Below are positions 1 to 64,000 of a stretch of DNA of 64,000 nt, in pieces (the first letter of the stretch is position 1; every line of letters begins with the position of its first letter). The stretch spans positions 11,582,416 through 11,646,415 of the forward strand of contig CM026564.1 in NCBI GenBank assembly GCA_015143295.1, in the 5' to 3' direction. Below the pieces are notes generated by a model, which was given only the letters and a program-made list of their open reading frames with translations, did not search any database and was not told where the DNA came from. This DNA is from Tetracentron sinense. Lineage: Eukaryota > Streptophyta > Magnoliopsida > Trochodendrales > Trochodendraceae. The position numbers were made by a program, and so were the translations under genes.

Positions 1-1003
1 CAATGAAAACACTTATCTTATAAAGGGTTTCAGGACAGATGGGCGAGTCCCAAAAGGGAAGACCGTTCGGCAATCATCTTGAGGGGGTTAAGGAAAATCC
101 CAAGATAGGTGGGTGAGCCCCAAAAGGGAATACCATTCGGCGATCATCTTGAGAGACAGGATTAAGATAAGTCAGAAATAAAGGAAAAAGATAAAAGAAA
201 ATGAATATTTATCTTAGGTCTCAAGACAGATGGGTGAGCCCCAAAAGGGAATACCGTTCGGCAATCATCTTGAGGGGTTATGGAAAATCCCAAGACAGAT
301 GGGTGAGCCCCAAAAGGGAATACCGTTCGGCGATCATCTTGAGAGACAGGAGTGAGATAAGTCTGAAAAATAAATGAAAAAATAAAGGAAAAGATAAAGA
401 ATGTTTATCTTAAAAATGTCTCAAGATAGTGGTGAGATAAAGGAAGGCCGTTCGACAATACTTCATGAGGAGTAATGATGGCTCCGAGACGGAATGAAAT
501 ACTTCATGAGGGGTCAAACTCCAAGACGGAATGAGTCTAAAGAGGTGTACCTTTCAGGGATCATCTTGAGAGGCAAAGTTAAGATAAACTGGATCCGAGT
601 AAAAGATATTTAAAAGAAATGTTGAAAATAATATTAAAAGTTTTAATATTAAATATATTGTTATGCTTATTCTATCTTGTTATTTAGCATGATATCCTGG
701 AATATTCTTATTGGGCTTCATAGCTCACTGACCTTTTATGTCTCCAGATGAACAGTAAAAGAACAACTTGTAAGCGACGTTCGAAGAAGGGCGGAGTTGC
801 TTTTGATCTTGATGTTATATTTTGTTCATTTGGATGTAATTAAACTGGTTATGTAAACCTTAACTTTAAGTATGGACATGGTTATGATGGCTATTGCATA
901 TGGAAAGAGAAGAAGGGTTTAAAAATTTTAATTCCCTTGCATATGGACATGGTTACTCTTATATTTCATGAGTGAAATGTTAAGTTTAAGTCGGGTCGTG
1001 ACA
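1..1003. mobile_element. LTR fragment (right end) of an unassigned Ty3-like element
   Basis: The segment runs off the left window edge and ends at 1003 in GGGTCGTGACA, the usual last bases of plant Ty3 LTRs whose other end reads TGTCACGACCC. Directly after it, from 1004, the sequence matches the tail of the Tat-type LTR seen at 21640-21757. The element therefore lies inside that LTR. I see no coding region. The left half is a tandem repeat (separate entry) and the right half, about 600-1003, is AT-rich unique LTR sequence. Family assignment is inference from the terminal bases only. Confidence 0.55.
31..475. repeat. 191-bp higher-order tandem repeat inside an LTR
   Basis: A core of about 56 bp, beginning CAAGACAGATGGGTGAGCCC and containing AATACCGTTCGGC and ATCATCTTGAG, starts at 31, 101, 222, 291 and, degenerate, 422. 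Starts alternate by 70 and about 120 bp, so the real unit is a dimer of about 191 bp (31 to 222, 101 to 291). The two cores of each dimer have different linkers: one is short and purine-rich, the other contains AAGATAAG and AGGAAAAAGATAA. Confidence 0.85.
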
Positions 1004-1123
1004 CCTAGGGTTTGATCTGGGCTTGCTTATGGTTTAGGGCTTGACTGAGGCTCAGATTAGGATAACCAGGGTTAAAAGATATTAACCATGGTTAAGGCAG
1101 GATGTAAAAATTGGGTGCTTACA
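1004..1123 (-). mobile_element. 3' LTR tail of the Tat/Ogre element
   Basis: The sequence, from CCTAGGGTTTGATC to GGGTGCTTACA, aligns by eye with 21640-21757, the far end of the right LTR. Both contain the TTAACCATGGTTAA-type motifs common throughout this LTR family. The rest of this LTR copy lies beyond the element that ends at 1003, outside the window. Confidence 0.8.
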
Positions 1124-1136
1124 GCTGCCCCTCTTT
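1124..1136 (-). promoter_or_regulatory. Polypurine tract of the Tat/Ogre element
   Basis: On the minus strand the bases directly before the 3' LTR read AAAGAGGGGCAGC. This is the purine-rich plus-strand primer expected there and fits the PPT type seen in Ogre-like elements. Confidence 0.75.
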
Positions 1137-1524
1137 GTCAGAGAGTGCCAGATTGGCAATTGAATGACAAAGACTGGAATCATCCTATTTTTACACAAAG
1201 ATTAGATTTTAAGGATGATAATATGTTTGCATGCTGTGCAAGTGGTGAGATGAGTGATATACCTACCTATATCTGCTGAAGATATAAATGAGCTAGGGAA
1301 AGTGGAAGTAGTTAGGGCCACTCTCTAGGGAATGAAGAGTAGTTCGTGCTACTTATGTTGGGGATTGATGAATGCTATGAAAGATGGTATGTCTTGGAGG
1401 CACTAGCCAGGACTGGTTGCTATGCATTACTCGGAGGTGCTTAGCCAAAACAAATGATGGACACGCAGAGTGTCAGAAGGACATGCGAGGTGCTGATAAA
1501 GTGCATTATATCGATGTTCACCTG

Positions 1525-2060
1525 GACATTAGAGACACACGGGGCTTCAGAGACACACGGGGTGTCGAAGGTGGATATGCGAGGTGCGGACAAAGTGTGT
1601 TATGTTGATGCTCACCTAGGATGTCAGAGACACACGGGGTATTGAAGGGGGAACGTGTGAGATGTCGACAAAGTGCGTTATATCGATGCTCACCTGAGAC
1701 ATCAGAGACACACGAGGTGTCGAAGGGGACATGCAAGGTGTCAGTATGTTGACAAGGTGTGTTATGTCAATGGTACACCTGAGATGTCAAACACACGGGG
1801 GTTTCAAAAGGGAATATGCGAGGTGTTAGCATATTGACAAGGTGTGTTATGTCAATGGTACACCTGGGATGTCAGAGACACACGGGGGTGTCGAAAGGAG
1901 ACATACGGGTGGTATCGTGGTATGACGAGATGACCAAGGGATATGCTGGATGTCGAAGGCACACGGGGGTGTCAAAAGGGGATATGCGGGTGGTATCGCA
2001 GTATGGTGAGATGGCCAAGGGACACGTAGGATGTTAAGGGCACACGGGGGTGTCGAAAGG
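1525..2060. repeat. Minisatellite of about 90-110 bp in the 3' UTR of the Tat/Ogre element
   Basis: About six or seven diverged tandem units each contain GAGACACACGGGGTGTCGAA followed by a CATGCGAGGTGTC-type and a GTGTGTTATGTCAATG-type block. Later units (from about 1900) have gained a GGTGGTATCG block. The array sits between the integrase end and the 3' LTR of the minus-strand element, the hypervariable 3' UTR known in Tat/Ogre elements to hold tandem repeats. Open frames across it are an effect of the repeat and not genes. Confidence 0.85.
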
Positions 2061-4090
2061 GTGTGGCATGTCCAATAGGCACTAGCCGGATTGATTTTGA
2101 AATGGCCTAGGGACGCTAGATTTTGATGATGTCATGCAGGGTGTAAAGGCGAAAATTCTTACATATGACTGTTGATTGTGACTTGCAGGGATGTGCAACG
2201 TCAGCTTCTTCTACCTGTCTTACCAGGGCTACTTGATGTAGGTTGGTACGACCAGGTCTCGATACCGGAAGCTCTGTTTTGAAAAACATTTTTAGAAAAG
2301 TGTCAGACTTTTGCAAAAGTTTTTGACTTTGATAGAAAGAATGCTTAGCTAGCTTTTAGATATGCCAGGAAATTGCCTTTGTCAGGGCTTAGGGAATTTT
2401 GTAATCTGTCTTTTACTCTCAGAGAGTGGAGTATGACCCAGAAGAGGTTTTGTCACCGTTGGGAATGCTTGGGGTAGATCTGTTTGTCTTACTGCTACTG
2501 GAGATTGGACTCTGGCTGGGGAGCAATTGGAAGCTTCTAGACACTTATTGGGGAGAGTGTTTGTAGAGACCAATTGGAGGCTTCTCCTGGGGATCCGTTG
2601 AGGAATGTGATACTGTTGTAGACCACTGTTGGGGCTCTGTCGGGGAGTGGCACTCTATTGGAGGTTGTCAACTGTCTGCTGGGGAGTTGAATTCTATTGG
2701 GGAGCTGTTTCCACAGGGGATTGTTGGAGAGTGAAACTCTGTTGGAGATTACTGCCAGGGAGTCTGTTTTTCAGTGCCATCTGCTAGCGACCTGCAAGGG
2801 ATTGTTGGGAATCCGGTGAGACCGATCACTGTCGAATTTTTTTGCCAAACTGCTCTTTAGCTTTTCTCCCTTTTTTACCCTTGGAATGACCAAGTTGATG
2901 GGGTTCACATTATTTTTGTGCAATGAGGCCGTTTCCGATTTTCCTCATGCCTGCGAAGTTGGTTGATTTTTATCTCTTTTTTGACCCTGGTCGCAAGACT
3001 AGGTCTAGGGTCACGTAATTTTTGTACGATGAGGCCATCTCCAGTTTTCACTCATGCCCACGATTTGCTAGGAAAAATGGATCTTCTCCCTTCATTGCCC
3101 TGAATGGTGCTTTGCTGACGATCGTGTTCCGCGGAGGACGTAGATGCAATACTGCGCTTGTACTCGTAGTTTCTAGGGGATCTAGGAGGACTTAGAATAG
3201 GATGAAATGTAGGCTAGGGGACAGAAGTTTGAGACACCCAGGGATTTCTCCTTTTTGCTGTTGATCTGTACTCGGTTGGGGATTTCTCTTGTTGCGGTAG
3301 ACTTATACTCTCTTGGGGATTTGTACTTCGAGATTTCTGGCGGAGTTTTTTTTTTGGCTCCACTGGGAAAATTGAGAGAGGTTGTCTTTGTTGGGGGAGA
3401 GTTTCGAGAGAGGTTGTCTTTACTCGGGGAGTGTTTTCGGGAGAGGTTGTCCCCGAAAGGTCTATTGGAGAAAGAGTCCGGAGAGGTTGTCTCCGTGGGG
3501 AGTCTCTGACTTTGAGAATGTTTTGACTTCTATTTTGGGCTTTCCTTTGATGAAAATTTTATACCCTTAAGAGTTGATTTGGCTAGGGAGGTCGAGAGGA
3601 TTCTTACTCTATTTGGACTCTATGGGGAGACTTTTTAGAGAGACTTTGACTTCACTGGGGATGGTTTAGGGGATGCCGGGACTCTGCTTGGGAGATGATT
3701 CTGGAAATATCTTGATCCCTTTAGTGACCGCACCTGATTTTTCAGGTTGCCTACTTACCCCTTTGTAGGATCAGGTCATTACATAGTTCAGACAAATACT
3801 GCAAAAGGTAAGGGAGGGTGTCCCTGAAAAAGGTTTCATGAATGAAGGGTTGTTAGGCTCAAAGGGGCTAACTAGTAGATTTCATTGATTTGAGAATGGT
3901 TTACATTGCTGGGGATAAGGAGTGTGCCAAAGATGGCCTCCTGTCATTTCCTGGAGAATCTATGAGTACATAGCGCCAATTAGATCTAGACCCTAAGCAT
4001 AGTATCGTTTGACTTTCTCCATGTTGACGAGCTCTAGGAGGTCTTAGTCATCTATACGTCCAAGTTGGAAGGTGCCGCCAGAGAATTTAT
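2061..4090 (-). other. Remaining 3' UTR of the Tat/Ogre element, degenerate G-rich repeats
   Basis: No coding region is visible. Imperfect repeats rich in GGGGAG occur from about 2500 to 3700, with variants of TGTTGGGGA and CGAGAGAGGTTGTC, the latter at about 3370-3500 in four copies. Such GA-rich stretches fit an untranslated element tail. The region adjoins the end of integrase at 4092. Confidence 0.6.
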
Positions 4091-4091
4091 C

Positions 4092-5090
4092 TCAAACGAT
4101 GTATAGGTCTTCGTAGTTGGGAGTGAACCTGTCCCTCCGGTCAAGGCAGTTTGGCAACATTTTCTGGAGAACCAAGTTTCTGATTTCAATGTTTCGTGGC
4201 TTGACCTTCTTGTTGAATGCCCTAGCTATGCGCCTTTGATAGGCTTGAGAGTGGTTGATGGCTTCTAGTTGTCGCTCTTCGATTAGATTCAGTTGCTCAT
4301 ACCGGGTCTGTGTCCATTCTGCCTCTGAGATTTCTGCTTCCATTAACACCCGGAGTGATGAAATTTCTACTTCAATAGGGAGGACTGCTTCCATGCCATA
4401 GGCCAAAGAGAATGGTGTTGCTCTAGTTGAAGTTCGGATGGACGTTTTGTAGGCCATGAGTGCATATGGGAGCATCTCATGCTAGGCAGAGCAGTTGGTT
4501 ACCATCTTTCTACGATTGTCTTTATGTTCTTGTTGGTGGCTTCCACTACACCATTGGTCTGAGGCTTGTATGAAGTGGAGTTGTGATGCTGTATCTTGAA
4601 TTTCTGGTAGAGATCTATCATCTCCTTGTTGTAAAAGTTGAGAGCATTATCCGTTACAATCTCAAATAGGACACCGTACCGGTAGATGATGTCCTTTTTC
4701 AGAAAACGTTGAACCACTGAGGCTGTGACATTGGCATAAGAGGCTGCCTCGACCTATTTTGTGAAGTAATTAATTGGAATGAAAATGAATCAATGTCTGT
4801 TAGATGCTTTTGGCACTATGGCTCCGATGACGTCGATGCCCCAAGCTGAGAAGGGCCATTGAGCAGTGAAATTGTGCAGCCTGATCGATATGCATTAATC
4901 CTGTCGGCATAGATTTGGCACTAGTGGTACTTCTGTACATGCTGGTAACAGTCAGATTCCATTGTGGAACAGTAGTAGCCCAGTCTGAGCAACTTCTTAG
5001 AGAGTATTAACTCATTCATATGTGGGTCACAAGTTCCACCGTGAACTACCTCAACTACCTGTACAGCTTCACGAGTGTTAAGGCATCTGA
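4092..5090 (-). pseudogene. Tat/Ogre integrase (degenerate)
   Basis: Read on the minus strand from about 5060 down. First comes a zinc-binding region with VVHGGTCDPHMNE near 5030 and a following cysteine pair near 4910 in which the first Cys has become Tyr. Next is the start of the catalytic core with WGIDVIG near 4840. TDNALNF and the NGVVEATNK box with the catalytic Glu lie in 4499-4717. The C-terminal part, 4092-4475, has MLPYALMAYKTS and SLAYGMEAVLPIEVE. Integrase inserts element cDNA into the chromosome. Several in-frame stops between these blocks mean the gene is dead. The family call rests on the D-D-E spacing and the typical C-terminal motif. Confidence 0.85.
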
Positions 5091-5096
5091 GCCAGA

Positions 5097-5730
5097 TCAA
5101 GTTCTATGATCTCTTGTACAAGATTCCTCCAGAGAGGACAAACTGAATGGCCAGTCTTCTGATTGCCCGACAGTCCGTTTAGGTGGCATCGAGTGGGAAG
5201 GTCCCATCCTCGAGGTACTGCTTGATGTCTGTTTACCAAGGCTTATTGTTGGATACCTCTTCGATCTCAAGGCAGTAGGTAGGCTGATCCTGTTGCTGAA
5301 TCTTGATTGGCCAGAGCATGACTCCCCCGGGGATCTGAACCATGAAGGCAAGAGTGGCTAATGCATCGGCAAATCTGTTGTGATTCCTGGACCTATGACG
5401 GAAGGTGATTCTTCTGAACTGAGTGATTAGCATATTGGGATAGGCTAAGTACAAGACTAGCCTTGCTTCTCGGATGACCTAAGATTAATTTTTTTGACAA
5501 ATTACCAAGGATGATTCGCCGTAGACGTCAATCTCTTCAATCCCGATCCTAGAGTTTCTTTCAGTCCGGCTATACACGACTTATACTTTGCTTCGTTGTT
5601 TAAACATCTGAACTACAGCTTGACTGAGATGGGGAGGTGTGCTCCCTTAGGTGAGATCAGGACTGCTCCTGCCCCATATCTGTGACTATTAGCGGCTCCG
5701 TCAAAGTATAGCTCCCAACTGAGGTATTAC
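5097..5730 (-). pseudogene. Second (archaeal-type) RNase H of the Tat/Ogre element
   Basis: Minus-strand translation of about 5610-5720 gives ELYFDGAANSHRYGAGAVL, the first catalytic Asp block of the additional RNase H. ADALATLAFMVQIPG follows at 5330-5380, the conserved end of the domain. A stop after ISVKL (CTG then TAG) interrupts it. This extra domain lies between the classical RNase H and integrase and is diagnostic for Tat/Ogre elements among plant Ty3 elements. It would degrade RNA in RNA-DNA hybrids or process primers; here it is decayed. Confidence 0.85.
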
Positions 5731-5849
5731 TGTTCTTGAGGCTCTGTATACAGGATGACTTTATCTAGAAACTGATCATGTACTGAGACTTAGTCTTGTG
5801 CTGTACTGTGGACCAAGTAATCTGTAATTGCCTGTCCCTTGATTGACTT

Positions 5850-7075
5850 CTAAGTCATGTACGTGATGTCAAATTCAAACAACATCATGAGCCATAAGGC
5901 TGTCCTCCCAGTGGTGGCTGGCTTTTCCAGTAGGTATTTGAGTGGGTCCATCCGAGAGATCAGAATTACCGTATAGGAAAGCAGATAGTGTCGCAGACAC
6001 TGAGTAGCCCAGATTAGTGTTAGGTAATTTTTCTCGAGCGGGTTATACCTCTCTTCATAATCTAGCAGATGTTTACTGATGTAGTAGATGACTTGCTCTA
6101 TTCTGCCTGTCTCATTATGTTGTGCCAGGATGCACCCCATGGAGGTTTCTTGCATTGAAATGTATAGTAGCAGTGACTATCCCGGTGTAGGAGGCACGAG
6201 TACTAGAGGGTGAAGGAGATACTGCTTTATTCTGTCAAAGGATTCCTGACACTTGTCTGCCTAGACTGTAGGTACTTTCTTTTGGAGAAACTTGAAGATT
6301 GGCTCGTATATCGGAGTGAGCTGAGAGAAGAAATGACTGATGTACAGAATTCTACCTAGGAACCCGTGGATTTCCTTTTCAGTTTGGGGTGTTGGCATTT
6401 CGATGATAGCTTTGGCTTTAGCTGGATCGATCTCGATGTCTCCTTTGTGAACTATAAAGTCGAGGAGCTTTCCTGACGAGGCTCCAAAGACACATTTGAC
6501 CGGATTCAGTCACCGGCCAAACTCTCTGAGTCTGTCACATAGTCTCTTCAAGTCTTCAGGGTGCTTCCTGGTGGTTGGTGATTTGACGATCATGTCATCC
6601 ATATAGATTTTAGCTTACTTGTGGATCATATCGTGGGACAGTACTGTATGACTCTCTAGTAGGTTGCCCCTGCATTCTTGATTTCAAAAGGCATTAATTT
6701 GTAGTAGAACATGCCCCAAGGTGTGATGAAGGAGGCTTTTTTTATGTCATCTTCTGCCATTCTAATCTGGTTGTACCCGGAGAAACCATCCATGAATGAA
6801 AGTGTCTCATGCCCCGCTGTATTGTCGATCAAAATGTCGATATATGGGAGAGAGAAGTTGTCTTTAGGGCTTACCTTGTTCAAATTTCGGTAGTCGATGC
6901 ACATTCGGACCTTACCATCCTTCTTCGGTACCGGTACAATATTGGCTAACCATTTAGGATAGGTTGCAACTGCTAGGAAGCCTGCTTTGATCTGCTTCTC
7001 TACCTTTTCCTTGACCTTCTACGACCATTTGGGCCTCATCCGTCTTTTTTTTTGCTTAACTGGTCTGATTTCAGG
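5850..7075 (-). pseudogene. Reverse transcriptase and first RNase H of the Tat/Ogre element
   Basis: On the minus strand the RT starts near 7070. The block at 6656-6904 holds MCIDYRNLNKVSPKDNF, LPYIDILID and FMDGFSGYNQI, all typical Ty3 RT motifs. The catalytic box is seen near 6600 as DDMIVKSPTTRKHP. A CGA-to-TGA type stop follows in FGR*LNPVKC near 6520. The classical RNase H is at 5850-6155, with ISKHLLDYEERYNPLEK and LRHYLLSYTVILIS. The frame is broken at several sites between these blocks. This is the polymerase core of the element; no function is expected now. Confidence 0.9.
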
Positions 7076-7186
7076 GTTTAGGGGTAACCTGTGTACCACC
7101 AATACTAGGTCTAGGCTAGGCATGTCGGCGTATGACCAGGCGAAGACGTCACTGTAGCTCTTCAGAAAGCTGGTCATGTCTGTTCT

Positions 7187-8164
7187 CTACTGAGGGCTCA
7201 TGGTTGTGCCGATCTTGACAAGCTGGGGGTTGTCTTCAGAACAGAGGTTAATGGTCTCAGTGTCCTCAATGTTTGATTGTAGGATCCCTTCACTGTGCTC
7301 TAGGAGGTCTAAGATCTTTTGAGGCGGTTCCTCTTCCTGTTCTGAGTCATACTCAACTTCCGAAAGTTCAAGGAGGGTTTTAGGGGTAGCCTTAGTGCAG
7401 GCGATTTCTTGGTAAATCATTTAGCTTAGTTTAGCACCCTTTATGTTATTTTTGTTGGCTTCAGGACACTAAGCCTTACAGGGAAAGATTCCATGCGATT
7501 TTTTCATCGACCAGATGAAATGTTTTATACAAAACATGTTTTTGAATGAAAATATCATATTTTTCAGTTATAAAATAGATGACTGTTGTTTACAAAATGT
7601 GACTCAATAAAAAGGGGTCGACAGTGGCCGATATTTGGATTTTACAAAAGGAGCAAAAGACAAGATTGAAGGAGGAGAAGTATGGTGCTCTGGTCACTGC
7701 TTGATCCAACCAACATGCCCTGCAGCTTGCTTGCCTCGGCCCTAAATGACCTCGATGGTGAGAGCCTCGGTCCACCAACGGATCAGTGGTCGGTGACTGG
7801 AGGATGCCTCGGCGCTGTTTGAGAGGGTGCAGACTTGCTCTCCTGTTGGATTTTCTGCTTCTGTGGTGTCTTCGACAGTCAGCTCATCAAACATTTGTGC
7901 CATGCTGAATATTTCCAGATCTAGAATCCCTGAAGACTCAACACTGGGCTGGGGGTTTGAGATATTGGCAACTGGTGCAAGAGGGTTATCTGGGTAGGGT
8001 TTGAATGTTCCCACTGGGAAGGTTACAGAGATGTGGGGTCCGGGTTCTGGTTTTGCCGACCAGCAGTTCTTGTTGGTTAACCTGAAGAGATAGTCCTCAA
8101 ACTTGGGCTTGTACCCCAATCCAAATGGACATGTGTAGCGAGGAGGTGCATATCTCTTTTTCAT
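7187..8164 (-). pseudogene. Protease-RT linker region of the Tat/Ogre polyprotein
   Basis: Two open pieces on the minus strand, 7742-8164 and 7187-7420, lie between the protease and RT. The first begins RYAPPRYTCPFGLGYKP, a Pro/Gly-rich motif of the kind that follows protease in Ogre-like polyproteins. The second is acidic (SEVEYDSEQEEEPP). I recognise no catalytic domain in either, and their role is unknown. They are in keeping with one continuous ancestral polyprotein now broken by stops. Confidence 0.55.
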
Positions 8165-8326
8165 ACCCTAGTTCCTGGCTCCCAAGCCTAACCCCGACTG
8201 GTAATTCATTCTGGTCATCATCTTTACAAATGGCGGCACTGCTTGCATGCTTTGCTCTTCTATTTGGACTATAGAATTAACTTGCTCAAACTAGTACGTC
8301 ATGAAGGCTACACCTTGCCCCTGTTC

Positions 8327-8911
8327 CTAGATGTCCCCAAAGGAACTTGCCAACTCCTCTGATGGGATCATGACCAAGTGGTCATCCTGGATGAATTTGA
8401 TTCTCTGATGGAGAAAGGAGGGAATAGCTCTGGCCATGTGGATCCATGACCTCCCAAGGATCAAGGTGAATGATGCTGGCATATTCATGACTTGGAAGTT
8501 TGTTATGAACTGAGTAGGTCCGACCCCGATGGTCAGGTCAATGTCACACAGATTCTGCCTGGTGGAGTTTTCAAAAGCCCTGATTATCATGGGTCTCTTC
8601 TTTGCTTGGTTGAGATCTAGACCCAGGCTTTACAGTGTTGACAAAGTGCAAATGTTTAGGCTAGAGCTATTGTCGATTAACACCGATGATAGAGTTTTAT
8701 CCATGCACTGAACTGCAATGTAAAGGGCCCGGGTGTGATCCCTTTCGCTATCCGGTATCTCCTCTTCTGTGAAGGAGATGATTCTGGATTCAAGTACTTG
8801 CCCCATCATATGCCCCAGTTTCTCGGGCGTGATGTCTGGTGTTATGTGGGTATTATTAAATGCCCGGAGCAGCTGCTTCCGGTGATGCTCGGAAGTCAAG
8901 AGAAGACCCAT
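8327..8911 (-). pseudogene. Retroviral-type aspartic protease of the Tat/Ogre element
   Basis: On the minus strand 8630-8911 contains SSVLIDNSSSLNICTLSTL. This is the protease active-site region of the group, normally LIDNGSS, with the Gly replaced by Ser. It continues after a stop into 8327-8590, with CDIDLTIGVGP and FTLILGRSWIHMA, the flap and the conserved LGR-W end. The enzyme would cleave the gag-pol polyprotein. The stop and the lost active-site Gly indicate inactivity. Confidence 0.8.
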
Positions 8912-9469
8912 GATTGAGATTTGTGTGGGAGTCCTACTTAGCTACTGAGTGATATTGAACTCTTCTGCCTTTTCCAGAATTTTTAGTAGAATTGCTGAGT
9001 CTGCTGCTTCTTTCTTTGGGTCTGACACCCCTGCTTTCTCTTTCTTTGTCCCCTTTGCCTTTGCCGGCTCAGTCACTAGAGGTTGGTACACCCGGCAGAT
9101 CGGGTGAGGTAGGCTATGTTCTCACTTTCAAGGATAAGAGAGTGGGGAGTGGGTACTCGGTTGAAGTCAAAAGGTGGAGAGGGGATGTAAAAGATTCGGA
9201 TGGGACCTATAGAGGTAGAGGCTTGAGCTGGGGCCGTGGGCCAGTTTGCAGGGCAAGGGATGGTGTAAATGATCTGTTTAGGGACAAGGATCTGTACCGG
9301 TGATTGGATGGTTTGTATATTCGATTGGGGGGAAGGGATTATGATAGGAAACTAGTAAGAGGGCCTGATGATGCCGTCATCTACTGCGGGTGTGCTGGGT
9401 CTAGCTTGCCTTGCCCGGACTCTTCCCACTCAATGAAATTAACTTGGTTATTATGTGGGGCAATGACAC

Positions 9470-10690
9470 TTAGTTGATGCTGGTATTGCTAAGGACCATC
9501 TCAATCTTACCCTTATCCAGAAGATCCTGGATGGTGCACTTCAAGCCGATGATATAGTCTATGGCATGGCCTATGCCTTGACAAAAGGCACAGTGATGAT
9601 CGGCACGATAATTTTTGTTCTGTTTGTCTGGAGACAAGAGAGGGGTAGGGCCTCTTAATTCGAGAAGACCCTGTTTGGTCAGAAAGTCCAATAACTGGCT
9701 AAGAGTGTATGGAAGAGGAGTAAAGTTTCTTGGGGGATGATTCTACCCCAATTTTTGTCTTACTGGTCGGGTGTTTTCGGGCGCTTGCTGAGACTGGGTG
9801 GCTGGAGCCAACAATCTGATGGGTGCTGCGGATGATACTATTTGAACATTTTCCTTTCTTCTCCGGTCTCTGGGACCACTATTTCTGTTTACAGGTGCTG
9901 CTATTCTGGGGAGGAGCAAGCCCTAGGCTAGAGTGAATGGCACCGCTTTGGATGGCTGTCTCGATACAGGCACTAGTCTTGACGATAGTGCCAAAGTCTT
10001 CAACCGGTAGAGTTACCATCAAAATTGAGCAGGGCTACTTCAGTGTGCCCATGAATATGTTCGCCAAGTCCTCCTTGGGGATCGGAGTAGATACCTTACC
10101 TACCATTTCCCTCCAGCGGGTGGCATATTACAGGAAGGACTCGTTGTTTCGCTGGTACATCTGTTCCAGTTGGCATCGCTGAGGTCGAAGCTCTTGGTTG
10201 AAGGAGTACTGCTCCACAAAGTTATCCATGGCATCCTGCCAGGTCTTGATTCGCTGTTTGTCAACCGACATCCACCAAGTAATGGCTGCTCCCTTCAAAC
10301 TTTTCTAAAAGTACTGGATGAGTAAAGGCTGGTTCTTGTTATGTTGGAACATGTTGCCCAGATATAACTGTAAATGTTGTCTTGGGTAGCCTGTGCCATT
10401 ATACTTGTAAAAGTCTGGAACTTTGAACCTTGGGGGGACAACATTCCCTGATGAGAATGTCAGATCCTTAAGAGACAGACTGGAGTTGGTAGATGCTCAT
10501 TTCATACGTCTCATTTCCTCTTTCATCTGCTTGATTTCCTCGTGCTGGTCCCTGAGAGACGGAGTAGGGTCTAAAGATGATGGCCTGTCTTGATTGATGT
10601 GTTAGGCCTTGGGCTGCTCCTCATACTGAACATATTCTGCTTCACCTCCACCCGTTGTGGGCCCAGGATTTAGAATGATGATAGGGATAG
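9470..10690 (-). pseudogene. gag of the Tat/Ogre element
   Basis: Translating 10690 down to about 9940 on the minus strand gives a short coiled region, then FKVPDFYKYNGTGYPRQHL, AITWWMSVD and ATRWREMVGKVS, the Ty3 gag capsid pattern. 9470-9691 holds a zinc-knuckle relic, CAFCQGIGHAIDYI, in which the last Cys of CX2CX4HX4C has become Ile, followed by IQDLLDKGKIE. Gag packages element RNA into particles. At least one stop and the lost zinc ligand show decay. The long plus-strand frame at 9937-10182 is a shadow of this gene. Confidence 0.85.
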
Positions 10691-10929
10691 GCTGATGTGA
10701 TTGGAACTTCTATTAGCACTACGTTTATGACTGCTGCTTCTACAAGAATTGTAGTCATAGATCGAGTCATGGGTCGGCTCGTGCAAACATAAAATGATGC
10801 AACAGTTAAACATGAATTTGCATGATGTCAGGAAGAAGATGCTAGAAAAGGATTTTCCATTGATGCATGCAAAGTGAGTATAGGACTGTGCGACTCAATA
10901 AAAGAAAAGACTCGATCCTAGGCAGCTCC

Positions 10930-12605
10930 GTCAGGAATCGCGAAGCCAAGTGGCAGGGGCACACCGTTAAGGTCCATTATCTGCTGCTGGAGGGATGTGA
11001 CCTCAACCTCCATGTTTTCAATTGCCTCAGTAGCATTGAAAATTTGGGATCCGAACTGTCGGATCCGAGAGGTCATCTCCACCTTTGCACTGTCAAGCTG
11101 CTCTTGGTAGAAGTGCAGCTGAGCCCTGATGACAATTGTTTTTCTGGCATCACCTCTGTAACTCTTTTAGAGCGCTTGGATTGTATGCTCGACCTGCCCT
11201 TGCATGGCTTGGAGGTCATGGTTTTGCTTCGGTTCTTGTTGCCTGAATGCTTGTTAGGCTTTCTATAACCTTCTCTCCTTCTGCTGGATCTGGAGCTGTC
11301 TCTCCAGGAAGATGTCTCTCCAGGGAACCACCATTTCTGCTAGGAGTATGGTTCCTCTTGACGGAGCTGAGATGGGTGTGGGCAATTCCTTGGGTGCAGG
11401 CATACCAGATGGGATGTCAGGATCTTCTACCCACAATCGGTATGCTGAATTAGTTGGTGGTCCTGATGTAACCACAAAGTCCGACCATTGTTCTCTTCGA
11501 GACCTTCGCCAATCAGACTGAAAATGTCGAGTGAGGCTGTCAGAGTGTACTATGAAGCTGATACAATCATTTTCCTGTCAGTCTATCACTGGGATATGCT
11601 GAGCGAATCGAAACTGACAAAGGACTCAGAGTGGTGCATAGACAGTTGAGCCGGTCAGACCGGCAAGGATCATGCACTGTCTTCCAGTTACGATAACACA
11701 AAGTAGCTTTTTTAGAACAAGCCACTCGCATACCATTCAATCTCTTCCTCTGACAGGTTCTAGAGAAGCTGGTAAAGCATTCTGACGTCTGTAGCCACTA
11801 TCTATACATGATTCAGAGCAATCTTTCGGGGTAGACTATATGTGTCGTGGAGATCAGCAGGTACTGGAACGATTGTAGGCAAGTGTCCTACTAACCATAG
11901 GTGCAGTAGAGGTGCACTGGTATGGAAGATGCCCTTTTTGCGATCTACTACCTGGTTGAGAGCCCTAAGAAGCTCTGCAAGGATGACAGGTACAATTGAT
12001 CCGGAGTTGTGCATGTCCTCGATGACTTCTACCAGTAGTGATTCGGCGAGGGAGCAGTACTTCGGGAACACCAACTGAGACATGGCTATCAGTGCAAGGG
12101 TATTGAGACCGGGAAGTTTAGCTGTAATGGAGTCAGGGTTCCACTTGTGCTTGTACTGCTTTTCAAGATACTCTATGGGTATCCGATCAAAAGAGCCGTT
12201 AGGATCGTGCTGCAAGTAGGCAGGCTAAATATGCAAAAACCTTAATAGTTCTGCGTGATATGTTGTCTTGTAGAATGATACTATGGGTTTGCCATCCATG
12301 TTTAAACCCAGAATGCATTGAATCTCTTCCAGTGTTGGACACAGTTCATTATTACCAAAGCGGAACACCATATGTGATGGGTTCTAACACTGAACAGCAA
12401 CGTTCATGAGTTGCGGGTCCGGTTTAACCATGGACAGGTCTAAGATGGACCTGATTTTGTAGTACTGAGCCCAAGCAAGACGCTGACTCGAAGTGAAGGC
12501 CTCAATTGATTCCCGGAGGTTGTCGTCACATGTCGCCTGAGATGTCAAATGCACGGGCAATGACGGTTGACCAATTGATCGAACAATCCATGAAGGACCT
12601 ACCAT
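10930..12605 (-). pseudogene. Extra ORF1 upstream of gag in the Tat/Ogre element
   Basis: On the minus strand the coding starts near 12605 (MVGPSWIVRSIG) and continues past a few stops. It includes RFGNNELCPTLEEIQCILGL near 12330 and, in 11802-12215, LAELLRALNQVVDRKKGIF and LLHLWLVGHL. These match my memory of the plant domain called DUF7745, often found fused to or beside Ty3 elements. The C-terminal part, about 10930-11480, is rich in Gln, Glu and Leu and looks coiled-coil. Ogre-type elements are known to have an ORF of unknown function at this place. Its function is unknown. Stops break it at several points. Confidence 0.7.
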
Positions 12606-12619
12606 CTACCTAGACAAGA

Positions 12620-13455
12620 GACAGACTCAATGTGAGTGTACTGTGTATGAAAATGAAATGCAAAAATGATGATGCATTTTTTTGATTTTTGATTTTGATT
12701 GGGTGTGGCAAGGCAGATGTGATCCGATAGGGCAAATAGATGAAGGTCTGATGTGCTTTACCCGGGTTGTTGGTAACCGGAGGCCTATCAGGTCAAGGTT
12801 GGGGTAGGTCTTGTGAAGACCTATCTACCTGGGATTTGAACCCCATATGTTATGTCGGGATGTAAGGTCGGATGTAGTTTATTACAAGCACAGGTTTAAC
12901 TCATTACATGCCCCTGGGTGGGTGCTTATCAGGGTGGAATGTGTCCGGATAGTCAACCATGATTGGGGGAAGGTATAGGGTGCAAGCAGGTTAGGGTTCA
13001 GAGTAACCCTCCCCGGATGGGCTACTTGTAGACTACCAGATCCTAGTCTACATGTATGAATACTGGTTTGATGCAAGTGTGTTCCTAGTGGAATGGGGGT
13101 CACTTAATACCGTATATTCGACTCATCGGTATAGAACATACCTAAAAATGAATGATTGGTGTAAGCGGGAGCATTCAGAATTCTTCCCTAAGGGTAATCA
13201 CCCACCAGACGTAATTCCACGGATCTCCAAGACTTCTAAACCTCAGACACTGAGGATGATCATCCACTAGTCGTAAGCATAATAAGCCTAACTACTGGGT
13301 TTAATAGGTCGTTATATTACTATGATATGTATGATATACACAGTACACAAAGCACCCAAGAGATGAAAGAGTTAGTATTAAGTTAAATACTTAGGCATTT
13401 GAATAAGTTGATTTTGATTGGCTTAGACCTAGGTTCCAAGTTGAACCTTGGTATT
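12620..13455 (-). other. 5' untranslated leader of the Tat/Ogre element
   Basis: No coding signal is visible between ORF1 and the PBS. The sequence is moderately AT-rich, with short frames on both strands that do not resemble known proteins. By position this is the element leader, where packaging signals would be expected. Confidence 0.5.
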
Positions 13456-13475
13456 GATCCCCAGTAGAGTCACTA
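13456..13475 (-). promoter_or_regulatory. Primer binding site of the Tat/Ogre element
   Basis: On the minus strand, five bases after the LTR end, the sequence reads TAGTGACTCTACTGGGGATC. It closely resembles the GGCGACTCTGCTGGGGA-type PBS of Ogre elements, which I recall as matching tRNA-Arg. A few mismatches are present. Confidence 0.65.
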
Positions 13476-14502
13476 GAGCTGTGAGCACCGGATTTCACTC
13501 CCTAATACCTCACGGATTTATGTTATGTTTAGAGTCGCCACCTATTAATTCAGAAGGGATAAGTCACCGGGTTATGGATAAGGTCTTGGTTTGAGGTAGA
13601 GGTCTAGGTAAGAGGTTCGGTTAAGTCCGGGGAAGGTGTTAGGTATCCCGAGCTTTCATTTTTCAATGGTTCCCTACTTTCTAGGTGTAAGCTAATTTAA
13701 AGTTAAGTTGTTCAAATGCTTAGGTGTTTAAGATAATACTAATCTAAGAAAGAAAAGCTAACTAGGGTTGAACCTGGGTTGGGTTGCTTACGTACTTACA
13801 AGGTGAGATCAGACTGAGCGTAGTTCTGGCATATGGATCCGTGCCAAGGCTAGGGGTGTGTGTGTGTGAACCAAGGGTGGCTAATAGACTAGTCCAGTAG
13901 ACTAGGGTTTGGTTGACTGAGTTTGGCCAAATTCATGGTTTAAGCCCGGTAGGCTTAGGGTTAATCCGGTAGACTGAGGATTAGTCCGGTAGACTAGAGA
14001 TTAGGCCGGTAGGCCAAGGGGTAAGTCCGGTAGACTTGATTTAGGCCTGATAGCCCAAAATCATAAATAACTAAAGTTAGGGCTGCTAACCAAGGTTAAA
14101 GGTCAAACTAACCATGGTTAGGATTGCTAACCACAGTTGAGGGTAACATGGTTAAGCCTAGTAGGTTGAGGTTGGGCCCGACAGGTCAAGGGTGAGCCTG
14201 GTAGGGTAAGAGATTACTAACCGGGGTTAAATGGGTAGTCGACCATGGTTAGGGTTGCTAACCATGGTAAGAAAGGCCAAAGCAGAAATATTGTAGAGCC
14301 CCGAACGTTTGACATTTATGCATGACACTTTCGTTTCCATTTTTGCCTTTAAAGAGAAATAATTAATAAATAAGGAAGAAATTGGAAATTCCGAAATGTC
14401 AGAAATGTTCGTTTTTGAAGTACGAACCCAACGCAAGTTGAATCGTCAAAATCGGACGAACGAGTCAAAAGATATGGCCAAAACAGTCTGGACCTGCAAG
14501 CA

Positions 14503-14686
14503 ACCGATCGCTCGGTCCATGGAGCGATCGATCGGTCCAAAACCAATCGCTCGGAGGCTATCGACTGGTCAAGATTTTTGTATGGTGAAATTTTCCAGAG
14601 AGTGAAATTTTAACCGATCGCTCGGTTATGAAACCGATCGATCGGTAGGCAACCGATCGATCGGTCATTAACACCGATCGCTCGGT
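14503..14686. promoter_or_regulatory. Array of seven 14-bp palindromes, about 20-bp period, in the solo LTR
   Basis: Copies or near copies of ACCGATCGATCGGT or ACCGATCGCTCGGT start at 14503, 14523, 14542, 14613, 14633, 14652 and 14673. Within blocks, starts are 19-21 bp apart. The two blocks are separated by a spacer containing TTTTGTATGG and TTTTCCAGAGAG, with a possible eroded site near 14560. ACCGATCGATCGGT is its own reverse complement. The location, 200-400 bp into the LTR, suits an upstream promoter element. A protein-binding role is inference. Confidence 0.8.
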
Positions 14687-15708
14687 ACTCGTGTTTTTGC
14701 AAAAAAATTTAGTAAGGGTGTTTTAGTCTTTTGGGCGGTTTACTCTTACCTTAAGAGTCTTGCCCGAGCCTTTAGGGCTTATTTACAAGACTTAGAGGAT
14801 TGAGAGCTAAGGAGAGGAGAGGAAGGCGATCCCTAACCTAGGGTTTGATTTTTGAGGAGAAATCAAAGGGTTGTGAACCCACACTCACCTCAAGCCCGAT
14901 TACTTCAAGATTTCGGTTCAAGCATTCGTGGAGCTCGTGTGGGGCACTCTCCTCAAGCTAGGGCAGCAACTCACGTGCGTTTGGTGGAGGATTTCTTACC
15001 CCATTTGTCAAGGTCGGTACTTCTTACTACCCTCCTAGTTATAGCTTCCTTTTTCCTTTGTTTCTCCTTGTTTTCCTTCACATATAAATGTGTTATGAGA
15101 TTGGTGGTATGAATGGTGAATGGAGATGGATGTTGGCGAATGGATGCCGTGTGGATGATGTGATGAACAAATGGGAAAGGGCATTGTACTAATAATGAAC
15201 ATACAAGTGTGATTGAGCATAACCCACCTAGAAAAGCATGATCTAGGTTTAAGTGAATAATGAACACACCCCATGATTGATGAAATGCCAAGGTGAATAA
15301 AATAAAGGATGAATTAAGGGAACCCATGTTTAATTGCTCTTGAAATTTGTTAGGGTTCATGATAGTGTGTTTCTTACATTTCTTAAAATGCGTAGATTAT
15401 TACTCACTTAAATTGCTATATGCTATGCGTTGTGAATTACCCCAAATTGCTATATTTAATTCCAAATGCAAGTATGCACACGATCTCACGAGCACGCATG
15501 AAATGACGTGATTTACCGATGTTTTAAGTATGGGGCTTAGAGGTGGGACATATCCTAAGATATGTTTCACTTCGCTTTTGACAAGGGCAAGACAATCATG
15601 CATTTCATAGGGAAAGGTCTCCCATCCCCTCGCATGACATGCATAGCATCGCATAACACGCATAGCATAGCATCACATGACACGCATAACTCTGCATGGC
15701 ATTACACG

Positions 15709-15912
15709 CATGGATGCTAGTTGCGACGGGCTATGAACGGTAACTAGGCATTCACATTCCGCATGGATGCTAGTTGCGACGGGCTATGAACGGTAACTAG
15801 GCATTCACATTCTGCATGGATGCTAGTTGCGACGGGCTATGAACGGCAACTAGGCATACCCATCTGCATATAGGGTACTAGTTGTGACGGACTATGAACG
15901 GCAACTAGGCAT
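15709..15912. repeat. Tandem repeat of about 54 bp (four units) in the solo LTR
   Basis: Units begin near 15709, 15763, 15816 and 15870. Each contains CTAGTTGCGACGGGCTATGA and ends with GGTAACTAGGC or GGCAACTAGGC. The first and last parts of a unit (CTAGTTGC and GCAACTAG) can pair as a stem. Confidence 0.85.
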
Positions 15913-16892
15913 GTGAACATGTTTAAATTATGAACAAGCAAGCATGATACTCGCATGACACGCATGACAAGACATGACACGCATGATATGACAAGATAAG
16001 ACAACTTAACAAGTTTCAAGCACAGAAATGATATTTTCAAGTCAATTCAAGTGCACGATGTTTTCAAGAGGTTTCATCGGCTTTCTACGAATTACAAGCA
16101 TGATTATAAATTGTTTTGCTTCCTTGTATGATATAAATTGTTCCTGTTCTATATATGCAACTTGCTTCCTACTTTATGTATGCTATCTGTATGCTATGAC
16201 TGTTGGTTAGTGCTTAGTACCCGCTGAGTATTCCATGCTCAGCCGTACTTCTTATGTCGGTAGGTGATGGCGGAGCAGCTGCTCCATTTGATATCTGTGC
16301 TCCGAGCCCTTGGGTGGAGGAGGAGTACGTCGAGGAGCCTTTTGAGGAACCTCCAGTAGAGGGTTACCATTAGGTGGTTGTAGATTCTGAGTGGATTAGC
16401 TGTGGGTGAGATGAGAGATTATATCCATGTATTTTGGCGGGTCTGTCCGCACTTTCTTCTGGTTACTTTTGTATAAACTTGGACCATATGTATATACTTA
16501 GAGGTTTGTTAGACTTCCGTTGTGTTTCATAGTTATGTTTCCGCTATAATGTCCTCTATTGTATATGCTCTGTGGGTTTTTGCAGGTTGGTTTGTCAAGC
16601 AAGTCATGTAAGTTATGATTGAGTCGTCCAAGATTCACTCTAACTCCTAGGGTGGGTCTTGGGTCGCGACAAATATTTTTGGCATTTCAGAATATTTTAG
16701 AATTTTGTAGTATTTTTCTAGATTTTTTCAAGGGTTAAGGGTTGCTTAACCATGGTTAAAGGTTAACTAGGGTTAAGTTAACCCTGGTTAAGGGTCCAAG
16801 CAAGTGAAGGTGGGTCCAGGGAGCATGGCAGGGCCTAGAATGGCCTCCTACCAGGTCTGGGTACTATACAAAAACCCAAAGAACAGAAATCA

Positions 16893-17328
16893 GTAATGGC
16901 AGTAATGTTATTACCGCCATTACAGATGCACTCCCAGGGGGTGTTTGCAGGTCTGTAGGTTGAGTTAGGAATTGAGCCAAGGGGTGCTGGACCCACGGGG
17001 GTGAAGAGGGAAGTTCCAGGAATGCTTTGAACCTTTGGGGGGCCTAAGGAGTGGTCTGGAGTGGGCCGCACAGTGGGCCAAAGCCACTGTGTATGGTATA
17101 CTGTAATGGCGGTAGATAGTCTACCGCCATTATGCCAGTTTGGGTTTCAGACCAAGCTAACCATGGTTAAAGCCAAGGGGTTAGCTTGGAAGGACCAAGC
17201 TAGATAGAGGAAGGTCAGGGGAGTCTAACCATGGCCCTGGAATGGATTAGGGCCCACAAAAAAGCAAGCAACAGTGGCTGGAAACAGGTAGGTCAGGAAT
17301 GACAATAATTATTCTACCGCCATTCCTG
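16893..17328. repeat. Interspersed palindromes (TAATGGCGGTA / TACCGCCATTA) in the Tat LTR
   Basis: Three palindromes lie at 16893-16923, 17104-17132 and 17294-17328. The second is perfect, with 13-bp arms around TAG. Two more degenerate copies lie at 21304-21331 and 21406-21432 in the same LTR beyond the Athila insertion. No other function is visible in this stretch. Confidence 0.75.
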
Positions 17329-17925
17329 ATTTTGCCCAGAACTGAATTTTTCCCCTAGGAGGGCTGCATCAATGGTTTCCAGGGGTTCCCTCATGGCTTG
17401 AGGGAACCCTAGAACCTAGAGGAGAGTTTTGTAATATAAGGGTGTTGTACCCATGCTCAAAGCCTCAAAGGGGGTTCCTCATACCTATGATGAAGGTAGG
17501 GGACCTTTATCCTCGGCTAGACAGTGAGTAAAAGGGAAATGATGACTCCTGGAGTAGGACCAGGGGTCTTACAGAGCTTTAAACAAGAAAAATAAAAAAG
17601 AGAAAGGTAAAGGGGGTAGCAGGCAGAGGCAGGCCTAGGGTGGCTTGAGTAGCTCTCTGGGGTGGTCTGGGATCACCTTAGAATGGATGAAAGAAGCTGA
17701 AGGGGGTGGTGCTCAGGCTGGCCGAATCTGCACAGGGGTTTATATGTATTTTTGGAGTGGAGAAGAAAGCTTGGAAGGGGGTGATATTTATAGGCTTAAG
17801 GTGACCTTGGGGTAGTCTGGTGTAGATCTGTGCTTTATTGTTGGGATAATCTCTGTTAATAGTAGACCATCACATTCCTCCTTTACAAATAAAATAAAAT
17901 AAATAAAAAAAATTAGGAGGTACAT

Positions 17926-18827
17926 ACCTCCCTTAGTCATGACATTAGGCTTGGTCTTATCTGACCTATCAGATCTATTAGTGTTATCCCAAGATTGGGC
18001 ATTTTCAGCTAATTGGTCAAAATAATCCCAAGCCTCTTCGGGATCTTTATTTAAAAACTCACCATTGCACATCATTTCTACAAACTGGCGCATTTGAGAG
18101 GTTAAACCTTCATAGAAGAAACTAACGGTACGCCATGTCTTGTAGCCATGATGGGGGCAAGTCAGCAATAATTCTTTGAAACGTTCCCAACATTGGAAAA
18201 AAGTTTCATTCTCCTTTTGAGAGAAATTCATGATGTTCCTCCTAAGAGTATTAGTTTTATGGGTAGGGAAGAATTTTTTTAGAAACTCCCTGGTTAGTTC
18301 TTGCCATGTGCCAACGGATCTTGGCTTTAGAGAATTTAGTCAATTTTTGGCCTTCTCCTTTAAAGAGAAATGGAACAATTTTAGCCTAACCACATCATCA
18401 CTAACATTTTGATTGCGCAAGGTTGCACAAATCTCATCAAATTCTTTCAAGTGTAGGTAAGGACTTTCTGAGTCTAAGCCATGGAACTTAGGAAGTAATT
18501 GAATCACTCCCGTTTTTAAGTCATAAGTATTTGCATTAGTGAGAAAAACCATACAAGATGGAGAACTCGTCCTTGTTGGTTGCAAATATTCATGCAAGGT
18601 CAGCATTGGTGGATTATTATGAACTCCATTATCCCCCGATCACTTTCATTGTCAGTCATAGTGTCTGATGAATAAGAATGATCAGAATCTTCAAACAAGT
18701 TACTAGACAAGTCTTCAATCTCAAAGTCTGTTCTCCTCAAGCGGCTTGTCTGATCTCGATTCCACGTGATCATACAAATGAGATAACTCAAAGGGAAAGT
18801 CAGGGATTCAAACAAGAATGCATGCAC
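17926..18827 (-). pseudogene. gag fragment of an Athila-like Ty3 element
   Basis: Read down the minus strand from 18827: QLLPKFHGLDSESPYLHLKE (18340-18606), LKLFHFSLKEKAKN, then after a stop MNFSQKENETFFQCWERFKE and QFVEMMCNGEFLNKDPEEAW (17788-18231). These are conserved stretches of the capsid part of Athila-type gag. The similarity stops near 17926 after GGMY, where the downstream protein would continue. The rest of the element is missing. The frame runs on into unrelated AT-rich DNA (IFFIYFILF), which marks the truncation. One in-frame TAG separates the two halves. Confidence 0.85.
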
Positions 18828-19481
18828 CTCCTATAAGTCTTCTATACGAACAAGCTAGCTAAAGGGGCGACAGACGAGGCACGTATACAGAGTATACGCC
18901 GAGCTTCCCCACTAGGTTGTAAGTTGACAGTAGATATAAGATAAGTAGGAGAATAATGAGAGTGAATGAATGAGTTTACCAGAAGTGAAGAAATTCCTGA
19001 ACTTAGGCAAAGCAATGTCTGTTTCCAAGTAGGCAAGCAATAGATGTACCTGTTTTACACGAGCAATATCAATCCGCTTAATTACCTACCGTGGGAGGGT
19101 GCACGGAATTCCAACCTTCCACCTATGTTATATATTCCCTTCAAGCAAGTTAATTGACTTCCTACCGTGGGAGGGTGCACGGAATTCCAACCTTCCACTA
19201 AAAATAAAAATAAAAATTCAGACTTTTTTTTTTTCAATCAAGTTAAGAAGTAAGAAAGTAAAAGTTAGCAGTTAGCAGTTAGAAGTTAGAAGTTAGAAGT
19301 TAGAAGTTAGAAGTTAGAGGTTAGAAGCAAGAAAGTAAAAGTTAGCAATTAGAAGTTAGAAGTTAGGAGCAAGAAAGTAAAAGTTAGAAGTCAGGTGCAG
19401 AAAGTAAAAGTTAGGAGTTAGAATTAGAGGGAATGGGGAATGGGAGAATTTCGTAACCCGTGTTCTCGTCACACGTTGCAA
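18828..19481 (-). other. Leader of the Athila-like element, with two small repeats
   Basis: The stretch lies between the gag start and the PBS and has no coding signal. A 37-40 bp block with CCTACCGTGGGAGGGTGCAC occurs twice, at 19085-19126 and 19163-19199. From 19266 to about 19345 a heptamer, AGTTAGA, is repeated many times and recurs in shorter runs to 19420. Confidence 0.7.
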
Positions 19482-19499
19482 TCCCCGGCAACGGCGCCA
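19482..19499 (-). promoter_or_regulatory. Primer binding site, tRNA-Asp type, Athila-like element
   Basis: The minus strand reads TGGCGCCGTTGCCGGGGA starting at 19499. This is the well-known PBS class of Athila and related Ty3 elements. It sits a few bases inside the LTR end at 19506. Confidence 0.9.
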
Positions 19500-19505
19500 A
19501 AAACT

Positions 19506-21219
19506 TGTTACAACTTAATTTAATCCAAATTAATGGACATAAAATCAAGAGTAAAAATAATATACTTGCAAGTGCACAAGTGACACAGTTGATGTATCCG
19601 GTGAGCACAGGGTCGAATCCACAGGGATTGACTATTGTGCAACAAGAATTAAGGAAACGAAATCTAAAGAGAAGAGAGATTTAAAATCAGTTTTCCACTC
19701 AATGAGAATGGAGCAAAAATCAATGATAACTGTAAAGCAATGAAAAAGAGGTCTAAGGCTTCAGGAAAATCCACCTATCCCTCCTTATGCTTAGATTTGG
19801 ATGAAAACACATTTAGAATTAAATAAGGATTTAATCTAGATGGAAAATTATACGATAAAACCACTGACCATTAAATTCAATTGAATAATTAGAGAAATTT
19901 GAGGAGTACTCTGTATCTAACTCACAGGGGATCCAAGCATTCCATATATCAATAGATCATATGAAATCAAAGAGCATATAGAGAAGAAAAATTAACCAAA
20001 ATAAGAACTATTCAATTAAAATTAATGATCAAACCATCCACATCATCCACATAAATCGGAAAAAGGTTTCAAATCTCTAACCTTAGAAAGGTGTTTAGCC
20101 CACCATGATTGGAGTTGTCATCCTCCTTAATGGTGTTCCAAACACTACAATAAAATAACTCAAAAAAAAGCTAAAAGAAAAAGAGAGAAAAGAGAATGAG
20201 AAAAGATTAGAGAACCCCCAAAAGTCTCTCACTTTAGGTTTATATAAACTAAAGGGAAGAAGAGAAGGGAAAGAAAAACAAAAGAGAAACTTCTAATTCC
20301 AAAATTCCAACCAAAATTGCACTTCCCTCTACTTGATGACATGTTTTGACCCCTTAAACGTTTGAATTAGGAGATCTTTATGAAATACAATTTTTTTTCT
20401 CTTTAAGTCTTCTTTCCAAAAAATCAAACATTCCCTTAATCCAAATTTTGAATCAAAAGTTATGTCCAAATTAGTAAGTACGGTCCAGATTAGGTGGGAA
20501 TCCGGGAAATCCTCATTCTTTGTTTGAGATTGGTTGCTAAATAATAGCACTCCTCTAGCCATCCACGAAATTTCTTGCTTTTCTTGTAGATTTAGTTGAC
20601 CTCCATTAAGCTCCTTGCTTGAATTCCAAAATCCACCCAAAACAAAGAGTTCTTGTGACCAAAATAGGCTCTCCTTTTTTCTGAAATAGAAACATCAATA
20701 TAGCACACTTCTTCTTTCTAATTCAAGAGAGTTCTACCCTTTTTATGCCAAAATCATATTAATCCATATCTTCCTAAGATTCTCCAGCCATGTTGTAGAA
20801 TCTTTCTATACTTGGTCTTGGGCTTTGCTCTTGGGCTTTGACTCTTTGACTTGAGACTTGGCTTCTTGGACTTTTGGCTTGGGCTTTGCTCTTTGGGCTC
20901 TAGCTCTTTTAGATCTTTGAGTTGAACATGGACTATTTGAAACTTTGGACTTCTTGAATCCCGAGAGTAATCTGGGGTTAGGATTCCTACAAAAAATAAA
21001 TACATGTAATAAGTCTCTCTTAAAAATATTTTGCATGCGGCCTTCCAAGACATGTTTGAATACATGCAAATGTATCATGAAAATTAAGAGAAAGAAGACG
21101 ATGCAATGGTGAGAAGAGAATACACCACTTTACGTGTAAAAATGAAGATATAAACCAAAAAAGTATGATAATGCTTATTTAAATGAGGATAATTAAGCAA
21201 AATTAAGCACTTATCAACA
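19506..21219 (-). mobile_element. 5' LTR of the Athila-like element
   Basis: On the minus strand the LTR starts TGTTGATAAGTGC at 21219 and ends TAACA at 19506, about 1.7 kb, followed by the PBS. It contains the ATCCACAGGGATTG block common near the end of such LTRs. The lysine- and serine-rich frames at 20754-21078 come from a CTTGGGCTTTG-type simple repeat and are not genes. No partner 3' LTR is found, so this element is truncated, consistent with the gag break at about 17926. Confidence 0.8.
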
Positions 21220-21757
21220 GGATTGAGAGAAAGGTTCTAAACACTGTGGGGGCGGAGAGGAGTGTTGCAGGGGGTGCCAGCTACGTTTTTTGCATAAACT
21301 CAACAATGGCGGTAGTGTATCTATCGCAATTCTGGCTTATTTGCTAGAAATGGCCACACCCATACACACTTGACCTGAAATCACAATGCATTTGCCTAAT
21401 ATGGGAATGGTGGTAATGTTATTACCGCAATTATTTGAATTTTAAAAAAAAAACAGGTGGGCTCCACTGCACTAGGCTCTAAAGGGTTATGGACCTATGT
21501 TTGGGCCTACAGAAGGTTCTGGGCTTGATTTTAGGATTTTTGGACCTTGGGGGTGAACTAGGGTTTACCAAGGGTTAGGCCTAGGGTTAGACTAGGGATT
21601 GACCTAGGGTTAGGCCTAGGGTTCACCTAGGGTTAGGCCTAAGGTTTGATCAGGGTTTGCCTATGATTTAGGGCTTGACTAGGGCTCAGTTGGGGATAGT
21701 TATGGTTAAATGATATTAACCATGATTAAGGCAGGTTGTAAAAATTGGGTGCTTACA

Positions 21758-21991
21758 TCATGGTTACTTCCTAATTGTTGCATTGTTCTAAAATAGAAAC
21801 ATGTAATCAATGATACTTTATAAATACAAAATTCAAACTATCATACAAGGATAATACTATCAACACTCTATTTGAAGACTCACTTTTTGATTGGGCAGAG
21901 CATTAATTCAAAACATGTGTCTTTCTCTTAATGAAAGAGAATAACAAGTCTTCTCCTTGACACGAAAGTGAGCTTCAAAGAGGACAATGAT
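21758..21991. other. Unassigned sequence between two elements
   Basis: This 234-bp AT-rich stretch lies between the end of the Tat LTR and the truncated start of a chromoviral LTR. It has no coding signal and no similarity to other parts of the window. It may be old target DNA. Confidence 0.4.
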
Positions 21992-23407
21992 ACTTTAGAG
22001 TGAATCTTGGACGACTAATCATGATGTACATGATTTGCTTGACCAACAACCTGCAACAATACGTGGAGCATATACAAGGAGGACAAAATAATGGGGCATA
22101 ACTACAAGCACAATGGAAGTCTAACCAAAACCTCTATGTGTATATATACATGATCCAAGTTTCACAAAATATAATCACAAAAGAAAGTACGGATAGGCCA
22201 GTCAAAATACATCAATCCAATCTCTTAAGCTCACTCCCACATCAAATCACTCAGAATCTACTACCTAGTAGTGGCCCTCGACTTGAGGTTCTTCCACAGG
22301 TTCCTCAACATACTCCCCTCCACCCATAGGCCAGGAGCACAAATGTCGAATGGAGCAGCAGCTCCCTCAGTACCTACCGACATAAACATACGGCTGAGCA
22401 TGGAATACTCAGCGTGTACCTAATACTAACCAACAGTCATAGCATAACAATAGCAATATATACAAGTAGGAAGCAATTCATATGATAACAGGAAAGTAAA
22501 GTAGTTTATAGTCATGCTTGCATCACATAAAAGCCGGTAAAACTCTTGAAATCATCGTGCACTTGACCTGACTTAAAATACTCGTTTCGTGCTTGAAAAC
22601 TTGTCATGTCTGTCTTGCTTGATCTTGTCAAGCGTGCCATGTCATGCGTGTCATGCGTGCCTGCTTGGAATTTAACATGCTCATGTACTTGTGAGATGCG
22701 CTTGTGAGATGCACTTGATAGGGAAGGGAGGCCCTTCTTTAATGAGATGCACTTGAGAGGGAAGGGAGGCCCTTCTTTCATGATATGCACTTGTGCGTGA
22801 GGGGAGACCCCTCATGGGATGGAGGGAAGTGAAAACCCCCTCCTATGAAATGCTTGTTCTTGTCCTCTTGTCAAAAGCGAGGTAAAACATATCGTAAGAT
22901 ATGTCCCACCTCTAACATCCTTATTCTTGAAAATCATCGATAAACCATGTCATGCATGCCGTGCTCGTGGAATTATGTGCATATTTTCATTTGAAATTAA
23001 ATATGACATTTGGGTATTTCAACAATACATAGCATATCAATAATTTGAGCAAATAATTATTCATTCCATTTAGGGAAAGCAAGTAATCACACTATTATAA
23101 ACCCTAGCAATTCCATAAGCTTTTAAGCATTGCATTTCTTAAGTTACAACTCATTTCCTTCACCTTGGCATTTCATCAAACATGTAATGCGTATGTTATT
23201 TTTCATTAGCTAAATCTTACTTTTCTAGATGGGTTAAGCTCATGGCGCACATGTGTGTTTATTATTGATACAATACCCTTCCCATTTCATTCATCACATC
23301 ACGTTCATATGGCATCCATCGTCCAACATCCATCCTCACACCACATCCATTTATCTTCCATTAGGTTCATACATTAGACAAATAAAGAAGGAAAGAAGAA
23401 GGGTATG
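21992..23407 (-). mobile_element. Chromoviral 3' LTR, outer piece
   Basis: From TAGAGTGAATCTTGG onwards this copy matches 48558-49953 almost base for base. It lacks the first 30 bp (TCTCACGACCC...) seen at 48528. A 40-bp GGGAAGGGAGGCCCTTCTTT-type repeat occurs at about 22700-22790. It ends abruptly at 23407, where a different LTR begins (TGTGAGTGCC). No gene; the short frames here are LTR noise. Confidence 0.9.
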
Positions 23408-24060
23408 TGTGAGTGCCTGAATTTTAACCTCCACTCCCGATCAGGATTGAACCCGATGAGGAATAAGCGATAAATTGCAATTGAGTTGAGAGTCGCCACC
23501 TATCTAATTCTGAGGGAAATAGGTCTCTGAAATGGTTGGATAAGGCAAGGTATGGAAGTCAGAGGTTAGGGTAAGGGATTCAGTTGAGTTAGGGGAAGGT
23601 ATTAGGCACCCCTAAACTCCCATCCGGTGATAGTTACCTACTCTCTAAGTCTGAATCAAATAAAGGAAACCATAAAGAAGCTATACCTCGCTTAAAAGCG
23701 ATCCCGGGTGTTGATTGAGCATCTAGGTGGTGGTTGTTTATTTGCTTTTGTACAAATTTTTTGAACTGCGTGGATGGCCAAAAAATACATTAATTAAAGA
23801 GCAAACCCAGCTCTACTTGAAACTGGTGGGATTTCATCACCCACCTCATCACTCTAACTGTGTGAACCCAAAAGAAATTTAATAAAATGAACCAAGATTT
23901 AGAGCCAAATTTAGCTCGGTGTTCATAGGACCATCACAAAATCACTGAATCCTTCATTTTTGAGTCGAATAAGACCACGAGCGCGGGTCCCTATTTCCTA
24001 ACATACCCACAGATCCCTACTACTTTAGTATACTGAGCTCTTAAGTGGCCTCCTCAAAAT
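23408..24060 (-). mobile_element. Fragment of a second Tat/Ogre-type LTR
   Basis: It starts TGTGAGTGCCTGAATTTTAA and contains AGAGTCGCCACCTAT and AGGGGAAGGTATTAGGCACC. These correspond to TGTGAGCACC, AGAGTCGCCACCTAT and GGGGAAGGTGTTAGGTATCC at the start of the LTR at 13480. It is thus the end of a related but distinct LTR. The right limit is uncertain because similarity fades after about 23650. Confidence 0.6.
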
Positions 24061-24490
24061 CTTGTTGGTTAACTGTGCTTGTTGATTTAGGAACACAATC
24101 TAGCCCAAGTTATTCTTTCGGGAATACACTTGTCAAACTACTTGACTGATCCGGCTAGTCTGGGACGTACTTAAGCTTGCCATTGTGCGACACGTCTGTC
24201 TAGGCTACAGATTCTCTTGTAGTTAACTCGTGTTAGTACTGGAAGGTTAGCTTGCGAGTGAAACCTTTGTGAGAACCCTTGAGTGTAAGTCAGTCCGGCG
24301 GATTAAACAAGATAAAATCAGTGGTTCCGCCCACTGTCATAACCTGCTTGCCAACACAGATAAAAAGATAAAGCCCAAAAAACTGTTGATTGTTTAGCTT
24401 TGGCTTAGGGTTATCTTTGTGATCTTTGCACATCATATAGAGTCACTCAGGTTAGTGTCTCATTTGGCAACTTTTTGATAGGTCTTAAGC
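24061..24490. other. Non-coding stretch upstream of an Athila-like gag remnant
   Basis: I see no gene here. By position it could be the leader of the remnant that follows, but no PBS or LTR end is recognisable. Confidence 0.35.
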
Positions 24491-25745
24491 GTGTTTCTTC
24501 AAACATATGCCCAGTTGGGTTCGGCCCATCAACGTTTGATTCAATCTGAGAGTCATTCAAATCCGGGAATTAGCCTCAGCTTCTTCTCCTTCCTCATCCT
24601 CTCCATGGCAGCAGAAAGGCCTCTTACTGAGACATATGCAAATTTCTATAGCCAAAATTTCTATTGCCATGACTCCTATAACCCAAATTCCTATTGCCAA
24701 ACTTATCATCCAGATACTTGGAATCATCATTCCAGTTTCTCTTGGGAGCAAGAGTCTGTTCCACAACAGCAACCATACCATAGCACATATCATTCCGGGT
24801 TTAACCAATCCGCTATACAGTATGATGGACAGTACTCACAGTCGTTGTACCAGCAATTCACCCAAAATTCTTATTTTGATCAACAGAGCGCCCTCCCGAC
24901 TCCTCAATCCTACAATGAGTATACATTGATGAGCTCGAATTGTGAATTGGTACCTGAGCTTCCCTTCTCTGCTCCTCCACAATCTACTCCTAAACTTGGT
25001 CTAGAAGACCTTCTCTCCCAGTTTATGACAAGGCAAGAACAAGCCCTTCAACGTCTAGAACAACGTCTGGATCAATTAGAAGCTGAGAGCGAGATAGGTA
25101 ACTTCCCAAGCCAAACAATTCAAAATCCAATTGAATAGGAGATAGTTTTTGAAGTCGAATTACAGTCAAAGAACCAGAATTTTCAGAGAGAGATCCAAGA
25201 TGATACTGCCCTCTGTTCAGGCAAAACTATTGATATAGGAGTACCACCATCCTTGGTGGCCTCAAAAGCAGCACCTTCTAACCTTAGATCAGAGAATCCC
25301 AATTTCACATCCAACTCCGATGCTTCTACATCTGCACCCAAATTTGATATTCCTGTGCAGATACCTCAGGCTGAGGACAAGCCCATTTGTCTGTTGAAAC
25401 CACCTTTCCCAGAAAGGCTTGTCCAGAATAATCAGGACCAAAAAATTTTAGAGATCAAAGAAGTCTTGAAAAACTTACCAATCAATATCTCGTTCAAGCA
25501 GATTCCACACTATGCGAAGTTCCTCAAAGACTTATGCATAGTCAAGCTGTGTACACAAGCATCTAAGGATCCATTTCTAGTTGCAAAGGCCACTGTGTTC
25601 AAATTCAAGGATCCTGGAAGCCCTACCGTTTAGTGCATCATAACAAATGATTTCATCTGTACGACTTTGCTAGTCCTAGGAACTAGTGTGCATCTCTTGA
25701 GTTTCTCAGTCTATCAACCGTTAGGCTTAAAGGACATACAACCTA
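24491..25745 (+). pseudogene. Athila/Tat-like gag C-terminus and protease remnant
   Basis: An open frame at 24491-25138 encodes a Gln-, Ser- and Tyr-rich protein ending in a coiled segment (TRQEQALQRLEQRLDQLEAE). After a stop, 25253-25633 gives LKPPFPERLVQNNQ and HYAKFLKDL, the conserved junction after Athila/Tat gag. Past another stop the protease follows with LVLGTSVHLLSFSVYQPLGL. There the active-site Asp of the usual L-D-L-G-A-S pattern has become Val. After about 25745 similarity ends, and RT, RNase H and integrase are absent. This is a gag-protease relic of a deleted or non-autonomous element. Confidence 0.75.
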
Positions 25746-25759
25746 CGGGGGTCATTCCA

Positions 25760-27770
25760 AAGCCGCTGGTTGGTGTTGGTTGAGATCGATCTTATCGATC
25801 CTCTCTGTGAAGACTGATGACCTACTCAGTCTCTCCATGTTTCCAACTTGTTTGGGGGTGCATTTATGTACCCCCTTTGTGTCTGGCTGAAGACGTTAAA
25901 CTTAGCGCCGTCGGAAAGGCAATTCCGAGATTCATGAGTTGCATGATTATTTTGGCACTATTTTTCAGGTTGTACGGATCTCATTACTTTTGCAGATACC
26001 TACCAATGTACATTTTTTCCAAGTTGGTAATACCCTTCCTCAACTTTTGCATCTTATAGTCCACAGTCATATCTTTTTGTCTTGGTCATGAGCACCGAGG
26101 ACGGTGCTATCTTTTGTTTGGGGGTGGTATTTTTAAAAACTCATGTTTTCCCTTTTTTTAAAAAAAAAATTTGTTTTCTTTTGCTAACTCTTTGGAGCTT
26201 TAGAGACTGTGAAAGCTTCCGGCCTGTCCCGTAGGCCGCCTAGGAGGTAGAACTCTGGGTTTTGCGGGTAGGATATATAGACTTATTTTCTTTTTATTAA
26301 AAAAAAAAAAGTTTTTCTAGTACTTTCAAAAATGTTTTCAAGTAACTTTACAATGATGAGACCAAAACTAACTGTTAGTCTACTTATTGAAAGGAATGTC
26401 ATCTTTTGAAATACAAGTTAGCACTTAGTTCAGTACTACTTTGGATTGAGATGCTTAGAAAATTCAGATTCGGCACAAATTGCACAAAATCAACATCAGA
26501 GTCATCCTAAGTTCAGATTCTCTAGAGATCCTAGAAGAATATTTGTGGAGACCTAACCCAGTGAGTTTTGAGCATTTCATCATTTCAGAGGGTTATACAA
26601 AGACTCCGAGTCACAAGTTGACCCACAATTTCTTCCAGCCCACACATATTCCTTTGCGAGATCTCATTAATTCTTGATTTGATCATTAAACTCGGAATGA
26701 CATCAAACATTGGGTCATTACAAAAGAACTTTCTTTGTATCCATTCAAGACATTAGACATGATAGTGCAACCCTAGAAAATGATATAGGCCATGTTTGTA
26801 ACTTGTCAGACTTTTTAGCTTACCTAACTTTTACATCTGTAGAAAACCCTTTTGAGCCTTTAATGAAAACCTTTCCATGTCAACCCATTAACCAAAAACC
26901 CAATCCAGATAAGAAATATGACTCGCGACCCTATTTCTGAGAAGGACAAGAGAGTAAATGGTATGGGTACACCATGAAAGATAGAAATCGAGAAAGGAAA
27001 GAAAAACCAAGTGGGTTCAAACTGAAAAGAAAATATGGAAAGCTGAAAAACAATATTGAGCAATCTCAAAAAGATCAAAAAATAAAAGAAGGAAAAGAAA
27101 AAGGAACTGGTGTTACGCCTTCAGGAAAAATTGTAATGAATATTAAGATATCCTCTCAGAACTTTGAATCCTGTGTCCCCTTCTTTTCCTAAACCATTCT
27201 CAAGCCTCAATACAACCTATTAAAGTCCTACTTGATTCTAGGTTAGCACAATCATAAAATGTGGAGAATGGAGAAAGAGAAACTATAGAGTTTGATCTAA
27301 CGTTCCCGAGTGACATGATATTCCTATCATGAGATCTTTTGATTTTATAATGTCTTCCCTTCTAGACAATATATGTGAGAAATTTGCATGTTTCTATTCA
27401 CATATCTCCTCACATATAACTTGAGAGAAAATAAATAAAACCATTTCCGAGTGATTCACTTCTGAGTGGTATAAAAGTGAGAATTGAGGTCAAGACATAT
27501 AATCTTAGAGGTGATCTGAAAATCTCTACTGCCGGATAATGATGATATTGATCACACACACACGCTGAAGCTGACTTTTCTTATGTTGAGTGTCCATTTG
27601 TATTCTTGCTGAAAATTACTGACTGAGTTCTAATTTGTAAATATTTTATTACATCCTTGAAATAATTTGACAAACGGAGTTTTCTCTGAGTAATGAGAAA
27701 CAGTGTGTAGCATGTGTCAAACCCTTTCAAGCTACATTTTTTCACACTAATTGCCAAGGACTGGCAATAT
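25760..27770 (+). other. 3' untranslated part of the Athila-like remnant
   Basis: There is no coding similarity. Two features recall Athila 3' regions: GACGTTAAACTTAGCGCC at about 25888 and GCACCGAGGACGGTGCTA followed by TTTGTTTGGGGGTGG at about 26092-26130. Homopolymer A/T runs at 26155-26170 and 26296-26312 may mark old junctions. Short frames at 26480-27192 look like noise. Confidence 0.5.
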
Positions 27771-27784
27771 GCTGGTTGGGGGTT

Positions 27785-29333
27785 GTGATATTCGCTTAAA
27801 AGTGTTTGTTTTTCACGATTATCCTTTTAGCATTATCGCACTCTTTTACGTAAAACTTGCATTTTTACAAACTTTTCTACGTAAGAGTTCCCTCCATTGC
27901 ATAACACACATATTTCTGGTAAAAATGGTATATTTGCATAGTTTAAACACATTTCTGAAAGTCTAGATACTGAGCCATTTCAATAAACTCTCATTACGTG
28001 TTTTAACTGTCTCAGGAACCCTAACTGGACGATTTTCAAGGACCGGAGGCCGTAGTTAAGCATCAAAGCCCATTACTGAAGACTAAAGAGCCAACAGGCT
28101 ATACCAAGTAGATGCAGACCAAGTATGGGCTAAGCCAAGAGATCACAATTACATAATGAGGCCTAGGGAGTTGAAGAGTCGATTTCCAAGAAAGAGGACT
28201 TGAGTAATAAAGATCACTATACAAGATAAAGGAGAAAAGCTTGCTTAGTTGGTGAAATCTATAGAAGTCTGTGTTAGAGACCAGGGTTCAAAACCCTCTG
28301 CCATCATTTTCTCTTCTTTTTCTCTTTTATTTCTCAAAACCCTAATCTCTCTCTCCTAATCCCATTCGTCCAACCTTAATCATCTTAGCCGTCCATCCTT
28401 ACTTTTCAAAACCCTAGTTAGTTCAAAAACCCTAATCCCATCTCTTTTTCCTAAACCTAGCCACCACCTTCTAGTAAATCTTAGCCACCCATATCACCAA
28501 ACTCTAATCCTAGCCACCCATCTCATTTTCTTTCAAAACCCTAATCCCCTTCCATTTCTTACTTTCTTTCCTAATTTCTCTCCCATCCTAACAACTCACT
28601 TTTCAAAAGTGAAACCCTAATTTTTCTTTTTTCTACGAAATCCTAGCCGTCCATTTCATCACACCCTCTTTCTCTCCAAACCCTAACTATGATCCTATAT
28701 AACCTATACCATCTCTTCCTCTAAAAAATGGTTCCTTCCCCCCTAACTTCTCTTCTTATCTCTCTCTCATTTCTCAACCCCTTTTCTCTCTCTCTCTCTC
28801 TCTCATCTCACGGCTCTCTCTCTCACCTAAGGAGTTCTAAGGTCTCCACAAGCTCACGGCATCACCATTGTCTCGCTCATCTCTTCACGACTGGCCCTAC
28901 GCCTAGGGCTCTCACCATTTGTTTTCTTTTTATTTTTTTCTTATTATTTGATGTTATTGCATTTAATTCAAATTTTGTAGGTGACTTTTTAATTCAATAA
29001 ATAAATTTTCATGTTTGTTATTTCATGCTTACCATCTTTCATTGTTTAATTTGATGCTTTTATTTCATTTCATTAGTAGTTCTTGATAATCTCTTAAAAA
29101 AATGTTTTTTTAAAAAAATTAATCCACCCTTCTCATCTCTCCACCATTTTAATCTTTTTATTTTTTTTATTTTCTTTATTGCACTAACCCTACCAACCTT
29201 GAGTGAGGATTCGACATCCGTAATACCATTGTGCTAATCTTTGCATAATTCATATTTTGCAGGAATTGAAAGGAATCGGATAAAAAAATAATTGTTGAAG
29301 TAGGGAGATTCGTTTCAACGACCGAAAAACCTT
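27785..29333 (+). mobile_element. Probable 3' LTR of the Athila-like remnant
   Basis: A purine tract (GGTTGGGGGT) just before TGTGATATTCGC suggests the PPT and LTR start. The right end near 29333 (TTGTTTCA) is placed because a chromoviral LTR begins at about 29346. The stretch holds a CT microsatellite (28783-28803), six telo-box-like motifs, a TATA box (28696-28702), and a tRNA-like stretch at 28236-28305. No gene is visible: the frame at 28728-29000 starts just downstream of the TATA box but has low-complexity composition. No 5' partner LTR is found. Confidence 0.5.
28337..28702 (+). promoter_or_regulatory. Telo-box-like cluster followed by a TATA box
   Basis: AAACCCTAA or AAACCCTAG occurs at 28337, 28409, 28427, 28536, 28612 and 28678, all in the same orientation. 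TATATAA follows at 28696-28702. Telo-boxes (AAACCCTA) are known plant promoter motifs near TATA boxes of translation-related genes. In this LTR they probably belong to the element's promoter; that is inference. Confidence 0.6.
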
Positions 29334-29520
29334 GTTTCAGTAGTCTAATTAATAAATAATGGAGAAATCAAAAATTCTGAAATACCAGAAATGTTCCTTT
29401 TCGAAACGAATCCAACGCAAGTTGAATCGTCAAAATCCGACTAACGAGTCAAAAGATATGGCCAAAATACCAAGTGGGAAAAAATGAGGAAAATCAGTAA
29501 AATAGGCAAAACACAGACCA

Positions 29521-29675
29521 ACCGGTCGACTGCTCCATCCACCGGTCGACTCGTAGCCCACCGGTCGACCGCTCTACCCACCGGGCGACCGTTATCGCAC
29601 TAATTTTGTATGGAGAATTTTTCCAGAGAGGAGGTTTTGGACCGATCGAAAACTCCAGCCAACCGGTCGACCGCT
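29521..29675. promoter_or_regulatory. Palindrome array (ACCGGTCGAC type), about 20-bp period
   Basis: Sites beginning ACCGGTCGAC or close variants start at 29521, 29541, 29560 and 29580, then 29641 and 29662. Spacings are 20, 19, 20, 61 and 21 bp. The 61-bp gap holds the same TTTTGTATGG...TTTTCCAGAGAG spacer as in the solo LTR. The full palindrome would be ACCGGTCGACCGGT. Right halves are more eroded (CTGCT, CTCGT, CCGCT). The last site ends 78 bp upstream of the TATA box. Confidence 0.8.
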
Positions 29676-30530
29676 CCTCGAGCATTTTGCCTATTCAGTC
29701 TATTTTGGCCGAGATTTTAAGGGTAGGATGGTCATTTGACCACCCCACTTTCTATAAAACCCCCAAATCCATGGGTGAGGGTTTCATAAACCCTCAAGTC
29801 TTGTATTGGGAGATTAGAGAAGAGAGAGAAAGGAAGAGCTAGGGTTTTGCTCAAAACCCATCTCAAGTAAGGATTTTTCTACTCAAGGGATCTAATCTCA
29901 TCTTCCGTCAAGTTCTCCTCCAAGTTTAAAGGTTAGTACACCCTACTAACTTCTTTAGCAATAACCTAGGTTTTCTATTGTGAATGGTGACTTTTGATAT
30001 TATGTTTTCTTTCCTTATGAAATGTAACATCTCCACTAAATATAAACAAGATAAGAAAAAGGTATGGATGTGTGGATGAGACGTTGGTTGAGGCAATTGG
30101 ATGTTGTGATGTATGATGCGAATGTGTGTTGGAAAAAGGTGGATGGGCATTTAAACATAATGAACACATTTTGTATGGTGTGAGGAAAATATATGCATTA
30201 AGAAATCGAAACGAAATGACTATGAATGTGATTGCTCACCAAGTGTTTGATAAAATGCTTAAATGACAATGTGAATGAATGAACTCAAATTATGAAAGCA
30301 TGAATGTAGTTATTCCTTTTAATTGCCTACCTTGATCAAATGCCCTACATATTATCTACATTCCCTTATGTTTATACTCGAAATGGAAATGCTATACCCA
30401 TGTGATTTTCTTATCCAAGTATGTCATCATGGTTATCACTATTGACAAGCACACAAGCACGCATGCATGCATGAACCGGGTTATCCATGAGTAGCTTTAT
30501 ATGATAAATTAAACATGAAAACAAGCATAT

Positions 30531-30721
30531 GTCAAGGAGGTTGGTAGCCCAGGGATGTGCGGGTACTAGCCTCTGGCTCACAAGAAAATGAAATATGTCA
30601 AGGAGGTTGGTAGCCCAAGTGAAGGGTGCTAGCCTCTGGCTCACAAGTGAATGAAAGAAAAAGAAATGTCAAGGAGGCTGGTAGCCCAGGGATATACAGG
30701 TGCTAGCCTCTGGCTCACAAG
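30531..30721. repeat. Tandem repeat, three units of 66-71 bp, in a chromoviral LTR
   Basis: Units start at 30531, 30597 and 30668 with GTCAAGGAGG, contain TTGGTAGCCC or CTGGTAGCCC, and end with CTAGCCTCTGGCTCACAAG. The repeat lies at the LTR position where the solo LTR at 14292 has an unrelated 54-bp repeat. Confidence 0.85.
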
Positions 30722-31417
30722 TATACAAGTCAAGAATGAAACAAGAACAAAGCACGAATGCATGATTTTCACAAGCAAGACCGAGACATGAAAAAGGTTT
30801 CCGAACATGAGTTTTACCGAGGTTTTCGCATTCATGCATGCATGTCAAGACACTGATATTGCTTTATGTTCAATACTATTTATCTTATGATGCTACTGTT
30901 GCCTTGAATTGATACCTTGTATTGTGTTCATCCTTGTTGTGCTTTATTATTGCTATGGTTAGCTAGTAGTTTGTACTCGCTGAGTATTCCATGCTCAACC
31001 GTACCTTTATGTCGGCAGGTACCGGGGAAGCCCTTGACCCTGAGCCTTGGGTCGAGGAAGAGTACGTGGAGGAGAGAGAGTCATCTATCCCATTACTGTC
31101 TCAAGCAGATAGAGACCTTGATGTGTGGCCGTACCTCGATTATTGTTGAGGGGAGAGCATGAGAGGGTTTATAGAGTATTTTGATATTTTGATGGTGGGC
31201 CTGTCGACCTTAGACTTAGACATGTTGTGTATATGTTCACTTGGAATACTATTTCGGTATTATAGAAGAAAAGAAAAAGTAAATTCACGCTTCCGCACTC
31301 TGATTATTATCGTATTATATCATATTTAGTCTTGTTCGTTGCAGGATGGCTTGGCAGGTTCGTTTAGTCACCTCTAAAGTATCCCTTAACTCCTAGGGGG
31401 TATTTTGGGGCCCGACA

Positions 31418-32023
31418 CAAACCATTTGATTCCTTCCCAAATGGAAAACCCTAGGTTAGGATCCCCTTTCTCCTCTCTCACTATCTCTCAAATGTCTTAC
31501 TTAGGGTTTATGAACCCTCAAATGCTTGGGCAGACCCTTTAAGGCAAGGGTGATACGCCCCAAATACGAAAAAGCCCTTACTAAAATTTCTGCAAAACGT
31601 GATATACCGATCAATCGGTGGTAAATACCGAGCGATCGGTGTTCTTGACCGAGCTCTCGGTCAAAAACATGCTCTTTGGAAAATTTTCTCATACAAAAAA
31701 GTTAACCAGTCGATAGATACCGATCGATCGGTTGTGGACTGATCAATTGTTAATTTGGACCGAGCGATCGATTGTGAACCGATCGATCCCTAGCGAACAG
31801 TGCTCTGCAGATTTTTGACCCATTTTACTGTTTTGGCCATATCTTTTGACTCATTCATTAGATTTTGACGATTCAACTTACGTTGGGTTCGTCCTTTGAA
31901 AAGGAATATTTCTAACGTTTTAGAATTTTCAATTTCTCCCTTATTTATTAATTTGACTATGTTAAAGGCCAATTGGCTACGAAAGTACTATTCATTAAGT
32001 ACGAAAAAGTCTGGGGTTCTATA
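31418..32023 (-). mobile_element. Chromoviral 3' LTR, inner piece (LTR start on the minus strand)
   Basis: On the minus strand it begins TATAGAACCCC at 32023, next to the PPT, and aligns with the start of the solo LTR at 14292 (AATTAATAAATAAGG, CGAACCCAACG, AAAGATATGGCCAAAACAG). It runs out at about 31429 in TTTGATTCCTTCCCAAATGG, the same sequence that ends the right LTR at 50110-50131. A palindrome array occupies 31606-31791. Confidence 0.85.
31606..31791. promoter_or_regulatory. Palindrome array in the chromoviral 3' LTR
   Basis: ACCGATCGATCGGT-type sites start at 31606, 31627, 31648, then 31719, 31738, 31759 and 31778. The spacing is 21, 21, 71, 19, 21 and 19 bp. A further weak match lies at 31705. 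The 71-bp gap carries the complement of the TTGTATGA...TTTTCC spacer seen in the related LTRs. The layout (three sites, gap, four sites) matches the solo LTR at 14292. Confidence 0.8.
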
Positions 32024-32037
32024 TCCTCCCCCCTTAC
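32024..32037 (-). promoter_or_regulatory. Polypurine tract of the chromovirus
   Basis: The minus strand reads GTAAGGGGGGAGGA immediately before the 3' LTR start. This is the expected plus-strand primer site. Confidence 0.8.
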
Positions 32038-32113
32038 AAAAATATCGTCCTCGAAATTTGGACGATACTTGCATTATGAGGCCAAAACCAAATTACAAGT
32101 CACATTACAAAAC

Positions 32114-35100
32114 TCATTCAAACAATTCTGGGTACTTCGCTTTAACTTCGGCTTCACGCTCCCATGTAGCCTCTTCTCGAGCATGATGTTACCATTGCAC
32201 GAGAACCAATGGAATAGACTTGTTGCGAAGGACTTGATCTCTCCGATCCAAGATATGAACCGGCTTTTCAACCAATGTGAGATCTTCTCAGATTTCCAAC
32301 GGTTCCAACTCTAGGACATGTGAAGGGTCTGCAATGTACTTCTGAAGCATAGACACATGGAAAACATTGTGAACCGCGGCCATCTGAGGTGGAAGAGCTA
32401 CCCGGTAAGCAACTTCACCAACTCTCATGATAATCTCAAACGGGCCAACATATCGAGGACTAAGCTTGCCTCTTTTTCCAAATCTCATAATCCCTTTGCT
32501 AGGTGATAATTTCACAAAGACTTGATCCCCAACCTGGAATTCCAAGTCCCTACGGCGAGTGTCCGCATAGCTCTTTTGACGATCTTGAGCGGCTTTCAAC
32601 CGATCCTGGATGATCTTAACCTTGTTCACCATTTGTTCGATCAACTCAGGACCCAACACCTTTCTTTCTCCTACCTCTTCCTAGTAGAGAGGAGACCTGT
32701 AGCTTCGCCCATACAAGGCATCAGATGGTGCCATTTGGATGCTCGCTTGGTAGCTATTGTTATAGGCGAATTCAACCAAAGGCAAGTGCTCTTCCCAGCT
32801 TCCCTTGAAATCTAGCATACAAGCTCGAAGCATGTCTTCGATGATTTAGTTCACCCTCTCGGTTTTTCCACTAGTTTGTGGATGAAAGGCGGTGCTGAAA
32901 TCAAGTCGGGAACCCATAGCTTCCTGAAAACTTTTCCAGAACCTGGACGTGAATCTTGGATCCCGATCTGACACAATACTAACTGGCACCCCGTGCATCC
33001 GAACGATCTCCTTGATATATAGTGCGGCCAACTGGCTCGAGTTGAAAGTAGTTCAATAAGGCAAGAAATGCGCAGACTTTGTTAAATGATCCATCACAAC
33101 CCATATCGCATCTGAGGTCGTTGCCGTCTTTGGCAAACCAACAATGAAGTCCAGTGAGATGTGCTCCAATTTCCACTCGGGAATAGGGAGAGACTGTAAC
33201 AGACCCGTCGGTCTCAAGTGCTCTGCCTTCACCTATTGGCACACCAAGTACCGTGCCACATACTCCGCAACATCCCTCTTCATTTTCCGCCACCAAAAGT
33301 GACTCTTGAGGTTCCGGTACATCTTTGTACCCCCAGGATGTACTGTGTACTTCAAACGGTGGGCTTCATCCATAATCTCTCTTCGAAGATTCGCATCGGT
33401 CGGAACACACAGCCTTCCCTTAAACGTAATAGCACCTCGGCTAGTGAGAGTGAAGTCCTCACTACCCTTGGCAACTTCTTTGTCCCGGAAAGCCAACAAG
33501 TCAGTATCCATGGCTTGATACTCTTGGATCAAATCTATAATGTACGGCCGGACCGTGACATTTTCCAAGACAGGACTGCGGACATAATCATTCACACTGA
33601 TTTTCAGATTTGCCAAATCTTCCAATAGTTTCCATTCCCGCACTAACATATGGGCCAATAACCCTGGAGGTTTCCTACTCAAAGCGTCCGCCACCACATT
33701 TGCTTTACCCGAGTGGTATTGGATGGTGCATTCATAATCTTTCAAAAATTCCATCCAATACTGTTGTCGTAAATTTAGCTCCTTTTGGGAAAAGAGATAC
33801 TTGAGGCTCTTGTGATCCGTGAACACATAGAACTCTACTCCATAAAGGTAATGACGTAAAATCTTAAGTGCAAACACGACCGCAACAAGTTCCAAGTCGT
33901 GGGTGGGGTAATTCTTTTCATGTTCCTTCAATTGCCTTGATGCATAGGCAATGACCTTCTTATATTGCATGAGAACACACCCAAGTCCGACATGCGAGGC
34001 ATCACTATACACCTCATAACCGCCACGCCTTGATGCCACTGTAAGGACGGGGACTGTGGTCAGTCTCTTCTTTAGTTCTGTGAAACTGATCTCGCACTTA
34101 TCGCTCCATACAAACTTGGCATTCTTATTTGTCAGGTAAGTGAGCGGTGCTGCAAGGCTGGAGAAACCCTCTACGAATCTCCTGTAATAGCCTGCCAACC
34201 CAAGGAAACTGCGTATCTCTGTGACACTTTTGGGCCTTGCCCAACTCATGACTGCCCCTATTTTCTTCGGATCCACCGAGATTCCGCAGATACGACATGG
34301 CTTAGGAATACCACCTCTTCCAACCAAAACACACACTTGCTTAGTTTGGCATACAACTTATGCTCTCTCAACATTTCTAAAGCAAGGTGAAGGTCTCGCA
34401 CGTGATTTTCCCGTGTCTGGGAATATATCAGGATGTCATCAACAAATACTATCACACATCGATCCAGGTATGGTCGGAATACCTGATTCATCAAATCCAT
34501 AAAGGCTGTCGGCGTTTTCGTGAGACCAAAAGGAATCACCAAGAACTCGTAATGCCCATACCGAGTCCTGAAAGTAGTTTTGGGAACATCTTCAGCCTTA
34601 ATTTTTAACTGGTGGTAACCGGGCCGAAGATCAATCTTAGAGACAAAATTTGCTCCCATCAACTGATCGAACAAGTCATCAATCCTAGGCAATGGGTACC
34701 TATTCTTTATAGTGACTTTGTTCAACTGTCGGTAATCGACGCACATTCGCATCGAGCCATCCTTCTTCTTAACAAATAACACTAGGACACCCCACGGTGA
34801 GACACTTGGTCGAATGAAACCAAGGCCTTGTAATTCCTCCAACTGAGTCTTCAACTCCTTAAGTTCAATCGGGGCCATTCTGCACGGAGCCTGGAAGATA
34901 GGAGCTGTGCCTGGTGCAAGCTCGATCACAAACTCAATCTCCCTGTCTGGAAGCAACCCTGGCAACTCCTTTGGAAATACATCCAGGAATTCACTCACGA
35001 ACGGGATAGTCGAAGAGGGGTTCGCTAGGCTCAATGCTGCAAAACGGGCAATATCTCTACTTCTTAACCCCCTAAAATGAAATGGCTTCCCTTCCACCGG

Positions 35101-35423
35101 CCTAAAGAGTACCATCTTTTCAAAGCAAGCCACATGCCCATGATGAGCTTCTAACAAATCCATCCCCAAGATAACGTCAAAGTCTTGAAATCTAAGGACA
35201 GTGTGATCGACTGCCAATTCATGGCCTCCCACTTGGACTGTACTGCCTCTGAAAATGCTATTGGCTACCACTGTTTTGCCGAGAGGGGTCGAAATGAATA
35301 ACTCCGGTTCCAACTAACTAGGTTCCATAGAAAAGCCTTGTGAAAAACTCGGCAAGACAAATGAGTGAGTAGAACCGGTATCAATCAACACTCTAGCCAA
35401 ACATTCATTGACTAATAGGGTTC
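32114..35423 (-). pseudogene. pol of the chromovirus: protease, RT, RNase H, integrase, chromodomain
   Basis: On the minus strand the protease has an intact DTGSTHSF near 35360. RT (34258-35313) has [20 protein letters not shown] and the catalytic FVDDILIYS. After a frameshift near 34300 come [12 protein letters not shown] and VVADALSRK of RNase H and the zinc-binding part of integrase (33233-34336). The integrase core has LDFIVGLP and [13 protein letters not shown], and the usual DGQ-type box is altered to TSGKTERVN (32846-33296). 32288-32659 is the integrase C-terminus. Beyond it, in another frame, a chromodomain with SIPLVLVQW and EEATWEREAEVKAKYPEL ends at 32114, with a TAA at 32189-32191 inside it. 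The chromodomain places the element among the chromoviruses (Tekay/Del-like). Stops and frameshifts make it inactive. Confidence 0.92.
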
Positions 35424-35564
35424 CTGAAATTTCAACTAGCTAAGTCAATCCATGCATCACATCATATATATAGGTAGATAGATATATATAGCTCGCCACA
35501 TATGTACACAAAGAATAAAGCATAACATGACAATCGTGGACAATCGAATACTTTAAAAGCGTGC
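35424..35564 (-). other. In-frame interruption between gag and protease, possible GC-AG intron
   Basis: A 141-bp AT-rich insert with TATATATCTATCTACC lies exactly between the gag zinc knuckle and the protease. On the minus strand it begins AAG|GCACGC and ends TTTCAG. Removing it joins the two reading frames in phase and restores the usual gag-protease transition. Without removal, gag ends at a TAG inside it. The same insert is in the duplicate copy (45246-45386), where the acceptor reads TTTCAAG. Splicing is not proven. A small insertion or an added gag tail is the alternative. Confidence 0.45.
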
Positions 35565-36378
35565 CTTGCACTACATTGTCAGATGCTAGTGCACCACCCT
35601 CTGTCAAGGCAAAAACTCGCCCTTGGTTCGCCTGGCGAGGTGGAGGTGTAGGCCAGATAGGCTGGGATGATGCCTGGTATGATCCTGTTGGGCGTGTTGG
35701 GGGCCTAATCCCCTGAGACTGGCCCGGCAAATGCTGACTAGGGCAATCCCTGATCACGGGGCCCTGGCTGCCGCAGTGAAAACATCCACCCGATGCTCTT
35801 CGGTAATCTCCTGCCGGGTGCCTTCGGCCACATAAAGTGCGGACCTCATGTGTATAGGTCGGAGGGGCCGGAGGAGGAGCGTACCTCACCACCTAAGGTG
35901 CAACTGGCCGTGAGCTGGAAGAGCCTGAGGTCGTGGCACTTGAGGCATGTACGACCATGGAACTTGAGGCGCATAAGATGGCCTCATCTGTGGTGATGGC
36001 CACACATACTGAGGTGGTACTGGCCATGTGTACTGATAAGGGCCGGTTCGAGGCCACCTCTCTAGAGGTGCTGAACTGCTAGGTTGGCCTCTCGCCAAAT
36101 CTCTCTTCTTGGACACGGCCTCCGAATTGGCCTCGATCAACAGGGCCTTGTCCACTACTTCCGGATAAGTAGCGTGCCTGAAAGCTGAGACTTTCTCCAT
36201 TACAACATCCTTGAGCCCTTGCTCAAACCTCCTCGGCTTCATTGCCTCAGTGGCAACCATGTGAGGCGCAAATCTAGAGAGCTCCAAGAACTTAGCCTCA
36301 TAAGTGGCTACAGTCAACGAACCTTGCTCTAGGTTGATGAACTCTCTTTCTTTCTTTTCCCATGCTCCAACTGGAAAG
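35565..36378 (-). pseudogene. gag C-terminal part of the chromovirus
   Basis: The minus strand encodes ATYEAKFLELSRFAPHMV and RFEQGLKDVVMEKVSAFRH of the capsid domain (35886-36317). A Pro/Tyr-rich stretch and the zinc knuckle CFHCGSQGPVIRDC follow (about 35755). The His of CX2CX4HX4C is Pro here, while the duplicate at 45121-46207 retains it (CFHCGRQGHVIRDC). The gene is split at 36378 by the Sirevirus. The N-terminal part resumes at 47710, and removing the insert plus one GAAAG copy restores the frame. Confidence 0.9.
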
Positions 36379-37875
36379 TGTTGGCCAGGAAATGACCCTA
36401 AAGGGGGGTGAATAGGGTCTAAGGCAGATTTTATAAATTAAAATTATTAACTACAAGTTCAAAGAGCAGAATAGAGTATAATATGCAACAAGATAAAACA
36501 ATGGAATATTAAAAGAGAGAGAAGAGATAAGAAGAGTGCAAACTCAAGATTTGTTTTCAAGGTTCAGCAAAACTAGCCTACTCCCCGCCTCAGCTTCCAG
36601 CTAGAGGATTCACCATGATTCCTTAATCGTACAAGCTCCTTCACAGGTGGAGTCCAAACCTTTACAATCTCTCTTTACAGGTCGAGATATCACCTTTCAA
36701 ACTATCCTTTAGGTCGAGCTGAAACCTATTAAGAGAACAATCCTCTCTTGGTATTGCTGAAGCAACAGCTTTAGTGCAAGAATCCTGGATTCTTGACTAA
36801 TCTCAATAAATAGGTTTTGGATTGAAAATCCGAACAGAAGGCTCCTTAAATGAGCTGGATAAGAGTGAAATACAAACTCTAATAAAGTCTCTTAAAACTG
36901 TGAATTGAATGAGCGCAAGAAAAACTTTTTGGGGATTTTCTAAGTATGAGAGTGAGTGAAAATCAATTGCAATGAATGAGGGATCAATAGGAGTTATTGC
37001 AGTGATCAAGAGTTGATATTCATTCATAAATGAACTCCTTTTATAGCATTTGATCCAATAGAGCCGTTGGAGTATCATTAAATGCTTTTAGATCCGTTGC
37101 AAACTAGCCGTTATAGAGATTTTTCTGTTTCAGACATGATTTCGTCGACGAAGTGGAGTTCCCACTTGAGTTTGTCGTCAAATTCAAAAGATAGAGTAGA
37201 ATTCAAAAAAATCCTGTAATGACTTCATCGCCGAATTTAACCCAACCAAAGATTTCGTTGACGAATTCATGAGGCAGAATAGAGTTTTTAAAAATTCTGT
37301 CATGACTTCGTCGTCGAATTCAATCTATTCAGATAATTTGTCGACGAATTCAGAGTAAAAAATCTGAATTCAGTCTAGGATCAGACCGAAGGGATGTGAT
37401 TGATTTGCTAGGTCAATTAGCTATCTTTTTATCATATTTTTATGATTCATTATGGCCTTAAATTGATTTCAAAGGATGTCCTAGGCTCCTATGGTCAATC
37501 TATTGTTATTGAGCTTATTCACTTCACCTTTCTTTTGAGGACTTTTTACATAAGTCCTATACATTCTCAGAATAATACATTTAGAATAATGAGAGATGAT
37601 CTTGGCTTGACTTTGGTCTTGTGATTTTGCCTTTTGTCTTCAATGGTCTTGTCTTGGACTAAGGTCTCTTTCTTGAATCTTCATCTTGTATTGAGTTGAA
37701 CTTTCTCTTGGGTAATTTCCATCCTTTAATTTTTATGATTGGAGTGCTATCAACTTATGTAATCTGAAATGTTCACGCACTCAAACGGGTTTATTAGTAC
37801 CAAATATTTCATTATATTATTATGTTATTATCAAAATTATTAAGGGTACTTATGGTTGTAACCCTGTGGCTAACA
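36379..37875 (-). mobile_element. 3' LTR of the Sirevirus
   Basis: It is 1497 bp, the same length as the copy at 46208-47704, and differs from it by a few per cent by eye. On the minus strand it starts TGTTAGCCACAGGG right after the PPT. It contains the palindrome array 37141-37348 and a TATA box CTATAAAAGG at 37037-37046. GAAAG precedes it at 36374-36378. The short frames in it are not genes. Confidence 0.92.
37141..37348 (-). promoter_or_regulatory. Six-palindrome array in the Sirevirus 3' LTR
   Basis: 12-bp sites related to the palindrome TTCGTCGACGAA start at 37141, 37171, 37224, 37254, 37307 and 37337, so spacing is 30-53-30-53-30 bp. They lie within three diverged 83-bp tandem units in which the palindromes are the best-kept part. 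Deviations from consensus are mostly C-to-T or G-to-A at CpG. The array ends 95 bp upstream (minus sense) of the TATA box at 37037-37046. Confidence 0.9.
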
Positions 37876-38383
37876 ATCTCCCACTTTTTGATGATGACAT
37901 AACAATGTAATGAAATTGGGTTGAGCTCCCCCTCACGACATGTTTTTCATAAAAACTTTGAGGTAAGCTCCCCCTCACGACATGTTTTTCATAAAAACTT
38001 TGAGGTAAGCTCCCCCTACGCATATGCATTTGTAAAAGAATAATCACAGTTATTATTTAGATGCATATTTATGATGAGTCAAAGGATATATCACTCTGGT
38101 TATGTACCAAGAAAAGATCCACAAAGATAAGTTTCAATTTTAAGTTCTCTTCTTAACATATTAGATCCAGACAAGAATAGAATTGCATAAGCGTAAGACA
38201 TATTATGTGTGTACTGCCAAAGATGCAAAAAATTCATCATATTTCAAATAGTTCAAATGCCATTTCATTTATCAATCATCACTCATCAAATTCAAAAAAA
38301 ATTTAAATTTTCATTACATTTCATATTTCTCCCCCTATGTCAACATTAAAAAGAAAATTACAATCCATCTTGTTTTTGTTTCT
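37876..38383 (-). promoter_or_regulatory. PPT and 3' UTR of the Sirevirus, with repeated purine tracts
   Basis: The minus strand reads AAAAAGTGGGAGAT immediately before the LTR (37876-37889), the PPT. Further in, a 42-bp block with a GTGAGGGGGAGCT-type purine tract is directly repeated two and a half times (about 37924-38020). Multiplied polypurine tracts near the 3' LTR are, as I recall, a known Sirevirus trait. No gene is present. Confidence 0.8.
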
Positions 38384-40394
38384 TTATAAGTTCAGCCACT
38401 TTGGTGAAGATATTTTCCGAGGGACCAGCCTTGGGGTCTTGGATGACTTCGTCTTCATCGGAGTCTTCATTTCCGCCGGAGCTACTATAGAAATCTCATT
38501 GGAAGAGGGAGGAATGGAGTTAAGTTTGGAGGATTTTGGAGGCTTGGACTTGACAACTTTAAAAGATTGACTCTTGAAGTTTGAAACTTCTAGCGAAAGT
38601 TGAGACAATTGAGTGGCCATCTGATGAATGATTGGGGTTTGATTTCCAAGAAGGGAGGACATTTGGGATAAGGAAGGTCCTTGACTCCGAACATGCTTTT
38701 CAGTATTCTCTACTTTCCTCTTCATCATGGTCACCAAATCATTCAATTGTAGGCCTTGCTCCAAGGCATCTACAGCCTTTCTCTCTATCAGAGATACAAT
38801 GGAGTCTACTCTGTTCTTAGTGACATCGCCCGAAACTTCAATCTCATCCAGTCTAGGCTCCAAAGATCCAACACTGGTCTGCACTTCCCTTTGAATGGTG
38901 TCCATCCGAGTCTGGAGAGCTAAAAACTGAGCCGAGCTAGCTACTTGGACACTCTGAAAAGATTCTCTGGTTTCTGACTGAAGGGAGACCATTCCAGTTC
39001 TCATTTCTGACATAACGTCCATCATGGAAGCCCTCATTTCCTCTTGAAAAGACTGCGGCTCATTGTCATTTACAACTGAAACTGCTCCAGGCTAGAAGAC
39101 ATGGAGGCAATCTGCCCTGCCATGATGTTCAGCTGCTCATCTGAAGCTGCTGGCCTGCTGGGCACCTCATAGAACTGACCAGGGTCCTCATAGTGAGGAG
39201 ACACTTGTCTATGAGAACTCTCAGGAAACTCTTCAGCATCCACGAAATCGGACCAGTCGGCAGCTCATTTCTGGGGTGCTGCTCACCCTGAAGCTTATCT
39301 GCAGGATCCTCTACTGGTACGGGTTGCTGCTCAGCCTGGGGTTCCTCCTCTGGCACTGATGCTTGCTGCTGCTCAGCCTGAAGATCTGCTGTGGGTGCAG
39401 ATGAGGTAGGAATAGATGAAGAGGGAGCAGAAGTAGGCAATGAGGAAGTAGGGATAAGAGCTGGAGTGCTAGAAGGAAGGGAGGAGGACTGAGAAGCAGA
39501 GGGTTTGGGAGTCCAAACCTTCTGGGAGTCATTCCAAATGTAGCCCATTCTTTGAATGGTTGCTTTGCTATAAATGGAGGAATCATCAGGGGTAACATAA
39601 ACAGTTTGAGATGCTAAAGGAACATTGAAATGTTTAAAGATTTTAGTCAGAGCCTGACCAAAAGGGAGACACCCTGATTTTCTCTTGAATGCATCATCCA
39701 TACAATGGACAATAATGTAGGAGAGATCAATGGGTGTGGTGGTTAGGATGCACCACATAAGGAATACATCAAAGTAGGTGAGATACTCCCTACCACCAGC
39801 CCTGGGAACTAGGTTATAGGTGATTATGTGATGAATCAATCTAGCAGAGAGGGTAAGATCTTTAACCTTAGGTTGAAAAGGAGAGGTGAAATCTTGGTTT
39901 ATGCACATCATTTTTAGTGCTTCAACCACATCAAATCCTTCATGACTGGTCCACTGACCATTCATAAAAGTTTGAAGGGTACACTTAGGGATTTTTAAAA
40001 TTGAGGGCAATTGATTCAAATGAAAAGAAATGTTTTTACCTAAGACAAATGAGGTAATAAGAGATTCGGACTGTTTGAAATGGAAGTGAGTGTAAAAGAG
40101 TTTGACCAACTCAGGAAACATGGGTTCGTTAGATTCAAGAAATTTATCCCATTTTAGGGTAGAAAAGAGGGTTTTTATGGGTTCGAGCCCATAGGCATCA
40201 AGACTAATGAAATTAACGACTTTACCGTACAGAGGGGAACGATGAAGGAATTTTTCTTTGAATAATTTCTTGAACTTTTCTTCCTTGAACTTTACTTGGA
40301 CTAGAGTTGAACTTGAGGCCGGTTCTTTTCCTTTTTCGGTTCGGGATTTCTTCTTTGGTGGCTCCACCAATGCATTCTTCATTCTAGGAGGCAT
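38384..40394 (-). pseudogene. env-like ORF of the Sirevirus
   Basis: On the minus strand an ATG at 40394 opens a 421-codon frame (to 39129). It starts with a basic KKKSRTEKGKE segment. A globular part with HRSPLYGKVVNFISLDAYGL follows, which resembles what Pfam calls a putative plant transposon protein domain. A Pro/Ser/Gln-rich linker comes next. A frameshift near 39265 moves the reading to another frame and a second near 39060 brings in 38384-39037, a long coiled coil (QFLALQTRMDTIQREVQTS) and a basic tail. Position after pol and composition match the env-like genes of SIRE1-type elements. I see no clear signal peptide. Its role is unknown. Confidence 0.85.
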
Positions 40395-40512
40395 TTTCTG
40401 AGAGATTAGAGAGATTTGCTAGATCTTGGAACGAAGAAGGGTGCACGAGCAATGGAATAGGGACTTTGGAGGGAAAGATTAGGTTTGAAAAAGTGTGGAT
40501 TTTGGGGGGTTA

Positions 40513-40740
40513 CTATTTATACACACGACTCAATTCCTCACCGAAATGGGTTTCGTCCCTTAATTCGTCGTCGAAATTAAGTTGGGAGCCCTAAAGTGTT
40601 TAATTTCGAATTGACTTCGTCGACGAAATGGATGACTCATCCAGGTTCGTCGTCGAAATGGGTACAGAAAATATTCTGTTTTCTATATTTCCCAAAGATT
40701 CGTCGCCGAAATCATATTCTAGATTGAATTCGTCACCGAA
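40513..40740 (-). promoter_or_regulatory. Candidate internal promoter upstream of the env-like ORF
   Basis: Six 12-bp sites start at 40534, 40564, 40616, 40646, 40699 and 40729, spaced 30-52-30-53-30 bp. The best is the perfect palindrome TTCGTCGACGAA at 40616. This matches the site and the spacing of the LTR array. Thirteen bases further on in the minus sense lies TATAAATAG (40513-40521), and the env-like ATG is at 40394, so a leader of about 90 nt would be expected. Pol ends at 40891, so the array is in the pol-env gap. Site spacing is seen directly; promoter activity is inference. Confidence 0.7.
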
Positions 40741-40890
40741 TTCAGTCCTGAATATGAAGAAATGATTTCTCTTTAGTTTTCTACCTGTTTTCCTTTAAGT
40801 CAAAGATTCATCAAGACATATAAATTTGTCAAAACGTATTCAAATCAATCTATGAAACAATCAAGCAATTTATAGATCAGATCAAAGATT

Positions 40891-43800
40891 TCAATTTTTG
40901 ATTACTTTTGATCTTGATTCAGTTAGATCATTTAGACTAGTCATTCCCAATTCTCTTCTCAAAGCACTAAACCTATCAGATTGTAGAGGTTTAGTAAAGA
41001 TATCAGCAAGCTGATTAATAGTATCAATAAATTCCAAGATAACATTTCCATTTTGCACATGATCTCTAATAAAGTGATATCTTATTTCTATGTATTTAGT
41101 TCTTGAGTGTTAAATGAGATTCTTAGTCATGCAAATTGCACTTGTTTTATCACACTTAATAGGAATTTTAGTATAGATAAGTTTAAAATCTTCTAGCTGT
41201 TGTTTCATGTAGAGAGTTTGAGCACAACAAAGTCCAGCTGTCATATACTCAGCCTCAGCTGTGGATAAGGCTACTGAATTTTGTTTCTTGCTAAACCATG
41301 AAACAAGAGAATGTCCTAAAAAGTGACAAATTCCACTAGTGCTTTTTCTATCTACTTTGCATCCAGCAAAGTCTGCATCTGAATAGCTTATTAGATCTAA
41401 GTTTGTGTCTTTTGGATACCATAAGCCTAAATTAATTGTTCCAAGCAAGTATCTAAAGATTCTTTTTATAGCAGTTAAGTGAGATTCTTTTGGACAGTAT
41501 TGGAATCTTGCACAAATACAGACACTGAACATAATGTCAGGTCTACTTGCAGTGAGATACAAAAGACTTCCAATCATGCCTCTATAGAGTTTTTCATCAA
41601 TATTTTTTCCTTTTTCATCCTTATCAAGTTTGGTTGATGGACTCATAGGAGTATCCATTATTTTAGTGTTTTCCATTCCAAACTTTTTAAATAACTCTTT
41701 AGTATATTTAGCTTGATTAACTAAAGTTCCTTGTTTGGTTTGTTTGATTTGAAGTCCTAAGAAAAATGTTAATTCACCCATCATGCTCATTTCAAACTCT
41801 TTTTGCATTGTTTTAGCAAACATTCTATAGAGAGATTCATTTGTTGATCCAAATATAATGTCATCTACATAGATTTGAATTATTAGCATATCATCATTTT
41901 TGGTCATTATGAATAAAGTTGTGTCAATTTTACCTCTTGTGAATCCGTTTTCAATTAGGAAGCTACTTAGCCTATCATACCAAGCTCTTGGAGCTTGCTT
42001 TAATCCATATAAGGCTTTAGTTAGCTTAAATACATGATTAGGGAATTTATGATTTTCAAAGCAAAGTGGTTGATTTACATACACTTCTTCATTAATGTAT
42101 CCATTTAGAAATGCGCTTTTTACATCCATTTGATATAATTTAAACTCTTTATGACTAGCAAATGCAAGTAACATTCTTATAACTTCTAGTCTAGCAACCG
42201 GGGCAAATGTTTCATCATAATCTATCCCCTCTTCTTGGTTGTAACCTTGAACTACTAATCTTGCTTTGTTTTTAACTATATTTTCATTTTCACCCTTTTA
42301 TTTCTAAATACCCATTTTGTTCCAATAATAGATTTATCATTTGGTTTAGGTACTAGATCCTAAACTTGATTTCTATCAAATTGATTTAACTCTTCTTGCA
42401 TAGCAATGCCCCACGATTCATCTTCAATAGCTTCCAAGGCATTTTTAGGTTCAATTTGACTTAGGAAAGCAAGGTTTATTAGATTTCTTTTTGTTCTAAC
42501 CCCTTGTTCCATATTACCAAGTATTAGATCCTTAGGGTGATCTTTTATTAATTTCCAAGCTTTAGGAAGTTGATAGAATTTTTCATTTTCAATTTCTTCT
42601 TCATTATCTATTTCAATGGAGTTGTTGCTTGATTTTTCTTTTTCTTGATCATTTTTATTTTCTTTGTTGATTTCTAAATTAAATATTGTTTTTGGAAGAT
42701 TATCAATTTCATCATCCATATCAGTATTGATTTTGTTAAAAGGATTTGATTCATCAAAAACTACGTGAATTGATTCTTCAACAATTAATGATTTCTTACT
42801 AAACACTCTATAAGCTTTGCTATTAGTAGAGTATCCTAAGAAAATTCATTCCACAGGTTTAGCATCAAATTTCTTAAGATGTTGTTTATCATTAAGTATG
42901 AAGTATTTACATCCAAACACCTTAAAATAACTTATATTAGGAATTCTTCCATTCTATAGTTCACAGGGAGTTTTATTTAGTTTGTTTCTTATAACAACTC
43001 TATTAATTATATAGCATGAAGTGTTAATGGCTTCAGCCCAAAAATAATTTGGTAATTTATTTTCATTAAGCATTGTTCTAGCTATTTCTTGAAGAGATCT
43101 ATTCTTTCTTTCTACTACACCATTTTGTTGTGGAGTTCTAGGTGCTGAAAAATTATGATTAAAACCATTTTCATCACAAATTGATTCAAGTTCTTTATTT
43201 TTAAATTCTCCTCCTCTATCACTTCTTATGTTGTTAATAGAATAACCTTTTTTATTTTGAACTCTTTTACAAAACTTTTTAAATAGAGAAGATGCTTCAT
43301 TTTTATGAGAAAGAAATAGTACCCATGAGTATCTTGAAAAATCATCCACTATAACAAAAGCATAAGTTTTTCCAGCTAGGCTAGCTACTTCATTTAGACC
43401 AAAAAGATCCATATGCAAAAATTCTTAGGGCCTAGTGGTAGAAATCATTTTCTTGGTTTGAAATGAAGATTTTATTTGTTTTCCAAGTTGACAAGCATCA
43501 CCGATTTTATCTTTGATAAATTTAGTTTTAGGTAATCCTTTAACTAATTCATTTTTAGAGAGTTTAGACAAAAGATCCATACTAGCATGTCCTAGTCTCC
43601 TATGCCATAGCCAACTTGCTTCATCTATAGCAGAAAAACATATCAAGTTTTGAGATTTAAGTTCATCAAAATCTAAGGTATAAACATTTTCATTTCTATG
43701 TGCTACAAACAAAGTATTCAGATTATCTTTATCTTTAATCATGCAGATATTTGACTTAAATGAAACATTCAATCCCTTATCACAAAGTTGACTAATACTT

Positions 43801-43994
43801 ATGAGATTATGCTTAAGACCATCAACGAGTAGTACATTCTCTATAAAAATAGATTTATTCTTACTAATGTTACCTATACCGATGATCTTCCCTTTGGCAT
43901 TGTCTCCAAATGTCACATGGCCGCCATCCTTTGGAGTGATTGATGCGAATAGTTCCTTGTTCCCGGTCATATGCCTTGAGCATCCACTGTCCAA
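40891..43994 (-). pseudogene. pol of the Sirevirus: protease, integrase, RT, RNase H
   Basis: On the minus strand the protease motif MDSGCSRHMTG opens 43425-43994. It is followed by the GAG-pre-integrase zinc region (LWHRRLGHASM) where the first Cys of the last pair is Gly. The integrase core at 42954-43418 has DFSRYSWVLFL, IRSDRGGEF and TPQQNGVVERKNR. A low-complexity integrase tail follows at 42360-42806. RT starts near 42330 ([13 protein letters not shown]) and has [25 protein letters not shown] and YVDDIIFGS. RNase H follows with [18 protein letters not shown]. After a TAA at 41110 the frame continues (RTKYIEIRYHFIRDH, INQLADIFTKPL) and stops at 40891. There are few breaks, so this is a fairly young copy. 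Confidence 0.92.
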
Positions 43995-44046
43995 GAACCA
44001 CGTTGTCTTGGAAGTTCTTGATTTGAAACATACCTACACATCCAAT

Positions 44047-45120
44047 TCAAGTAACTTCAAGATACTTTCCCCCCGATACCCAAACAGTTTTGGATGGTAC
44101 CCAAAGTGATCTGGGTTGTGGTTTGGGAGGATTAGTTCCCTTGGGAACCCATATCAATCTTGGTCCTTTATGGTTAGTTTTTGAAATAGAAGATGTTCCT
44201 TTTGGAACCCAAACTTTTCTAATTATTTTACCATTGTAAAACGAGGTGGATGGTGGAGTTTGGTGACTACTTAATTTTGTAAAGAAGTTTTGATAGTCTT
44301 TTTGTTTTGTAAAAGTATTATAGCCAAGTCCAGCCTTGTTAAAAACACATCTTTGCTGTCCTAAAAGTCTTTCTAGGTTCTTTTGACCATTTGTGAATGT
44401 GAGGACAGTATTGGCCAAATCATTGACTTTAACTTTTAACTCATCACATTCACATGGTGAGTTATGAGGAGCATTTTCAATATCATTTAATTTCTTACTT
44501 AATTCCTCATTCTTAATGGCTAACACACTCTTTTCTTTTTGTAGATTTTCACATGATTGTGAGAGAGTGTGGATTTCCCTTTTAAAGGATTTATTTAATT
44601 TAACTATTCTACCAAATTCAATATAAAGTTCATCAAATGCTTCTCTTATTTCATCATATGAGAGAGAATCATTTGGGGAAGAAGTTACCTCATCCTCATT
44701 TGCCATGAGGCACAAATTTGCCACTTCTTCATCACTTGAATCTCCTGATTTGATTCCCTCTGAGTCATCCTAAGTTGCCATCATAGCCTTCTTCTTGTAC
44801 TTTTGGATTTTCTTGAGTTGAAGTTCTTCTTATGCATGAGGAACCTTTTGAACCTTCTTGCCATTAAAGCTATATCTTCATCATCACTGCTGGTTTCCTC
44901 ATCACTAATTTCAACTTGAGTAGACTTGAGAGCCAGCCCTTTCTTGGTTTTAGGTTCATCAGGCATTTGATCCTTCATTATGACTTCATGAGTCATAAGA
45001 GATCCCAGCAGCTCATCCATAGGAAGTTTGGTGAGGTCCTTAGCTTCTTGGCTTGCTGTTACTTTTGAAGTCCATTCCTTGGGCAATGATCATAAAATCT
45101 TTCTCACATTTTCTGCATTA
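44047..45120 (-). pseudogene. gag (C-terminal part) of the Sirevirus
   Basis: On the minus strand the sequence starts within gag at NAENVRKIL followed by a stop and LPKEWTSKVTA (45086-45118). MDELLGSLMTHEVIMK and an acidic stretch with ISDEETSSDDED come next. The expected zinc knuckle is absent: KSKST runs almost straight into YKKKAMMAT in another frame, indicating a deletion near 44800. The second part (44047-44724) is a coiled coil leading to the protease. The N-terminal half of gag, the leader and the PBS are lost at the junction at 45121. Confidence 0.85.
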
Positions 45121-46207
45121 GAATACACTCCGGTTCCAACTGACTAGGTTCCATAGAAAATCCATGCGAAAAAAACTCGGCAAGACAAATGAGTGAGTAG
45201 AACCGATATCAATCAACACTCTAGCCAAACATTCATTGACTAATAGGGTTCTTGAAATTTTAATTAGCTAAGTCAATCCATGCATCACATCATATATATA
45301 GGTAGATAGATATATATAGCTCGCCACATATGTACACAAAGAATAAAGCATAACCTGACAATCGTGGACAATCGAATACTTTAAAAGCGTGCCTTGCACT
45401 ACATCGTCAGATGCAAGTGCATCACCCTCTGTTAAGGTAAAAACTCACCCTTGGTTCGTCTGGCGAGACGGAGTTGTAGGCCAGATAGGCTGGGATGATG
45501 CCTGGTGTGATCCTGCTGGGCGTGCTGGGGGCCTAATCCCCTGAGACTAGCCCGGCAAATGTTTACTAGGGCAATCCCTGATCACATGGCCCTGGCGGCC
45601 GCAGTGAAAACATCCACTCGATGCTCTTCGGCAATCTCCTGCCGGGTGCCTTTAGCTGCATAAACTGCGGACCTCGTGTGTATAGGTCGGAGGGGCCGGA
45701 TGAGGAGCGTACCTCACCACCTAAGGTGCTACTGGTCGTGGAGCTGGAAGAGCCTGAGGTCGTGGCACCTGAGGCATGTACGACCGTGGAACTTGAGGTG
45801 CATAAGATGGCCTCATCTGTGGTGATGGCCACACATACTGAGGTGGTACTGGCCATGTGTACTGATAAGGGCCGGTCCGAGCCCGCCTCTCTAGAGGTGC
45901 TGAACTGCTAGGTTGGCCTCTCGCCAAATCTCTCTTCTTGGACACGGCCTCCGAATTGGCCTCGATCAACATGGCCTTATCCACTATATCCGGATAAGTA
46001 GTGTGCCTGAAAGCTGAGACTCTCTCCATAACAACATCCTTGAGCCCTTGCCCAAACCTCCTCGCCTTCATTGCCTCAGTGGCAACCATGTGAGGCGCAA
46101 ATCTAGAGAGCTCCAAGAACTTAGCCTCATAAGCGGCCACAGTCATCGAACCTTGCTCTAGGTTGATGAACTTTCTTTCTTTCTTTTCCCGTGGTCCAAC
46201 TGGAAAG
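45121..46207 (-). pseudogene. Duplicate of the chromovirus gag-protease segment inside the Sirevirus
   Basis: This 1.09-kb block is near-identical to 35303-36378, from CTCCGGTTCCAACT through the protease start, the 141-bp interruption, the zinc knuckle (here intact, CFHCGRQGHVIRDC) and the capsid piece, up to the GAAAG flank at 46203-46207. It is followed by an LTR in the same way as the original. It is therefore chromoviral DNA that lies between the Sirevirus gag and an LTR, where the Sirevirus leader should be. A tandem duplication or unequal exchange is the simplest source. Confidence 0.92.
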
Positions 46208-47704
46208 TGTTGGCCAGGAAATGACCCTAAAAGGGGGGGTGAATAGGGTCTAAGGCAGATTTTAAAAATTAAAATTATGAACTACAAGTTCAAAGAGCGG
46301 AATAGAGTATAATATGCAAAAAGATAAAACAATGGAATATTAAAAGAGAGAGAAGAGATTAGAAGAGTGCAAACTCAAGATTTGTTTTCAGGGTTCAGCA
46401 AACAGCCTACTCCTCGCCTCAGCTTCCAGTTAGAGGATTCACCACGGTTCCTTAATCGTACAGGCTCCTTCACAGGTGGAGTCCAAACCTTTACAATCTC
46501 TCTTTACAGGTCGAGATATCACCTTTCAAGCTATCCTTTAGGCCAAGCTGAAACCTATTAAGAGAACAATCCTCTCTTGGTATTGCTGAAGCAACAGCTT
46601 TAGCGCAAGAATCCTGGATTCTTGACTAATCTCAATAAATAGGTTTTGGATTGAAAATCTGAATAGAAGGCTCCTTAAATGAGCTGGATAAGAGTGAAAT
46701 AAAAACTCTAATAAAGTCTCTTAAAACTGTGAATTGAATGAGCTCAAGAGAAACTTTTTGGGGATTTTCTAAGTATGAGAGTAATTGAAAATCAATAGCA
46801 ATGAATGAGGGATCAATATGAGTTATTGCAGTGATCAAGAGTTGATATTCATTCATAAATGAACTCCTTTTATAGCATTTTATCCAATAGAGCCATTGGG
46901 GCATCATTAAATGCTTTTAGATCCGTTGCAAACTAGCCGTTACAGAGGATTTTCTATTTCAGACATGATTTCGTCGACGAAGTGGAGTTCCCACTTGAGT
47001 TCGTCGCCGAATTCAAAAGATAGAAAAGAATTCAAAAAAATAGTGTAATGACTTTGTCGCCGAATTTAACCCAACCAAAGAGTTCGTTGACGAATTCATG
47101 AGACAGGATAGAGTTTTTAAAAATTTTGTCATGACTTCGTCGCCGAATTCAATCTATCCAGATAATTCGTCGACGAATTCAGAGTAAAAAATCTGAATTC
47201 AGTCTAGGATCAGACCAAAGGGATGTGATTGATTTCCTAGGTCAATTAGTTATCTTTTTATCATATTTTTATGATTCATTAGGGCCTTAAATTGATTTCA
47301 AAGGATGTCCTTGGCTCCTATGGTCAATCTATTGTTATTGAGCTTATTCACTTCACCTTTCTTTTGAGGACTTTTTACATAAGTCCTATACATTCTCAGA
47401 ATAATACATTTAGAATAATGAGAGATGATCTTGGCTTGACTTTGGTCTTGTGATTTTGCCTTTTGTCTTCAATAGTCTTGTCTTGGACTAAGGTCTCTTT
47501 CTTGAATCTTCATCTTGTATTGAGTTGAACTTTCTCTTGGGTAATTTCCATCCTTTAATTTTCATGATTGGAGTGCTATCAACTTATGTAATCTGAAATG
47601 TTCACGCATTAAAACGGGTTTATTAGTACCAAATATTTCATTATATTATTATGTTATTATCAAAATTATTAGGGGTACTTATGGTTGTAACCCTGAGGCT
47701 AACA
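46208..47704 (-). mobile_element. Sirevirus LTR, right copy (probably a solo LTR)
   Basis: It is 1497 bp and flanked by GAAAG on both sides (46203-46207 and 47705-47709). It has chromoviral gag on both sides too, the signature of a solo LTR in the same target site. The palindrome array is at 46970-47177 with the 30-53-30-53-30 spacing and better-kept sites than the left copy. A TATA box CTATAAAAGG is at 46866-46875. Confidence 0.88.
46970..47177 (-). promoter_or_regulatory. Six-palindrome array in the right Sirevirus LTR
   Basis: Sites start at 46970, 47000, 47053, 47083, 47136 and 47166. Two are the perfect TTCGTCGACGAA (46970 and 47166). Three have TCGCCGAA as the right half. The lower end lies 94 bp from the TATA box at 46866-46875, as in the other LTR. 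Confidence 0.9.
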
Positions 47705-47709
47705 GAAAG

Positions 47710-48167
47710 TACTTTTTGTAAAAAGTATCCTTGAACTCCTCCCAAGTCCAAGGTTGACCCTGCATAGTCAACTCTCTAGTCCTCAAGGCAGACAACCATC
47801 AATGGTGTGCCTCACCCTCTAGCATGAAGACTTACCATGCCACTTTCTCTTCCTCTGTAGGAGAGAGAACCGCAAATATCTTCTCTAATTGGAGGATCCA
47901 AGCCTCCGCAGCAAGAGGGTCCACACTCCCATGGAATGATGGAGGCCTCAATCTCCTGAATGCCTCAACTCCAGCTGTACGATGTACTGGAGCTGTGGGC
48001 GGTGGAGTAGGTGCCACCGACGATGGTATAGCCTGCCTAGCCGCCAGTATGGCAAGTGTCTCAGCAATAGAGCCTAAGACCTGAGAGAGGTCCGGCTACT
48101 CATCCTCATCTCATGAAGAAGAGGAAGCTCTAGTGTGTAGCCCACGACCCCGTGTGCCCCGCCTCAT
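47710..48167 (-). pseudogene. gag N-terminal part of the chromovirus
   Basis: The ATG at 48167 opens MRRGTRGRGLHTRASSSS, an Arg-rich start. After two stops the frame continues with RLRPPSFHGSVDPLAAEAWI and FAVLSPTEEEKVAW, the typical start of the Ty3 capsid domain (47832-48017). The tail reads WTWEEFKDTFYKKYF up to the Sirevirus insertion point at 47709. It continues in frame at 36378. Confidence 0.88.
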
Positions 48168-48509
48168 GACTAAAGTCTTGAGAACAAGAGCACCACATGA
48201 GTCTAACTTGAAACCACAATTTATCGCATTTTCATTTCACAATGATTCAAGTGGCATTATTTGTATAGTATAATACTAATATACATCGCATCAAGTCATC
48301 AGAGTATTTATGATATTATACTTTGGTGTTCTAGCATTCCTAAAACCCGTACTTGGTTGAGACAACCATTTAGACTAAGACTAAAGTTTAGTCTTACACT
48401 AGGAATCATGACTCGCTTCCGACTTACTTCCTTCTTAACTTGCTTCCCAACATATGCTATTGTCAAGTTGTGGTACAAGATTCTAAGTGACCCTAAAGAC
48501 CTAAAGCCT
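48168..48509 (-). other. Leader of the chromovirus
   Basis: About 340 bp lie between the PBS and the gag ATG. The stretch is AT-rich with no coding signal. The plus-strand frame at 48261-48518 has no similarity to known proteins. Confidence 0.6.
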
Positions 48510-48523
48510 AAGCTCTGATACTA
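48510..48523 (-). promoter_or_regulatory. Primer binding site of the chromovirus, initiator-Met tRNA type
   Basis: The minus strand reads TAGTATCAGAGCTT from 48523, four bases after the LTR end. It matches the TGGTATCAGAGC class with one mismatch. Confidence 0.85.
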
Positions 48524-48527
48524 CTTC

Positions 48528-50131
48528 TCTCACGACCCAAAACCCACCCTAGGAGTTAGAGTGAATCTTGGACGATTAATCATGACGTACATGATTTGCT
48601 TGACTAACAACCTGCAGCAATACGTGGAGCATATACAAAGAGGACAAAATAATGGGAGCATAACTACAAGCATAACGGAAGTCTAACCAAAACCTCTATG
48701 TGTATATATACATGATCCAAGTTGCACAAAATATAATCATAAAAAAAAGTGCGGACAGGCCCGCCAAAATACATCAATCCAATCTCTCAAGCTAACTCCC
48801 ACAGCAATCACTCAGAATCTACCACCTAGTAGTAGCCCTCGACCTGAGGTTCTTCCACAGGTTCCTCAACGTACTCGTCCTCCACCCATGGGCCAGGAGC
48901 ACAGATGTCGAATGGAGCAGCGGCTCCCTCAGTACCTGTCGACATAAACGTACGGCTGAGCATGGAATACTCAGCGTGTACCTAATACTAACCAACAGTC
49001 ATAGCATAACAACAGCAATATATACAAGTAGGAAGCAATTCATATGATAACAGGAAAGTAAAGCAGTTTATAGTCATGCTTGCATCACATAAAAGCCGAT
49101 AAAACTCTTGAAATCATCGTGCACTTGACTTGACTTAAAATACTCGTTTCGTGCTTGAAAACTTGTCATGTCTGTCTTGCTTGATCTTGTCGAGCATGTC
49201 ATGTCATGCGTGTCATGCGTGCCTGCTTGGAATTTAATATGCTCATGTACTTGTGAGATGCACCTGAGAGGGAAGGGAGGCCCTTCGTTAATGAGATGCA
49301 CTTGAGAGGGAAGGGAGGCCCTTCTTTCATGATATGCACTTGTGTGTGAGGGGAGACCCCTCATGGGATGGAGGGAAGTGGAAACCTCCTCCTATGAAAT
49401 GCTTGTTCTTGTCCTCTTGTCAAAAGTGAGGTAAAACATATCGTAAGATATGTCCCACCTCTAACATCCTTATTCTTGAAAATCATCGGTAAACCATGTC
49501 ATGCATGCCGTGCTCATGGAATCGTGTGCATACTTTCATTTGAAATTAAATATGACATTTATGTATTTCAACAATACATAGCATATCAATAATTTGAGCA
49601 AATAATTATTCATGCCATTTAGGGAAAGCAAGTAATCACACTATCATAAACCCTAGCAATTCCATAAGCTTTTAAGAATTGCATTTCTTAAGTTACAACT
49701 CATTTCCTTCACCTTGGCATTGCATCAAACATGTAGTGCATACGTTATTTGTCATTACCTAAATCTTACTTTTCTAAATGGGTTAAGCTCATGGCGCACA
49801 TGTGTGTTTATTATTGATACAATACCCTTCCCATTTCATTCATCACATCACGTTCATATGGCATTCATCGCCCAACATCCATCCACATACCACATCCATT
49901 TATCTTCCATTAGGTTCATACATTAGGTAAAATAAAGAAGAAGGGTATGAACTAGGAGGGTAGCAAAAGGTACCGACCTTGAAGAAGCGAGGAAAACCCT
50001 CCAACACGTGCGTGGAGTCGCTGCCCTAGCTTGGAGAACATGCTCCTCACGAGCTTTAGGCGAGTACTTGATGAAATCCGATCTTGTGATGATCTAGGGT
50101 CTTCAAACCCGTTTGATTCCTTCCCAAATGG
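48528..50131 (-). mobile_element. Chromoviral 5' LTR, right copy, truncated
   Basis: On the plus strand it begins TCTCACGACCC (TGTCA mutated to TCTCA) next to the PBS and matches the outer left LTR piece 21992-23407. It then continues 150 bp further than that piece, with GCCCTAGCTTGGAG and GATCTAGGGTCTTC, to TTTGATTCCTTCCCAAATGG at 50110-50131, where similarity ends. The LTR start region with the palindrome array (kept at 31429-32023) is missing here. A GGGAAGGGAGGCCCTTC repeat of about 40 bp sits at 49250-49345. Confidence 0.88.
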
Positions 50132-51398
50132 TAATAATAATAATTATCATAGCAATCATCTCAAGTCCAGTAGGGAAAACGGAGGTGTTGGACGAAGACA
50201 CCCATCCTATCAAGCCTTAAGAGAAACTAAGGAAAAATCCATCCCCAATACTTTCTTCCTGACTGTCAGCCAAGGAAGTAATCCATGCTTCACTGGAATA
50301 GGTAATGGGGGGAAACAACCACACCCATTCCCACGGGGAGGTAACAATCCATACCATTCACCCTTCATGAAGCAGATCCTCTTTCTGGTATCGGTCGTCA
50401 GAAAGGTATACGGGGAGGTACTAATCCATACTATGCCCATTATCATCAAAGAGACATTGAGAGTCAAAAAGGGGCACTAAAGCCATATTGATCATAAAGG
50501 CGTTAAAGCCCAAATTAGCATCCAAAGGCATTAAAGCCCAAAACAGCATCCAAAGGCGTTAAAGCCCAAAACAACATCCAAAGGCGTTGAAGCCTATAAT
50601 CAGAATCAACAGCGTGAGAGTCATATTCAATTATCAAAGGTGCAACGACTATAATCATTATTAACAGTGTAAGAATCAAAATTTCATCAAGAAGTGGAGT
50701 CTTTGGAAGAATCAAAGGCGTAAGAGCCTTATCCATTTCGCCTTTTCACGGAATTATGTTAATAAAATCTCAAAGGAGGATTTTCAACACTTAATATATC
50801 TGTGATATATCGGAATATCTATTGAGCCACGTGTCATTATTTTATTGAATTATGAACAAAACTCTTAAATTTAAATCTCATAAATTACATTTTTCATAAA
50901 CCATAACCAATAGCCCCCAAAATTATTTTTTTTGGGTAATAGGTCCTTTGTGGTCATAAAATTCATTAATATAGCATTCCAATAAGGGAAATGCTATTAA
51001 GACTTTCTAGGGTGGACCACCCCGAGACCGTTCCCAACAACACAAAGAAACAAAAAAAAAAAACAGTGCACGTGCGCGCCTTTCCTTCTTGGCACATGTC
51101 TATTTTAACACCCATTAATTGTGGTTAAGATTCACTCACCCCTAGGATTTATACATCTACCTTTAGTTTTTAGAGAAAAAAATTAAATTTTGAGTTAATA
51201 AATCTAAACTATGGTTAAAGAGGGTCAAAAGGGACACATTGATGCCTAAAGTATCAACCCCTTTATATTATACATATTTAAAAAAAAATTGGGGGGGCAC
51301 TATATACAAAATTAAGGTATTATGTATTTTATTTTTTTTCAAAATATACCTATTATCTAATTGATTTTTAAAAAAAATTGGGGGTGCCATGGCCCTCC
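50132..51398. other. Unassigned AT-rich sequence between two retroelements
   Basis: No gene is recognised. The frame at 50031-50480 starts inside the LTR and is rich in Asn, Gly and Ser, without similarity that I recognise. A 28-bp repeat lies at 50496-50600. From 50780 on the sequence is AT-rich with A runs (51050-51063, 51270-51285). The copia element that follows was inserted at 51398. Confidence 0.5.
50496..50607. repeat. 28-bp tandem repeat, four units
   Basis: AAAGGCGTTAAAGCCCAAAA-type units start at 50496, 50524, 50552 and 50580, exactly 28 bp apart. A looser AAAGGTGC or AAAGGCGTAAGAGCC motif recurs further on, near 50636 and 50714. Confidence 0.85.
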
Positions 51399-53570
51399 TG
51401 TTAGACATGTATGCCCACAAAGCCATTCCGGAATTGTATTTATCTATTTTTAAATCAATAAATGCATATTTTACATTCACACATTGTCTTCTACATTGGG
51501 TAATATATTGAAAGTATCTCATTGGATGAGACTACTTTGTCCCTTAGGTAACTTTGTACGAAAACCATCTAATTAGTTGATAACTGATTGCTAAGGAGAT
51601 ATGGTTTTTCCGGTTCCTTGTAGACCTAAAATTGTTCTAAGTTAATCAGGATGCATCTGGACAATGTATTCCTAATAACTTACACATTGTTAGTTCCATA
51701 TGATGGAGTGATGAATCTCAATCACTGAGAGAAGGGTCTCTTGACTAAGATGTAGATATAAGTAAGAAGTACTTATATTGCAACTGGATCACTCAGTGGA
51801 TACCCTTAGACATATACTGTCTTTATATTTAGGGTAATCCATTTGACAGATTGTCCTTCACCTGAGAGGTCGACATCTTCTCTAGTATTTGCCTATGTAG
51901 CTTTGATGTAGTCAATCGTCAATGTCCAACACACTGGGTTATGTACGTTGTACTAGAAGAAGTATGTGTACGCTCAACAAGGATTCTACTACTCTTACAG
52001 AGAAAATAATATTGAATTGATACTTGTCAAAACCGGACTTGAAAAACCCAGCACTGGTATTTATCGATGAAATGATTTTATTGAGGAATTCATTTTCTGT
52101 ATAAAAGAAATGAAATTATTATTATTATTTCTTTTAAAGAATTTTTAAAATGTTTTGCAAGTCCAAGTTTGACTAAAAATATTAAAGAGAATGGGTTCTC
52201 AATATAAGCCAGGGATTAAAGATAGTATTAGATATTGTCCCGTAAGCTTATAACAATATTGGAAGTGGAGGGACTGATCTGTAAACTAATCTTGAGATAG
52301 AAATACCTGCAAGTAATTCTCTATTTTCTGGGGGTTAATCACATTGTGTTAATGGACATTAATTGTGATTGGTGGAAGTCCAGAGATATAGATAACATTC
52401 TATTATCTTAATGGAGTGTAGAAAAGGTGTTTCCTAGTAACAATGTTTTAACCAAAAGGTTGAGTACTTGGTCCCACAACCGGAAATAGGAGATCCCTTT
52501 AGATCCCACACACAAGGACTTTCTTAAAGTATTTAATTTAATGATTTATTAAATGAATTTATTTCTCTAAGAAATCACTCTATGGTATAGTGAAGCTCTA
52601 AAAGGTGGAATCACATTAGATGTGAAAGACCAAATGGGTAGGACCCATTGGGGAATATTTTAAAAGAATATTAAAAGTGACCAAAGGGTTAAGAACTCAT
52701 GATGTGGCGTGTTGGGGTGGGACCCACCTAGGGTGGGACGCCCACTCCATGGAGATTACTTTATTGTTAATCATAAATTAGTTTCTAATTAATTAAACAC
52801 CTTATAAGATAAGGTTAGTTAGTTAGTTAGTTACTAATTAAAGATTCCTTGTTGGACAAGGATTCTTCTAGTTTCTTACTAATCAAGGAATCCTAATTGG
52901 ATTAGGATAAAGATATGATTAGTTAGTTACTAAAAGATAAGATTAGTTTCTACTTTTGATTATTCCTAATTAATTATGGAGAAACCAAATAGGAAACTAA
53001 TTTGAGGAATTCTAAATTGATTAGAAAGTGGAAACTTGGGTTGCAACCAACCCAAGGTAGCCAATTTAAAGAGAGGACGTCCAAGGCTTTGGGACATTAT
53101 TATTTTTCCAGAAATTTCCAGATTTGGAAATCTCTCTTCTCTCCTCAATCTCACGCCCCTCTCTCCCTATCCTTGTGGTGTACGGTCTAGCCCCTTTGCC
53201 CCCTTTTCTTCTTGTGTTCTTAGTTTTTGAAGATTAAGAAGAGGATCAAGAAAGGTTCTTTATAATAAAAAATTGGATCTTTTATTCAAGATCCTAGAGC
53301 TGGATATTTGGAAGGGCCATTAGCTTCCATTAAAGAAAGCTTTAAAAAAAAAAGAAAGTCCGTGTGGATTGCGAAGGAGACTTGGCACTTGTGATGTTTT
53401 GTCGGTATTGATTTTATCATGGATTTGACTTAACAATTTTAAAGTCGCAAAGGTATTGTGATTTTTACTCTCATTGAATAAAATCAATTAAAATCTTAGT
53501 CAGATCTTGGGATTCGATGTATGCCCCCCCAAGAACTGTTTTTCTAAAATTAAAAAGAGGCATACTTTCA
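51399..53570 (+). mobile_element. 5' LTR of the plus-strand copia element
   Basis: It is 2172 bp, from TGTTAGACATG to CATACTTTCA. TTAGTTAG runs occur at 52820-52840 and a purine-rich TTTAAAGAGAGG at 53066-53076. It is complete relative to the 3' copy. No gene is present; small frames near 53000-53230 are in the U3/R zone. Confidence 0.9.
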
Positions 53571-53571
53571 G

Positions 53572-53584
53572 TGGTATCAGAGCT
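53572..53584 (+). promoter_or_regulatory. Primer binding site, initiator-Met tRNA
   Basis: TGGTATCAGAGCT lies one base after the LTR end. It is the standard PBS of copia elements. Confidence 0.95.
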
Positions 53585-55326
53585 TAGGCTATGCTTCTCT
53601 TTGATTTTATTGCTTAATCAAGATTTATAAATATAAATCATACTTCCACTTTAAATTTCGGGTGACCTAGTGATGAATCTTTTAGATTTTTGATCACTTC
53701 TTGATTATTAGATAATCATTAGTAGGGCTAAGGGGTTCCCCTATTATTATTGAGGGAATAAAAATCAAGCCCCTAGAAATTAGTGTTAGACTAATTTCAA
53801 GTTTGGATGATTCCAAAGCCTCTCGAAATTTAGTAGGGACAAATATTTAATGATATCTAAATCTTGATCATAGCCCTTAAGGATTTAGAGATCCTTATTA
53901 GAAGTAAATTAAATTGTTTAATTTATTCTGAGAGCCCCGGGCTAGCATAAATAATATATAATATATTTATCATGATAAATAAATTATTTTATGTGTTGGA
54001 TGGGTTCCACAAATCATACCTCCTTCTCTTTCTCCTCCCCTCCCCTTTTTCTTATTTTAAGAATAGGGTTGCTGATTTATGGTGGACTAAATCAACCGAA
54101 GGAGATGCCCTGAGAACCATTGCAAGATAGCAAATTGTAGTAGGGCTTTATTTAATTCTCCTGTTGTAATTAAATAAGATTGTATGATTTTTGTGAACCC
54201 ATTGTGAGATTATAATATGAGTATAATTATTATATTATCATTCATGTGATGATTAATAGTATTTCCTTTAGCCCGGAAGTTGTGATAATTGTGATTATCG
54301 CTTTTATGATAATTTAGGATAATTGGATTTTTCTTCTTTTAATGGATTATGTTTAATTATAAATTGTTTATATTTAAACACAATACATTACCAGTACTCT
54401 TTTGGACGTGGAGTTTGTGACCCATGCAGAGATTTTTATGTAAAATATTTGCATACGATATTATTGGATAATCGTATCTGAAAAGACAATAATCGTAGAT
54501 GGATCACTAAACTGACATCCAAATACCCTAAGAATATAAGGATGAGTAGGTTTTGATTACAAGATGAAAATCCTAATGATCAAAACCCCCTGTGAGGGCT
54601 AGTGGGAGTTTATCACTCCTTGATAATCCTATTATCGAAAATTTTCATAATTCATATGATGAATACTTGGATAATGATATGATCATGCCTATTTAATATT
54701 GTTCCCTTCAAGAAAAATATTAAGTGATAATAAATGGGATTAATAATCCTAAGGCCTTCCATTATCAATAAAGACTAGGAATTAATTAGCCTGAGTCTTG
54801 TCTCTCTGATAGGAGTTCAACATAATTCAGTCTAAATTAAACTCTTAGTGCATTATTTCTATTGTAGATAGGATTGTATATGGCCTGATAGGGACTGTCA
54901 ACTAGCATGGGGGCACATCTCTACTTGATCATATGACAACCGAGAATAATGGGTTTCACTTAAACAAGGAAACATGGCGGCTGACACAGTGATAGTCATG
55001 TTGTCCTTGTAGGTTGCAAGAAAATTGGGAATCACTAATTTACATAAGGAGTTATGCATTAGATGCTTAGTGATGGATGGTTACTATCCACCTTGTAGTG
55101 CATGTGTGGTACTATCCTAGCATGGAAGATTACATGTGTGTTATGAGGATCCCAATACTCATCTAGAATAAAAGGTTTATTCCCTAATTTCATATACTGA
55201 AGGGAATGATGAAATTTGAAGAAAGATGAGAGGATCATCAGATTTTAAAATCCCAAAAATCTGATGAATATATGTGTGAAAATAAATGTAATAATTTATT
55301 CTTATTTTATTATGTAGATATAAGCC
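53585..55326 (+). other. 1.7-kb leader of the plus-strand copia element
   Basis: The leader is AT-rich, with no coding signal above noise. It is unusually long for a copia element, in which gag usually starts within a few hundred bases. I see no second element inside it. Confidence 0.6.
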
Positions 55327-58300
55327 ATGAATTCTCTTTCCAAGATTCTAGAAGAGAATCGGTTGACTGGTCCAAATTTTATGGATTGGAAAAGAAACCT
55401 TGATATTGTGCTTATCTCTCAGAAGATAGCTTATGTCCTCACATTCGACTATCCGGAATTTGATGAGGCAATTCAAACCCCTGAGGCAGTTGAGAAAGCC
55501 TCAAAGTAGCATGAGTCAAATAGTTTGGCCAAATGCTACATGCTTGCATCCATGTCAAATGTCTTACAGCAACAGCACGAGGGTTTTGCTACAGCTAAGG
55601 ACATATTGACTAATCTCAGGGAGATGTTTGGGGAATAGAACAGAACTGCTAGGCAGTTGGCAATGAAAGGACTGATGAGGACCAAGATGTCTGATGGTAG
55701 CCTAGTCCGGGAACATGTTGTCAAGATGATGGGGTTCATTAATGAACTCTTGATCCTTGGAGCGGATCTTGATCAATAGAGTCAAACGGATGCGATCCTA
55801 AACTCTCTCCCGGAATCCTTTTATGCTTTTGTGTTGAATTTCAGCATGAACAAATTGGAGACATCTCTGCCAGAGCTCCTAAACATGTTGCAAGGAGCTG
55901 AAGACCTTATGAAGCGTACTAAGGTCTATGCAAATGTGGCAGAAGGAGTTGGACCTTCAAGGCCCAAGCCTAAGGGCAAAGGCCAGAAAAAGAAGAAGTC
56001 CAATTTTTCCAGGTTCCTCAAAGGCAAGAAGGGTAAGAATAAAAATAAGAAAACTTTTGAGAAGAAAGACAAGAAAAAGAATCAGAATGTCTGCTTCTAT
56101 TGTAAGAAACCAGGTCACTGGAAGAGGAATTGCAAAGTTTACTTAGCATCCCTCAAGGGCAAGCCTTTGGAAGGTATGCCAGATTCTTTCATCATTGAAT
56201 CCAATTTTATTATTGGTTCCTCAAACTCTTGGTGTGTAGATAGTGGATCTACCTCACATATTTGTAACATGTTACAGGGGTTTCAGGAGAGTAGAAAGCT
56301 CAGTGATTGGGAAGTCAAGATAAGGATGGAAACGGAAGCAAGTGTTGCTGCGATCGCCATCGGAACTTATATTTTAGAATTTTCTTTTAATAGGATCTTA
56401 GTTTTAAAAGACTGTTTATATGTGCCAGACATGCGCAGAAATTTGATTTATGTTTCTAGTTTAATCTTTAATGGTTATTCAGTACATTTTGATACTGATG
56501 TAGTTATCAAATATAATAATAGTTTTATTGTTTCCGGCACATTGTCTAATGGTCTTTATTATCTTGATCTAGTAAACAATTCTGTAAATAACATTGAGGA
56601 TAAAGAATCTACCAGTGTGACACCTCAGAAAAGAGGTAGAGATTTTGTGAATCCAACATACTTATGGCATCTCAGATTAAGCCATAACAATTTGGATAGA
56701 CTCAATAGATTGGTCAAGGATGGTCCTTTAAACCATTTACATGTTGAACCTTATCCAACTTGTGAATCTTGTTTGTAAGGTAAAATGACCAAAAGGCCAT
56801 TTACAAGCAAACCTAAGAGAGCCACAAGTATATTAGAATTAATTCACACTGATGTATGTGGAGCCATAAATCATTTAGCCAGAGGTGGCTTTGTCTACTT
56901 CATTACATTCATAGATGATTTTTCTAGATTTGGTTTCATATATCTAATGAAACACAAGTCAGAATCTTTTGAAAAGTTCAAAGAATTCTAGAATGAAGTA
57001 GAAAAGCAATCAGGTAAATGTATTAAAACTCTCAGATCCGATAGAGGAGGAGAGTACCTCTCGAATGAGTTCATGGATTATCTTAGAGATAATAGAATTT
57101 TATCCCAATGGACTCCCCCAGGAACACCCCAGCTGAATGGTGTTTCAGAAAGAAGAAATCGAACCCTATTGGATATGGTTCATTCAATGATGAATAATAC
57201 TGATTTGCCAGTATCTTTTTGGAGATATGCATTAGAGACTGCAATCTATCTATTGGATAAGGTACCTTCTAAGTCTGTTTCCAAAACTCCATTTGAGCTA
57301 TGGAATGGGCGAAAGCCTAGTCTGAAGCATGTCAGGATATGGGGTTGTCCAGTTCATGTGCGAAAGCAGAACTTTGAAAAGTTGGAAAGTAGGACTGAGA
57401 AGTGCCTATTTATAGGATACCCAAAAGAAACTCTCAGATATTATTTCTATAATCCTAGCGAACAAAAGGTGTTTGTGAGCAGGAATGTCATTTTTCTAGA
57501 AGAGGATATGATCCTCAATAGAAAAGATGGACTTAGAATTGATCTTGAGGAGCAAAGTTAGGATAAAGTGGCCATGGTTAATCCCGTCTTAACTGAACCT
57601 TTAAATACACAACAACCTAGGAGAAGTACAAGGATCAGTCGACCTCCAGATAGATTGTTTTATGATCATGAGATATATTCTATGGAATCGGATTCCTTAG
57701 ACGATGATCCTTACACTTATCAAGAAGCAATATGTGATATTGATTCTGATAATTGGAAAAACGCCATGGAATCTGAAATGGACTCCATGTACTCGAATGG
57801 TGTCTGGACCCTGGTTGAAAAGCCTGAGGAAATTAGACCTATTGGGTGCAAATGGATCTACAAGAGGAAACGTGGATCCAATGAAAAGGTAGAGACCTTT
57901 AAAGCAAGGCTTGTGGTGAAAGGGTATAGTCAAAGAGCTGGTATCGATTATGAGGAAACCTTTTCACCAGTAACAATGCTAAAGTCCATCAGAATTCTGT
58001 TATCAATTGCAGCCTTTTATGATTATAAGATATGGTAGATGGATGTCAAAACCGTATTCTTGAATGGAAACATTTAAGAGGATATTTATATGGACCAGCC
58101 CGAAGGTTTTGAACTTCATGGCCAAAATAATAAAGTGCAAATTGATAAAATCTATTTATGGCCTTAAGCAAGCTTCTCGGAGTTGGAATATCCGTTTTGA
58201 TGAATCAATGAAATCGTTTGGTTTTCAGTAAAACATGGATGAGGCATGTGTGTACAAAAAGGTCAATGGGAGTGCAATAACTTTCCTAGTTCTTTATGTA

Positions 58301-59281
58301 GATGATATTCTACTCATTGGGAATGATGTAGGAATGTTATCAACGGTTAAAATCTGGTTGTCATGTAACTTTGCAATGAAAGACCTTGGTGAAGCTTCCT
58401 ATATTCTTGGTCTTAAATTGTTTAGAGATCGAAAGAAAAGGATGTTGGGATTGTCCCAAGTCAATTACATTGACAAGATCTTGCGCAAATATAGCATGAA
58501 AAATTCCAAGAAATGGTTTTTACCCTGTAGACATGGAATTAGTCTCTCCAAATCAAAGTATCCAAAGACTGATGATGAAAGAGAGCAGATGAGTCATATC
58601 CCATATGCATCTGTGGTGGGAAGTCTTATGTATGATATGTTGTGCACAAGACCTGATATTTGTCACGCAGTGAGTATCGTGAGTAGATATCAATCAAATC
58701 CGGGTCCTGAGCATTGGACAGTAGTTAAGCACATTTTCAAGTATTTGAGGAGGACAATGCACCACTGTTTGGTTTATAGTGGAGAAGATCTGACTGTTGT
58801 AGGGTACACAGATTCAGATTTTTAGGCAGATGTTGATGATAGAAAGTCCACCTCAGGATTTGCCTTTACTCTTAGGAAATGAGCATTTAGTTGGAGGAAT
58901 TGCAAGAAATCAACAACTGCTGACTCAACAACTAAAGCTGAATATGTTGCTGCATGTGATGCTGCAAAGGAAGCAGTGTGGATAAAGAAGTTCATTCATG
59001 AACTTGGTGTTGTTTTCTCGATTGAATCTCCTATCACACTTTATTGTGATAATAGTGGTGCTGTAGCTCAAGCCATAGAGCCTAGAGCACATCAGAAGAC
59101 AAAGCACATTGAAAGGAGATTCCATTTGATTCAAGACATTGTCAAGAGAGGAGACATTGAGTTATCCAAGATTGCGTCAGCGGACAACATGGCGGACCCA
59201 TTTACTAAAGCACTGCCTCAGAAGGTGTTTGAGAAACATCTAGAGTCGATGGGTGTTAGATACATAGGAGATTGGCTTTGA
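55327..59281 (+). pseudogene. gag-pol polyprotein of the plus-strand copia element
   Basis: The ATG at 55327 starts MNSLSKILEENRLTGPNFM. Gag has a basic linker and the zinc knuckle CFYCKKPGHWKRNC (56089-56130). Protease follows (WCVDSGSTSHIC, 56230), then the integrase zinc region (LWHLRLSHNN), the core with HTDVCGAIN and LRSDRGGEYLS, and TPQLNGVSERRNRTLLDMV. RT has [19 protein letters not shown] and LYVDDILLIGNDV, and RNase H YTDSDF*ADVDDRKSTSG, ending DPFTKALPQKVFEKHLES. In frame there are stops at 55507, 55636, 55777, 56776, 56989, 57559, 58036 and 58075. A frameshift lies near 58130, with more stops at 58229, 58823 and 58879. All domains remain but translation is impossible. Confidence 0.93.
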
Positions 59282-59296
59282 GTGCAAGTGGGAGAT

Positions 59297-60981
59297 TGTT
59301 AGACATGTATGCCCACAAAGCCATTCCGGAATTGTATATATCTATTTTTAAATCAATAAATGCATATTTTACATTCACACATTGTCTTCTACATTGGGTA
59401 ATATATCGAAAGTATCTCATTAGATGAGACTACTTTGTCCCTTAGGTAACATTGTAGGAAAACCATCCAATTAGTTGATAACTAATTGCTATAGAGATAT
59501 GATTTTTCCGGTTCCTTGTAGACCTAAAATTGTTCTAAGTTAATCAGGATGCATCTGGACAATGTATTCCTAATAACTTACACATTGTTAGTTCCATATA
59601 ATGGAGTGATGAATCTCAATCACTGAGAGAATGGTCTCTTGACTAAGATGTGAATATAAGTAAGAAGTACTTATATTGCAACTGGATCACTCAGTGGATA
59701 CCCTTAGAAATATACTATCTTTATATTTAGGGTAGTCCATTTGATAGATTGTCCTTAACCTGAGAGTCGACATCTTCTCTAGTATTTGCCTATGTAGCTT
59801 TGATGTAGCTAATCGTCAATGTCCAACACACTGGACTAAATACGGGCTCGTTGGGTTATGTACGCTGTGCTGGAAGAAGTGTGTGTACGCTCAACAAAAA
59901 TTCCACTACTCTTACAGAATAAATAATATTGAGTTGATACTTGTCAAAACCGGACTTGAAAAACCCAGCACTGGTATTTACCGATGAAATGGTTTTATCG
60001 AGGAATTTATTTTCTATATAAAAGAAATGTAATTATTATTATTATTTCTTTTAAAGAATTTTTAAAATGTTTTGCAAGTCTAAATTTGACTAAAAGTATC
60101 AAAGAGAATGAGTTCTCAATATAAGCCAGGGATTAAAGATAGTATTAGATATTGTCCCGCGAGCTTATAACAATATTGGAAGTGGAGGGACTGATCTGTA
60201 AACAAATCTTGAGATAGAAATACCTGCAAGTAATTCTCTATTTTCTGGGGCTTAATCATATTGTGTTAATGGACATTAATTGTGATTGGTGGAAGTCCAG
60301 AGATATAGATAACATTCTATTATCCTAATGGAGTGTAGGAAATGTGTTTCCTAATCATAATGCTTTAACCAAAAGGTTGAGTACTTAGTCCCACAACCGG
60401 AAATAGGAAATCCCTTTAGATCCCACACACATGGATTTTCTTAAAGTATTTAATTTAATGATTTATTAAATTTATTTATTTATCTAAGAAATCACTATAT
60501 GGTATGGTGAAGCTCTAAAAGGTGGAATCACATTAAATGTGAAAAACCAAATGGGTAGGACCCATTGGGGAATATTTTAAAAGAATATTAAAAGTGACCA
60601 AAGGGTTAAGAACCCATGATGTGGCGTGTTGGGGTGGGAAGCCCACTCCATGGAGATTACTTTATTGTTAATCATTAATTAGTTTCTAATTAATTAAACA
60701 CCTTATAAGATAAGGTTTGTTAGTTAGTTAGTTAGTTACTAATTAAAGATTCCTTGTTGGACAAGGATTCTTCTAGTTTCTTGCTAATCAAGGAATCCTA
60801 ATTGGATTAGGATAAGGATATGATTAGTTGGTTACTAAAAAGATAAGATTAGTTTCTATTTTTGATTATTCTTAATTAATTTTGAAAAAACCAAATAGGA
60901 AACTAATTTGAGGAATTCTAATTGGATTAGAAAATGGAAACTTGGGTTGCAACCAATCCAAGGTAGCCTATTTAAAGAGAG
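59297..60981 (+). mobile_element. 3' LTR of the plus-strand copia element, truncated
   Basis: It matches the 5' LTR from its first base to TTTAAAGAGAG at 60981. It then breaks off into unrelated sequence, whereas the 5' LTR continues for another 490 bp. A small indel relative to the 5' LTR is near 60635 (loss of a CCACCTAGGGTGGGA-type stretch). No target duplication can be tested. Confidence 0.92.
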
Positions 60982-61052
60982 AAACTGTGCACTCCTTCCC
61001 AAATACAAAGTGTTCGCAGAAGTTCAACTTCGCTGTTTACTCACCATAAATC

Positions 61053-61313
61053 CAGGGGCGGAGGCACATGGGGCCCAGCCACATGCCGAGAGGGGCTGAA
61101 GTCCCCCTTAAATTTTGGGGAAAAAAAAACTATAGCATTAATAGTGGTGTAGCCTAGTAGAGAAAACTCTAGCCCATCCTAAACTTCCGAAAAAAAATAT
61201 ATTCTTTACAAACAGATGTGATGGCCTATGAACTTGGCCCTAAAAAAAATCGGGGACTAAATCCTGATCCCCAACTATTAACCCCCTGTAAGAGAATCCT
61301 AGCTCCGCCCCTG
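61053..61313. mobile_element. Non-autonomous hAT (Tip100-like) element
   Basis: It is 261 bp with perfect 11-bp terminal inverted repeats CAGGGGCGGAG and CTCCGCCCCTG, the ends typical of Tip100-type hAT elements. It is flanked by CATAAATC (61045-61052) and CATAGAGC (61314-61321), an 8-bp duplication with 6 matches. Inside is GGGGCTGAAGTCCCCCTTAA near the left end. No transposase is present. Confidence 0.85.
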
Positions 61314-61339
61314 CATAGAGCAAACCATGTTTGCATCAT

Positions 61340-61521
61340 GGATTTTGCTAGCCCCAGTCGCAAATCTTCCAAACACGCCACTGGGTGGTTACAAATGTCA
61401 AATGTTCTCTGATTTTTATTTATTTTTAACTGTTAAAATATGAAACATCTCCATGTGTTAGCCCCCAATCTTGCATTTGTGGAAAATTTTGGAGTAAATG
61501 CGACTGGGGCTAGCGCTCCTC
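61340..61521. mobile_element. MITE with 16-bp perfect inverted repeats and 9-bp duplication
   Basis: GCTAGCCCCAGTCGCA at 61347-61362 is the exact reverse complement of 61499-61514. The pair is bracketed by the perfect 9-bp direct repeat TTGCATCAT (61331-61339 and 61522-61530). If that is the target duplication, the element is 182 bp with seven mismatched outer bases on each side. A 9-bp duplication fits a Mutator-like origin. No coding capacity is present. Confidence 0.65.
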
Positions 61522-61770
61522 TTGCATCATTCATATGGAGCTTATCTCAAGATCACGAGCTGACAATATTGCTTCTCCACCCAGAACCGTGTTCCTAGAT
61601 AGCACAGAGACTCTAGTTTTCTTTCCCTTCATAGCAATAAGGCAAACCTTTACAACCTTCATGACCATACCTTCTGCCATATATTTATGCATATCTCAAT
61701 AGTTAGTCTTGCATGATATGTTATTTCCCATAAAGATAGTACCGCCGTCAATTATTTTATAAGTTGCTAA

Positions 61771-62180
61771 GGGCCCGTTTCGATCAGATTCTATTATCTA
61801 GAATCAATTGTGATAAAAATTGATTGTCTAGAAATCAATTGTCAAATATTCACAATACTGTTCACACTGTGTATAGAATCAATTTCTAATAGAAAAATAA
61901 TTCTATGTAAATAATCCTATTTGGTTCACATACGTAAGAAATATTTGATTTTTTTTCAAAATTGAAGAAATATGCAAATGTCACTTAGGTAAAAAAAAAA
62001 TGATTTTCTCCTCTCAAAATCACCCTTCACCCGATTTGAAATAAATAAATTTTTAAGAAATCAACTCGAATAAAATTGCTTTTTTCTAAGTGAACCAAAC
62101 AGGATTCTCGAATCTAAAATCGTTTAGAATCAATTTTAAGTGACTGCATTGAAAAAAAAATATCTGATCCAAACATCCCC
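61771..62180. mobile_element. Tourist-like (PIF/Harbinger) MITE
   Basis: It is 410 bp and begins GGGCCCGTTTCGATCAGA. The other end, reverse-complemented, is GGGGATGTTTGGATCAGA. It is flanked by TAA on both sides (61768-61770, 62181-62183), the usual 3-bp duplication. The interior is AT-rich with repeated AATCAATT motifs that form a long imperfect inverted repeat. Confidence 0.75.
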
Positions 62181-62394
62181 TAATAGTTTATGTTGGGATG
62201 AATGTTATATGAATAATCCAATTCAAACATGATCCACTTACCCCAGAGAGGAGAAAGGACCATACTAGTGCTTTGTTTGTTTAGAGGGAAAACGTTGTGG
62301 AAAAGAAATATTTTTCAAAAATAATTTCACCTCATTTTTTAGAAACATTTTTAAAAATAATTTCTCCTCATTTTTTATAGGCATATTGCTTGAA

Positions 62395-62772
62395 GAGTAG
62401 TGATAGGCGTACCATGAATTCCATTTCTAAACCTAAGGCACCACCTCAATGGTGGATGCCCCCCTCTTAAATACTCACCAACTGTGGTGAGTATTTAAGA
62501 GGGGGGCATCCACCATTGAGGTGGTGCCTTAGGTTTAGAAATGGAATTGAGCAGTGATAGGTATACCATTTTAAAATCCAAGGCTGGACCTCATTGGTCC
62601 CCATGCCCCCCCCCCCTTCTTAAATACCCAATACAATTAGTGGGTATTTAAGGGGGGGGAGGGCATGGACCAATGAGGTCACCAATGAGGTCCAGCCTTG
62701 GATTTTACAATCCATTTTCTAGGTACGTTAACTATTTCACAATGGAATTCATAGGTAGGTTAACTATTTCCT
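62395..62772. mobile_element. Fold-back element with 64-bp perfect inverted arms, containing a second copy
   Basis: Arms 62417-62480 and 62485-62548 are perfect reverse complements over 64 bp with a 4-base loop. The element starts GAGTAGTGATAGG and ends CTATTTCCT. It is flanked by TTGCTTGAA (62386-62394) and TTGCTCGAA (62773-62781), a 9-bp duplication with 8 matches. Minus the inner insertion it is 177 bp. No transposase is present; the 9-bp duplication suggests Mutator-like mobilisation. Confidence 0.8.
62549..62740. mobile_element. Inner fold-back element, same family, inserted in the first
   Basis: It is 192 bp and flanked by the perfect 9-bp duplication AATGGAATT (62540-62548 and 62741-62749). 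It starts GAGCAGTGATAGG, like the outer element, and ends AACTATTTCAC, against AACTATTTCCT outside. Its hairpin, 62572-62707, is imperfect. The right arm carries a 12-bp direct duplication (ACCAATGAGGTC twice), and a C tract of 13 faces a G tract of 8. Loop-proximal TTAAATAC is shared with the outer element. Confidence 0.85.
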
Positions 62773-62781
62773 TTGCTCGAA

Positions 62782-63107
62782 CTACATAAATCTGTGTGTT
62801 ATTTTTGTTCTTGTTTTTCTTCACTATTTTTCTACAAAAGTAATTAAACCACTAGGACACCACCAGCTGCACTTCTTTGACTACATGCAAGCAGTTGGCC
62901 GTCTTAATGCTTATTCACACCATTTGATCATCGACTCCCAGCCCCAATCCCAAAAATATTCAATTACCTTTTCAATAGTTTGTTGATACACTACAATCCT
63001 TAGTATAGGCTTGTAAAAGTCTCATTCTCAATAGCTTCTGTTTTTCTTATCTGAAAATTGCGAAGCTTGACAAAGCTTCTCAAACGATTATTCATTCAAA
63101 TAAAAAA
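62782..63107. other. Unassigned intergenic sequence
   Basis: This AT-rich intergenic stretch lies downstream of the glutathione peroxidase gene. I see no gene, repeat or RNA in it. Confidence 0.5.
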
Positions 63108-63553
63108 CAGAAGGGGGAGCAGAACCAAGATTTTCTTGTAGGAAGTCAAGTGATGATCAATTGATAATGTCAATAATTTCCGATATATTTGTGAAGAACA
63201 ATTAGGAGTGTAAGAACTATTCTAAGTTTAGGGGGTGCGGAGTTCCAAACCATGAGAATTCGAGGTGAAGTACCCAATAAATTTTTTTGAGGACCAAGTC
63301 CATGATTTATCACGCCCGTAGGTTTCATTCATTTCCTATGGATATTGTTTCTCCTTATTTACGAGGGCATCTGTCTCTTTTCCCATGGTTGTCTTATTAA
63401 ATAATTAAATAACATAGTATAAACTTTTTTCGAGTTCAGAGGGCAGCTGCTCCACTTGCCCCATGGCTATGCACCGTTAAATATTTAACATAGTATAATT
63501 TTATTTCTTTATTTTTTTCAAAAGTTCAAGGGGGCAGCTGCCTCCGCCCCTTG
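63108..63553. mobile_element. Degenerate hAT-like remnant
   Basis: The left end reads CAGAAGGGGGAGCAGAACC. The right end, reverse-complemented, reads CAAGGGGCGGAGGCAGC. Both resemble eroded Tip100-type ends. Inside, a block with AACATAGTATAA and GGCAGCTGC occurs twice in tandem (about 63395-63473 and 63475-63553). No duplication of the target is recognisable. Confidence 0.4.
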
Positions 63554-63748
63554 CCCAACCATTTATATCAAACTCACCCTGCTCATCTCCCTAGTTCAGA
63601 TATAATAGACAACAAAACAAACATCTCTCTGTTACAGAACAACCAGTAGAAATATATAAATAATTTCTTGATATATACCAAGGCATGTTAATATAGAGCA
63701 AACAGAAACAAGTCCTAAACACCAAGAGAGAGATGGAAAATCCCCCAT

Positions 63749-63754
63749 TTTATT
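63749..63754 (-). terminator. Candidate poly(A) signal of the glutathione peroxidase gene
   Basis: AATAAA occurs on the minus strand 66 nt after the stop codon, in a T-rich 3' region. It is the only canonical hexamer close by. Plant signals are loose, so this is tentative. Confidence 0.4.
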
Positions 63755-63819
63755 TAAACATTTAAACATAGCAAAATTATTCAAATAGCAACATGGAGCA
63801 AAGCTTCCAACCATGGTAC

Positions 63820-64000
63820 TCATGAAACTCGCACCAGTTTCTGGATGTCCTTCTGCATGGAGAACATGATCAAAAGAACAATCAGATTACATAGGCAGTT
63901 CTCATTTAAAAAATAATAATTTATAAAAGTCAGCATATCCACAAACCTCAATTTTAAGAGGAGAAGTGGTTGGGGCATATCTCTCCACAACCTTTCCATC
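63820..64000 (-). CDS. GPX: Phospholipid hydroperoxide glutathione peroxidase, C-terminal two exons (partial)
   Basis: On the minus strand 64000-63947 encodes DGKVVERYAPTTSPLKIE, the highly conserved end of plant glutathione peroxidases. A GT-AG intron of 94 bp follows (63946-63853; donor GAG|GTTTGT, acceptor ATGCAG|AAG). The last exon, 63852-63820, encodes KDIQKLVRVS and TGA. The phase is 0 on both sides. These enzymes reduce lipid and hydrogen peroxides, in plants mostly with thioredoxin as donor. The peroxidatic Cys and the rest lie beyond the window. This is the only apparently intact host gene, next to a cluster of small DNA transposons. Confidence 0.9.
   Translation of the reverse strand, partial: MERLWRDMPQPLLLLKLRFVDMLTFINYYFLNENCLCNLIVLLIMFSMQKDIQKLVRVS

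Follow-up and report, generated by a model that had tools for sequence, protein, structure and literature searches.

The closest described systems are the env-bearing Sireviruses, in whose LTRs palindromic RM boxes were reported by Bousios et al. in 2010 (PMC2829016). According to that paper, 9 of 21 Sireviruses have additional RM clusters upstream of ENV, 77 of the 79 linker copies being positioned before that gene, and linker RMs occur in none of the four RM-bearing elements that lack ENV. The nine elements with linker RMs differ in RM sequence, and RM boxes are missing from six ENV-bearing Sireviruses, indicating that env does not in general depend on the cluster. CpG islands were described at the LTR and at the linker, with a TATA box on average 37 bp past the LTR island. 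The linker RMs were taken as support for an internal promoter, none of which was conclusively identified, and the internal-promoter hypothesis is credited there to Peterson-Burch and Voytas (2002) (PMC2829016). The 2012 MASiVEdb paper likewise names an internal promoter beside stop codon suppression among the mechanisms of ENV expression (PMC3414828). A spliced ENV-like mRNA is cited as another known route, with splice acceptors predicted for BAGY2 and Athila (PMC2829016, section 20). The original prediction for the present locus, made from sequence, knew of no report of an env-side duplicate of the LTR array and regarded an internal promoter as a new route. In both respects it was preceded, since the duplicates are already described for the 9 of 21 Sireviruses and the idea of an internal promoter is in print (2002 as cited in PMC2829016; PMC3414828).

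The window, which is the whole stretch of 64,000 nucleotides of Tetracentron sinense that was analyzed, contains a Sirevirus lying on the minus strand. Its features are as follows.

36379..37875, minus strand: 3' LTR, 1497 bp, TGTTAGCC...GGCCAACA, with the target duplication CTTTC (36378-36374) after its end
37037..37046, minus strand: LTR TATA box CTATAAAAGG
37141..37348, minus strand: palindrome cluster of the 3' LTR, sites at 37141/37171/37224/37254/37307/37337
37878..38336, minus strand: polypurine tracts as defined in PMC2829016, AGGGGGAG starting at 38336, 38017, 37975 and 37933, and the terminal AGTGGGAG at 37885-37878
38384..39037, minus strand: second ORF, 217 aa, coiled-coil-like, with weak Pfam matches, none above cut-off
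39129..40394, minus strand: first part of the env-like ORF, coding for 421 aa with a match to PF20167 of Pfam (Transposase_32, putative plant transposon protein) at E 2.4e-19 and 70.3 bits against a cut-off of 45
40395..40512, minus strand: stretch of 118 nt between TATA and ATG with a putative 5' leader within it, 66% pyrimidine, without ATG
40514..40521, minus strand: TATAAATA, a candidate TATA box for the env-like ORF
40534..40740, minus strand: internal palindrome (RM-box) cluster of six 12-bp sites, by site matching and CpG count
40891..42174, minus strand: pol, reverse transcriptase/RNase H end, PF07727, E 4.9e-48
46208..47704, minus strand: right-hand LTR copy, 1497 bp, flanked by CTTTC at 47709-47705 and at 46207-46203 like a solo LTR, within a duplicated block
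46970..47177, minus strand: palindrome cluster of the right-hand LTR copy, sites at 46970/47000/47053/47083/47136/47166

The assignment to the Sireviruses made in the original prediction is borne out by the order of the pol domains, the polypurine tracts, an inverted repeat and a polyC signal. The order is of the copia type, with GAG-pre-integrase and rve lying ahead of RVT_2 on the minus strand. Four exact copies of AGGGGGAG on that strand are joined by the terminal variant AGTGGGAG, which is one base off the octamer and is followed by AT and the TG of the LTR, forming the attachment site. The terminal polypurine tract is bordered by an inverted repeat of 30 bp (the longest tried) with 87% identity, which was equaled in none of 500 shuffles and whose right arm lies 39 bp inside the LTR. 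The C run CACCCCCC, a putative polyC integrase signal, ends 24 bp before the LTR end, and the published average distance is 21 bp (PMC2829016). Repeated palindromes of the RM-box kind are present in the LTR upstream of the TATA box, and further copies at 40534-40740 precede the ORF at 40394; the CGG-CCG core of RM boxes is absent from their consensus TTCGTCGACGAA. The primer-binding site (PBS) sequence TATCAGAGC occurs on the minus strand of the window only at 48520-48512, which is outside the element, and the region that should follow the 5' LTR has been replaced in this copy.

The insertion host reads as Ty3/gypsy gag, the downstream part of which matches PF03732 with an E value of 6e-4, below the Pfam cut-off. 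Two ORFs at 33233-35313 appear by eye to be Ty3/gypsy protease-RT-RNase H pieces, continuing the gypsy element that hosts the Sirevirus. A block of 2.58 kb at 35296-37875, comprising the LTR and Ty3/gypsy gag-protease-like sequence, recurs at 45121-47704 with 95% identity, and the two copies differ at 60 positions in the LTR part (4.0%) and at 60 in the gypsy part (5.5%). Transitions make up 40 of the 60 changes between the two LTRs, and 10 of these transitions fall at CpG. After the right-hand LTR come CTTTC and Ty3/gypsy gag sequence up to 45121, with no PBS there, and at 45121 the Sirevirus sequence resumes as gag without its start. This arrangement suggests that the right-hand LTR is a solo-LTR-like copy joined by rearrangement rather than a 5' LTR in place, so that LTR divergence provides no safe insertion date, and the duplicated block looks like the outcome of illegitimate recombination between the solo-LTR and full-length states of one locus. 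The element copy is dead, with an in-frame stop in pol, an env-like region split into two ORFs, and no PBS. Elsewhere in the window, short repeats are common to approximately 52.1-53.9 kb and 60.0-60.6 kb within 52000-61600, and between them a plus-strand ORF (55831-56778) is copia gag-protease-like by eye; this region is possibly a second LTR element, and it has no palindrome cluster of the TTCGTCGACGAA type.

The six sites of the internal array start at 40534, 40564, 40616, 40646, 40699 and 40729 (spacing 30-52-30-53-30) and have 3, 1, 0, 1, 1 and 2 mismatches to the consensus TTCGTCGACGAA, respectively. The arrays of both LTR copies have the spacing 30-53-30-53-30. The original prediction had given these starts and spacings for the env-side array and had located six sites in each of two LTRs, at 37141-37348 and 46970-47177; all of these coordinates check, and both LTR copies do carry arrays, but the right-hand copy is not at the normal place of a 5' LTR, being followed by the target duplication and Ty3/gypsy gag. 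Across the window, 34 matches to TTCGTCGACGAA with up to three mismatches were found compared with 13.3 expected, a number reached in 0 of 100 shuffles, and every site with two mismatches or fewer lies within the three array regions. A comb of six teeth at the LTR spacing, in which every tooth except the first was allowed 1 bp of play, gave mismatch totals of 8 at 37141 and 5 at 46970, and a best total of 31 on 300 mononucleotide shuffles of 40394-40940. The comb total of 8 at 40534, against a minimum of 30 in a background of 61,787 positions from which the three array regions are excluded, indicates that the internal array is not a product of chance. The array is also marked by its CpG content, with 18 CpG in 40520-40750. 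Across 36379-45120, scanned in 175 windows of 230 bp, the median was 1 CpG, with maxima of 17 at the internal array and 13 at the 3' LTR array, and the 11 windows with at least 9 CpG all overlap one of these two arrays. On the plus strand, position 5 is T in 18 of 18 sites (12 if the LTR copies are counted once) and position 8 is A, C or T, indicating that the palindromes are not fully symmetric and that all 18 sites share one polarity.

As in the published elements, the palindromes are common to the LTR and the pol-ENV linker, are CpG-rich and have a TATA box downstream in the LTR (PMC2829016). The CGG-CCG core is found in 12 of the 13 published RMs, whereas TTCGTCGACGAA lacks it. The Vitis Sirevirus RM CGGTCGACCG has the same central TCGA palindrome as the sites described here, with other flanking bases and two linker copies before ENV, and the RM of Tnd-1, ACAATCGATTGT, shares both the central TCGA and the lack of CGG-CCG, but has other flanks, no linker copies and no ENV (PMC2829016). 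The number of sites is equal in LTR and linker here; among the nine published elements this holds only for Barbara (13 and 13), the two numbers differing in the other eight (PMC2829016, Table 3). In the present element the LTR and linker clusters are in the same register and a TATA box stands right after the linker cluster, two features that the abstract and Results of PMC2829016 do not mention. The locus is a well-preserved new example of the arrangement described in 2010, not a new kind of thing. This copy adds three points to it: a register common to LTR and linker, a candidate core promoter, and an RM in which the usual CGG-CCG core is missing. The RM is thus slightly deviant and the core promoter a good candidate, with a putative promoter function.

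The relationship between the internal array and the LTR arrays, which the original prediction had drawn, is supported by register and by the likeness of the spacers in the same orientation. All five internal spacings are within 1 bp of the LTR spacings, and the in-register sites are on average 82% (left copy) and 86% (right copy) identical to those of the LTRs, compared with 56-78% for the spacers. When the five spacers were pooled and compared with the LTR spacers in direct orientation, only 3 of 1000 (left) and 1 of 1000 (right) shuffles were as good; in inverted orientation, 378 and 426 of 1000 were as good. In a control in which the LTR copies were inverted against each other, 17 of 1000 shuffles were as good, indicating that a mild signal can come from the symmetry of the array itself. 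Each of the three 18-bp spacers has its best score, a weak one (z 1.9 to 2.3), with the corresponding spacer of the right LTR copy. One of the two longer spacers prefers the other unit (z 2.5 compared with 0.9 for the counterpart) and the other prefers its counterpart (1.2 compared with -1.5), and the outer flanks of the arrays show marginal likeness at most, equaled in 22 to 128 of 1000 shuffles. As the spacers show no inverted likeness, an inverted copy of the LTR array is ruled out, and because their weak likeness is confined to the direct orientation, the internal cluster is most simply explained as a block copy of the one in the LTR. The data fit best with copying either of the LTR array by itself or of a longer segment that has since diverged. 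A duplicated LTR core promoter is not supported. The original prediction had placed a TATA box after the array in all three locations and proposed an LTR-derived promoter; the boxes are where it placed them, but the gap from the last array site to the TATA box is 12 bp internally and 95 bp in both LTR copies, and a blastn comparison of the stretch containing the internal TATA box and leader with the LTRs yielded no match, so the core promoter does not look like a duplicate.

On balance, the RM cluster upstream of ENV, most simply a block copy of the cluster in the element's own LTR, most likely forms the upstream regulatory part of an internal promoter in live relatives; in the present copy the array is a relic. 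The LTR palindrome cluster would have been copied as a block between pol and the env-like gene, and a host factor would bind the evenly phased palindromes, whose distances of 30, 53 and 83 bp correspond to about 3, 5 and 8 turns of the helix. The TATA box 12 bp downstream of the array would then place the start at about 40485-40495, and the env-like ORF would follow a short leader that is rich in pyrimidines and has no upstream ATG, from which it would presumably be translated. Matches to TATAWAWR number 18 in all on the minus strand of the window, or 0.028 expected per 100 bp. The original prediction had placed the env-like ATG at 40394 approximately 120 bp past the TATA box, and with 118 nt between them and no ATG in this stretch the pair makes a plausible TATA box and leader. 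Four ATGs are present between the pol stop and the TATA box, and an ATG-free stretch of 118 nt is by our estimate not rare by chance, at roughly one in six.

With respect to the transmembrane and coiled-coil segments of Sirevirus env-like genes, the protein encoded by the first env-like ORF has a best 19-residue hydropathy of 1.61, and a heptad signal is seen in the second ORF only, both by simple scores; the coiled-coil Pfam matches in the env-like region are weak and below cut-off. The second ORF (38384..39037) is probably a terminal piece of the env-like gene that has been broken off. No relative of the env-like ORF with a solved structure was found at E values up to 1, and searches for the env-like protein gave 5 pattern stretches in viral_contigs and 29 stretches in genome_contigs, none of which was confirmed; the pol piece gave no stretch in viral_contigs. 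The paired-site pattern was found at three loci in viral_contigs (L001-L003), in acidic-repeat ORFs that by eye lie among phage-structural-like genes, and these were rejected as chance matches. There was no Rfam match at the gathering score in 36000-48000, and a tRNA search of the window with bacterial settings found none. A scan for bacterial-type promoters, which is not relevant to a plant, gave none of interest.

The pol frame contains an in-frame TAA at 41112-41110 and ends in a TGA at 40893-40891, 497 nt from the env-like ATG. Since pol and env are in different frames and stops close all three frames between them, readthrough of the pol stop is ruled out as a source of env in this copy. 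SIRE1 of soybean is also a Sirevirus with an env-like gene after pol, but there pol and ENV are parted by a stop codon alone and stop suppression is used (PMC2829016). A spliced env RNA starting in the LTR would leave the array unneeded for expression. The stretch between TATA and ATG ends in the acceptor-like sequence TCTCTCTAATCTCTCAG, whose AG ends at 40398 and is followed by AAA, and an AG of such high rank, preceded by a pyrimidine tract and lying 3 nt before the ATG, makes a spliced env RNA possible. This AG is at the 99.0th percentile of the AG sites on the minus strand of the window, and a second acceptor-like AG, shortly ahead of the array at 40748, ranks at the 99.2 percentile, both by a home-made pyrimidine-tract score. 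Plant 5' leaders are often pyrimidine-rich, which counts against reading TCTCTCTAATCTCTCAG as an acceptor. Splicing is a known route for ENV-like mRNA, with the acceptors predicted for BAGY2 and Athila (PMC2829016), but it leaves the array unexplained, and we consider it unlikely to be the route by which env is made.

The array could instead regulate in another manner, as a CpG-rich target of methylation or small RNAs or in recombination, with no promoter being made. In favor of this, the arrays are the CpG peaks of the element, and the middle internal site pair with its spacer (40610-40662) is a long interrupted palindrome whose predicted DNA hairpin (-15.4 kcal/mol) is far better than those of shuffles (z -5.3). 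A 2016 paper is also reported to have given the LTR palindromes of maize Sireviruses a part in the epigenetic response of the host. The three site pairs of the 3' LTR fold more weakly than 40610-40662 (z -1.5, -1.8 and -2.6), however, and |z| is below 2 in three of the six array pairs folded. Regulation of this kind would also leave unexplained why linker copies are limited to ENV-bearing elements, with 77 of 79 before ENV (PMC2829016), and is distinctly unlikely as the main role of the array.

It is improbable that the cluster was a functionless relic from the beginning, brought in by the capture of the env-like gene, or of a piece of LTR, at a place between pol and the 3' LTR. The state of this copy, with its pol stop, split env-like region and missing PBS, is in keeping with a relic, and because the copy is dead nothing in it shows selection; the six ENV-bearing Sireviruses without RM boxes (PMC2829016) point the same way. 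Against it, the in-register sites are more similar to the LTR sites than the spacers are to theirs, and the association recurs in nine published elements with different RM sequences (PMC2829016). Independent origin of the LTR and internal clusters, by recruitment of the same host-factor site, is scarcely credible. In its favor, the demands of the factor would give both clusters one site and one helical phase, and the number of sites differs between LTR and linker in eight of nine published elements (PMC2829016); against it, all five spacings agree to 1 bp and the spacers show weak likeness in a single orientation.

The internal promoter of which the RM cluster would form the upstream part opens no new field, the pattern having been published in 2010 and the hypothesis in 2002 as cited there (PMC2829016). 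Apart from the stop suppression of SIRE1, the expression of Sirevirus env-like genes was left open in the 2010 paper (PMC2829016). For this question the present copy offers a compact candidate promoter that can be tested against a matched control from the LTR. The register common to the LTR and env-side arrays predicts that one factor acts on both. It is a serious possibility, if with somewhat less than an even chance, that the locus represents a complete internal promoter, made of a block-copied LTR enhancer array and a core promoter of separate origin, through which one host factor would co-regulate the genomic and env RNAs. If true, this would be the internal promoter that the 2010 study sought without pinning it down.
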